Of a DNA stretch of 64,000 bases, positions 1 through 64,000 are shown in pieces; position 1 is the first letter of the stretch, and each line of letters opens with the position of its first letter. Source of the stretch: Ulota crispa (taxonomy: Eukaryota > Streptophyta > Bryopsida > Orthotrichales > Orthotrichaceae); contig OY987245.1 of the NCBI GenBank assembly GCA_963920765.1, forward strand, positions 1,814,727 through 1,878,726, in the 5' to 3' direction. Below the pieces are notes generated by a model. The model ran no database searches and was not told where the DNA came from. It saw nothing but the letters and a program-made list of their open reading frames with translations. Made by a program: the position numbers and the translations under genes.

Positions 1-187
1 CTATGATTTATTTTTGAAATGTTAAGTTAGCTTTGATGTTACAAGGGGGTCACTTCTTGAGATTGAGACCAATCTAGGGGCCACTTCAAGAACTTGCATG
101 AGGGTAAGACTACTTTCAAGAATTGCAAGAGAGATTCTTTTTATTTTTTATTTTTATCAAATAGGTCCATTTGTCATCATGACCCTC

Positions 188-580
188 TTAACCCCTGAAG
201 GCCTTTTTTGCATGAAAGGCATTGAAATTTCTACTTTTGGGAAATGAGTATAAAGGTAGGAAAAAAAGTTTTTAAAAAAAATCCAATTGTAGGATCTTGC
301 CCTAGATTACAAGAGGTACTTGTGAAAAAAAAATAGGCTCATTTAAACAAATGGGAATGAGACATTGACATCTGAAGTGAAGAAAAAGTTTATTTTCCTT
401 CCTGCCTGAAAATTTTAGTTTGACCACTCTTATAGTAAAAACAATTGCTCTAGGCAAAGTGAAGGTTTAATTCCTTTGAGTAGAAGACCAAGTTAGTTGT
501 GTGCGGGAGAATTTCAAGTCAATTGGAGGTAAATCTTAGAATGTTGGAAGGTCATGAAATTTGCATATACACTAGGGAAA
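188..580 (+). mobile_element. Truncated piggyBac-like non-autonomous element
   Basis: It begins with TTAA at 188-191 followed by CCCCTGAAGGCC. The next roughly 370 bases align by eye, in reverse orientation, with the complete element at 46026-46968. Shared landmarks are an AATGAGTA block, a block containing CCAA(T/C)TGTAGGATCTTG, and later CCACTCTTATA and AAGTTAGTT. I see no matching right terminus, so only the left part remains. No coding capacity is visible. The piggyBac assignment rests on the TTAA border and CCC-starting terminus. Confidence 0.5.
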
Positions 581-829
581 ATTGAAAGCTTTATGTAAAA
601 TTCAAAAATCTAAATCACGCAAACCAAAGCAATGAAAACCTAGAAAGCTTAATTCACTACAATTCAAAAATAAAATGAAAACAACAAAAAATTTAGAAAT
701 CACTGAACAAATTAGAATAAACAATTTGGGAAGGGGGCAGTACAAGTATGGGTTCTCCCCTTCCACCCTAGCCCCACCAGCTGACAACCGGTGCCATGAG
801 CCCACCCAAGGTTTAATTTCTATTTTTGT
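581..829. other. Intergenic, nothing recognised
   Basis: AT-rich with a short GC-richer patch near 730-800. No conserved coding frame, RNA gene or clear repeat boundary is visible. Confidence 0.4.
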
Positions 830-1091
830 CAGGTTAGAGCAACCCGCAACCTAGAATGCAGGCAGGTAAGGCAAATTTGTCTAAAATTGGAATGAATTGG
901 AATGAATGAATGATATATGAAAGTTTTAATAAATTTCTAATTTAATGTATTTTCATCCAGAATTTGGTAGATTGGGATTTTGTTCCAAGAAGGACATGAC
1001 TATTTCATCCAAATTTTCACACATATTTTTTAGTGTAATGGTTGCTTGGGGACTTTTGAGGTAAGTTTAGATGAAAATTTGCCAAGAAATT
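830..1091 (+). repeat. Dispersed repeat family X, copy 1
   Basis: It carries the ordered landmarks AGAATGCA..AGGTAAGG, TTTTCATCCA, a second TTCATCCA with TTTTCAC, GAGGTAAG, and a terminal AAATTTGCCAAGAAA. The same order recurs at 1473-1945 and, inverted, at 23657-23925. Divergence between copies is high. No coding frame or target duplication was recognised, so the class is unknown. Confidence 0.5.
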
Positions 1092-1134
1092 TAACCCTGA
1101 CCCCACCCAATCTAGCTGGACCTGCGGCAGTCTG

Positions 1135-1260
1135 CCAGCGATCCTCCATGCTCCCAAAGTTCCCTACAGTGCTCCCGGAGTTCCCCTACCGGCTCCCAAT
1201 GTTCCTTGCAGTGCTCTGAGAGTTCCCCTCCTTGCTTCCAAAGTTTCCAAGTGCTCCTTG
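1135..1260. repeat. Degenerate GC-rich minisatellite
   Basis: A run of imperfect units built around GCTCCC(A/G)..GTTCCC(C)TAC recurs roughly every 23-28 bases (GCTCCCAAAGTTCCC, GCTCCCGGAGTTCCCC, GCTCCCAATGTTCC, GCTCTGAGAGTTCCCC). It is GC-rich against AT-rich flanks. The short open frame across it is probably a by-product of the repeat. Confidence 0.5.
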
Positions 1261-1431
1261 CGCTCCCTTTTATCCTCCGAGGCTCCGACAATTGCTCAGG
1301 TCAACCTTGCTCCCAATCGGGATTGACAGGGCTGTGTAAAGCTCCACTTGTCACCTCAAGAGCATCCGCCTCCCTCCCACGGTCGCACCCCAGCTGAGTC
1401 AGCTGACCCACACAATATGTCAGACAGGGTT

Positions 1432-1857
1432 ATACCTTTCCATGGGGCTGGATCAGCGTTTTTTTTTTGAATTTGTGGAAGTAGAGCGACCCGCACCCCA
1501 GAATGCAAGGAGGTAAGGAAAATTTTGCTAAATTGGGAAGTGTGAATGATCTGTGCATGTTCATTCAATTCTTTTACTATTATAAGCTATTTTCATCCAA
1601 AATATGGCGAATCACGTGTGTGTGAAAGTAGGGATCTGGCAATCATACCTTTCCATGGGGCTGGATCAGCGTTTTTTTTTTGAATTTGTGGAAGTAGAGC
1701 GATCCGCACCCCAGAATGCAAGGAGGTAAGGAAAATTTTGCTAAATTGGGAAGTGTGAATGATCTGTGCATGTTCATTCAATTCTTTTACTATTATAAGC
1801 TATTTTCATCCAAAATATGGCGAATCACGTGTGTGTGAAAGTAGGGATCTGGCAATT
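1432..1857. repeat. Near-perfect 213-bp tandem duplication
   Basis: The block 1432-1644 is repeated immediately as 1645-1857 with a 213-bp period. By eye the only difference is one C/T change (GCGACCCGCA versus GCGATCCGCA); even the 10-T tract is preserved. Such similarity in non-coding DNA points to a very recent duplication, or to an assembly artefact. Both copies contain part of repeat family X. Confidence 0.85.
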
Positions 1858-1945
1858 TCATCCATTTTTTCACCTTGATTTTTCAAAGCGTCAGTTGCCA
1901 CAAGAATTTGGAGGTAAGATTGTGGCAAAAATTTGCCAAGAAAAA
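1473..1945 (+). repeat. Dispersed repeat family X, copy 2 (internally duplicated)
   Basis: Same landmarks as copy 1 (AGAATGCAAGGAGGTAAGG, TTTTCATCCA, GGAGGTAAG, AAATTTGCCAAGAAA). It is lengthened because the 213-bp tandem duplication falls inside it. Confidence 0.5.
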
Positions 1946-3005
1946 AAACACTGGGCTGGACTCTAGAGGGGTCCGGCCTGGACGTCCAGCTTCTGATTCT
2001 GCAAAATTCAAACTACATCTCTAGAGGGCTTGGATCCAAAATTGGAGGTTGCTTTCTAAACTCTACTTGTCATGAAGATTTCAGATTTTTTTCTCCATTT
2101 TTCCCGTGGTCAACTTGGATGGGCTTCCGGTTCTGATTACCCAAGGCAAGGTACCTAAGATAGTGTGCTCATAAACCGTCCATCTAAGAATTGAAATTGA
2201 ATTTTGGGGAGGTGAAACTTCATGAACTACTTTTTAGTAAATTTTTCTTGAAAGACAAGAAGAATTGACATCTAACCTAAGGTGTTTCATATATTTTGGA
2301 GTTTTGTGGAATTAGTCATGAAAATTTGAAGTGGACAGACCATAGGTCTTTAAAACCGCCCACCTCCACAAATGTACATCACCATTATATCATTGAAAGG
2401 CTATGAAAATTAGCATGTACTAGTAGAGTATACTAGTATACACGCACACGCTTTGCATGAGTTGGACATATATGGGTAATGCAACTTGGCGTTTTTTGAT
2501 TTCTAGGACATGGTTGGAAGGCATTTGGTATATCATATTTGGGGCATCCTTTATTGTTTCAACTTCCACAAAGAAATTCTAGTAATTTTTGGAAAATGAC
2601 ATGGTTGGAGGGCACTTGGTGTTCAATATCTTGGGCTTCCTTTGTTGCTTCAACCTATAACAAAAAGTTTGAGAAGGTTCTGGAAAAGGGCGCACTTAGG
2701 GAAATCCTCCCATTTAATAGTATAAATTTGATGAGGTGAGCTGTTTTAGAGCTTGAGCAGAATATGAGCAGACTACCTTAACCATTAAAGGACCAAGGAG
2801 CCCTTTGCGGCCAATACAATATTTGGTATTTTCTTGTATTTGGAATGCATCCACACCTTTATTACATTTGAGATCAACAAAGAAGTTAGAATATAGATCA
2901 CTGCAATTCTAGTGAGCAAGTCAAGATCCCAAATTATAACTTTTTACTGGTAGCAAATGCCAATTATACAGCAGCATATATACTATGTAATACGTAGAGC
3001 GGTCC
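1946..3005. other. Intergenic AT-rich DNA, no gene seen
   Basis: No coding exon pair is supported. A TTAACCATTAAAGGACC motif near 2777 resembles a degenerate TTAA-type transposon end, but I find no convincing partner before the element that starts at 3006. Confidence 0.4.
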
Positions 3006-3659
3006 TTGAACCCCTCACCGCCCAAGGGGCCCAAATTGGGCTTTTATGAATTTTATTTAAGGTTGCACAACCTTCCTACAAGATTTTTTTAGTGGTTTTT
3101 ATTATTTTTAAACTGTTATTGAAGACTAGTTTTAGCATTAGGAGTTTGATTTTGAAAATGAATTAAAGTGATTTGTCTATTCAAGATTTTATACAAGGGT
3201 GTCCATTGCAAATCTTCACTTTCTAGTGTTGAAGGCTCTTGGAAATGAGTCTCAAGTACACTAGAACTTGGAGAAAAAATCACATTAAAAATTCAACTTA
3301 AAAAATTGTAGAATAGATTTTGAGAAGTCATAAATTGATTGGGGTTATGCATGTTATATTTTACGTACTCATATTTTTTTGGTATCCTCAATTTTAGATT
3401 TGAGATGCAAAAGGAGGATTGAAAGGCTTCAAATCACTTTTGTAGTTTTAACACCCTCATGGTCAAACATTATAATCTTTCAATCCATACATGGTATTGT
3501 TGTGATTTCTTTTCCTATGTGATCTATAACATGTCTGTTTTAAATTTGTACGGTTACCCTTCAGAGAAATTTGATAAAATTGATCAAAATGACAGCATTT
3601 TGTTCACTGTCAAGCAAATTCTGAGATACTCCAACCTACCATGGGCGGTGAGGGTTTAA
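3006..3659. mobile_element. piggyBac-like non-autonomous element (family P1)
   Basis: The left end is TTGA then ACCCCTCACCGCCC; the right end is GGGCGGTGAGGGT then TTAA. This gives inverted termini of about 14 bp and a TTAA-type border with one change. Length is 654 bp. In inverse orientation the interior matches the element at 52118-53100 (shared landmarks AATCTTTCAATCCATA, CCTATGTGATCT, TTTGTACGGTTA). No transposase is encoded. It is old, judging from divergence between copies. Confidence 0.65.
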
Positions 3660-3689
3660 GGGCTAAATTAATTACCATGGCCTTTGCTG

Positions 3690-4740
3690 CCCAAGTAGAA
3701 CGCAATCCTGCATCGGCCGTGGGCCAGTGGCGGAGCTCTACCGTGCCAGCTGGTAAGGAATGTGAGGAGGCGCAATGAAAATAGGCAGCTGCCCTCTCGC
3801 TGGATAAGGAGGAACTGGATTCGAAGATGGCCCGCCAATCTCGCTCACTCCTTCCCCAGTCAATCCCTCTTACCTTTCACCTCGCCATGGCTTCAATTTG
3901 TGCTTCACCTAAGCTTAACTCGCGAGCAGTGGCTGGATCAATGCAATTCGCATGTCGCTGATTTCCTCGGCGACGAGTTCGGCGGCCTCAGTGCTGATCG
4001 GTTGGGCGCGAATCCCAAGTGCCTGGGTGATCCTTCGAAAGGCTTGTGGATCGAGTACTAAGCTTACAGCGTGTGATTTCAGTACTGAAATAAACAATAC
4101 CCGCATTGTGGTGTTCCAAGGCGGGGACTCTCAAATGGTCGCACGTTCTTGACCGTCATCGAAGGAGGGCATCCTAAGTAATTCACATGCCATCCTCGTC
4201 TCTGTCTCTGTCTGTTCATTGATAGCCTTCATTTGCTTCGACTGTGTTACGAAGGCTGCAATGATCTGTGTTGGAGCATTGGAATTTTCACGCTCTTGCA
4301 CCAGGTTGTAAAGCAAAGCATCCTGTTGATGGCCTGTCGGATGATTCTTGTGTCTTGTACTTTCAGGGTCGGACGGAGCCATGGCGTATTCTTGCTCTGC
4401 GATGGGGATTATTGCTTGTGAGCCTCTGCAGGTGAGCTTTTACTCGCTCCCCTGTGCTCTGCCAGCAAGCATTGTGAGTAATGTAAGCAAACGTTCCTAC
4501 GCTGCCGGGCAGCATCGGATAATCCAAGGTAGAGGGTACTGTTTCCGTTACTTCAAAGCATTCGAATAAATTTTCATTGGGAGATCGTTGTGGAAAGAGA
4601 GGAGACATGATTAGGTCACTAAAGGTTTTAATGTCCTCTAGGTTACGGTGCATATTATGTTGGATGCTGCAGATCTTTAGAAAGAGCACTAACATTAGAA
4701 TTGGGAGTTTCCAGAGGGCGAACTGTGCATACGAGAGGAC
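3690..4740. other. GC-richer, possibly coding-derived stretch, unidentified
   Basis: Base composition rises clearly above the AT-rich surroundings. Several open frames exist on the minus strand (around 3915-4106, 4131-4382 and 4363-4749). One contains a charged helix-like stretch (QALGIRAQPISTEAAELVAE). The frames do not connect through clear splice sites, and I recognise no domain. It could be a decayed gene, a captured gene fragment, or the promoter and leader of the ABA4-like gene that starts at 4748. Confidence 0.3.
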
Positions 4741-4747
4741 GGGGATC

Positions 4748-6759
4748 ATGGCTTTGGGTTTAGGGTTTGGAAGTAGGCAAAAAGTTGGGGCAACGCAGTT
4801 CCCTGGTGTGAGGAGATGGCTGGCGGGAGGGCTTCAAGCACCTCCGTTGCCAAAAGTAGAGATGGTGCGACGATCGCTCCTGAGAGGGAATTCTTCGAAG
4901 CTGGTGATTTGTTCATGTAAGTACGCTGTTGATTCTCTTCTTAACCTACTTTAGATGGCACAGGTTGAAGTGTCAAGCTTGACAGATCAAGAGATGCTAC
5001 TACACCATAACTGGTAGCTTATATTTGCGCTACCTTGTATCGTGCACTATTGGCTTTACACTAGTAACATGACGAGGTGGTACTCACATGGCTCCTATGT
5101 CTCATGGTAATAGTATTTGAACTAACAATGATTCAAGGTATCTCTTTTTATTGCACACTTTTTACCCTAAATGCATCATGACGGTCATAAAGGCAATGAG
5201 TTATTTCAAGCTCGTTGTTTCACCCCTAGTTGCACATGATGCTGGGTCCAATTTCATGGTCAATATGAAGACTTAGTATCACTGGGTAATTGAAAAGTGA
5301 ATTTTCTTTTCTTTTCTTATGCATTTACCTTTCATTCTTTACACTTAGTAAATATTTGCCTCAAAGCGTAAGTAGCAATGTGCGAGGATAAAGGAGGATA
5401 TTTTAAGGTCATCTTAGATGCTTGAGGTTCCAATAGACGGGAGCACCGACTCATTTTCTGTACCGCAAACTGAGCTTCTACAAGAATGTACTGGAGCACT
5501 CGTGTAGTCTTTCTGAAACATGTGCCGTGTTGATATTCAGTGCCGGTGGAACCGGCCATCAGCGTGCAAATAGCAAGCACGATGTTCACACTGGGCACGG
5601 CATTCGTTGTACCTTTCTATACGGCCATGATTTTGGCTCCTAAGCGGAAATGGGTAAGTTTTTCCCTTGAGGTATTGATTAAGGGATGATTTTCCTGAAG
5701 TATATCTGTTCGTCAACCTCCCTTGCCTTAACCTTTTTTTGATGATTTTGGCAACTCAACAGACCCAGAAGCTCGTCGAGAGTGATCTGCCATTTGTTGT
5801 GTTGGGGGCGATGTACATCTACCTTCTTTATCTGTCATGGACTCCAGAAACGCTGAACCTCATGTTTGCGAGCAAGTATCTTCTCCCCGAGGCAAGTGCT
5901 GCTCTTTCTACTCATCAAATCTCATTATTTATATCCTTTTCTTTTTTTTTTTGAATCCGGTTTATTAACTTCGTTGCGCATGACTTTCGATGTGGGAAAG
6001 CAGCTTCCGGGGATTACGCGCATGTTTTCTAGCACCATAACGGTCGCTTCTGCATGGCTCCACTTGCTTGTAGCTGATCTTTTTTGCGGCCGGTAAGTGA
6101 TGGTCCTTTCGTCAATCAAAACCATACCAAATTGCTTTTGTCTTTCTTTAAAGCACATTGTTAGTGTACCATGAAGTTGGTTTTTCTTATCATTTGCTCA
6201 TGCTTGCTGTATGTGTACACTGTGGTAGGTACGTATTTCTGGACGGTCTGCAGCACAAAGTGGAGACACGCCATTCGCTTGTATTATGCCTCATGATGTG
6301 TCCTATTGGCATCGTTTCTCATGTGGTCACGAAGGTGCTAATTTACTCCTTTCACAGCCTTCCGTTGCTTGTTTGTTAAAATATCTGTGAAGGTGATTGT
6401 ATATATTGCATATGTTTGAAATTCCGAGCGTATCTGAAACCTCGATCCTGAAAATCTTTAAGTGTTAAGAGTTCAGGGCGCTTGTTCTTGTTTCCTCGTG
6501 TATATTTTTTATGGTACTATGATACACGTAATTTCTGACCGGGTTACTTATGGTTGTATCCACTTTTGTCTACTGTAAAATTGCAGCACCAGTTATACGT
6601 CCATCTGGCTGAGTGAGTGGATTTGGCTACCGGTAATAGGAGGGAGCGAGAAAGGCTGTGTATGTACTCTAAAATGCTGTCTTTCTGCAGGTGATCGCGT
6701 CCTTTGCACGGCGCATTGATGGTGAGAACACCGCAGAGTTGGGGAAAGCCCTGGCGTAA
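4748..6759 (+). CDS. ABA4: ABA4-like protein (DUF4281), plastid membrane, neoxanthin synthesis
   Basis: Six exons keep frame: 4748-4916, 5541-5653, 5763-5891, 6004-6092, 6229-6334 and 6691-6759, giving about 224 aa; Arabidopsis ABA4 is about 220 aa. Exon 1 encodes a basic, Ser/Ala/Gly-containing N-terminus typical of a chloroplast transit peptide. The mature part has about four hydrophobic helices: around [43 protein letters not shown] and [14 protein letters not shown]. The family signatures [21 protein letters not shown] and ETRHS are all present. ABA4 is required for neoxanthin formation from violaxanthin, feeding abscisic acid synthesis, in plastid membranes. Intron 3 (5892-6003) has a GC donor. 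The donor after VTK (GTGCTA) is weak; without that splice the frame runs on to a stop at 6379 with a different tail. The spliced version fits the family length better. Residue-level homology is from memory, not a search. Confidence 0.9.
4756..4770 (+). promoter_or_regulatory. Telo-box-like motif overlapping the ABA4 start
   Basis: GGGTTTAGGGTTTGG lies 8 bases inside the ORF and encodes part of the Gly/Leu/Phe-rich transit peptide start. Plant telo-boxes (AAACCCTAA) sit near transcription starts of growth-related genes. Here the motif is coding, so a regulatory role is only a possibility. Confidence 0.3.
5892..6003 (+). other. GC-AG intron in the ABA4-like gene
   Basis: The exon ends CCCGAG and the intron begins GCAAGT, the consensus of plant GC-AG introns. 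The acceptor is GCAG at 6000-6003. Using it joins LPE to LPGIT with no frame change and restores a conserved family motif; no GT donor nearby does this. Confidence 0.8.
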
Positions 6760-7690
6760 GATTCTTTTTTCAATGCCTCTCTTCCTTGGTGGCTCTTGGT
6801 GTAAGGTCAAGGATTTTTCTTTCTTTCTTTCTTTCTAAGATCAGTAAAGAGCTATTGAGAGGTGACTTTAGATGTAGGAGCCAAGGTCAAATTTCTAGCG
6901 GTGTTTGTGAATTTCTTATGCAGTCGGGTTTTAGGCTACTATAGAAGGTACCACCCTATTTTCATTCAGAGGTAAGTGGCCATAGACATTTAGCCAAGTC
7001 AGGCTATAGATGAGTAACAGGAGTCAGTATAGGATACGAGATCAGGTTTTTTCGAGATGGACCATGTCCTGGAAACCGCTTTGCATCATCACAGCAGTAC
7101 ATTTTCTAAATTTGTGAACCATTCTAGCCATACTGTTTTAGAACGGAGTCATGGGAAACTATTTGATTCACGTAGTGTGTTCTTTTGAGTTTGGTCATGT
7201 GAGAAAATACGTTCAAGCTTAGAGCATGTATTTTGATCAATTGTTGGAGTTGTTCTAGGAAAATCTGAGTGTTAATTGGTATCCTTGGTGGTGCAAGATA
7301 TCTTAGGTAGCAAGCCTATTTTCTTGCCAAAATGAAACATTAAGTTACTGTTCAGGATTTGTTGTGGTTTAGGATTCAATCTGTGTTCCATCGACGTTTG
7401 TCAGCAGCTATTTCATTGGGTCCATCCAACTGTTCTGCAATGTACCCATTTCTCGAGTACTCTGATTTGCTTCGTGATTTGTCCTCATAGAGTGATTGGA
7501 TCATCCTAATGATGGCTGCGGGGTTAATTTTAGGTTTTGTGAATGTCAAATTCTGGAGCTGGATAAAACATGTTCACATTGACATGGAGATTGTGGAGAA
7601 AGTATGCATTGACTTATGTTCAGACATACAGATGTTCACAGTATCATTGTTTGGTAATTATCAGTCCCACATAGATACTTCATTGGCAGG
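6760..7690. other. 3' flank of ABA4-like gene, no further gene seen
   Basis: It probably contains the 3' untranslated region. A short CTTT microsatellite lies at about 6816-6836. The open frame at 7509-7847 shows no recognisable domain and runs into a transposon end, so it is not called. Confidence 0.4.
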
Positions 7691-7695
7691 AGGTA

Positions 7696-8062
7696 AGTTA
7701 ACCCCTAAACGTCGAGGAGGACAAAAAACGTCCTCCTGCTCTGAAAAAGATTCTGTGATTCAGAAAAAAGTCGTTTTTCATCTGATTCTTTTTAGAAGTG
7801 ACCATAAACACATGGTTCATCATGAAAGACAAAAAATTACCTCTTGAGATGTATTCATTTTTTTTTGTAACTCACATTGTGAAAAGATTCAAAAGCATGG
7901 TGTCAGCTCCGAAGCTGCCCTTCTTGCAATTTTCATAAGGGCACTATGCATAGTTGACATTTCCAACTTTTTGAAGCAACACTATTGGTTCCCATGTGCA
8001 AAACATTGTAGAATGCTATAGGCAGGGCAGGCCATGGTGATCCATCCATCCTTTAAGGGTTA
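7696..8062 (+). mobile_element. TTAA-bordered repeat (family Y), tentative piggyBac-like MITE
   Basis: It starts TTAACCCCTAAACGTCGAGG and a TTAA end preceded by CCTTTAAGGG occurs at about 8053-8062. The first roughly 220 bp match, inverted, the sequence running down from 26432 (shared AGTGA(C/T)CATA, ACA(C/T)ATGGT.CATCATG, GATTCA.AA.CATGGT). Terminal inversion is short (about CCCYTAAA), so the right boundary is uncertain. No coding capacity. Confidence 0.4.
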
Positions 8063-9340
8063 ACAATGGTTGTTTGGAAATGATGTCAATCTTACACCAA
8101 AGCTAGAAACTGCCAACTTTAGGTGCATTGCCCAAAATTGAAAATAAAAACATTTTTTCTCAATTCTAATCGTACAAAAGTGTGTCAAATAGATAAGTTA
8201 ATATGTGCAAAAAATCTCAGCCCATTTGACCTTGTGGATTGTAAGATTATAACGCATAAAGAGAGAAAAATAGTTTTTTTTCATTCCTGCAAAACAAGGT
8301 TAGCACACTTTGAGCCTTCTTGGAGTAAATTTTTTGCTCTACACAAATTTGAGCTTTTTGATCATTCATAAGTATATGATGTTAGGTTCACTCATGAAAA
8401 TTTTCAGATGCAAAGATACCATCTAACTTATTCTAAATCACCTTGCAATGCAAGGAGGTTTAGTGAATTGGCAATACATTAGTCATTCTTTTCATGATTT
8501 CTTGTGCAATGAGGGAGTTTTTTATTTGAAATTTGAATGATAAATAGTCAGAGACAATCATTTGGAATATGTGCAAAAAGTTTCAAGAGTTTTGGATTTA
8601 CAAAGTGAAAGATAATAGGGCCTGAAGTTAAAGGATTTTTTTTTTCTTAAAACTACATGAACATAATTAACAAAGTTTGACTCCCTTTAGAATGTGATGT
8701 GAAACCTCAATTTGTTTATTTTTTTGACAATTGTACACCATGCTTTTTTAGTTACATACTTACCAAATTTCAAAAGTTGATGATAGTTTTAGCATAAGAT
8801 TCTCCAAAGATGCCCAAACTACCCGAGCTGCCCAAATTCTTTTAGGCTACATAACTTTTGAACCGTGCATCCGATTGGGGAAAAAATAAATTTCTACTTG
8901 AGAGATACATATTTGCACCTTGTGCAACAATTTTGAGAACATCCGATAACAATTAACTTCATATGACCCTACTTGAGTTCTCAAGTGGCTATTCAGGCGA
9001 TATTTTGCCAACTTTTGACAGGTTTTGACAAATATGGTTGCTTCCCTCCAAAAAAAATTCCAATGCAAAGAGGGACAGTCACTTAGAAAAAACCCTGGTT
9101 TCCACCCTTCCATCTGGGTGTTTGTGATATGGTGTAAAACAAAAATACATACACATTTGTCTTTTTTTGTTTTCTTGTAAAAGTAGGTCCAAAAGCTCCA
9201 TTCAATTACCAATGCTAACACTGTTGATATAGAAACTTCCTGAAGTACAGTAGTCTCAAACAAAGATTGTTGGGCCTTGTTTTTGTATTGAGAGGTCATG
9301 TCAAACATGACATGAAAATGAGGTCAATTGGCCACTTTTT
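8063..9340. other. AT-rich intergenic DNA
   Basis: Long poly-A and poly-T runs, no exon-like coding. The 153-aa minus-strand frame at 8847-9308 lacks recognisable motifs, has repeat-like composition and no splice context, so it is not called a gene. Confidence 0.4.
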
Positions 9341-9344
9341 TTTC

Positions 9345-9490
9345 TTGTAATTTTTATATCTCATTCTTGCCCCCAATCCTAACCAAGCATACCAAATTTT
9401 AACCCCAAAAAATCAAAACCCAAAGTTTGATAATTGATTGAAAAATAGTGATGATGAATTTTGGAAATTTGATTGCATGGGTATATAGGT
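9345..9490 (+). repeat. Dispersed repeat shared with 27130-27290
   Basis: Ordered matches include TCTTAATCAAGCATA/TCCTAACCAAGCATA, TTTTAACCCCAAAAA, GATTGAAAAATA and GATGATGAATTTT, in the same order and orientation in both places. The family is unknown. Confidence 0.5.
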
Positions 9491-9649
9491 AATATGCATA
9501 TGCACAGTATGCAAATCTTCCATGCTAAAAAAAACCCCTTAAGTAAAACAAAATTGATCTTTGTAGGGTTTAGTATGACACGTGATATGTCCAAATTTTG
9601 TAAAATATATATTTTTAATTTTTAGTTAAATTTTCACCAAAGAAACACA

Positions 9650-13460
<3,811 letters not shown>

Positions 13461-14901
13461 GTCACACTTTACTAGCTTGTGTCGTAGTGTCATAGTCCTT
13501 TCCACGATGGTCTTGGGGCCAATGGTGGCTTCTTCTTATCCAGGGCAAGATTTAGAAGTTCTCTGGGATGAGATTTTGGGCTCAAAAAAGTACATGATTG
13601 GGGTTCAACAGGGGAGTTTCAGACTAATAGATCAGAAGTTTGACACCTCTAGCTAATGAGCCATTCGTTTATCAGAACATGACAAGTTTTTGGGTCTACC
13701 TTCAAGCCTGTAGATATTACATTCTGTAAGTCTAAGTGGGCACTATTTGTTTCCTCTCCAAGGTAGTAATTTAGCTCTCTTGTAGAATCATGGATTGCAG
13801 TGCTAGCATTGCCTTCTTTGAAAGGCAAGCTTTGGCATTCTTCACCATTCTTCAACAACTATCATTGTTTTGGGGTATTGAATTTTGCATTTTTGTGAGA
13901 ATATTTTGGTGATTTAAAATGAGTTTTTTTGAAAATTCCTTCAAGATATTTCATCATTGATGTAAGATCTTGAAGAAAGCATCATAAAATTCACTCAAAA
14001 TCACCTAAAAACTCTTTAAAATGAAAAATTCAGAAGTCTCAAACTGGGGATTTTTCCCAAATTAATGAATATTGTGTTATTTTTAATAATACTTTGGTTT
14101 TATGTTAATCTACAAGTATAAGCATGTTATTTTCAAAACGCCAACAACACAACACTATTTGTTAGGACTTATTGAAGAGGAGAAGTATCATGGGTGAGGC
14201 TAAACAAAAGTGAAACACTCCTTTTTAAACACCCTAATTGTGAAAAATTAAGTGTCTGCAGCAAGTTCTCAATTTTACATGTACAAGGAACGTAACTCAT
14301 TTGAAACTTTGATTCTTGCAATTGTTTGTGTATTTGTTTCATTTTTATATGTGTTAGATCTCTATTTAGCTAAATCCAAACAAGTGAATTTGAAAACTCA
14401 CTGAGATTTAACTTAGAAATAGAAAGGTATTTGGTTGCGAGCTTCATTCCAAATCATAGAGCGAACATAACTGAAGAGAGATGTATCTGCAAATCGAGCT
14501 GCAAATGAAACACATCACATGTTAAAACAAAATAATGAGCGTACAAAATGGTAAATTTATAAGATATAAGTTTTCATTAACTTCTCCCATTGTGATAGTT
14601 GTGGTAGTTTAGCGAATGTTGTATTGTAATTCATATCAATATATATGATGGTGATATTGGGTGCACATATCATATACGGAAGTCTAATTCATGTGTACAC
14701 AAGATCAAATATTGTAAGTATCAAAAATAGAATAATAAATGATATTTACAAAAGAACTAACTGATAAAAACATATAATAGTTTAGCACAAAATCAACAAC
14801 CTTGAGAGCCAAAATTGCTAGATTTATCTAAAGTGTGTCAATGTTACTAAAACTTCTTTTACTTGTTTAGAAACCTTGCTATGAAACAAGGATATTAAAC
14901 C
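13461..14901. other. Intergenic AT-rich DNA with transposon remnants
   Basis: No gene seen. A TTCCCAAATTAATGAATATTGTGTTAT end near 14055-14085 resembles the terminus of the 4-bp-TSD MITE families found elsewhere in the window, but its partner end is not visible. Confidence 0.4.
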
Positions 14902-15048
14902 ATCATTTATTAAGTTGGGAAAAAGTGTCATTTTGAAACTTTTGGATTTTATGTTTTTAAAAGAGTATTCAAAGAATACTCTTCAAAAAACATATAAACC
15001 AAAAGTCCCAATTCCCAAATGTCATTTTCCCCAATTTAATGAATAACT
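14902..15048. mobile_element. Fold-back MITE, copy 1
   Basis: About 147 bp, essentially one long hairpin. The arms run inward from ATTTATTAAGTTGGGAAAAA and its reverse complement to a central AAGAGTATTC/GAATACTCTT. It is the same family as 18665-18807. The termini relate it to the TTAATTTGGGAAAAA group of MITEs with 4-bp duplications. Arms show several mismatches, so it is older than the second copy. Confidence 0.75.
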
Positions 15049-15324
15049 CGTTTATGGGAATAGGAACCATATGATTACATAGACAAGGAATATAGGTTGC
15101 AACACAGTTATCAAAACATTGCAAAAACAACATCAAAGACTTTGCAAGTTGCAATGTGCTAGAAACATCATGGAATGCCATCTTCATTAAATTGAGAAAA
15201 CCAAATTCTCAAGTTGTACTCACCTTACGCCTAGAGCTTGGTTTCAGGTGGTCACCTTAAACTCCCAAAATTAGGGTTTCTTCCAAAATTAACAAATATG
15301 GTGTTATGGGCACATTTATAACAA

Positions 15325-15643
15325 GGGAAAATTTCATGGATACCCTTGAAGTTTGCAATAATTTCATAGATACCCTTGCTTTTTCAGAAATTTCACAAAT
15401 ACCCTTGGACCAAAAAATTTAAACTTTTTTTTGTTTTGTTGTGCATGCCACTTTCCTTCTTCCTTGTGCGCACGCATAACAAGAAAGAAGAAGTGCGCGC
15501 ACAAAGGGAGAAGGGAAGTGTCATGCATAACAAACAAAAAAATGCTTGAAAATTTTGGTCCAAGGGTATCTATGAAATTTCCAAAAAAACAGGGGTATCT
15601 ATGAAATTATTGCAAACTTCAGGGGTATCCATGAAAGTTTCCC
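15325..15643. mobile_element. Palindromic MITE with 9-bp target duplication (Mutator-like), copy 1
   Basis: 319 bp. Flanked by TTATAACAA at 15316-15324 and 15644-15652. Termini GGGAAAATTTCATGGATACCC and the near reverse complement. Both arms are built of short repeats around GGGTATC(T/C)ATGAAA, meeting at a centre with GCGCGCAC. The 8-9-bp duplication and long inverted repeats suit a Mutator-like fold-back element. No coding capacity. Confidence 0.8.
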
Positions 15644-15905
15644 TTATAACAAACACCCTTCCAAAGACATTGGAACCTTTCTGTAGTATTAAAAAGCTAT
15701 GTCCAAAAAACATGCTTTTTAAAACCTCATTTAAAAATGATTACAAAACATTGATGATGATGAACTATTAATGTAATTATGGACTTTATATGTCCCTTAG
15801 GAGACCTCCCAATTTTTTGCAAGTGTCTCTTGAAGTTTTGTAAGTAATTTTTAATATGTTATATACTAGCATACCACATGCATTGGGTTTAGAATTATTA
15901 CTTAT

Positions 15906-16276
15906 AACACCATATTTGTTAATTTGGGAAAAAATGTACATTTTGGGACTTTCAAATTTTGATATGAAGGTTTTAGCACTAGAAGAAAAAATTGTCCGAA
16001 GCAACTAGTTCACAACTCAAATGTCCTAAACAACTATAAAATGACTCAATTACAATCATTTAGGACATTTGCAATTGTCGTGTACCAATCGTTTATTGCA
16101 AGGCCTCCTAAAACTTACACGTGTCCTCACCTGAGAAGAGGAATTTGCGAGGGAAAAAATCTTATTGGCTCAGACTCAATTTGATACCTTCAAATCTGAT
16201 TTAAAGTAACTTTTTGGGTTTAAGGTGGAGTACAAAGTAGGACACTTGTTTTCCCCAAATTAACAAATATGGTGTT
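15906..16276. mobile_element. MITE family M4 (4-bp TSD), copy 1, with an internal insertion
   Basis: Termini AACACCATATTTGTTAATTT and the reverse complement; flanks TTAT at 15902-15905 and 16277-16280. The interior matches 25666-25923, and in reverse 30987-31230 and 47267-47535 (shared CTCACCTGAGA, TTTGCGAGGGAAAAA, GGTGGAGTACAAA). At 371 bp it is about 115-125 bp longer than its relatives. The extra part starts at a CACTAGAAGAAAAA terminus at 15977, suggesting a CACTA-type insertion. Confidence 0.8.
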
Positions 16277-16280
16277 TTAT

Positions 16281-17080
16281 GAACTTTAAATAATCCATAA
16301 AAATTTAAAATATAGCATATTGGTTGATTGCATTACTAGGTTAGAATCTTCACTTGATCTAAAACTACTGCAAATTTTTTTGGCTTTTCAATTTCTCAAG
16401 GATCAATTAAAAACTTAGTTTTTAATTGTTGGTTTTACTTAATAATTTCTTTTCTTCCACTTCGCAACGGTGCAAGGTAGTATTTAATTGAGTGAATGCC
16501 GACAAGTTTCTTTATATCCATGATTACTTAGACAATGGATGAAACATCATTTACTCATCCACATGCCATATATAATAAAATATGGACTATCCAAAGTTTA
16601 TAAAATATAACCCAAAATTGATATAATTTTAAAAGTAATGGGAGGTATATGCAAAACATCGAGCAAAACTTACAAAACAGTAGGAGACATGTCCATGTAA
16701 TCCAAATAAAAAGACAATGCACAACCTTAGAAAAACACATATCTAACATATCAAAAAATATTTAACATATTCAACATTTAGGGACATAAAAAGTTCATGA
16801 GTACATGAATACTCCATAATTAACTAAATGTTTCAATTGTCTAGAAACTTAACCATTCCTTATGGTTACAGTATTTCCATCCAATTTTGAAAGTGTTTGA
16901 TGATTTTGGGAGATTTAATCCACTCAAAACTGTGGAGAAACTCATCCCTAGTATAATGTCATCATCCTACTCTAACTCTGTGAAGATTTCACCCATATAG
17001 ATATGGAGAAATGTAAAGTTTCTTTCTATTCTAATTTTGCAACGTTGAGGAAAACTGCCTCAAACCAAAACACCGTGCTT
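16281..17080. other. AT-rich intergenic DNA
   Basis: Nothing recognisable beyond low-complexity A/T stretches. Confidence 0.4.
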
Positions 17081-17320
17081 GCAGGTTTAAAATGGTGTGC
17101 ACGTTGGAATGGTTGGGTCTCTAGACAGGGATGTTGCCGATCTAGGACGCCCTGGGATCGTAGCGGCGCACTTCTCGCAGGACATCCTCACGATCAAAGC
17201 CATAGCCGGTCACAACGATGTTGCACGTCCTTCGGTTCTCCTCGATTGTGCTTATGTCTGCATCATCAACAATCCCACTCTATGTCGTTCAGAATGTGCG
17301 CCTTCATAGACACGAAGTCT
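17081..17320 (+). other. GC-richer open stretch, possible captured gene fragment
   Basis: A single open frame from about 17097 to 17309 has balanced, coding-like composition (SLDRDVADLGRPGIVAAHF, then DILTIKAIAGHNDVARP) within AT-rich DNA. No start context, splice sites or family match is recognised. It may be a decayed host or transposon gene fragment. Confidence 0.25.
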
Positions 17321-17899
17321 GACTGGTATGTTGCATATAAGAAGGTTTACAGAACATGCTGAGAACAGTCTTCAACACAGCATTCTTGTACTTTTGAACA
17401 AGTTTGTCAAAAATATTCAGCAATTGTCTCCAAAGACAGAGGAAACAGGATTTAGGCGATGTAGGATTATTTAGCTCCTTTGTAGCATTAATATATCCCA
17501 AGTCAGCCACTATTATTGACCACAACAGCTCAGAAGTCCCAGACTAAAAGCAGTATCATGCTGTACACAAAAGTTGGAAATTTGATATTGTGAATTATTA
17601 GTTCCGTCCTGGTCAAGTTAAGACTGGAACCGATCCTTCGATTGTTATAATGTTCTATCAATATCAGATCCTTAGAGGTCGACAAGCTGAACAAAATAGC
17701 ACTCTGCAGCAGAAAGAGGAATTTGCACTCTGGCAAATTGTCTGCATCAAGGAGAAGAGACACCTCTCTTATGAAAAGGACACATTAGGAAGAGGTTAAC
17801 GGACTTGAGAATTAGAGATGAGGTTTCTCTGTAAACACTGTACCAGTATCTGAACCGCTTTTAACGCCATTTCATTAATTAAGCACGGTTTGGGCCAAC

Positions 17900-20800
17900 C
17901 GGTCTAAACTCAAAAGATATATATCTGCTCTAGTTTGTGAATTGAAATAAAATCTTTGTGAAGATTATGTCACTATTTTTGGACTCATGAATATATTTAA
18001 ATGATTTTTAAAAAATTGACTGTTTTTGAACTTTTCGGGTGATCATTATCATCTTTCAGAATTCAGACTATGGAACGTTACTTTCATCAAGTTAGCTGTT
18101 TGCTGTTCTTTAGGGCCTTTTGGCACGTTTTATGCCGCACTACCTAAATTCAAAATTTTTACCTGTCCACCGTCCAGTTATAAACCGACTGAAACCAGAA
18201 CTTTGTGAGGACATATCACACATGTTACAACTTTTGCAGCATGAAATCCGCCAATTTGACTAAATTTGGCGTTATGGCATCCGTACAAGGAACTCTTTCA
18301 GAACGACATCCGTAGTTCCGTACCGAGTGAGTGGGTGAGAAGCTTACTGAATCTGTTCCGCAGGTCCGCCTTCAGCTGATTCAGTTTGCGAGTTATGATT
18401 GACTGTAGGCCTGGGACGTAGATTTCTACTCGTTTCTGTACAGCGACGGCCCACGTACAACAATCGGTAGTACACAGAGTTAGTGTAAGTTTAGATATAA
18501 TTAGACTTCTGGTTGGTGAACTAGTATCCAGAAAAATATATGTTTAAGTAGCAAAGCATTGCTTAAAACATATCAAACTGAAATCCATGCTTCCCCCACT
18601 TATCTGAGGAAGTAGAACAGTGTTTATCTTCTCAATATAATTTGTTTCCTGGAAACTAGAACGCGTTATTCATTAAATTGGGAAAAAAAGTGACATTTTG
18701 GGACTTTTGGATTTTATGTGTTTTAAAGGGTATTCAATGTATACCCTTTAAATCACATAAAATCCAAAAATCCCAAAATGTCACTTTTTCCCAATTTAAT
18801 GAATAACACGTTCTAGCCAATATAATCGAATTTGCATCATCTCGAACTCAAATTGCAAGTCCACTCACAGTCAACAATAGACAATATTTACTTCCAGAAA
18901 CAGATTATCGACGTGGGTAAGTCGTTTCAGTTGTATTTCCTTAGTGGATTTTACTTACATGTTCATCCGTGGACTCGGGCTGTTCAGCAAGATCCGCCGC
19001 ATCAGCAGCGTCGGTGTCAGAATTATCTTCTGAGTCCCAGTAGTTTGATCTTCCCTGCTGCGACACAACGATCTTAAGTCAGCAGTCCAGGAAGATCAAT
19101 AACCAAAGGATCTAATTTCCCCAAAGTTGAATTGGTACAAAGCTCAATACTGACTCAATACATGGATAAAGTCAATTTCGTTAAATGGGCTGTATTCATG
19201 GGCCAAGAGTTGTGACAAATATGATATATCTTCACAAATTTCTAATTTCAATCCACAAACTAAGACTTTTACGCCTTGTGGCCTCAATCGACATGTTGCC
19301 AATTTTACAAAAGTGAGACATTGGATACTCTTATAAAGTTATGATGTCTCAAGAATGTGCTCTAAATAGTTTTATAAGGAGTTTGAAAAGGGTGAAAAGC
19401 TAGCTCATTTAAACCACCCTCCTGCGTTCTAACTCCTATTGGCTCAAGTACTTCCCCAATGTCTTCTCATTTAAATTCACCATTATTGACTGTCACAATG
19501 TTACACTTATCAAAATCCAGTGATGAACTGATGATCATGTGCATTTGGGAGCCGCGAGTATGATATAAAAGAAGTTTGGGTGGGAGGACATCAGACGGTT
19601 AGACTGTATTACCTGAGTCATTTCTGTGGCTTCAAGAGCTATTGAGATATGATGTATTGATCTTCAGGTTTCGAATCTGTAGCAATACAGAAGCCCCCAA
19701 ATGTTCCTGTTTGATAACCTAGGTCCACATGACATCAAATCTTTGTTGAGTTGAAATGATTTGATTAGTTTAACCTGAAATCATATTTTGCTCAGGTACC
19801 ATGGACGAGGTACTACTAGTAGTAAACTCGAAACCAGCACCGACAGACACTGACTCGTTTGTTCAGCCAAACCCCTTGCTAATTATGTGATAACCAAATG
19901 GTGGATTGATATCGACTTGTTTAATGGATCAGAACTCCAGGATTCCAGGAAGGAAGAGTACACCTTTGTCGTGAAACCACTTTTCCAATGTCAGTTACTT
20001 AATTACATCCAGAGTATTATTAAATTAGAATCAATTAACAGTAAATTAGTGGAACCTTGACCAAGTTGGAAAAGATTGACTTTCATTATAAACTGGTGCT
20101 CGCCTGCTCGGTGCTCCTAGTACGTGGAATATAGAACGCACTCTCGCACTCCCACAACACACCCATGTTTACCACACCAACGACATTACAACGAACTCTA
20201 AAAAAAGATTTCGAAGTTTGAGGATCAAGGATTAGCCAACTTATTTCGAAGGAAAAAATCTCAAAGGTGAGACAATTGTTGAAGGGCTTGTACAAAAAAG
20301 TTGAAACACATTGCAAATCCTTGACTCTTACCGAATTTGAAGCTCAATAGCCCTTGGAGATCGGATGGTTGAGAATCTTGAGATATCCTCCACTCCTTGC
20401 AGATTCAGAGTTTCAGATAACTCTACAAGTTGCTGTTCCAGACTTCCAGGCTCTATGCATCTAAAGTTCTGATGAGAAGCCAGGATACTTCTTAACACTG
20501 TGAGTCAGAATTTGTGCATGCGCCTGCGGACACATTATACTGGTGTCATCTTTCATTCTCAGATTTATACTGAAGTTATTATGTCAAGATCGTTGGCGTT
20601 CTACCACTAATGCTACTTAGGAACTACCATGAGTCAACAATAGTTCCTGATTCAAGTCCTTTCCGTGGAATGAAAGCTAACATGGCCGTACAGTCCGTAC
20701 TCATAACTTGGGCTCAGCTTCATGGAACCCCCAGGAAAGAATCACAAGTAGGAATTGGAGCGGTTTGTGAAATCCATCGGAAAGTGGATCGAAGCTTGAA

Positions 20801-23656
20801 ACACACGCATCTCAAGTCACAACTGTAGACCACTCTTGAATTTTAAGAGCACAGAGATGTCGGTATTGGTCTCTCATCTAGGAACTGAAACAGCTGCTAC
20901 AATGGTCTAGATTGAGTGACCTTATAGTAAATCTTAGATGCAAACTCATGACTCATCCTAGATTTTGGAGCTTCCAGGTTTCTAAATTTCTGTAGTCAAC
21001 TAGGAAGGAGGAATTATTTAATGTCAATAGGTACTTAAACAGTTGAACGTCACATTCTAGCACAGACACCGGTATTCGTCAGAGTAAAGAAAAAACTAGT
21101 TTAGCTAAGCAGTGTTCAACTGGTCATAGAGCGACTTCTTATTAACGCGTATCGCTTATCAATCATCAGCACAAGTTCTTAATTTCCTGCTGACAGCTCC
21201 GCCAGGAATCTATACAAATGAAGGGTGCCCAGCAATGCAATACTGAGTACCTTACTGGAAATGCCTGAAGAGCGTGCACCACAAGCTGATTTGGTCCCAA
21301 AATTCTACTATCGTGGTATCTAAGTCCATAGACTCTGGTAGTATATCTACATCGACGGTTAATTAACACCACGGCACCACCCGTAAGGCTAGTGATGTGA
21401 GTCATCGGTCAAAACAGGACAAAAAAGGAACCTTCCAGTCTGTCTCTCACGTGTTTTTGTCAACGTTCTCGACTCGAAAGCAAAGGCACGTAAAAGCGTC
21501 GGTAACCGCTTGAACATCTAATTTTGGTTTTACAACTTTCCGTTATTTTCAATGCAGTGTCGCTAGAATTGGAACCCCTTACAGAGTTACAGGTGTCTAG
21601 AAGCTACCATATAACACGAATTCCAACCATCACGTACCCAGTAGTACTCACGTGCTAGCACAGCCATTCGGTTACGCAATTTAGTGGCCGTACAAACGTC
21701 ACCCCAAAACCAGAAAAATCAAGTACAAAATCCAAAACAAAACCGATGAAAATCAACAATGATCGCGGAAAACAGAATTTCCGAATTGACACTCAGTCTG
21801 TATCGTCAAATTAGATAAATCGACTAAACAAGTACTCTTAGAGTACCTTATATTTTACACTAATCCTAGGCTTTAGGTCTTTGTGATACAATAATAGCGC
21901 GCTAACAAAAACATATTTTTAACCAGCGTGACAAATTAAAACCAATTTGAGTTACTTTGGACAATGTATAAGTCATAATTTGGGAAAGATCGAGAACCTG
22001 ATAGGAAACTCTGTCTTAGTGCACCTACTTTCGAACATTCGACATAGAGCAATATTACACGGAGTTGAAAAGTGCACGAATCATCAAAAAGGCTCATAAA
22101 ACAACACACTCGATTACTACTGGAGGGATGGAGACGTACAATGTGTGCTTGAACTTGAAGCGCTTGACTTTGTCCGACAGGAGGAGCAGCCAGGGATTGC
22201 AGTAAGTTGCGCAGACGTGGACGATCTTGACGTGAATAATCCATGAGCTGAAAGAGCAGCTGCAATCATTTCGATTTATACGTACGGAGATTCAAACTTT
22301 TTCTCCCAAGTGCAGTGCGACTGGAACGTCAATCAAAGGGCCAGCGCATGCAGCACGTAAGTCAGGGCCTCGGGAGGACATGGGTTTGAATCCTCCTTCC
22401 CAAGCACAATCACCCACAGACTCTGCTCCTCATATTAAAGAATGTCGGCAGTGTGAACTCCGTCAGAGAGGAAGCTACTCCACTAGTTCGAGATTTGCTA
22501 GAAGTCTAGAACGTTGGCTATCTCCTCTTTGCCATCGTCAATGTGGCGGATGGATGGATGCATGCCATGCAGCTCAGCTCCCCCAGGATCCGGGGCAAAT
22601 GCTCTGACTACCTGTTCCAGAAGTGTAGTTCTGCCACATACACCTGGATCTCTGGGTCTGGAAGAACCTGACCCCAAACCTGACACTGCTGCTGTTCCAG
22701 CAAGCAAGGTCCCCGGTTGAAATGAGAAAAAACCGTTTGCAATTTATAAAAGTCGGTAAAAACCGGTCAAGAATCTTCAAAAAATGTATTCGTAGTATGA
22801 AATAGAGAAAATAACCGATATAGTTTATTGAAAAACCGGTTCAATACAGGAATTGAAGGAAATCAACAGAAAAATCTCAAATATTTCCGGGACCTGTATC
22901 TCAGTCCTTCGGTCAACACCGACTGCACTAGCCTCGGTACTAGGGACGTTCAGCTTCAACTCCACGTTCACGTACGTCGTTGAACCCGTCGAATTCAAAC
23001 CGTTAGTTGGAGCGAGCCTGGAATTTTATTTATCGAAGTACCTGAACTCACTAGTAAGACAGTCTTACTACTAGTTAGTTAGTTAGTCAGAGAACTCAAT
23101 TTGCAGTCCACCCTCTACGAATTCATTTGGTAAACAAGCAGCAAAGTGTTGACACAATTCCGTTAATACCGTGATGATAACGACCGGGACGAAGATCTAT
23201 AATACTCACACAATCGAGCAACTTTTCCAAAGTCAACATTCTGTGGTTGACACGTACGTACGGTCCGAATCTAAGCTACGAGACAGTGTTAATACAGGCT
23301 CTAGTCTACTGAATGAACCCATGAATTTCAGATTTACGAAGAAAAAAAGCAATGCAGGGAGTAGTTCGTATTGAGGAAACTGGGAAAGGATAAGAAGCTG
23401 TATTTGTGTTTATATAGAAAGGCCTGGGGGGTACAAGTACAACTGTACCGTAACATATATTCCGACCTAGAGAGTTATATACCGTGTATGTAGGATTGAC
23501 TGTCCAGTACAGTAGTGCAAGTGTCGGGAGCCAGTTGCCGGGTACCGCGGCGGGTCAATTGCAGAAAGTGTAGTGAGAGTCGCCCATGTGTACACCGAAG
23601 ACTGCACAGAAGAAGTGCATGTGCGTTGCGAACGAGGTCCTCCACTTCAGGCTCTT
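17900..23656. other. 5.7-kb block of different composition, no gene identified
   Basis: This block has fewer A/T runs, more CG and GTAC-type dinucleotides, and looks distinct from the AT-rich DNA on both sides. Open frames are short and interrupted everywhere. A few patches look coding-derived, for example a minus-strand stretch at about 22140-22265. An old MITE sits at 18665-18807. Several AAAACCGGT motifs occur at 22740-22850. Origin unknown: it could be a degraded large transposon or old coding sequence. Confidence 0.35.
18665..18807. mobile_element. Fold-back MITE, copy 2 (nearly perfect hairpin)
   Basis: 143 bp with arms of about 68 bases that are almost perfect reverse complements, starting GTTATTCATTAAATTGGGAA. 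Flanks ACGC/ACGT suggest a 4-bp duplication with one change. Same family as 14902-15048. The near-identity of its arms indicates recent activity. Transcripts would form a long hairpin of the kind that can feed small-RNA production (inference). Confidence 0.85.
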
Positions 23657-23925
23657 CAGCAGCGTAGCATTTTTTTTATTGGCAAATTTTTGCCTAAATC
23701 TTTTGCCTAAATCTTACCTCGAAATCCTTGTGGCTAGTTGGCTAGCATTACACTAAGAAAATTAGGTTAGAAAAGTGGATGAGAAAATTAGGTTAGAAAA
23801 GTGGATGAGAAAATTAGGTTAGAAAAGTGGATGAGAAAATTAGGTTAGAAAAGTGGATGAAATTGTCAGATGTGTCATTGAGCAAACATTCAGCTTGCCA
23901 GCTTTTGGATGAAAATAGCTTATAT
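23657..23925 (-). repeat. Dispersed repeat family X, copy 3 (inverted)
   Basis: Inverted relative to the copies near 1 kb: starts TTGGCAAATTTTTGCC, then CTTACCTC, and ends TTTGGATGAAAATAGCTTATA. It contains the 26-bp tandem array and ends directly at the mariner-type MITE starting at 23930. Confidence 0.45.
23756..23860. repeat. 26-bp tandem repeat, four copies
   Basis: The unit GAAAATTAGGTTAGAAAAGT plus GGATGA is repeated four times with no visible differences. A young minisatellite expansion inside repeat family X. Confidence 0.9.
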
Positions 23926-23929
23926 TATA

Positions 23930-24287
23930 CTCCCTTTGTTCCAAAATGATTTTTCAATTGACTTTTAATTAGTGTCCTAAAATGATCTTCTTGTTGGAGG
24001 AGGAAGGGAGCTTGCAACACTTGCACTTACTCCAAAAGCATGGGCATGCTAACCAATCCCATGCCATCAAGTGAGTGGTCACCGGTGCTCTTCAAAAATG
24101 CCTCAAATTCAATTTTCAAGCACTTTGAAACCACACCTTGAAAACTAATTTGAAACTCTAAATTTTAGAACAATAGGAGGATATCAAACTCTATTCATAG
24201 GTCAATTTTTTTTTGGAAAAATGGTTCTTTTTGAGCTTAATCTATAACATTTTGTGTAACGGGAAGATCATTTTGGGATGGAGGGAG
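23930..24287. mobile_element. Tc1/mariner (Stowaway-like) MITE, copy 1
   Basis: 358 bp, flanked by TA (23928-23929 and 24288-24289). Termini CTCCCTTTGTTCCAAAATGAT and ATCATTTTGGGATGGAGGGAG. The CTCCCT(C/T).GTTCC terminus and TA duplication are the plant Stowaway/mariner signature. No transposase. Confidence 0.85.
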
Positions 24288-24289
24288 TA

Positions 24290-25350
24290 TTATTTAGTAA
24301 ACTTGTTGGATGAACGTGCACACATCATTCATTCCAATAGCCATTTTTTCCTTAACTGCGCGCTTTCTAAGGTGCAAGACACAAGTAGCTCTACCTTGGC
24401 AAAAACATTAAAAACATTAAAAAAAAACATTGCTCTTTAGCAGTCAAAGAACTTAAAGCATCTCTAGTCTTCCGCTCCAAACGGTGAAGTATCGGGCCTT
24501 GGCTCGGCAAGTCTCGGAAAGGAGGTCCATTGCTGACTTGCCACACGGAACAATTTTGCCGGCCTCGCCAAGCTCTCCTTCCCAAACACCATAGTCCAGT
24601 GCATTCTATAAATTTCAGCGAGCTGGATTGTCGCTTCTATTTTTGAAATCTGATAAAATACTTGCCTTGGATTGGATCACCAAGAGCAAGAGCCGGGTGA
24701 AGCAACTGAGCGTTGCAGATGCAGACAACAAAGTCCGCGCAATCACTAGGCATCACCACCTGCGACCGTCCCCTTTGACAACGAGGAAGGGTGGATCTCA
24801 AGCAAGGAGCTCCTTGCTGAAACAAAAAGTGGCACGGCACAGCCAGTTTGGAGTGCATCGTGTGGAGGGGAAGAGTGGAGAAGCTCTTAGCGCTGGCTGC
24901 AAAGGCTTTTGCTTACGTAAGTTTGAGCGAAGCGTGCACGTGGATGTAAGGGTGCGGGAGATTTCAAAAGCACAAGCGAATCGGAGGTGGAGTTGTTTAG
25001 TGGAGCGAGAGCAGTTGATGTCTTGATGATGGTGGCAGGACGCTAAGCTTCAGGGTGCGCGTGGAAACGTGCTCGCATGCGGCAGCGCATCCTTTCTGGC
25101 TGGGGCGGACGGGGCGGGGTCAGCGGTTGACCGGTGAGTATGCAATGCCGCTCTCCCGACAACGTGCCCGCGACTCTTGCAGTCTTGCTTCGTCGGGCGC
25201 CTGAGCTTCGTCCACTTCCAAAATTCCCAAAGCAAATCCTCCGGTGGTTGTTTCTCCCCTCAATCTTTTAAATAGATCCTTCCTTCTTAGAGTTAGTGAA
25301 TGGAATTTTACGGAATCTTTTCTCAAAGATCATGTAAGTTCTGAATTTAA
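24290..25350. other. GC-richer intergenic block, unidentified
   Basis: From about 24440 to 25240 the sequence is balanced to GC-rich with open frames on both strands, but no splice-consistent gene or known domain. AAAGCATCTCTAG near 24456 resembles a Harbinger-type MITE end, with no partner end seen. Confidence 0.3.
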
Positions 25351-25360
25351 CCCTGAAACT

Positions 25361-25995
25361 GGTCACCGCGACCAGCCAGTCTACGGTGATTCTACTGTGA
25401 TTATGCAATGACTCTACAGTGATCTTTAGTGGTGTCATTGTCTCACTGGTGTGACAAATGCCCAGTAATTATAATATTATTTCCAAAAGTTGCAAAAAGT
25501 AGCAGTATATGCTGACTTCTCAAAATTACAATTACAAAAAAGGGCTTGGCTGGCCACCTCAACCAGCCAGGCTACGGTGATTTTTCAATGATTCTACAGT
25601 AATTCCACAATGATCTCTAGTGGTGTCATTGTCTCATTGGTGTGACAAGTACCTAGCAGTTATAATTGTCATATTTGTTAATTTGGGAAAAAGGATACAT
25701 TTTGGAACTTTCAAAATGTTTGAGGTGATCACCTCAGACCAAGCTCAGCGTTTTTTTTGTACACGTGCCCTCACCTGAGAGGAGGGATTTGCGAGGGAAA
25801 AATTCTTAGTGGCTCAGAGTCTCAAATTGAATTTGATACTTTTGAATATGGTTTAAAGTAACTTTTTGGATTTGAGGTGGAGTACAAAATGGTACCTCTA
25901 TTTTTCCCAAATTAACAAGTATTATAATAATATTATTTCCAAAAACTACAAAAGGCAACAATATATGCTGACTTCCCAAAAATTACAAAAAAGGG
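25361..25995. repeat. 191-bp tandem duplication, second unit split by a MITE
   Basis: Unit 1 (25361-25551) and unit 2 (25552 to about 25995) share CCAGCCAG.CTACGGTGATT, GTGGTGTCATTGTCTCA and ATATTATTTCCAAAA, then TATATGCTGACTTC. Unit 2 is interrupted by the MITE at 25666-25923, so unit 1 preserves the empty insertion site. The duplication therefore predates the insertion. Confidence 0.8.
25666..25923. mobile_element. MITE family M4 (4-bp TSD), copy 2
   Basis: 258 bp, flanked by ATAA at 25662-25665 and 25924-25927. Termini contain ATATTTGTTAATTTGGGAAA and the reverse complement. Interior shared with copy 1. The neighbouring tandem unit shows the pre-insertion sequence, which supports the boundaries. 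Confidence 0.8.
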
Positions 25996-26008
25996 AGTAT
26001 GAGACCTA

Positions 26009-26222
26009 CACTAGAAGAAAAATAAGGATAAACAACTACCACAAATTGCCAAGACTAGGTCACCATAATTGCCTTGCAACTGCACAAGAACTGCATGACT
26101 AGATTATAGTTGTGCAAATGTTATGTAGTTGTTGTGAAGTTGTTTGTGCAGTTGCAAAGCAATTATGGTGACCTAGTTGTGGCAATTTGTGGCAGTCGTT
26201 TATCCTTATTTTTCTTCTAGTC
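26009..26222. mobile_element. CACTA-type MITE (hairpin)
   Basis: 214 bp with termini CACTAGAAGAAAAATAAGGA and the near reverse complement, and CTA on both sides (26006-26008, 26223-26225). The CACTA(G/C)AAGAAAA end and 3-bp duplication are typical of plant En/Spm elements. The last base is C instead of G. Arms of about 85 bp include subterminal ACAAATTGCC and AATTATGGTGACCTAGT. It is inserted in repeat family Y. Confidence 0.85.
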
Positions 26223-26225
26223 CTA

Positions 26226-26432
26226 AGACCATGTTTGTGAATCTTCTCACAATTTGGGTTACGTAAAAATATGAGTACATTTGGTGAGTTTGTTTCTTGC
26301 ATTCCATGATGCACCATATGTTTAATATGATCACTTTTGAAAAAAAAATCAAATGAAAAATTGCTTTTTCTTGGTTATTAGAAAGTTTTTTTAGAACTTG
26401 AGGACAGAAAACATCCTCCTCAGCGTTTAAGG
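26226..26432 (-). mobile_element. Family Y TTAA-type element end, interrupted by CACTA MITE
   Basis: Read on the minus strand from 26432 it starts TCAACCCTTAAACGCTGAGG and then follows the family Y copy at 7696 for about 200 bp. Homology stops at the CACTA MITE; the continuation beyond it (below 26006) is too diverged to define. Confidence 0.45.
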
Positions 26433-26955
26433 GTTGACACCATATTAGCTAAATTGGGAAAAACATAGTCTTAATATTGTGTTTAGGTTGCCCCACATTA
26501 ATTTCTCAACATTCCATACTATTTAAATATTTACTATTGCTACAATAATTTTCACCAAAAATTATTGCAATGAATAGTTTTTGAAAGACTTGTTAACAAC
26601 AATGATGTTGCAAGTGTTTAGAAAGTTGCATGCATCTCCAACTAGCCAAGTGATGAGTCATGAGGTAACTAGGATAAGGCAGCCTAATTGTCAAGGCAAA
26701 CTAAATGCAGTATTCAATGTACATTTTGGACTTCCACTATTTCAATCATTGTGTACAATTTAACATTTTACAAAAAAAAACATGCACTTTCTTGTACAAT
26801 AATGAAGTCTTAGTGATTACCTCCAAAAATTTCAAATAATTATAACTTTGAGTTATAGTTATGCATACATTTAGTCACTTATTATATGTAAGATTAAGAG
26901 CGAGTACAAACTGGTCCATACGTTTTTCCCAATTTACCTAATATGGCACTATTTA
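26433..26955. mobile_element. MITE-like element with M4-type ends
   Basis: Left end ACACCATATTAGCTAAATTGGG and right end CCCAATTTACCTAATATGG at about 26930-26950 are inverted repeats of the M4 terminal type. About 515 bp, longer than other M4 copies and with a different interior. A clear target duplication is not visible. It abuts the family Y end. Confidence 0.5.
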
Positions 26956-27129
26956 CAAGAAGCGTAATTTTTGACTTACATACTTTCAATACTTTGGTTG
27001 AAGGGCGTATGACTCTTGGTGTTGAGTATAACGCAAATGAAGAGTATTAGGGTATGTTGACACATGGTATTGCATTCCATTTGCAATGCCCTACCAAAAA
27101 GATTGTCGCCCTTAAGATCTTGCACCTTT

Positions 27130-27290
27130 GATATAAAATTTATATCTTCAATCTTAATCAAGCATATCAAAATTCAACCCCAAAAATTCAAAATCCAATT
27201 TTTGGTACATGACTTTGTAGAATAATCATGGTTTCACAAGAAAATTGATTGAAAAATATTGGTGATGAATTTTTGAGACTTAAATGCACA
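27130..27290 (+). repeat. Dispersed repeat shared with 9345-9490
   Basis: See the matching copy; same order of short conserved blocks including CAAGCATA, CAACCCCAAAAA and GATTGAAAAATA. Class unknown. Confidence 0.5.
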
Positions 27291-27635
27291 AATATTTTCC
27301 TTTCATACCCTAGTTCTTTGTCTACTTAATAAATCATTTAAATTGTAGATGAACACTTTAGCTTTGAAGGAACATAAAAAGAAGGAAATTTGATTTCAAA
27401 GGCTTGCATTTCCAAATCTAGTACTCTTGAACTAAGCGACTCTTGAGATTATGTTACACAAGTATATTGAGAATATACATGAATTGAAAAAATCAAACCA
27501 ATTGGACATGTATATCATGATGAAAATAATTATTTGTAAAAGTAGTATAGCATTTCTACAATTAATAAAAAAACTCAAGTTGGCGACCTGTCCATTCTTG
27601 AATTGAGAGGTAATTGAAAGGAAATTTGACAAAAA

Positions 27636-27680
27636 GTTTTATTGTAATTTAGCTCAACTTGAGCTAAATTACAATAAAAC
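27636..27680. repeat. Perfect 22-bp palindrome with 1-nt centre
   Basis: GTTTTATTGTAATTTAGCTC continues into AA, a single C at 27658, then the exact reverse complement. It could form a tight hairpin or cruciform. The flanks on both sides look like the end of a TTTCAAA/TTTGA arm, so it may be the core of a small fold-back element. Confidence 0.85.
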
Positions 27681-28242
27681 CTTTCAAAGGTGACTTAAAA
27701 TTAGAAAGTTTTAGGTCAATTCAGCTAATAACTCTACTTTTAATGAAAATTGCCAATTTAGGTCAAGATCAACATGGTTATTTTGAGAGGTGCCCAATCT
27801 CCCATTTTAATGAATATGGTGTTAAAGGTGAAAAACTGTTATCAAAAGCTCATGAGTCCAATTTGTGTGCTTGTTGCAACTCGCTTTGGAGTATGTTCCA
27901 TGGGTGTGTTGAGAGTGTGTGGGATTTTTTTTGAAACAACTAGACCTTCTTGTAACTGCCCAAATCGCCCAATTCGAAATGGAAATCATATGCTCTATTG
28001 TAACTTCTTGCCATTTTGTTTAGCAAGTTTGAAAGTTAGTGCACCCAAAAAATAATCCTTGTTAATAAGTTTAGTAAAAAGTTTAGTAAAAAAATTAATA
28101 GAATTCATGCCAATTTTTGTTCACAATTGTAAGTCCAAAATTTCAATGTTACCAAAAAAACGTCATTTGGTCCTTCAGGTGTTAGATGATCCAATACCGC
28201 CTTTTAAACTTCTCAAAATAAAAGCGACAACGACAAACAATT

Positions 28243-29157
28243 TTAACCCCTAAATGCCCAAGGAACCAGAATCTGGTGTCCAAATAATTTCAAAAAACTT
28301 TGAAACCTTGTTGAAGGCACAAATTATTTTTTTTGTGGTTTTTTTTTTTTTTCTTTGGAAAAATTGTGTGCTGAAATTAGCTTCATTGTTCAAATTTGAT
28401 TTCCTCCATATCTTATTCCATTTGTTTTTGGTGGAAGGTTAACTACAAGCATACATTTTCTATCATGAATAGTGTTGTGAATAGTGTCAGAGAGCCTACG
28501 AGAAGTTGCCACGTTGAAAAAACGGGCCTCAAGTTGAGCAAAAGGTGAAGATTTCTCTTAGGCACTCCCTTGGGCAATAAGGGCATTTTTTTTGAAATTT
28601 TGATATCTAACAAAATCTAAAAGTGCTTTTGGACTAATTTCACTTGGAATCTCTTTGTTATACTAATTAGAATCTATTCACCATTGAAAATTCTTTCATT
28701 CATAATGATTTCTAGTCAATAATTGAAGCTGAAAATTTTCTTTGTATTAGACGGTTGTGTTTTGATAGTTGCATTGTAGGCTCACTTGTGAAGTTGTGGT
28801 CATGGATTTGGAAGAGGGGCCATTGGTTTTGAGGTAACAACAATAAACACTAAAACATCCTAAGTGGTTGTTTCCCAATTTTGTATCCAAAAGTCACCAA
28901 TTTACATTAGAAGTTTCGAGCAGCTCCAAAAAAAGCAAAATATTCCATACTCATCATCATTCATTCACAAATATCTTGAAATCTGAGCGACCATTTTGGA
29001 TTCTTTTTGGGTAGTACCATCTAGAAACCTTGAAGTTCAAGATTCAACGGTTACAATTTTGTTTTGATGTTTAATAATGATCTTACAAGGACATTTCAAA
29101 AACTTCAAAACTACCTTCTGAAAACAAGAAAAACCCCTTTGGGCATTTAGGGGTTAA
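28243..29157. mobile_element. piggyBac-like non-autonomous element (family P2)
   Basis: 915 bp bounded by TTAA on both sides (28243-28246, 29154-29157). Termini CCCCTAAATGCCCAA and TTGGGCATTTAGGGG are perfect inverted repeats of 15 bp. No transposase; the interior is AT-rich. Intact TTAA duplication plus a CCC-starting terminus is the piggyBac signature. Confidence 0.75.
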
Positions 29158-29273
29158 GCAATTATAGTTTTGCTTTTAACATTGAACACTATCAGCTATT
29201 ATAACTTTTAATCTTTCCTATCAAATTTTGACCATCAAGCAAAATTCAGAACTCAATGCCATATTAACCCTTT

Positions 29274-30198
29274 AGTGCCCCTCAACCATGGGGGGGCACT
29301 TCAAATTTTCACTATACGGTCTGCAAAACACATTCAAGTACAAAATCTCTGTTTCTAAAATCTGATTGGATTGGACATATCAAAGTTATAAACTTTGGCA
29401 ACATAAATAAATAAATAAAAAAGTTTGATCTATTGGAACATTTCCACGAAAGGATTGTGAGAAGCTTGATGATCCAAAAAAACTTGTTGTGCAAAAACAT
29501 GAGACACTCTAACTAATTAGTGTCAATCATGCAAATGAAACTTTTGATAGTGGTGAAAATTGTACAGGCTATTGCCCCATTTTAGGTTACTGCACTTCTA
29601 AAAAAATACAAAATTTGAGCCAATCTATGCATTTCATGGCATGATTTGTGAAATTGGGCATTGGAAGAATACAAACGTGGCCACACATATATGGTTGAAT
29701 ACAACATGCATGGAACATTTTTCCACAAAATCAAATTGGTCAGTATCATTTACATTGGCTGTCATTTGAGGTACAAGGTCCCACATTTAGCATTGCAAAC
29801 CTTTGGAGCCTAAGATTTCATGGAATATGCAATGCTGTAGTTGAAATATGCGACAAGTATAATTTTTGAATAAACCATGCATCTTTTGCACAACTACTAG
29901 AGAGTTAGCACTGGATACTTTGGGTGCAATATGTGGGCTTTGGGGCCACGTCATGGTTGCATTGAATTAATATTTCATTCATTACACCCGTATGAGATTC
30001 CCAGCTTCATATGTAAAACATGCATAGCTACCATGTTTCTTTATGGCTTGCTTTGAAATTTGTTCCAATAGGAGCACAAATTAAACCCCCAACTCCATTG
30101 CGTTATGTGTTTTTGCAAATTAAATTAAACAAATATAACAAGAACCACAAAGTACCAAAATCAACCCAAAAGTGGTCAACCATGCACTAAAGGGTTAA
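29274..30198. mobile_element. piggyBac-like non-autonomous element (family P3)
   Basis: 925 bp bounded by TTAA (29274-29277, 30195-30198). Termini CCCTTTAGTGC and GCACTAAAGGG; subterminal CAACCATGG / GGTCAACCATGC are also related. No coding capacity. It lies only 116 bp from the P2 element, with different termini. Confidence 0.75.
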
Positions 30199-30199
30199 A

Positions 30200-30980
30200 A
30201 GATGTAAGTATTCTTCATACAAAAACTTGTTTGTTCTGTGGATATTTATTTTTTCAAAATTTTCAGTGAAGTTTTTTATTTTTTGGTTAGTTAATTATAA
30301 TTTGTCAACAAAATTGTATAGACTAATACATATTATTATGTTACGTAGAACTTAAGCTGATGAGTTTTTTTATCCATGTCTTTTGAATTAAATTCAAGCA
30401 AAAATAGTGATAACAAAACATGATGAAAAACATTCTTTATTGTGTTCTTTGTAGTTTCAGCAAAGAAAGATTGCAATCACAGTAGCTCTTTGATCATTTA
30501 GAATTTTGGTATAAATAAAATTCTAAGGAAATAAACTAATTTTCTGTCATCTTAAATTAGTTTATCTTGAAGCTAGCAAGTAACAACTGGGTATCCGTAT
30601 TTTAAAAGCCACAATGGTGTTAGGAATAAAAAGTTTCATATCCATAGGAAAATTCTGGTTTCCTGTGGACCTCAAAATTGTATTTCTTAAGTGCAATTGT
30701 TTAACTGTGAAACATCATTTGTTAAAAAATCTCATTTAAATGATTGACTCAATCAATAACTTTGTAAAAAATGGCCTTTCTCATTCCCCTATATTATCCT
30801 GAACTTTTATCTTTATTGAGCATATCCTTTTCAAAAGTGTTTGTAGTAGCTCATCTGATGTTGAGAATCAAAGGAATGTGGACATTTTGATAAAAAAAAC
30901 TGAAAGGTTCAAATCCCCATAATTTTAAGAGCAACAAAGCCATAATCACATGGAACAAATTATTTTCAATTCCCATCAGT
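30200..30980. other. AT-rich intergenic DNA
   Basis: No gene or bounded repeat recognised. Confidence 0.4.
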
Positions 30981-30986
30981 GAATAA

Positions 30987-31230
30987 AACACCATATTAGG
31001 TAAATTGGGAAAAAGGGTGTCCCACTTTGTTACTCCCCCAAACCCAAAAAACTAGATTCAAAGTATTAGATTCAATTTGAGCCACTAAAATTTTTTCCCT
31101 CTCAAATCCCTTCTCTTAGGTGAAGACACGTGTGCGGTGGAGCTCAGATTGAGGAGATCACCTCAAACTTTGAAAGCAACTCTGAAAGTCCCAAATTATA
31201 CCTTTTTCCCAATTTTTCTAATATGGTGTT
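30987..31230. mobile_element. MITE family M4 (4-bp TSD), copy 3
   Basis: 244 bp, flanked by ATAA at 30983-30986 and 31231-31234. Termini AACACCATATTAG and CTAATATGGTGTT. Interior is the reverse of copies 1 and 2 (TTTTTTCCCTCTCAAAT, TCTTAGGTGA). Confidence 0.85.
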
Positions 31231-31234
31231 ATAA

Positions 31235-32397
31235 TCTTTTAGTTTCTTTTTTTTGGCACTTAAGAGTGTTACAGCATAAAAGTAAATGTCAAATAATGCT
31301 TCGTAACATTATTTAGCAGTAGAAGGAAGGTGCCTTTTTGGATTCATTCAAAAAGGAAGTAATCAATTAAAATAAGACATGCACTCCCTAAAACGGAGGA
31401 AATTACAAAGACTACTGATGAAGGTGCCTTACATTAGGATGTCCATGATGTCAGTGTTTCACTGCACAATGACCATACAAACCAAAAGCAATAAATAGGC
31501 TCATATTAGAAGAAAACTGAGCTCAAGAGAGGGCTCCCAATCTTGACACAATATCAAATTTATTGAGGTAGGAGAAGTATAGGTAAGGTACTGACACAAG
31601 GGTTTTTACCTTGTGTGCAGTACTCAAATGGATCATGCTACATGACAAAAGGATTTGATGATGCAAAGTAATATTATAACATGACAATCACTAATGTAAG
31701 GACCTCTAGTGGGACACAAGAATAAACTACACTTAGAATTCCCAATCAAACAAGAACTCTCATCAAATGAAAAGAATATAATATTGTAAAAAGAAAATAT
31801 ATACTTTCTGAAATTGTGTCCTAATTGACATGTCCAAATTGACTAAATGTGTCCAAAATGACAAAAAGTGTCACATTGAACAATTTTTGTAGGTTTAGCC
31901 ATGTTGATTTGAACATATTTTTGTCATTTTGGATAGTTTCCCTTGTAGTATATCCTCATGAAGTACTACGTCATAAGTTGCAAGCAGGTATAGGGTATTA
32001 GTCTCTTTTGATTTGAAAAAGAACATTACATTTAAATGCTTGTGACCCCTCTAATCACTTCCCTTGAGGGCCTTCTCTTAAGCTCATATTTCCATGATTA
32101 GTAATCATATGTAAGTATGGGCATACAACTTACAAATTAAGTTTAGACTTTGTCCCATTGAAAAAACCTTACACAACAATTATTTACATATATGTATTGT
32201 TATAAATAATAGAACACAACCCTTTTTTATATATAAAAATACAACCAAGAATAGAATACACAATCAAGAATAGAGATTGGCTAAGAGAGAGTGTCATGGT
32301 GCAACTTCCAATGACATGTTTGTCCTTTTTACAAGGCAAAAAGGGGTACATGCATAAAGTGGAGAGATGAGGGGTACATACATAAAGTGGTTTAAAC
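31235..32397. other. Intergenic DNA, no gene seen
   Basis: Contains a small inverted pair TCCAAAATGACAAAAA near 31853 and TTTTTGTCATTTTGGA near 31932 that could fold; otherwise AT-rich with no bounded feature. Confidence 0.4.
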
Positions 32398-32401
32398 TAA
32401 G

Positions 32402-32832
32402 AGCATCATCAATGTGTACACTCAAAAAGAGACACGCATGCATATTTCTTGGTGGGGGCCACTTTAGCGAGAGGTTTAGGGAATTCTAGGGCTCCAGCAG
32501 TGCCACTAGAACGGGAATGCCAAACCTAACCCCGTTAGAACCACCTCTTGGAGCAACATATTGTCTCTTTTTCCCATGCCCTTGCTTGTTTCCCAATGCG
32601 CATTGCGTTTGCTGATGGAGTGACACGTTGCTTGTGATAGCTTGCAATTTCTTGGTAACAACTTGCAAGTACTTACATTCTTCTACTATCGTGCTTGAAT
32701 CTACAATGGGGGTTGCGTCAAGGTTGGGAGGACTCGGCTTGTGAAAAGAACAACATACTTAAGGGGTGGGGAGCGACGTAGGACTAGTTACTTTTAAGTC
32801 CCATTTGTAGCATGCACATTGATAATGCTCTA
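32402..32832. mobile_element. Harbinger/Tourist-like MITE
   Basis: About 431 bp. Termini GAGCATCATCAATGTG and CACATTGATAATGCTC, flanked by TAA on both sides. A 3-bp TAA/TTA duplication and GAGCAT termini suit the PIF/Harbinger group. The interior is GC-richer than the flanks and has no transposase. Confidence 0.7.
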
Positions 32833-32938
32833 AGGCTTTACTTTGAATCAAATTAGTGGCATTTGTAAGTTAACTAATCACTGACGGCTTAAATTTTTTA
32901 ATTGGTCACACTTTGTAATAAGATTGCTACCCCTTTTA

Positions 32939-32970
32939 TTTATATTTATATATATATATATATATATAAA
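32939..32970. repeat. TA microsatellite
   Basis: A run of TA dinucleotides preceded by TTTATATTTATA. Confidence 0.9.
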
Positions 32971-34400
32971 AGAGATTATGGGATTACAAAATCCAAATCT
33001 ATATTCAATGTAGAATTGTAAGCATGATTTAAAGTGTCAAATTTTTAGAATTTCACATTTGTTTATATAGGAACAACGATACATAGCTTTAGGTTCAAAA
33101 TTAGGGAACCAATAGGGGAAGAATGAAGAAATGATATCCAAAGAAATTATTAAAGTACTTTCAAAATGTTTTTCCATCGATTGACCATGTCTTTCAATGG
33201 AAAATGACACGATGATGAGGTGGCAATCCCTTTGCGAAGTATTGTAATAAGTAAATGAGAAAAACTTAAAACCTATTGTGGTCGAGATTGTGGTAACGTG
33301 TGACTAGGCTTGGGCGCATGATGTCTTGGTCACATGATGTCACTTTCACTTTCCCTCTTCACCTATTTGTTAGAAATTCAAACTTTGACCAACCACACAA
33401 AATGTTATACCGCTCCCATTATTGAGGGTTAGTCCTTTTGCCTTGAAGCATAAGACAGAAGTACCTATTTGTGGAAATTTCAAAAGCGAATAAGCACAGA
33501 ATACTCAAACCCTCTTTCTTTTACAAAGGGGCATTCTTTTTGCGGTGGAGAATAATATAAGGTAGGAATACCATAAACCGTTACCCACCTTTTATGAAGA
33601 GAAGTATATTGTTCTGAAACCAACAATAGTTGGTATTGAAAAAGATTCTAAAAAGATGCTATTTTGTGGCATTTAATTGATTCACACACTTGTTTCAGAA
33701 CAAGGTTCTATAGGTAACCGTTTCAAGTACACCTACAAAACAAGAATAGGGTCCCAATGAAAAATACACATTTGTATTGCATAAAATATTCATTCTTGAG
33801 TTAATTTTTTTTTTTTTGCATTCTTCCCTATCCTTGTTTTTTTTTTTGCACAGATCGAGCTTGATTTCTAAAGAAATTCCTCATATAATATTGAGGCTAA
33901 GTGGCTTATTCTAACTATTTATGGTATTTCTACCTTCATACTGGGGCCTAGGGTTAGTGTTTGGGGAGGTTCTTTTAAAAACTAAGTACATTTCCTAGTC
34001 TTATCTGGTCCACTTGGTTTTTTTTTAATATAAATCAGTCATGGCCTAAACATGTATTTTTTGGTCAGCCAATAACCTTTGTTTTTTTTCACTTGGTTGA
34101 TTTCCTAAGTTTAGGAAAATAGTTCGGTTGAAATCTGAAGTTCAACGTATTATATCGGATTTTTTTTTTCTTACAAATGCTGTAGACAAATCAATCTTTT
34201 GCTTACCATGTGCATGGCATAGCAAAGCAAGACAATGATTAAGACATCAAAAACATGTCAAGTTACCCCCAACCAATGCAAACTTTTTTATACTTTAAAA
34301 GGATTTATTGTTGACTTTTGTTACTTAAACATCTTTGGCTGGATTTGAAATAGGTCAAGTCCCACCATCTTGGGATTGAACACCACGTTTCCTCTAAGGA
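32971..34400. other. Intergenic AT-rich DNA
   Basis: No gene, RNA or bounded mobile element could be supported. Several poly-T runs occur between 33800 and 34170. Confidence 0.4.
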
Positions 34401-34408
34401 TTCGTGCA

Positions 34409-34592
34409 CCAAGTGCACCTCTTATCCCATTAACCATCAAGTGCACCGTTTATCCCATTAACCATCAAGTGCACCGTTTATCCCATTAACCATCACCCAC
34501 TCACCCTCTCATTTACTCACTCACTCATCCACTCACTTGCTCACCCACTCACTTGCTCACCCACTCACCCACATGACCACCTCACCCATGTT
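34409..34592. repeat. 28-bp tandem repeat followed by CACTCACC-rich minisatellite
   Basis: About three copies of a 28-bp unit beginning AAGTGCACCGTTTATCCCAT (first copy has CTC for CGT) are followed by roughly 95 bases of degenerate CACTCACC/CACTTGCT repeats. Strongly pyrimidine-biased on this strand. Confidence 0.85.
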
Positions 34593-35093
34593 TCTTGTTT
34601 TTAGAAATTTTGAACTTTTAACACCTTGTAATTGCTTGTGAAATAAAAAAACATTTGATTTTTGTTTAAAAGATCAAAAAATTTCTTTATCATGGTTCTG
34701 TTCATAGGTTGATTTCCCATAGTTTCAAATTCATTTGGCCCATTTCCTCATTTACAAGTGCACATTCGACTAAATTTCCTAGAGATGAAATTGTAACTTG
34801 ACTGAATTCCTAAAGCTATGTTTGTATGGTCATAAGCAAATCCACCAACTTTCATTTTTTTTGGCAATCCTCAAAAAAAGTCGGCTGATTGTAATTAAAA
34901 CTCGGTTCTCCCCGGACACTCCCTGGAGTGAGCAGATCTTGACAAGGGACACTATTTAAGTGTGAAAAATTTAATGTTGACGTGGATGGGTGCATTAACG
35001 CAGCATTTCTACAGTGCCATCAATGGTCATAACATTCAGTAGCTTGAAGAGAGGCCTTTCCCTCTCTTCAAGTATCATCCACAAACTTCATTT

Positions 35094-35130
35094 TTATTAT
35101 TATTATTATTATTATATATATATTTTTAAT
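35094..35130. repeat. ATT/TA microsatellite
   Basis: Eight or so ATT units lead into a short TA run. Confidence 0.85.
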
Positions 35131-36352
35131 TATAATTTCTGACACATCTGGCCCCCTCAACGTGTGTGCATTGAACTAAGTCTCCCTTGCACAAACTCTA
35201 ACAAATTCAACCAAGTGTCCTCATAGCTAAAAAAAGGTGTGACAAATTCCACACCATTCTCTTGCCTTTACTAGTGCTACTGAATGTTACGTGTCGCATG
35301 ATTTATTAGTCCGGCTTTTTGGCTCCATTTCCAAAACCATCCCTTCATTTCTGCCATTTTCCTTTACTCTACTTTGATATAACCTGATATGTACCCGTGG
35401 TAGGGATGGACCAATGCACGGGTGCCACGTAGTACTTTAATTAATTCAGACAGTCGTTGCAAAAGCTGACGTGCGTGATTTTATTGTGATCCCAATTTGG
35501 CAAACTGTCAAATATTCAATCTCTGCATTGCAAGGTTTGGGGAGAACCGGCAGTTAGTGCAGTGGCAGCCGGTTGAAATTGCAAAAAATCCACTTGAAAT
35601 TTGAAATTATTAGCTAAAAATTTGGTCCATTTTTCAAAAGAATCTAAATGTAGTACTTTTACAATAAAAATTTAGAAATTTTACAGAAAATAACCAATCT
35701 ATATCAGTGAATATCTGGTTGAAATTGGACACTGCAGGATTTCAACTGATGAAGCTAAAATTTCTCCCCAAACCCTGCTTCGGAGTTAGTTTTTTGGACT
35801 ATGTTATATGATGCAGCATCGGCGGACCCATTAAGAGAAAAACAACTAAAAATAAAATTTTGAAGAAAGATTATGGTATAGCAGTTTGAAGTCGGTTTCA
35901 TATGAGATACACAAGTGGGTTTTTTTCTCGATAATACTTGGGAAAAGTGTAGATCTAGGTTTCGTACACTTATATTAGTTTTAGTCATTTTTACCTTGAA
36001 AATGTCAAAACTTGTGGCCATGTAGTCAAACTTCAAAATCTTTTTTCTACATAATTTGTTTTGTCTACGTGTATACATGAAGTTTTTCTTAATTCCATTT
36101 TTTAATGTTTGTAAGACATAACCAAACATGTTTGATTATGGAATTATAGGGGTTTTTTTTGTATTGTATATGGATGTTGTAGAAAACGTAGTAGATACAC
36201 GTAAATAGAAGTGGTTGTTAATTGAAAAGTTTGGAAAATAGTTTTTAGGTGAAGAAAAGGAAAATCTTGCAACTACTGATCAATGTGAATCCACGTCAGA
36301 AACACACATGGATATTAAGAATTCCCATAATTGGATTAGGAGTATTGCTAAG
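35131..36352. other. Intergenic DNA
   Basis: The longest frame (35755-36129 minus, 124 aa) has no recognisable domain, no splice context and the composition of the surrounding DNA; not called as a gene. Confidence 0.4.
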
Positions 36353-37268
36353 TTAACCCTTTAAGGACCACGCGACCATACTTTGGTCGCTGGGAGTGGT
36401 TTTTGGCCTGTAGGTTGAAATTGCTCAATAATTTGGAATTTGGTCTTGAAGTACGCATGTGATCGCAAGAATTTTGCATCCATTTAAAAAAATAACATTG
36501 CAATTGGGTATGTGAGTTGATAAATAATGGTGTTTATACGGCATGGCTTCAAAATATGTATCCAACTTTTGTCAAAGATGGATCAAAGCAACAACACAAT
36601 ACATCAAGTTTGCAAGAAGAATGTCAAATTTCAATTGCACAATTCTAAAAAAATTCAAATTGCTTAAGAAATATGCTTGTATTGTTTTCATATACGGTAG
36701 TAGTATAATTGTAGTATTTGAAGATCTACTGAAATGGTGTTGTTGTTTTGGCTTTAAAATTTGTCATCCAACATTTAAGGCCAATTCTTGATTGTTTTCA
36801 CCAATTGGATTTTCCAGAATAACTTATCAAATTTCTTGTAGAACCGTTTTAGGGTAGCAAAGAAAATGGGTTTTTTGACCCTTTTTGTCCAGTAAGCTAC
36901 ACCTTATGATTGTTATTTTTATCTATTTTGTGTGAAACTAGTCTTGTTGGAAAGGTGGGAAACCTTGCTTTCTAGAAATGTAAGGCTCTTCTCAATCAAA
37001 GCTTGCATGAAAAGTTAACATTCAAAACTAAACAAGAATGAAACACAATAGATTTTCCGCATACGGCTCATTCAATCATTATAATATTTCACCTCCAACA
37101 GTAAATCTAGCTGAAATTTTGTTACTTTACAATAAACAAGGTGTACTTCCCATTTGTACAATTGGATTATTGAAAATGGGTCCATATTTGAGTCAATTCC
37201 AAATCTAAGCTTAGAGCCCCTGTTTTCAGTGGATTCTGTGAAAACGGGTGTGGTCGTTGAACGGTTAA
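36353..37268. mobile_element. piggyBac-like non-autonomous element (family P4)
   Basis: 916 bp between TTAA at 36353-36356 and TTAA at 37265-37268. Left terminus CCCTTTAAGGACCACGCGACC; the right, reversed, reads CCGTTCAACGACCACACCC, so about 15 of 19 bases agree. A short internal hairpin, GCGACCATACTTTGGTCGC, lies at the left end. No transposase. Confidence 0.75.
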
Positions 37269-38484
37269 GTGAGCACTGTGATATGTCTTAACTCAATGTC
37301 AATTCCCAACTTTGTTAGGCTACAATGGGGTAAAAAGAAATAAAGGAAGGATGATTGATTGGTTTATATGCAAAACTTTTCGGGAATAGTCTCCCAAGCT
37401 GGGTTTCCATTTTCTTCGAAGAATTTTTTACTTTGTGGATGTCAAATCTTTTAAAAGTGTTTTGTCATTGAAGCATTTCTGCTTGAATATACACTTCGGA
37501 CACGTACGTTGTGAAACTATGAATCTCATTCTTAGCCTATTCACCAATTAGACTCTAAAAATTTGGTCACACTTGAGACTTTGGAGCTTTGGAACAAAGT
37601 ATGTCCTTTAGTAGAATGAACTCAAAATGAATCGAAAAAGGAAGAAAGCCAAAGAGTTTTGGATAACGTGAGTGAACTTATTTTCACATTACAATAAGGG
37701 CCGCTTCATGCTATGGTCAACTAAGTCAAGAGGTTGTGGGATTGAGTGGCCAAACTTTGTTGAGAGGTCAAAAAAATGTGCTGAAAATTGGAAATAAAAT
37801 ATTGTTTTGACACTTTCGGTTGCCCTTAGTGTGAAGTTTCCAAAGGCCAAGTCCAAAGGCCAAACTCTTGGCAATGAACTTCCACGGCCTCTCGACATAA
37901 ATGGTCATAGAGTGAAGTCTCCAAAGGCCAAGCCCAAAGTCCAAAGTCATAACATTTATCAGACCTCCAAATCTAACATCCAAGGATCTTATAAGCTTCC
38001 CAATTATTTAATGAAAAAAAATTGGCGGTTTCTCCACCATAGTTTGAGTCTCCATTTTTGCTTGACCCAAACTTTTCTAGAGAGACCATTGTTTTGGATG
38101 AAAAAATGATGTCATGGAGGGTGAGGGACTTTGATCTTTGACCTTTAGTGAGAAGGATCAAGAGACCAAACTCTTGGTTTCTTACAATTTGATTGGTAAA
38201 AATTCATAGCCTCTCAAACTTTGACCATAATGTGAAGAGGCCCTAAAAATGAGCCTTCAAATGGATCTATAAAAAATCCGCTAATTAGTTGCATCAGAAC
38301 TTGGCTTGGCAAACAGATTACCGTTTTAGTAAAGTTTTGTCATTTTATTATTTAGAAACATAATCAAATGTTGGAAAACAACTTTATAAGTGCTTTTATA
38401 AATACTTTTAGCATAACAGTACCTTTGAATATACAAAATGAGATGTTTGACCATTTTGTGCTTTTTTCTTCCCACAATGAATAT
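37269..38484. other. Intergenic DNA with short local duplications
   Basis: The motif TCCAAAGGCCAAG(T/C)CCAAAG is repeated at about 37848 and 37918. No gene supported. Confidence 0.4.
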
Positions 38485-38486
38485 TA

Positions 38487-39070
38487 CTCCCTCTGTCCCA
38501 TTATTAAGTTCCAAAAAACTTCTCCAAGACGGATTAACTGTATTTTTAGTCATTATGCTAGTGACAAATGCATTCTAGAATCAATATACCACCTACCAAA
38601 TATTTGCAAAATCTCAAGTTTTTATGTTGATGTTTAAACACCCAAATTTCATGTAAAAAGTACCATATTTGTGCATAGTTTGTGAAGGCTACCGGCTCCT
38701 CATTATTTTAGTCTTTGTACTAACGACACATGCATTCTAGAATCAATATACCATCTACCAAATATGTGTAAAAGCTCTAGTTTTGAAGTTGCAATTTGAA
38801 CATCCAAATTCCATGCAAAAAGTACCATATGTGTACATGTTGCTAGCTCCTCATTATTAATGATTTAAAGATTAGTAGCAACAATGGTACCTCATATGGG
38901 CAAGGCCAAGCTTGTTAGGAGAGGAATGCTCTTTAATTGCTTAACTTGCCCCCATGAGATCAATGGACATGTGACAAACACTTTCTCAACAATCAAAATT
39001 AGCAAAAGGGAACTTTTTAGTGGGACAAGAACTATGCCTAATTTGGAGCTTTATATTGGGACAGAGGGAG
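38487..39070. mobile_element. Tc1/mariner-type MITE, copy 2, with internal direct repeat
   Basis: 584 bp flanked by TA. Termini CTCCCTCTGTCCCA and TGGGACAGAGGGAG. Inside, a block of about 150 bp occurs twice (from about 38560 and about 38722), sharing GCATTCTAGAATCAATATACC and AAAAAGTACCATAT. Its interior matches, inverted, the element at 45772-47624. Confidence 0.85.
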
Positions 39071-39072
39071 TA

Positions 39073-39396
39073 AGCAATAAGATGCAGAATTTGCAAGATG
39101 AAGTAATGCACGTAAATTTTCAAACTACAAAAACAAAGCTAAGGCTATAAAAGATGCACATTGTTAAACTTCAAGAGACCAAAGAATGGGTTGTCAAGAT
39201 TGAGGATCTTCTAAGCCTTAATTCATGTATACACTTTAGAAAGTTTTGTCAAAACCTTGCAATTAATCATGTAAAAGATTATGCCAAACTTACAATCCAT
39301 GATATCATGTATCAAAACGCATGTTAATGAATATGTATGTGTATGCATCAATTATTGAACATCATTCTTGATTCTTTAATCATGCCTTTGATTAAT
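39073..39396. other. Short intergenic spacer
   Basis: Nothing recognised apart from TGATTAAT at its right edge, the target duplication of the next element. Confidence 0.4.
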
Positions 39397-39709
39397 AGGA
39401 AAATTTCATGGATACCTTTGAAGTTTGTAATCTTTACATAGTTATCCTAGCTTTTTCAGAAATTACATAAATATCCTTGGACCATAATTTTCAGACGTTT
39501 GTTTTGCTGTATATGTCACTTTCCTTCTTCCTTTGTGCACACATTGCTTCTTTTTTGTTTCATTACATTCCATTTTTCAACATTGGTCATGGAAGTACAA
39601 GCAGAACAAATAAATACTTAAAATTTATGATCCAAGGATATTTTTCTGAAAAATCAGGGGTATCTATGTAAATATTGCAAACTCCAGGGGTATGTTTGAA
39701 AATTTTCCT
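39397..39709. mobile_element. Palindromic Mutator-like MITE, copy 2
   Basis: 313 bp, termini AGGAAAATTTCATGGATACC and the diverged reverse complement, flanked by TGATTAAT (39389-39396, 39710-39717). Same family as 15325-15643 and 48573-48959, with a more diverged centre. Confidence 0.8.
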
Positions 39710-39717
39710 TGATTAAT

Positions 39718-40315
39718 TATTGCTTTCATAACTTCTCTAAAAAGCACTTGATTAAAGGCACAAAATTTAGCATAAACTCACTGTTTTGGGGTTAATTTGA
39801 TCATGAAAGACAAGAAATATAATATACACCATGGTTTCCAAAAATTGTATCAAGTCACAATTGACAAGACCTTTTCCAAGCAAGATTTCGTTATTGGATA
39901 AACTAACTCTAAGATAGAGGGTACTACTTTCATCACCTTCAGTATTTTAAGATGTACAAGTGAGATTATTGGTATATCAATACAGAGCGATAGAAACACC
40001 TCGAACAAAAAATCTGTTTAGATCAAATTTACATTTCTATATATAAACCAACAATTGATCCAACCAGAATCAAGCATGTATGACAGGCCTCTCCTCACTG
40101 ACACAAAGATCCGAGTGTTTTCTCTTGCATTAAAAAAGTGCGGTATTTCGGATGATGAAACGGTAGCATCTCCTTTACAGCCATAATACAAATGGAAAGA
40201 AAAGAGCTTTCTAGGAGGGGCAAAAAAAGAATTGTTCCTGTTGAAAGTTTACCGAGTCCGAAATTGGGGCATATAAATACAAAGTAATGTACATTATAGC
40301 ACAGAGACTCCTGAC
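39718..40315. other. 3' flank of NPY-like gene A
   Basis: Holds the presumed 3' untranslated region of the minus-strand gene and AT-rich intergenic DNA; no other feature seen. Confidence 0.4.
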
Positions 40316-43300
40316 TTAGTTTTGAGAGCAGGCACTGCTGTGTCTACGATGCTGTTGCTGCTGCTTCATTGTCATGGCCATTTCAGAGCACACAGAATCA
40401 CGAGATGATTCGGAACTGGAGAATCCCCTGCTAGCAAACAACTTACTCAACAGCTTCTCTGGTTTGAAAGCAGACAACACACCTTTAGATTTCGTGTGAT
40501 TCTCCGGTTTAATTGCAATCGTGCTGCGTTCTCTCGCCGCTTCTGCAATCCGCATTTTGAAGCTTGCAAGGTCGCCTTTCAAGGCTGCGAAATCCTGGTG
40601 CACCGTTTCCCAATTGTCATCACTAGTGGACGACTGCCTGTGGTTGTTATTGCCGTTGTTGGTCTCCGGAAAGCTGATTTCGTCACCATACTCAGATGCC
40701 TGCTGAGAGTTCCCTTGCAGGTCGCTTAGGCGAAGGCCTCCGTTTGTTGCAGTCCGCATTTGGTCGAAGAATAAGACCTGCAGGAATATTCATCCGTCCA
40801 TGAATTTTGCAGACAAGGATATATTACTTGGTCAACATAAAGAAGGAAAACACGCAAGCAGCTACATAATGAGTGACCCTATGCCTACTCTTCTCACCAA
40901 AACGTAAAATTGTACTGACGTTTAGCACATTCATTGTTTCATGGGAAGATTGCAAATACAAGTCACAAGACCGCAAAAGTGTTATTTAAGCGACTACAAT
41001 TTGTACCACTATGTATTGCGTGGTCATCGATGACCTGATATGAATGTGGCTCGGCAAAGGTACAAAAGAAGCACTTGAAACTACAGTACTAATTAGCCAT
41101 GAAATGCAGTCTCCCGGTAATGCCTCCATCCCAAGGAGGAAGAGCGAAAAAAATCTCAAAACACAAATACATTTGAGTACTCTTGAGTAGTAGTAGCATG
41201 GCACTCTTTGTGAAGAAAGCAAACTAAACGGGTTTTATAGCAGCATCTGAGCAGATCGAGTGAAATTAAAGCCTTCCCATATTCTCACATGCAACGGCAA
41301 TGGCTAAGTTGCTAAAAGCAGCTCTCACTTGTTCAAATTTGGCTTAATTCTGCAAAAACGAGGTGTCAGAGGTTCCTTCATAGCTACAGCAACTGACCTG
41401 AACCATAACTCGAAGTGGGAGACGTTCATTCTGGGCTGCATGCATACACGCCTCCATCGACAGCTTCTTACAGTCCATCAATCTGCATATCTTTTTCCGT
41501 TCACTCTTTGTCAACAACGGGTGTTCCTGCAGTCCCAAGACCCAGCCAAAATCTCGCTAAACAATCTTTTAAAGAAACTCAAAAACAAAACCCTGACACG
41601 CAGGAGGAAAGTTGTCCCCAGAATGGTTGCAAGCATCGGGCAAAAACAGTAACAAATCTGAAAAGAACACAAAATAGGCAAAAACTTCAATATTTTCTCT
41701 GAAGTAAACACAAAATGAAAGTAAGACTAACCTTAAAGTACATGTCAATGGCGCGATACAATCCATCATGAACAGGGCGTGCAAAATCAGGCACAGAAGC
41801 CGCAAGCTGGATGAACTTCGACATGGGCATTTTCGAGTCCCGTGCAATCTCAGCAAGATATCTATCAATAACCTTGGCTACTTTGCAAAGAGAACCGTGA
41901 ATGGCTGTTGTAGTAATGATCATCAGCTGATCAGATGCATCAGAACCAAAATCCACCGAGGATTCCACCTGGGCTTGGTTCCTCTGAAATTGTGTCATGT
42001 AGTGCTCCACAATACGTATCATCAAATCCACGTCACACACGGTGTTACTTGCATAGGACACGGAGGGAATCATTAGATCATGCAGTGAAGCCTCCTCCAA
42101 CTGCAACCCGACACGCCTTGCAAGCTCCGTTTTGGTGGAGGGTGACGCGTCCAGGAAGGTCGCGGTCTTCAGCAACCGCAGCAAGAAGCTACATGAGGAC
42201 GAGCCTTTCTCTGAGGGAAGCAAGCTGACAATCGTCTCTATAATCTGCTTCTCCTTCGCTGTCGTCTCCATAAGCTTACTTTCCTCGCTTGGAGTTTTCT
42301 CTGGTTCTGGTAAAGATTCAGATAAACACTTCAGACTGTAGACTCTTATGGACTCGGCCACCACATCTGGAGAGCCACCGTTCGCTTTAATGGCGGAGAT
42401 CACCCTCCTGTAGAGACCGATGTCCAAATCACTCAAGTCTTCGACCCACCAGTCCTTCGGCACTGGAAACATTCTGCGACTGCTCCAGGAAACTGGACTA
42501 CTTTGTGCACTGGAAGGAGCACGTAATCTCGAGTAGGTGAAAGACCAGTCTACCCCATTCGCGTTCCCACATGCCTTTGCTGAGATTGACTCAATGCACC
42601 GACCGATGATCTGTTGCAATAAATGGACAAAAAAATTAGCAATAACTTGGTTGGGCTTCAGTGAACAAGCTGGGTGCAAGCACAACTTCACAATATGCCT
42701 CTGATCACAGAATTTAAATAAAAATAGGGTTGTCTACTGCCCCTTCAAGAGTAATCTTAGCCTTTGAATGATTGCATACGAAGTTCACACATAGTGATGA
42801 AAAGTTGATCTCAAGGGAGTTTAGGTCTAGAACTCTCCAGAGACCTCTTTTGAGAGATGTATCAACGAAAGAGTGTTTTCACATGATGGTTAAAATGCAT
42901 GACGTAACGCAAAGTGCCTTCTACTCACCTCGAGATCTTCGGACCATGGCATGTAGGCTTGACAAGTGCGAAGACAGATTATTGCATCCTTCCAGCCACG
43001 TAGTATGGAGGAGTTCAAAAAGACTTCCAGCTTGTACATCAGATTGCTCTTCTCCATTGTTTCTGTCATCTGCAGAAACTCCGCGCCACATCGCACCTGC
43101 ACCACATTGTGCGGGCTCAAGGTGATGGTGATGCCATAGCAATACTTGGCACACATCTCGAAACATGCAACTCCACCTGGAAAGCCCTGAATGAGCACCT
43201 CTTCGCTTTGCGACTCCGCAATGAGTTTGGTGAGGCAGCCCCATTTCGCCAGCAGAGGGAACTTCAACAGCCAACAGGAGGGACTTCGTCAGAGAACAAA

Positions 43301-44560
43301 TCAAATTGTTTGAGAAGACACAAGTTAACAAAACATGCAAAACTCATTTTATTACATTCTTTGGCTCCTTACAATCTAGGTACTGATCAAGATGTGCGCC
43401 ATTACGGTCTGTAATTGACTTTGAGCTGCTCTTGAGTTGCGGGGCAACAAGAGGAATCAGCTCAATTACAAACCGTATTGGCTCACATCGTGGCCATTAC
43501 CGATCACAAATTGAGATAGGTTACGATTTATCAAATCAATTGGGACCAAAAAAATGACTATCTGTGAGCATGATGCATCACAGGAAGAACATCACTTACG
43601 ATTGATAATATACTTCCTCGGAGCGAATCCAAGCAATCCACGTTATCAAAAATTGTGTTCTTGGCCGTAATAGAAAAATAAATAAAAATAAATTATGAGT
43701 ACATGAAAAGGATCTACCCCTTTAGGAAACAACAGACACCTGGTGACAGCAATGCAGTCTAATCCAAAACGTTTTACTCAAAAGAAAGACACGAATTGTA
43801 GTCCTAACATAAAGTAGTGAAAAAACACCTTGTGGAGGTGGAATTTGTGGCCATCGACGTCAAAAGTTATGTCACTTGGCAGATCAGAGGCAACCGAACT
43901 GCATCACAAAAGAAAAACCCCAACATCAAACCCCATCTCCAAATTAATGGTGGATATGAAGTCCTGGATTTTGCATGAAAAAATCAGCGATAGCACTCAA
44001 GAGCAAGGACAAGAGATAACCGAGAAAAATCTTCACATAATGCAATTTAGTTACTGCAACCCTTTTTTTTTGGTTCAAACAACCAATTGCAAGTGTCTAT
44101 ACAGAAGAGAAGATTCTAGATGGTGCAAGGTGTTCTCAAAATGGTGATTGCCAGTAGTTTAATGGCGATTATCAGTTTTTTCAGGACGCGACACTCTCCT
44201 TCCCTAAACCTACTTATTATGAAAATTAGGTTTTAAACCACTAAATCAAAATCGTGAGACTTACAAATGCTGACATAAGTTAGAGCTCAACAATTTGAAC
44301 TCTAAAAAACGTCACACGTCATCACTGAAAAACAAATGGACACAGATTTCTACTTTAGCATCATCTAATAGAGACCACCAGTAGAATCTCTACCAAAGTT
44401 CGAAACACAAAACGCATATACCTCACATCCACATTGTATAAAGAAAAAGCGAGTGCGTGCAAAATTCAAGGAGATTAGGGGATTCAAGAGGTCACACTTA
44501 CGTAGAATTGCCGCGAACAGTAAAAATATCCAGCTTGAATCCTAACTTCATAAACTTCAT
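40316..44560 (-). CDS. NPY-like BTB/NPH3-domain protein A
   Basis: Six exons, all in phase: 44560-44502, 43898-43829, 43261-42929, 42610-41732, 41526-41398, 40777-40316; 643 aa. The start MKFMKLG is typical of the NPY/MAB4 branch of the NPH3/RPT2-like family. Residues about 21-145 are the BTB domain ([59 protein letters not shown]). About 190-490 is the NPH3 domain ([80 protein letters not shown]). Family members act at the plasma membrane, as CUL3-adaptor-like or scaffold partners of AGC kinases, in auxin-transport polarity and phototropism. The tail is Ser-rich, with a coiled-coil-like segment [20 protein letters not shown]. It ends [10 protein letters not shown], so the usual serine third from the end is missing. 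Gene B is its tandem paralogue. Confidence 0.93.
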
Positions 44561-45760
44561 TGTAGCAATCTTTTAGAGCTTACTTCTCCTCGACACTACA
44601 CATCTTTCACGGCTTCAAGTGTTCCAGATGTGGCTCTAAACGTGTTCCCCGCTTTCTCGTAATGTAAAGACCCCTCTGTCTTGTGAAAGATGTTGTCGCT
44701 ACCGCCATTACTTCATTGTCCACACATCAAGGATGATGGAAAAAAAAGCATCCAATTCTCTAGTTAACATCTTCTTTCTTTCGCACAAATCATCTCAAAT
44801 CTTGCATACAAATATTCAGCTCGCAAGTGTAGTTACTGCCAACCACACTGAAAAGGCTGGCTTATGGAGATTTTGCAGCTCAAAATGGCAAACTGAATGC
44901 TCAGCCAGTTCCCATCAAAGACATTAATCTGCCGTTTTGAAAGCAAAAACAATGCTCGATATGTTTCTACAGAAAGGGGAAGAAAGAGAAAGAGAAGAAG
45001 GGCGTTAGAAATGGCAAATGGAAAGACATAACCCTCGAGAAGAGCCTTCAATCAATGTTTTTCTACGCAATTTTTTTTGCACAGCTGGAGCGGGTTCAAA
45101 GCGAATGCAAGCTCCGTCTGTCTGTTCCGATTAGATGACAAGCAAGAAACAAGGTGTGTTGATCTTGTTGTGGAGCCATGGATATGAAAACGGCAAAACG
45201 CCCCTTGGGCGGGACAAAAGCAAAGAGGGCTAAGCTAAGCTTAACTGAGCAAGGACATCATCATCGGCATCATCACCAGTGCCAGAGCTCCATGTACCCC
45301 TGACCCACTATTCTGACAACCGTCATTGCTCTACTGACAACACCAGGCTACTACACCTCGATGATCGTACTGCACTACTACTACTGCCATCCCCTCAGAC
45401 CCCTCACCACGCCGTACTCAGTTAAGCTTAGGAGCCGCGCTTTTTCTGAAATAAAATTCCTACCACCTTCAATTGAACTCACAGTGAGTGCATCCCTTGG
45501 CAATAAGTTTACAAACCCAAGGCTGATACTGCACGAGATCCAGGATTGCATTGCAGCAGAGAAGGGAGATGAGAGCTTGCCTTGAGAAGGGCGAATTCAA
45601 AATGCGGCGAAGTGCAGAGAAAGCCAGAAACGTCGGCATCCACGGAAAGAGAGGCGGGGTTCGTTTCCTTGGAAGTCGAGACGCTTGGGCGCGGCTCCGT
45701 TTGAAAATGACATCCAAGGCGCCATGTTAGTGACTAGTGACTTCACTCTAAAGTCTAACC
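44561..45760 (-). promoter_or_regulatory. 5' leader and promoter region of NPY-like gene A
   Basis: GC-richer stretches near 45080-45720 against AT-rich flanks. On the minus strand CCCCTTTCTGTAG (ending about 44967) is a good acceptor, so a spliced 5' leader is likely, as in gene B. A 82-codon frame at 45469-45717 lies in this leader and has no recognised domain. The promoter side ends at a mariner-type element at 45772. Confidence 0.4.
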
Positions 45761-46025
45761 TATAAGGTGTACTCCCTCTGTCCCTCTAAAAACGTCCAAA
45801 TCAGACATATTTCTTGTACCACTACAAAAATCCTTTTTATTGATTTCAGAAAGAGTTTGTCATCTTCAATGATCTCATGGGGCAAGACCCCTGAAGGATG
45901 TTGCTTATCGAAAGTGTTGATTGTATTTATACAAGGACCATTTCGTACTTGAAGAAATGGCTTACTGACTAATGTCAAAAGTTTCCAAAAGAATCTTAGT
46001 TGACTGGTAGTATGTTTATGACTTG

Positions 46026-46968
46026 GCAACCTCTAAAGGACTGTTTGTCCGTTTGGGGGACAAATGGATTTCAGGCATGTACCTATGGTTAAACTACTTT
46101 GCGGGATTTTTTGAAACTTTCATTGTAGGTGGGAAATTCAAAAATCTATGTGGGCATCTAATTTTTTCTTCATTTTAACATTTGATAAAGAAATTATGCA
46201 TGAATTTCAGAAAATTTGGGGAGGACCGCCTGTCTGGGCAGCCCAAAAGTTTCTTTAAATTTTTTTTTTTTGAATTTTGTTTTTTGAAATTGGTTCTTTA
46301 GATTTTGTTAATACGTGAGTAGCTTTGAATCATTTAATTTCAATCAATGAGATGAAAATTATGAGGAGTTTTTGTTTGCGGGTAGTTAGGGATTCTCTAC
46401 TCTAAAATAAACTTTGAAGTCCTTTATTTTACTCAATTTTCATTATTTTGGAAAAAAAAATTAAACCAAAAGAAGTAGATTGTTTATCATAACATTACAA
46501 CCATTGAGATTTGCATTTTTCATTTCAGTAATTAAATTCATAACAATTCAGAATTTTGACTTGTTCTCTACTTCTTTTTACTTACTATTTTTTTCCCATG
46601 TGTTGTATAGTTCCAATTGATCTGAAAATTCTCCCACATATAACTAACTTGATCTCCTACATGGGAAAAATAAACTTGAACTTTGTGTAGAGTAATTTTT
46701 TTGATATAAGAGTGGTCAAAGACTTCTGAAATTTCTAGGCAATAGGGAAAAACACTTTTTTTTTTTCACTTTAAATGTAAATATCTCTCTCCTCTTAGTC
46801 TAAATTGACTTTATTTTTTCCCACAAGTTCCTTTGGCAATCTAGAGCAAGATCCTACAGTTGGATTTTTAAAAAAAACAAATTTTCCTACTTTTCTACTC
46901 ATTCCCCGAGAAGTGGCAGTTATCAGTGACTTTAACTTGAAAAAAAGGCTCAGTCCTTTAGGGGTTAA
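46026..46968. mobile_element. piggyBac-like non-autonomous element (family P5), nested
   Basis: 943 bp inside the mariner-type element. Right end AGTCCTTTAGGGG-TTAA is intact; left end is GCAA-CCTCTAAAGGACT, the border having mutated. Reversed, it aligns with the truncated copy at 188-580. No transposase. Confidence 0.7.
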
Positions 46969-47266
46969 ATTTTTTTTAACTCCAATGAAATTCAAGTGCT
47001 ACCAAAATATCCCATCCATATACAACACAAGAGAGCATACACAATACAACAACATCCTTTAGGAGTTAAGCGATTAGGGAGCATTCCTCTCCTAGCAAGC
47101 TTGGCCTTGCTCATATGAGGTATCATTGTTGCTACTAATCTTTAAATCATCAATAACGAGGAGTTGACAACATGCACAAATATGGTAGTTTTTGCATGAA
47201 AGTTGGGTGCCTAAATGATGACATAAAAAATGGAGATTTTACTTACATTTGACAAATGGTATATTG

Positions 47267-47535
47267 AACAAGATATTCATTAAATTGGGAAAAACAAAGG
47301 TACCATTTTGTACTCCACCTGAATCCAAAATAGTCACCCTAAACTAGATTCAAAAGTATCAAATTCAGTTTAAGCCACTAAGAATTTTTCCCTCACAAAT
47401 TCCTCCTCTCAGGTGAGGACATGTGTACCAAAAAAATGCTGGAGCTTAGTTGGGGGCCTGCTTTGGGATGATCACCCCAAACCTTGAAAAAGTCCCAAAA
47501 TGACCGTTTTGTCCCTATTTAACAAATATCCCATT
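47267..47535. mobile_element. MITE family M4 (4-bp TSD), copy 4, nested
   Basis: 269 bp flanked by ATTG at 47263-47266 and 47536-47539. Ends ATTCATTAAATTGGG and CCCTATTTAACAAAT. Interior reversed relative to copies 1 and 2 (GTACTCCACCTGAATCC, CTCTCAGGTGAGGACA). It sits inside the mariner-type element. Confidence 0.8.
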
Positions 47536-47626
47536 ATTGATTCTAGAATGCATGGGTCACAAAGAATAAAAACAGAGTTAATTCTTAGCAAGGAAGCTTT
47601 TTGAACGTTTTTAGAGGGATAGAGTA

Positions 47627-48572
47627 GTTAGTAACTAACTAACTACATCTACACTCTCGGGGGATGTAAGGGAAAATGATGAGGAAAAATTTGCATAAAT
47701 AACCCTACAGGATTGAGGAGCCCACAGTTTGGGCTTTTTGGATATTTGGGCAAGCATTTTTTGTGTTAATATTTGAGGTAAGGTTATGAAGATAAGGGTG
47801 TATGTGCTCATATTGAAAGCTTGCATTTCTCTCTAAAACATTGGAAATGGATGGTTTTTAAGTGAGATATGGTATCATATGTGATTTAGGTGTTAACGTG
47901 GTGGCATCCTTTTAAAAAGTAAATAAATGGATTGAAGAAGGGTGTTGTCCAAATAGTGTTCAAAATCACTTTACAATGGCTTTATCAATGGGCAAAATTA
48001 ATCAACTCTCCTTGATTATGTAATAACTTCTATTCAACTTTTTATTTTTAGAAAAAAACTACTTTAGCAAGTAGTCCCCATGATGTTCTAGGTTTCCACC
48101 ATATGGATTTTGTAATTGAGATTTGTTACTATAAGAATTTCTTTTGTGAAAATTTCTTAGAGTAATGACAATTTCAACAAAGCAGTTCTTGCTTCCAATC
48201 TATTTCCACCATGTTATAAGCATTGGGTGATCACAAAATCTGTGAGGCATATAGCCAACTTCATGCTCTACAAGAAATTCAAATTGCACAAGAAATTCAT
48301 AAAGTGAAAGATATCATTTTGGTGACCAAAAAAATACTGACACCTTAGACAAGCTTCAAAAAAAGTTTTGACCCAACTTTGAGTGTTGTGATCTAATGAA
48401 ATATTCTCTTACAAAGTGAAATTTTGAGAGGGTGTACATGAGTAAGTGACAAAATAGATATTATAGTTAAATCTGTGAAATTTTTTTCTAATTTTGATCC
48501 ACTAATCATTTTATTGAGAGAGGTTCATTTTGAGCTAGTTGAGCATGTAAATACAAAATAATTTTAGGGGTT
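47627..48572. other. AT-rich intergenic DNA
   Basis: No gene or bounded repeat recognised; a TTTTAGGGGTTA motif at its right edge resembles a piggyBac-like terminus. Confidence 0.4.
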
Positions 48573-48959
48573 AGGAAAATTTCATGGGTGTCTCTAAAGT
48601 TTGCCATATGCCATATTTACATAAATAGCCTTGGTTTTTCAGAAATTACAAAAATACCCTTGGTTTTTCAGAAATTACACAAACACCCTTGGTCTATAAT
48701 TTTCAAGCGTTTCTTACATTATGTATGCCACTTCTTTCTCCCTTGTGTGCACACTACTTCTTTTCATAGAACATAAAAGAAGTAGTGTGCACACAAGGGA
48801 GAAAGAAGTAGCATACATAATACAACAAACGCTTGAAAATTATGGACCAAGGGTATTTGTGTAATTTCTGAAAAACCAAGGATATTTGTGTAATTTCTGA
48901 AAAACTAAGGGTATTTATGTAAACATGACAAACTTCAGAGGCATCCATGAAACTTTCCT
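48573..48959. mobile_element. Palindromic Mutator-like MITE, copy 3
   Basis: 387 bp. Terminus AGGAAAATTTCATGGG with its inverted partner at the right. The arms carry three tandem units of about 30-36 bp with TTTTTCAGAAATTACA, and the centre is a long perfect-looking palindrome around GAAGTAGTGTGCACACAAGG. No target duplication is visible, so one flank may have been lost. Confidence 0.75.
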
Positions 48960-49177
48960 TAAATTAAAACTAATTTAAATGCTATTTTTATTTATGCCGT
49001 TGAAATCAGCATAATCATCTAGTTTTGTTTTCCTTTTGCTTGAAAATGTTTTTTTAGTAGACATTTAGTTTGCAATTGTTTGAGCCTTTTAATCCTTGGA
49101 GCGTGCTTATGAAGCAAGATGCAATTGGATGGGTAAATTTTGGAGACATCACGTCTCTGGACCCGCCATAGGCGGTT

Positions 49178-49495
49178 TAAGGTAGGAGCACCCATAAGCG
49201 TCAGTGTCCCCATAACCGTCACTTTTGAAATTTTGAAAAATTTGTGAAAATGAATAGATGTAATTATAAGGATGTACAACATGTGTACATGAAACCTTAG
49301 TGTTGGTTATGGGTACAATGGTAGTTTGCTCTTTAAAAATTCACTACTTATTCTCACAGTATCCAAATTATACATTTGCAAGTGCAAACTCAATATTCTT
49401 CTATTCCTAACAGGATCCTATAATTTGCTAATTGTTTATTGATACTCATCATGTTCAAAACCCTCAGTTTGACACTTATGGATGCTCCTACCTTA
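49178..49495. mobile_element. MITE family H, copy 1
   Basis: 318 bp with termini AAGGTAGGAGCACCCATAAG and the reverse complement (CTTATGGATGCTCCTACCTT). Subterminal CATAACCGTCAC occurs inside. Same family as 49995-50390 and 52447-52780. The superfamily is unassigned because no consistent target duplication can be read. Confidence 0.7.
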
Positions 49496-49994
49496 GTAGA
49501 TAAAGTTCGTGAAGAGAGGTGGCAAGGAGTAATTCCCAAAAGAATGGACTTCCAATCAGTTCAAGAACGTGGTGAAATAATATGAGCACTTCGAAAAACT
49601 ACACCAAAAAGTAGCAACTGCTGTGAAAGGGTTGCGCGCAACTCCATGCGGTTGGCATATGTGGTACCGGTATTGAAACCTGGCATGGCAGGAGGGGGGC
49701 ACTGGGGACAATGTAGCAATGGGGCCCCCAAGGCACACCGGACTGAAGGGCATGTCAATGATATGCATTAACTGGGCTTAGAATTAGATGCAAGCAAAGC
49801 AGCCCAGCAGCTGCAGAGCCATGTCTTAGAGGCAGCCTCCATTCCATTCCTGCACCAGTGTTTCCTCTTGGGAACATGACATCCCCCGTACCCCCTCTTC
49901 CATTTCTAAAGATGTGTTGGGGGGCCATGGGAGCACAATCATTCCAACCACTTGCATGAATGCCCTTCATTTCCAGTTTCACTTCTTCACAACA

Positions 49995-50390
49995 AGTAAG
50001 GTAACCGCACCCATGGGCGTGACGTCCCATGGGCGTGACGTCCCATGGGCGTCACTAACAAAGTCAGGGTGGTTATGAGTACTTAAGTGATATTTATGAG
50101 TGACAAAGTGATGGTTGTGGGTGACTCCATGACGGTTTTGAGTACCCACCTCACTATTTAAGAACCGGCTAGCCTTGTTTTTAGCATCTCTTACACATGA
50201 TTCTACAATTTCAGTGATTTTGGACATTGAAAAATCTTTGTGAACAAATGCTTGCAGTTGGAACCTTGAAATTGATGCCAATGTTTTTGGTTTCCATTTC
50301 CTAACCTATAGTATTTTTTTCAAAGTTAGTCAATTGTTTTACCTACTTCAAAACCCTTATTTCCACGCTTATGGGTGCGCCTACCTTACT
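49995..50390. mobile_element. MITE family H, copy 2
   Basis: 396 bp with termini AGTAAGGTAACCGCACCCAT and ATGGGTGCGCCTACCTTACT. The left subterminal region holds 2.5 copies of an 18-bp unit (CATGGGCGTGACGTCC). CAAAACCC..(T)TTTCCACGCTTATGGG precedes the right end, as in the other copies. Confidence 0.75.
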
Positions 50391-51346
50391 ACATGCTTCT
50401 TTGTTTTACTTTTTCTTCCAATCAGTGGTAATACTTTTGGCTAAATTTTGCAAAAATTTTAGCTCTCCTTTGATTGTGCTAAAAGTGTACTGTAAAAAAA
50501 CAAAAAAACAAAAAAATAGCCAAAATCTCAAGATATCAAATTGCTTGTAAGATGAGGTGCAATTTGAGGTGTGACCTAGTAGCTAATGAGATCTCAAATC
50601 CAGACAACCTAGGTAGCCAAGAATCACATCTGGTTTCCCCACTTAGCATTCAAGCTAGAAGTTGGGTGCCACTTCACCCTTGATAGGATCAAAAGGGTAA
50701 AATGTGGGTACTCATTTTGGTAACTCTTGATAGCAAATTGCAATTTTCAACTTCATCAAAATTGCAACTTTATTGGACCTTGTTGCTTGATGAGTTTTTG
50801 CCCTATTTGCTTTGCAAAAGCAAGGAATTGCAAATCTGGCATCATATAATTTGTATACACAAACATTGGAGATGTGAGATGAAATCGACCCTTGGAGAAA
50901 TATTGGGGTTAGAAGCTATCATTTGCATGCCAAATTTACTCTTGCTTCCATTTGTGTTGTATTGCCATTGTAGAGCTATGTATTTTTAATTTGCATTGTT
51001 AGTTTACACTTGCAAATGTCCAAGTTCAACATGATAAATAACAAAATAAAACAACTATGGAAGATTGATTTTAAACATCACCAATTTGGAGAATATTTTT
51101 AAAAAACTTGAAAGTTGCCATTTATATCTCAATAAGTTGCAAGACATGTAGCTGAAAGTTTCTTGCTAAGGAAATTTTTGTAGGCAAAATACTAAACAAA
51201 AAGACAAAATATTGCAACTTGCCCTCTACAAAATACAAGGTAGGTAGCAATTTTTTTGACCTACAATCCACAATTTTAGCAAGCAAAGATAAAAATGAAA
51301 AATGAATTTAAGAGGGCTGCTTCCAATGTGCATAAGCTTAATTTGT
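50391..51346. other. AT-rich intergenic DNA
   Basis: The 95-codon frame at 50702-50989 has no recognisable domain or splice context; nothing else seen. Confidence 0.4.
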
Positions 51347-51773
51347 CTAAGGTATGCACACCCATAACCGACCATTTAAGGGTTTGAGGGTACCGCAAGG
51401 CCTCGGTAAATTCAAGAAAAAAGATAGTAGGATTAACCTTTCAACAAGCTATCATGGAACACTATTTTTGTGGAAAAAATTATTGTAGAATATTTTATAT
51501 TAAAAGGCAAAGTACCAGCTCACAGGGTCCCTAAAAGCAACTCTAGACTACCCTTGGCACTGTTTGGATGTGTTCTTATATATGTACTCTTGATGGTCCC
51601 AATCCCAACCCTCCCAAAATAGTTCCTAAACTTACACGTGACAGGATTTGCTTGTGCAAGTGACATTCACTACTCCACTTTGGGTTCACAATTAGTGATA
51701 AACACCTCAAATGTAGCTCAATTTATAGGGGTCGACTTTAGAGACCGGTCTGAAAAAGGTGTACATACCTTAG
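51347..51773. mobile_element. Possible diverged MITE of family H
   Basis: Ends CTAAGGTATGCACACC and GGTGTACATACCTTAG are 16-base imperfect inverted repeats, and CCCATAACCG follows the left end as in family H. About 427 bp. Confidence 0.5.
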
Positions 51774-52117
51774 CACTAGCCACCTTGTTGACTCTTTGTG
51801 TAGACTAACTTGTTTTTTTTTTTTCTCTCTTTGCAAATTTTCACCCTCTCTTTTCCTCCCTTTTCCTCTCCCTCCCCTTCTATAATCAAATTTTTGATGA
51901 TGAACATACACCCAATGCTTTATAATATAGATAAGTATGAAGAGCTTTTTTGAAGCGCGTCTAATGAAATTCTACCCCTCCCAAGAATACACAAGTGTTT
52001 CTTCCATGGTCACCAGTTTTGTCCTATTTTGATACAAAGTTTTCTAATTTTTTTCCAAAACCATTTGGATATTGCCCTATTGCCTTCAAAGTAAATGTTT
52101 TGCATTGGTTAGAATCC

Positions 52118-53100
52118 TTAAACCCCTAAATGCATGAGGCCTTTTTGAGCTTCTAGGAATTTGCTATAAATTGGACAAAATGTCAACATTTTAATGAGTT
52201 GTATCAGTTTTTTGTAAAATTATAACCGTACAAATTTAAATTAGATATGTTAAAGATCACATAGGAAAAAAAAAACTTAACAATATCATTTATGGATTGA
52301 AAGATTACAATGTTTGATAATGAAGGTATCAAAATTGCAAAATTGACTTGAGGTCTTTGAATCCTCTTTTCATATTTTGAAATTAAAAAATTGGTCACCA
52401 AAAAATTACAAGGTTAAAAGACATAACATACATAACTCTAGTCACTTTAAGGTAGCGGCACCCATCATCACGGAAGTCCCCATGGGTGTGACCTATGAAG
52501 GTACTCAACTATTAATCCCCAAGTTTTCTGGTCCCATGATTGACAGGTCTGGGCCAATGGGTGACGGGGCTTCCTTAGCATCTCCTACTCACGGTATAGC
52601 AACCAAAATGATTATTGACTTTGATAAATTTTGCGACCAAATGCTTGCAAATCTCTTAATTTAATGCTAGCATTTTTCATTCCCATTTGCTAACCTCAAG
52701 ATATTATTTTAATGAGTCATTCAATCAATTGATGTACTCGGAAACCCTTGTTTCCATGCTTATGGGTGCGGCTACCTTAAGGCTTTTCAAACCCTCTTCC
52801 ACAAAATATTAAAATAAACTTCTAGAGTAAGTTTTTCTACAAGATCTATTGAATTTTGAGGTTCATTTCCAAGAACTCTCAAAATTACAGAAAATCAAGA
52901 GCCATGCACAAAATCACAAAATCTTGAATAGAAAAATCATAATCAACCATTTTTAAAATTAAAATTTTGATGCTAAAACTAGATTTCAAAAAGAGTAGTT
53001 TGAACATATAAACTACTAAAAATAACAACTTAGTTAGGTTTAATAAACTTCAAACTATTGTTGACACCAAAATTTGAGACCTTAGGCATTTAGGGGTTAA
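52118..53100. mobile_element. piggyBac-like non-autonomous element (family P1), with nested MITE
   Basis: 983 bp. Left TTAA-ACCCCTAAATGCATGAGG, right CCTTAGGCATTTAGGGG-TTAA. Without the 334-bp family H MITE at 52447-52780 it is 649 bp, almost the same as the inverted relative at 3006-3659 (654 bp). Both share the TTTGTACGGTTA and AATCTTTCAATCCATA blocks. Confidence 0.75.
52447..52780. mobile_element. MITE family H, copy 3, nested in a piggyBac-like element
   Basis: 334 bp with termini TTAAGGTAGCGGCACCCAT and ATGGGTGCGGCTACCTTAA. It is inserted in the P1 element, so it is younger than that element. Confidence 0.8.
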
Positions 53101-55957
53101 TGTTCTAAGACTACTTATTTGAAACCGTAAGTGTTCAATTTCTATCAAGGATGCAACCAAAAAATGAACTTGACTTAGCCAAACCTTGGAGGAGACAAGT
53201 TGGTGACTTGGCAAGGGCAGAGGACCCAAGCCTTGGACTTGGAGGCACTAAGCCTCCAAGGGGCAAAGATTGCAAAGGTAGGTTTATTGTTTTTGCACTG
53301 GTGAAGACACCAAAGAGATGCAAAGATTACAATTAGCCTAACATTATTCCAACAAGGGACAAGGACCCTCACGTGTTACTAAATCCTCGGTATCTCAGTC
53401 TTTTGAGAGTTTGGCACTAATTTATTACAACATCCAATCAATATCCTACTTCATCATAGAAAAGCCAACATAAATCCACTTGGGGGCAAAAGCATCTGTT
53501 TGGCTTCGTTTTTTCCCCACATTGTATGAATTTGATGCAAACAGTTTCTTCTTCAATTCTAGATCAAAACTAAACCATTTCTTGGGTCATTTTTAGACCA
53601 GAATCCATTTCTTGGGTTATTTTTAAGGGCTAAATTTTTGATAGACATGGCATTTCCAAACTAGTTATTGCTCTGGCTAACTTTTTTTTTGGCATTTCTT
53701 CCGGAACGTTGAAATGTGTGTGTAACTTACTTTTGAATGTATTTTTAAGGTGAGTGCACCCGTTTGCGATCATTCAAACAATTTTGCAACAGATTACAAA
53801 GAGTTTGAGGCAAACACATATTTTTTCCTGCACAGGAAGATACAAAATATTGGGATTGCAAATTTTTCATTTTTTTTTTGTTGGAAAACTGAAATTATTA
53901 TACATTTTGGGAGTCAAGAAGTGTTCCAGACCCATGGTCAATGTCTAGATTCTTCCATTTCCGCTTAATGAAGAGAACACTTCTTGCTCGTTGTGGCACT
54001 AGAAGCAAAGTATATTTGTCATGACTTTGTTGTGAACACAATGCTACTGTAACTAACATTTTGGAATGACTATTCAACAATGCATGTTCCAAAAGTGATA
54101 AATCATTGTTGGCAGAGGAAACAACAAAGGGTTGATGGGCTTACAAACATTTTGACATGCAAACTTGGTTTTACAAAGCATATGCAACCATCAAGATTTG
54201 CAATGGTTAATTGAGCCCACTAAATATCAACGCAAAGCACTGTTTCCCAAATCCGTCATGCTAAAATTACTGTTCCAATTGTGGATAGTAGCCACTCATT
54301 ACAAATTCCAACCCTTCACACCTTGCACCTAACTTAATTAAAACCATCATGTTCACACTAAATTTCTGAATGCAATCCCTGCCACTATTTGAAATTCTCT
54401 ACTCTACAAATCTAGTATGGGGGCGCGGTTGGCAATGGGTATCTCCGCCTTACTGATTCTTCTTGTGCTTATAAAATAACTTTTGAGTTTCTGTTTGTGT
54501 GTGATTGAAGACTGCAGAGTGCAGAGCCAAGGCTGCAGGTACTTACACCAGGACGCATGTGAGAAGCACATGATGGAAGGGCCCATATGGGGATTGCCAA
54601 GTTTCAGAGGTTGCAGAAAATTATGCTGAGCACTGTTTTGGCACACAAACTGTCAGAGCAATGCGTGTGCCTCATCAACTGCCATTTTTGGCACGCTTTG
54701 CGTTTGCAAAGGCCTGGGTCTCTCACTCTGGCAGCTGCACATACAAATCCAAGACTTGTCCTGCTGTGCAGCGTTCTCAGCTCTGCATAAATTTTTGCAA
54801 ACCAATTTTTTTTCAGAGCAACAAAAAAATAAAAACCACAATGTCTAATTCTTTTAGCACATTCAGCAACAGGTTTAACATCTTCGGGCAGGAATTTGTT
54901 TAAGGTAAGTTGCACAACAATCTTACCTCGTTTTGACACTGGCTACGTCAACACTAACAAAATTGAGTGAAGAAATGAAAAAGAAATCACTAGATTCCAT
55001 TAAAGAAACACGAGGTTTTGCCAAATTTTGGATAAACGCGTTCTTAGGTGCACGTTGCTCGCACAAAAAGAGATGATCATTTTTCTGTTTCTGTGTGTAC
55101 TTTCTAAAAGCCAGTAGGTTTGGTGGTTTGGCCATGAACAAGGGGTCCTATACAAATTTAATATAGAAACATTTCTATCACCTTTTTCGGGGCATGCAAA
55201 AGTGCTCATAAAGAATGGCCGACCATTCTCCTGTGGCAACGTTAACATAATTTAACGTAACACCAAAAATCATGAGAAAATTGCCAATAAACTAGGAGTG
55301 AAGCACAGGATTGAAGATCGTACAAAAAAAGCAGAACAAAATGATTCCAACAACGCCCTGATTCACACACCAAAAAATCTGAAGATAATATTTACAATTA
55401 CATCGGGTGCCATTACAAAAGATTGAAAACACATTCATTGTGCATCTTCAAAATTTATCATATTTTGTACACGTTACTTGGACAATAGCCAGGAGTCAAT
55501 TCACTCAAACAGCCTGAGATTGTATTGAAATCTTATTAACAAAATTTGAGGACACCTATTAACTACGAAAATGCACAACACTTGAACTTTACAGACCATG
55601 CGTTGGTTTGAGATCACCTACCAAAAAAATAACCTTTACACCTCCAAAGCTATTGCACGAGAAAAATAACCAAATCGATTAAAACCTAAGCATTCTAATA
55701 CCAGAAGCTATGCACAGAGCACACCAAGTCGGTTTCAGGTCCTCCAACCTAATCATGAGATGCTTCAATAAATTTTCAGACACTAATCCAACACGAAGAA
55801 CTTCGCAACAATCAAAATCAGTCATACGTTGAAAGTCTCTTTACATTCTAGAATAAATTACAAAAAAAATTATAATACTAATTTGGTACAAGCTAGAAAT
55901 AATTTTAAGTTGTACACAAGAGATACAAGCATTTTTACACGCAAGGTCTTGACTGAC
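53101..55957. other. Intergenic DNA, no firm gene
   Basis: Contains a lone family-H-like end TTTAAGGTGAGTGCACCC at about 53748. Between 54480 and 54800 the sequence is less AT-rich, and there are minus-strand splice-like signals (CGAG|GTAAGA at about 54927). These do not join in frame with the candidate exon at 55958-56074, so no gene model is offered. Confidence 0.35.
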
Positions 55958-56074
55958 CTTACCCCATGTCCTTGATTTATCTGGATCAACTGCCCGCAAA
56001 CTGCTTTGTACAGACAATGACAAAGCTGCGGCCAACACCAGAAGCTCATCCAGCTGGACCTGCAAATCCTGCAT
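55958..56074 (-). CDS. Candidate first coding exon of an unidentified gene
   Basis: A 39-codon minus-strand exon starts MQDLQVQLDELLVLAAALSL and ends before the donor AAG|GTCAGT at 55957. The composition is helix-forming and amphipathic. Upstream, at about 56140-56160, a telo-box (GGTTTAGGGTTAG on the minus strand) suggests a promoter in the 220 bp between this exon and the stop of NPY-like gene B. Downstream exons could not be joined in frame. I do not recognise the protein. Confidence 0.35.
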
Positions 56075-56292
56075 CTCATTGTCATAACATGCAGGGCCTC
56101 TCGCACCTTAAACCCTGGACTGTCGCACCGCATTCGAATTTCTCTAACCCTAAACCTTCGAAGACACGGGGTTGAAGGAGCATCAGCAACCATGTCTATA
56201 CGAAGTAAAAATACTGCTAAGCAGGTTGCTCGTACTGTCCAGTATGGGGTTTGGGGTTTTGGATTTTAGGCACAGATAACCAAAAAAATGGA

Positions 56293-59200
56293 TCAAGTGA
56301 TGGAGTGACGCCGTCGTCTTGTTGACGTGGCACTCTGAGAAACAGACTTGGAGAAGGTCTGCGATTCAGACTCCCGGGACGAGGCGAAGTTGGACACTTT
56401 CTTCTTGCCGAAGAGCTTCTGGAAGAACTGTTTGGGCTTGGAAAACAGACCTTTCGGTGTCGATGGTTTGAAAGGGCCAGCAGTCGAGAACGAATGCCGG
56501 TTCTTTGCTGATGCTGCTGCTGCTGCTGCTGTTGTTGTTGTTGCTCCAGAAGTGATGCGGTGTTTTCCATCACTCAGAGTTGTCGTTGCGAAGTCTTGGT
56601 GCCACCCGAGTGCACCAGGTGCAGCGGGCATGGTCGGGACCTCCCCCGCCGTGTGCACATCGGAAACGCTGAGCTCGTCATCAGAATCAGCACCCATGAG
56701 TGCACGGAGGTTGCTTGGCATGTTGCTTGCAAGAAACTCTCCTGTTGCCGCGGTGCGTAATTGTTCGAAGAAGAGCACCTACACTCGCCGTGGAATTTGA
56801 GGTTAGCTGAAGAAAGCTGAATCCAAAACACTATTTCCTTACATAACATTCTATAATCCCATGCGTAGGGCAATGCTCTTCTCTCCAAAGCGGGCATTAT
56901 CATGGTTGCTACTTTGGGTGAGTTTAAGCCAAAGGACATGGCGACGTGGCTGTCCATGCCGGAATCAGAGTGTGGACGTTAGGGCGCGGATGCAATGTTG
57001 CGTCTGTGTCCCAAATTTTTAAAAAAACAGAAAAAAAAAACCACTTGCCTTAACTGTATGTGTTTGGGCCAGACACGCATGCGGTTTAGGGTTGGTCCAA
57101 TGTGACAACCATGAGCATTATGTGAAATAAAGAGTTGATAAAGAGGGCAAAGGCTGACAAGGAAGCCCTTTATTTCACATAATACCCAATGAGGAGAGCA
57201 TTGTCCAACGTAACCCAATGCTACGAAAAGAAAGAACCCGTGCATGAAGAACCCATAATCCTTGATTACAGAATTTTTCCTACGGAACTCTCCCCAACCC
57301 TAATTCTGCAGTATAATCCGCCCTCTAAATGAACGGGAGATTTCCCATTCCCTACAGAGGTTTACATTTAAGGAAGGCACTTTTTCATTTACATTCAGTT
57401 TGAAAATTTGAAGAAATGCATTTGTTTGACTAGGTTTTAATGAAAAGTTGTCAAAAGTTGCTAGAAATTTTTTTCTAGTTAACTGATGCAAGAACATGCT
57501 CTACAGGACTTTCCAAAAATTGAAAGGCTTGGACAAATTCCTCGAGACTCCCTAGCGAAGAAAACAAATTGCTAGTTTGAAGTAAATGTATTACCGTCTC
57601 GACAGTTGGTTAGGGTTTACGATTGCAACTTATAAGATTTCTTCTCATTCTACATCTTCGGATCAACCAATAAATACAGATGTGGACATTCATGATTGCA
57701 AAGAATGATTTGGCATTTATGGCTGATAATGGTCTCAAACTTTCTGGATCTTGAGCATTATCTACTCCATAGCCTATTTGACATGATTCTTATCCTACTC
57801 CGATTCTTAGCATATACTTACTACAACCATGTCACCTAAGATAGACATAATCCAAAACAGGAGAAAAATGTCGTATGCTATCACTTGATTCTCTCAAATC
57901 TCTTTAATATTGTGATCTTTAGTCTCTAAAATTATACTTTAGAATATAAACACACTTGCCACACTATTATTGATTGTAGCACACTAGTAAAGCATCCCAG
58001 GTGGCAAGATTTAAGAGGTTCAAACGTACTTCCAACATGACAAGGACTTCCATGTTCTGTACATTTGATGCTGAAACTGTAAATTATGTGATGACAGAGA
58101 GACGGGTGCACCCACCTGTACAACAGTGCGGAGAGGTAATCGATCATTTTGTGCAGCATGCATACACGCTTCTGCCGACAGCTTTCGACAGTCCAGCAGT
58201 TTGCAAATATTTTTGCGTTCGCCCTTTGGAAGCTGTGGATGTTCCTGCCACACCAATCAATATTTGAGCTGTGAGCTGATTCCATGAGGCAACTACTCCA
58301 GAGTCAAACAGCATTCTAATGCAATCCAATTCTATCCCCTTTCGTGTGCCAAATGAGCCCGATTCCCCCTTGCCAATCCTTCTCAAGATAGTTGCAGCAT
58401 CATGCTTCTATTCCTAGTCCCAATGATGTTTCTAATACTAGTCGTACTAAGAAAGCAAAGAAATCCAGTAGCTATGCTGCGAGACGCTCTATCCATTTCC
58501 CTTTTATATTGCAAACAAAGTTATAGCTCATGATGTAGCTTATTCATTCTAAGAACTAGGGCTGGGCTCAATTTCTGAATAGCAACAAAGACCACACGTA
58601 AAAACTCACTCAAACTTTGAAACCTCACTGTAGATGTTACGTACGTTGATGCGAAACTTGCCTCCCTCTAGTCTAAAGCCAATAAAACAACAAAGAAAGC
58701 TCTTAACCCAAACAGATCCAAATAGACAGAATACGCTGCTTAAAGTAAACAACACTTACCGAGGGATTGAAGAAAAACTCAGCACATTTTTTAGCAATGG
58801 AAATATGTTTTCAAAACAACAATGATTGACTATTGGCTTCCAAAGTAGACTTTCTAGATTTAGGTCAGGCACTTTCAGGGATAAGTGCAGCAAAGGACTA
58901 ACCTTGAGATACATGTCGACAGCACGATACAGGCCATCATGAAAGGGGCGTGCAAAGTCAGGAATGGACTCCGCCAGTTGCACGAATTTCGCAAGCGAGA
59001 GGGAGGGGTCTCGAGCAATTTCAGCCAGGTAGCCATCAATAAGCTTGGCCACTTTCATCTTGGAGGCGTGGGTCACAGCGCTGGCGGGCCGGCTTTCGGT
59101 GAACTCGATGTGGCCTACAGACAGCGACCGTCGCTTCTTCAGCTTGTTGCTCGTCCACACCTGCGGGCTCACTGGAGGGCTCTGGTTTTGCAGCAGATAA

Positions 59201-62124
59201 TGTTCCACGATCCGCATCACGATGTCCACATTGTACCGTGCCGAGTCATGGAGAGATGGCAGCAGCAGCAAGTCCTCCAGTGACGCTTCCTCTAATTGCA
59301 ACCCGATTTGTCGAGCCAGGTCTGATTTCAAGGATGCCGATGCAACGTTCAGCGTGATGGCCGCCTTAAGGAGCTTCAGCAAAAAATTGCACGACGCAGG
59401 ACCTTTCTCTGCTGGAAGCAGACTGACGATCGTCTCTAGCATCTGCCGCCGCCGCTGCTGCTGCTGCTGCTGCTTGGCCGCTGATTCCTGTGCATTATTA
59501 CAAGAATCCAGCTTCATTAACCCATTCCTGATGATTTAAACAACCCCCTATCCGAACACTTAACTTCAATTCGAGATTTCCATGTCATGCAATACTTATG
59601 GCTCTAGGGAATACTAGGCTCATAATTTCAACCTTACGACGTGAAATTTCAACTAGTCGTAACCTCAGAATTCAACAATCAATAACCTCAACGAAGCCCA
59701 TTTCTGGAGGGGCGGCCACCACGCATAAGACATTAAGAGCGTGTACCATTTTCCTTCTTTAGCGTGAAGGTGTACTTCTTTAAAGACACTTGCTGAGCAT
59801 GATTGAACAAGATTCATCCATTTGAGGCAATGTTGAAAGTAACAGCACCCCTTGCACTCCTGTGGCTTGACAAGTTCTTTCTTATGAAGCGGCTCTACTT
59901 TCCCATTACCTAGTTCAAAAAATTGTTCATGTGGAAATTGAATACAACATACTTTAGTGAATTGGAAAATACTCTCAAAACGAGGACGAGACCTACCCAA
60001 AAAAAAGAGAGAAGGAAAACCACTCAAAAAACAGCTGAGAGCTACTACAGAGATGGGTTCCTTACATTAGAAACAGTAGCAGGTGGTTCTTCTTCTGTTA
60101 CTTCGGCTAACCAGCGAAGAGTATAAACACGGAGTACCTCTCCCACGAGATCATGTGTCATGCCTTTGGCTTTCACGGCCACCACGACTCTCCAGAACAG
60201 GTCGATGTCGAGGTCGCAGAGATCTTGCACCCACCAGTCACTCGGGACAGCGGGTAGCCATGAGCATTCCTGCATGCCGTTCCACACGGCTGGGCTTGTG
60301 GATTGGCTTACTGACACGTGGTCGCTCGTGGCCATTGGTTTTGAGTAGGAAAAGGACCAGTCCACCTTGGCTGGATCCACCATCACTTTGGAGGACACAG
60401 CTTCAATGCAACGGTCGATAATCTTGTGATCACAACCACCAGCAACCAAATCAGTAATACAACCAACATAAACATACTGCTTTCAGAAAGATTTACTACA
60501 ATATGATTTGCACAAGTACATGCTGCAAATAACAAGATTAATATGTCTGAAGTAGCACTGCTGACGTTGAAGTAAACCACAACAAGTGCTTCATCTTTAC
60601 CTAATGAATGTCACCTTCTCTAATATCACACCCTCTGTCTCCCAACAAACCTCAATCTCCAGACATGCAGCCAGTTCAAGTCTCACTACCTCTCACTATC
60701 ATATTCTGGTGTGTCACAAGAAAGTTGAGTAAAAAAGTGATACGGAGTTCAACAAGGTTCTAGACCACCTTCAGCCACTACAGGTACAGCTTTGAAGTCA
60801 CTTGTACATACAACAGTATTGATTTGTGGCAATGTTTTAGAGCGTTAATGACCAGTTACGAGCATTTTGACAGCCTAGTCTGTGATATAGAAGAGGCAAG
60901 AAAGGTGGACTAACATTAAAGCCCAGCTAAGATTAATGCGTACTTTCAAATTTGCAGACCAGGGCAGACACTCTTTGCAGCTTTGGAGGCAGAAAATGGA
61001 GTCCCTCCAGCCGCGCAAGATGGAGGTGTTCAGAAAGACGTCCAGCCTGTAGATGAGGTTGCCCTTATCCACCATCTCCGACATGTTGAGGAACTCTGCT
61101 CCACATCGGATAACGCTTACATTATGTGCATTGACAGTTGTGAGCACGCCATAGCAGAACTTTGCGCAAACTTCGAAACAGGCCGCGCCTCCAGGGAAGC
61201 CCTTGATCTTCACTTCGTCTTCACCGGCTTCGACTGCTGCGGTCACAATTTTACTGAGCGCTCCGCACTTGAGCAAAAGAGGAAACTGAAAAAGCAGCAG
61301 CAGCAGCAGCCCACCAGAGTGATCAATCCTTCTACTATACTGTTAATCTCCACAAGATATAAACCTTTTATAAATCTTTTTAACAATAAAGCTCAGGATT
61401 CCAAAGCTGTGCATACCAAGTGAAGCTGGAACTTGTGTCTGTCCACATCCAGAACAATGTCGCTCTCGAGATCCGATATCGCCGTCCTGCATTTCCACGA
61501 GAATGATTTCATTTAGCATCTCCCAGCTGGAAACCAGTAACACGACACCTAAAAAACCTCCTTCCTTATTCAGCCTACACCACTAACATTGAGCATCACC
61601 TTTTCTGTACGATGTCAAATCAAAAAACATAAATAAAGAGATGCAAAGAATCTGTTATTCAAGATCTAAAAAAAGGGGAATATAAAATATTCTTTAGCAT
61701 GACGAGAGAAATTATTTCAATAACAGGTCCATATTCGAATTTAGTGTTGGGAGTAATCTATGAACTCGATAGTATTTCACATTCACGCTTAAACCACCAA
61801 AAAGGGGCTTGCCAGAACTGAATCAGACCATTATTCATGAAACTCACACCTACTTTTTCACTAGAACTAGCTGCTTTAGATGAATGTAAGGAGAACTTGA
61901 TTGGTAGAGGAATCACGTAAATCATAGCGAGTAACTTCACCATTTGAGTAAGTTGAGCTAATTGCCAGCCTACAGAGAAACTGCATTTGAAAAAACCTCA
62001 AAAATCCAAAAGAGAACTAAACAGACAGATAAAAACCAAAGGTTGTGAGGAATGGAGTGACTTACGTGATGTTGCCAAGAGTTGTGAAGCAGTCGGGCTT
62101 TGATCCCAACCTCATGAACTTCAT
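56293..62124 (-). CDS. NPY-like BTB/NPH3-domain protein B
   Basis: Seven exons in phase: 62124-62066, 61486-61417, 61285-60944, 60422-60066, 59487-58903, 58244-58116, 56778-56293; 675 aa. The start [13 protein letters not shown] is an NPY-type N-terminus. The BTB domain (about 21-148) has [47 protein letters not shown] and [15 protein letters not shown]. The NPH3 domain (about 195-515) has [53 protein letters not shown] and [24 protein letters not shown] six-Gln run (about 282-287) and a basic KLKKRRSLS segment lie in the middle, with Thr/Ala runs in the tail. The protein ends [10 protein letters not shown]: basic residues with Ser third from the end, the site that in NPH3 and RPT2 is phosphorylated to bind 14-3-3 proteins. 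It probably acts at the plasma membrane like its relatives. Exon 4 of gene A is split here by an additional 578-nt intron. The acceptor at 60423 (CACAAG) is weak. Confidence 0.93.
57117..57183. repeat. 16-bp perfect inverted repeat inside intron 6 of gene B
   Basis: ATTATGTGAAATAAAG at 57117-57132 and its exact reverse complement at 57168-57183, separated by 35 nt. It could be a hairpin in the pre-mRNA or the remains of a small inverted-repeat element. Intron 6 (1337 nt) is the longest of the gene. Confidence 0.8.
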
Positions 62125-62396
62125 TATATCCAAGCTGCTAAATTCTCCTAAACGCTATGATACAAACAACCCCGCGTTGCAACAATGTTGCTCGTAATGT
62201 AGAAAATCAGTTTGTGTTGCACAGAATTAGACATTCAGACCTAGAAGAACAGCCAGTCGTAAATATGAACTCGTGAAATCACCATCGCCACAGACACAAC
62301 TAGCAGGGGGAGATATCCCGACCTCCAAATTCGGCTTCAAGTAAATCTAACAACTGCCGCTGGACTCCTGGGGAAGAAGCTGCTGCTGCTGCATTC

Positions 62397-62491
62397 CTGC
62401 AACAGAAGGAAGCAATGGAGATTAGACTCAGGCTAGTTTCAGTTGCCTTTGTTTGCAGCAATACTTAAACCAAAGTATCAAATTGGCTTAC
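62397..62491 (-). other. Probable 5' untranslated intron of NPY-like gene B
   Basis: On the minus strand the donor is ACTGAG|GTAAGC and the acceptor CTTCTGTTGCAG|GAATGC, enclosing 95 nt with a pyrimidine-rich 3' end. It lies about 270 nt upstream of the start codon. Confidence 0.7.
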
Positions 62492-63393
62492 CTCAGTGTC
62501 CAAAGCCGCTGCCGGAATCTGCTTCCATTTCCAGACGAGCACTCCAGCTGTAATCATTTTAGCTGAAATTCTCCGCTAATAGTTCCGCATTGGCAGCAGC
62601 TCCTCGAAATTAACTGATCATGCCCAGCTCATATTTTGGAACTCATACGAACGAAGCCATTCAACAAGAGTGTGTAAACTATGTAGAGGACCAGGTAGCG
62701 TATGATAAAGGAGCTCAGTCACTGGATTCTCACGTCAACGAAGGCCAGTTATCAAAAGCAAAATGGGCATAACTCTCAAATTATACGAGGCAGGAGTAGG
62801 ACACGAGATCCCGAGCCCCAACCTGGTTCGTGGAGTCAGACCTCCAGAATTGATGGATTACTGGCCAATTTCGACAGGATCCTGGAGGAGCCAGAGGTGC
62901 CAGCGAGCCAGCGAGCCAGCGGGGTTGAAAATGACCCAACGTGGAACGTACTGCCCCTTAGGATGCATGTGGCAGAAGCAAGGATAGAGTGATATAAAGG
63001 GACGGAAGGCACTTCTGGCGTGCTGGTCGAATAAGTACAAGCCCCCGAAAGCTGCTACGTGGAAATCCCAGAACTCTACTCACCACACTCAGGATTAAGC
63101 TTAAGCATCACTAAGTTAAGTGCCGCATGCCCAAGACTAAGAGTGTTGTCAGAGCTGCTCATTTTGAATGCCTTCCTTTGCGAGGGCAAGGTTAGGGTTC
63201 ATTACAGCCTTTCCAGCTCGTCCTAAGTTAACCTTATGGTTCACTCACTTGACGTCTTGTCCCATGTCAGAATGCTCGTGTCCCTGTCCATGAGCTCTGT
63301 CTCCAAAAGTTGACTGCAGGCACATGACCTGATGACCCCACCCATTGCAATGAACACAGCCTGGCTTCCCGGGCCCTGAGGATGAGACAGGGC
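62492..63393. promoter_or_regulatory. Promoter and upstream region of NPY-like gene B
   Basis: Balanced base composition, clearly less AT-rich than the transposon-filled parts. No TATA box or domain-coding frame can be assigned with confidence. Overlapping short frames at 62702-62992 are not supported as genes. Confidence 0.35.
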
Positions 63394-63681
63394 TCACTTC
63401 AATAATCTCGCTTGATTCGAATCTCGTTTGGTTTCTTCTGAGCGTCTCTTTTGATCTCGTTCACCTTCTCTCGTATGCATCATCATTCGCGAATTTCGGC
63501 TGTGCTTGAGCGCGAGCTTGTCCACCAGGTCGTGCAGTAGCCGAACTGCAACGCGAGTGTCCGCCCGTGTAGCCACCAGGAGCACGAATTGTTCGCCGCT
63601 TTTCTCACCGTAGGCAGGACCGTGGTCGTGGCGTAGGCAGAAGGTGACAACAAAGTGCACAGATATGCGGAAGGAGTGCAC
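63394..63681 (-). other. Possible coding fragment, unidentified
   Basis: A 95-codon minus-strand frame in GC-richer DNA contains a coherent-looking stretch (EQFVLLVATRADTRVAVRLL followed by HDLVDKLALKHS) and a very basic C-terminus. A telo-box-like AACCCTAA lies at 63978. I recognise no family and see no clear splice partners, so it may be part of a gene running past the window edge or a relic. Confidence 0.25.
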
Positions 63682-64000
63682 AGTCTCATGTCGTTGTCAA
63701 GACGAAATAATAGCGAGTTTCCAAAGTAGAAAGTAAAAAAGTAGATGCCACAACACATGCGGGGATGCTGGCAATCCGTGTTGTGTGGGCGAGCACCGGT
63801 ACTCGTGTCGTACCAAAGGTCTCGTCGTGCCACTCCAACCGCAGCCTAAACTAGAATAATGCAGCCATCCTACCGCACTTAATTCTCAAATTTCTGTCGT
63901 CTTGGACAGTCGGATAAGCCGGCGAGGGCTGCGAGGATGCCACACAACCACCCCTATTTTTTAGGGCAAATCCAGAACCCTAACTTCTTGTGTTCGACTA

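Follow-up and report, generated by a model that had tools for sequence, protein, structure and literature searches.

The ends of insect piggyBac elements start with CCC. Of the systems described so far, the moss elements considered here come closest to Trichoplusia ni piggyBac (PDB 6x67) and to piggyBat (PDB 9c0f), with which they have in common the transposase domain, the TTAA target and CCC-starting ends. However, the transposases of the moss are distantly related to these and for the most part broken, the moss elements have several terminal types of their own, and the host is a land plant. The six elements described below are very probably MITEs of a moss, non-autonomous piggyBac transposons that were mobilised by transposases of several lineages.

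Among plant MITEs, those of the Tourist/Harbinger and Stowaway/mariner types are likewise short and non-autonomous, with inverted ends and a high copy number. Their target sites are given as 3-bp TWA or TA in the relevant part of a 2023 review (PMC10004981), whereas the moss elements use a TTAA target and different transposases. That review includes piggyBac among the angiosperm MITE superfamilies, an addition of later lists (PMC10004981). The original prediction, that piggyBac is rarely documented in land plants, was partly checked and has to be qualified by that listing.

Assignments to piggyBac in land plants, like that of the moss elements, are also found for the fern Ceratopteris, with PiggyBac fragments in 1,230 pieces covering 122,417 bp (PMC6890710), and for the grass Stipa, with one 75-bp piece (PMC8319324). 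However, these entries are counts of small pieces, and the passages that hold them give neither termini nor transposases, whereas in the moss the target sites, ends and transposases are linked and the copy number is high. A search of the literature on piggyBac in mosses and land plants, covering titles, abstract openings and few subscription papers, found no moss piggyBac study. The piggyBac biology itself is as known; the surprise is its abundance in a land plant.

Six elements in a 64-kb window

The window, which is the whole 64-kb stretch of DNA analysed (C4:1814727-1878726), holds six elements of 0.65–0.98 kb, each assigned to its own family (A to F; Table 1). All six had been predicted and are present in the sequence with small coordinate corrections; the second exists as claimed and starts at 29264 instead of 29274. 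Both TTAA copies are intact in exactly three elements (28243, 29264 and 36353), the number that had been foreseen. The predicted terminus CCCYTWAA describes part of the ends and fails elsewhere, the element at 29264 beginning CCCTTTAG and that at 3006 beginning CCCCTCAC. Inverted ends beginning with CCC are present, as in the piggyBac superfamily.

Table 1. Positions of the MITEs and related features in the window, and of transposase elements and frames elsewhere in the genome (contig:positions).
Feature	Coordinates	Strand	Description
Family A element	28243..29157		915 bp including both TTAA; 19-bp perfect inverted ends TTAACCCCTAAATGCCCAA
Family B element	29264..30198		935 bp including both TTAA; ends TTAACCCTTTAGTGC
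Family C element	36353..37268		916 bp including both TTAA; ends TTAACCCTTTAAGGACC / TTAACCGTTCAACGACC
Family D element	46026..46968		TTAA intact on right; left site decayed to GCAA
Family E element	3007..3659 (start also given as 3006)		about 650 bp; ends CCCCTCACCGCC / ACCCTCACCGCC; left site decayed
Family F element	52119..53100 (start also given as 52118)		about 650 bp of its own sequence; split by an insertion
Insertion in family F element	52448-52779		about 330 bp; Harbinger-like
Partial D-like element	188..527	+	begins TTAACCCCTGAAGGCC at 188; 74% identity to D positions 591-947
Transposase element with paired ends	C3:13130262-13135288
Transposase element with paired ends	C2:15046195-15051296
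Transposase element with paired ends	C8:446266-451851
Transposase element with paired ends	C9:16419462-16424749
Stop-free transposase frame	C1:1180709-1181995
Stop-free transposase frame	C8:19570986-19572215

In family E, TGAA occupies the four bases in front of the left CCCC, and at the right end the initial C is altered. The left site of family F reads TAAA; this element is related to E (73.5% over 306 bp), yet its ends are A-like. The other end of the partial D-like element was not located.

A strict scan of the window sought TTAA followed by inverted termini beginning CC, over 13 bp with at most 3 mismatches, allowing at most 1 mismatch across the two TTAA copies and a spacing of 150–1300 bp. 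Four pairs were returned, corresponding to the elements of families A, B, C and F with the boundaries given in Table 1 (for F, the start at 52119); the elements at 3006 and 46026 were missed because their target sites have decayed. In 30 Markov-generated control windows, the mean was 0.37 pairs (0–2 in each). Swapping TTAA for ten other 4-mers gave 3 pairs with ATAT, 1 each with TGCA, TTAT and TAAA, and 0 with the six others. Counted alone on each strand of the window, the motif TTAACCC occurs 11 and 7 times vs 4.4 and 4.6 expected, which is only about twofold, so the argument is borne by the pairing of ends and by the genome-wide copies.

The sequence that interrupts the family F element is unrelated to it. 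This insertion was considered as a further TTAA element and rejected, since the sites bordering its relatives are TAA, preceded by a variable base; for that reason it is called Harbinger-like. A tRNA scan of the window found none, and an Rfam search of the window gave no matches.

Genome-wide copies and TTAA target sites

All six families are repeated across the genome, which comprises 275 Mb in 157 contigs. About 40 candidates were scored per search; the number of rows obtained was 41 for A, 40 each for B and C, 48 for D, 43 for E and 77 for F, some of them second pieces of a place already listed. For family F, the nested insertion alone accounts for 5 of the 39 other scored places, and the remaining 34 match the host element. 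The family C copies listed have 90–95% identity to the window copy.

The ends of 90 copies were checked (30 each of A and B, 10 each of C and D, and 5 each of E and F); the A and B copies were all the loci cut out, window copies included, and those of C to F were chosen from lists. TTAA, scored when within about 5 bases of the element boundary, was found at both ends of 72/90 copies (A 23/30, B 25/30, C 7/10, D 8/10, E 4/5, F 5/5), at one end of 16 and at neither end of 2; at least one end thus has it in 88/90. The same test at flank positions gave 36/480. The 16-bp flanks are unlike between copies, except for L055 and L056, which lie in a duplicated region.

Empty sites were examined by joining the flanks of each of the 60 A and B copies and comparing the result with the window sequence and the retrieved loci; relatives that run through the join were found for 8 copies. 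Exactly one TTAA is present in relatives of the insertion sites L064, L017, L027 and L055/L056, some further relatives of L064 and of L055/L056 being mutated or gapped at the join. The relative of the L028 site has TTAG at the join, and this comparison yielded no clean single-TTAA relative for L016 or L026. Together, the frequency of TTAA at both ends and the single-TTAA relatives of several sites indicate that the TTAA target is duplicated on insertion, as in the piggyBac superfamily, and the prediction of piggyBac-like MITEs was borne out both by the copies collected by terminus and by the empty sites.

It is highly unlikely that these are MITEs of another superfamily, whether of Sola3, which also uses a TTAA target, or of Harbinger/mariner MITEs with TWA or TA targets that lie at TTAA by chance. 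TTA, TAA and TA are all contained in TTAA, and the window does hold a Harbinger-like MITE with TAA flanks. However, the full TTAA is found at both ends in those 72 copies, so that the fourth base is conserved and the target is not the 3-bp TWA of Tourist/Harbinger; furthermore, piggyBac transposases lie inside elements with these ends.

Transposases and the host genome

The DDE_Tnp_1_7 transposase that had been proposed as a piggyBac source was sought with the PF13843 profile, which gave at least 120 matches above the cut-off (best E = 1.3e-73), with 116 of 528 candidates scored. Among the matches listed, ten rows lack an internal stop, several of those being partial, and two stop-free transposase frames were noted (Table 1). 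When protein pieces were rescanned, PF13843 was found again in six of seven; the exception, a short C-terminal L069 frame, gave no match. Searches against the PDB matched piggyBac and piggyBat, respectively, with E-values of 1.7e-16 and 3e-13 for L004, 5.8e-17 and 4.1e-20 for L069, and 1.2e-11 and 1.8e-17 for L003.

Nine loci were scanned at what we take to be the catalytic aspartate positions of the piggyBac transposase. All three motifs have Asp in five of them (L001, L003, L004, L005 and L006), L069 has Asn at the third motif, and L002, L007 and L008 lack at least one recognisable motif. The transposase genes of this genome are mostly broken and belong to several lineages. A viral-contig search with one piece of the L004 transposase, which reaches close relatives only, returned nothing.

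Judged by its sequence, the genome comes from a moss, hence from a land plant, in agreement with the predicted plant genome. A LEAFY exon of the same genome matches PDB chain 4bhk, which we take to be the Physcomitrella LEAFY protein, at 103/105 residues (241.6 bits vs 174.1 for the next chain). Among nine window ORFs scanned, matches to the plant NPH3 family were obtained with three (best E = 2.1e-74); another matches a ribosomal RNA dimethylase.

Ends of the transposase-bearing elements

Four transposase elements of 5.0–5.6 kb (L001, L006, L005 and L008) are bounded by paired TTAA-CCC ends. Shuffles matched the paired ends as well in 0/300 cases for L001, L006 and L005 and in 2/300 for L008. 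Left ends were sought in six loci over 1.2–1.4 kb and were convincing in these four; that of L003 is weak (37/300 shuffles match as well), and none was found for L002, for which 145/300 shuffles match as well. Right ends were recognised in 10 of 17 loci (L001, L002, L003, L004, L005, L006, L008, L144, L148 and L149), with TCAA in place of TTAA at L148. No convincing right end was found in L007, L069, L143, L145, L146, L147 or L150, the span searched being 3.3 kb at L069 and 0.9 kb in the loci from L143 on, plus an extra piece at L148. An exact TTAACC[CT] scan of 1.5-kb flanks covered the first eight transposase loci and located the right end in two; most others lie farther out. The 401-bp stretch upstream of the L149 transposase contains no TTAA. 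DDE_Tnp_1_7 transposases therefore lie within full-length elements with these ends at L001, L006, L005 and L008, as in the piggyBac superfamily.

Sequence shared between MITE families and transposase elements

Families A to E each have a terminus, or up to about 585 bp, in common with a transposase element. The link is most extensive in family A, in which the 3' third to two thirds is common to two transposase loci (L004/L074 and L148) with one break point. Each of the 30 A copies has homology to sequence downstream of both transposases, at 81–86% for L004 and 74–79% for L148, and both homologies break at the same base in 28/30 copies each, at window-copy positions 330 (L074) and 328 (L148). 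From this homology, element ends were predicted at L004 and L148, and the letters there are the right terminus of A (TTAACCCCTAAATGCCTAAGGGTGTTTTTC and TCAACCCCTAAATGCCCAAGGGTGTTTTTC), so that both loci carry the family A right end. Apart from the terminal repeat and short chance matches, nothing in L004 or L074 corresponds to positions 1–329 of A, as would be expected of an internal deletion.

In family B, 23/30 copies have one end that aligns with the left terminus of the L005 transposase element (E = 2e-5 to 0.008), and by eye the L149 right end resembles the other end of B. The remaining links rest on 31–377 bp at 62–84% identity: the first 66 bp of C match the left terminus of the L005 element (68%), the last 377 bp of D match the 3' end at L003 (62%), and the first 31 bp of E match the left end of the L001 element (84%). 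No transposase element with family F sequence was found. Two features near L003 complicate the links: A-like sequence occurs immediately beyond its right end, and a second D-like end is found on the upstream side of its transposase.

MITEs might have inserted beside piggyBac transposase genes and so given a false impression of common ends, which we consider very improbable. C-like elements do adjoin the L006 transposase element (in L071) and L150, and two ends on one common TTAA are in excess (163 sites vs about 36–42 expected). However, the A homology in L074 and L148 stops within A, short of its left end; A 1–329 is unmatched in L004/L074 apart from the matches noted above; and four transposases are enclosed by paired ends 5.0–5.6 kb apart.

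Under the preferred reading, that of non-autonomous piggyBac transposons, each family would go back to a piggyBac element whose transposase gene was lost and whose ends were retained. Transposases of several piggyBac lineages would excise such elements and reinsert them at TTAA, duplicating the TTAA, and the lineages described here probably mobilised these families. Excision would be seamless, by likeness to insect piggyBac. The unrecognised ends at several transposase loci, the short or low-identity C, D and E links, the missing F partner, the sequences around L003 and the sites lacking a clean single-TTAA relative count against this reading. The evidence concerns past movement and demonstrates past activity in this genome. 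Thus the prediction of an autonomous source that is or was active stands as regards past activity, but one source has to be replaced by several lineages with different terminal sequences.

Scale, age and significance

Two exact end patterns are abundant genome-wide: TTAACCCYTNANNGCC occurs 8,363 + 8,383 times vs 22 + 15 for the reversed pattern, and TTAACCCYTNANNGAC 9,084 + 9,047 times vs 10 + 8. Combined, there are 34,877 exact ends vs 55 reversed controls, or about 17,400 elements' worth at two ends each. At 0.65–0.95 kb each, such elements would make up approximately 4–6% of the genome.

Mean divergence from the majority sequence is 5.3% for A and 5.6% for B copies, in a non-random sample of 30 copies per family that were the best matches to the window. 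L060 and L068 are two B copies separated by 17 kb on C4; they differ at 9/935 bases and have unrelated flanks, which hints at later movement.

To our knowledge, the TIR module of EDTA has no piggyBac class. In the part of a moss paper that reports an EDTA annotation, TIR transposons account for 29% of the genome, with CACTA as the largest part (PMC11704416); that piggyBac elements were mislabelled there is only a guess. A broader reading, which we hold tentatively and rate as less likely than not, is that of a large moss piggyBac radiation of several lineages, largely misfiled by plant repeat annotation, in which the two stop-free frames are live or domesticated and family B moved recently.

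With more than 100 transposase copies from several lineages and exact ends numbering in the tens of thousands, the moss demonstrates that piggyBac can be maintained at scale in a land plant. This makes it testable whether piggyBac persisted in mosses or arrived repeatedly. In addition, insect piggyBac serves to excise markers in rice, and a 2017 paper described it as untested in Physcomitrella (PMC5505980); resident piggyBac relatives would matter for the use of insect piggyBac in mosses.

Head-to-head ends and possible mobility

Throughout the genome a single TTAA is often common to two piggyBac-like ends arranged head to head (GGGGTTAACCCC). For one such pattern, 163 shared-TTAA sites were observed genome-wide against about 36-42 expected if ends were placed randomly on TTAA sites, and the arrangement was present at 8 of the 180 ends inspected (loci L021, L051, L057, L062, L063 and L093 at the left end; L035 and L066 at the right). 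This excess may reflect insertion preference, clustering or composite movement.

Two family B copies, L060 and L068, are 17 kb apart, differ at 9 of 935 bases and have unrelated flanks; a recent short-range transposition is possible for this pair. In addition, L073:439-558 resembles positions 616-735 of family A and starts directly at the right end of the transposase element of L003. A further short TTAA-CCC element is possible in the window, with ends TTAACCCCTAAACG / TTAACCCTTAAAGG.

Features in the window (bare coordinates) and on contigs C1, C4 and C8 of the host assembly, G000
Feature	Location	Strand	Basis or detail
Family B copy L068	C4:10465816-10466750
Family B copy L060	C4:10483052-10483986
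Short TTAA-CCC element, putative	7698-8063
Harbinger/Tourist-like MITE	52448-52779		nested copy
Harbinger/Tourist-like MITE	near 49181-49492
Harbinger/Tourist-like MITE	near 50000-50385
NPH3-family gene, in exons	41690-42733	-	family match
NPH3-family gene, in exons	58759-60482	-	family match
Tandem repeat	1432-1856		213-bp unit repeated twice, 99% identical
Stop-free open frame	C1:1180709-1181995		563 aa, two PF13843 matches
Stop-free open frame	C8:19570986-19572215		472 aa, two PF13843 matches

Other elements and transposase frames

Another MITE family of the window (~310-390 bp, ends GGTAGSNGCACCCAT, TAA flanks) is Harbinger/Tourist-like as judged by its target site, and one copy is nested within the family F element. 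The two NPH3-family genes, ~17 kb apart, are apparently paralogues. Each of the C1 and C8 frames with matches to PF13843, the piggyBac transposase domain, is a candidate live transposase or domesticated gene.
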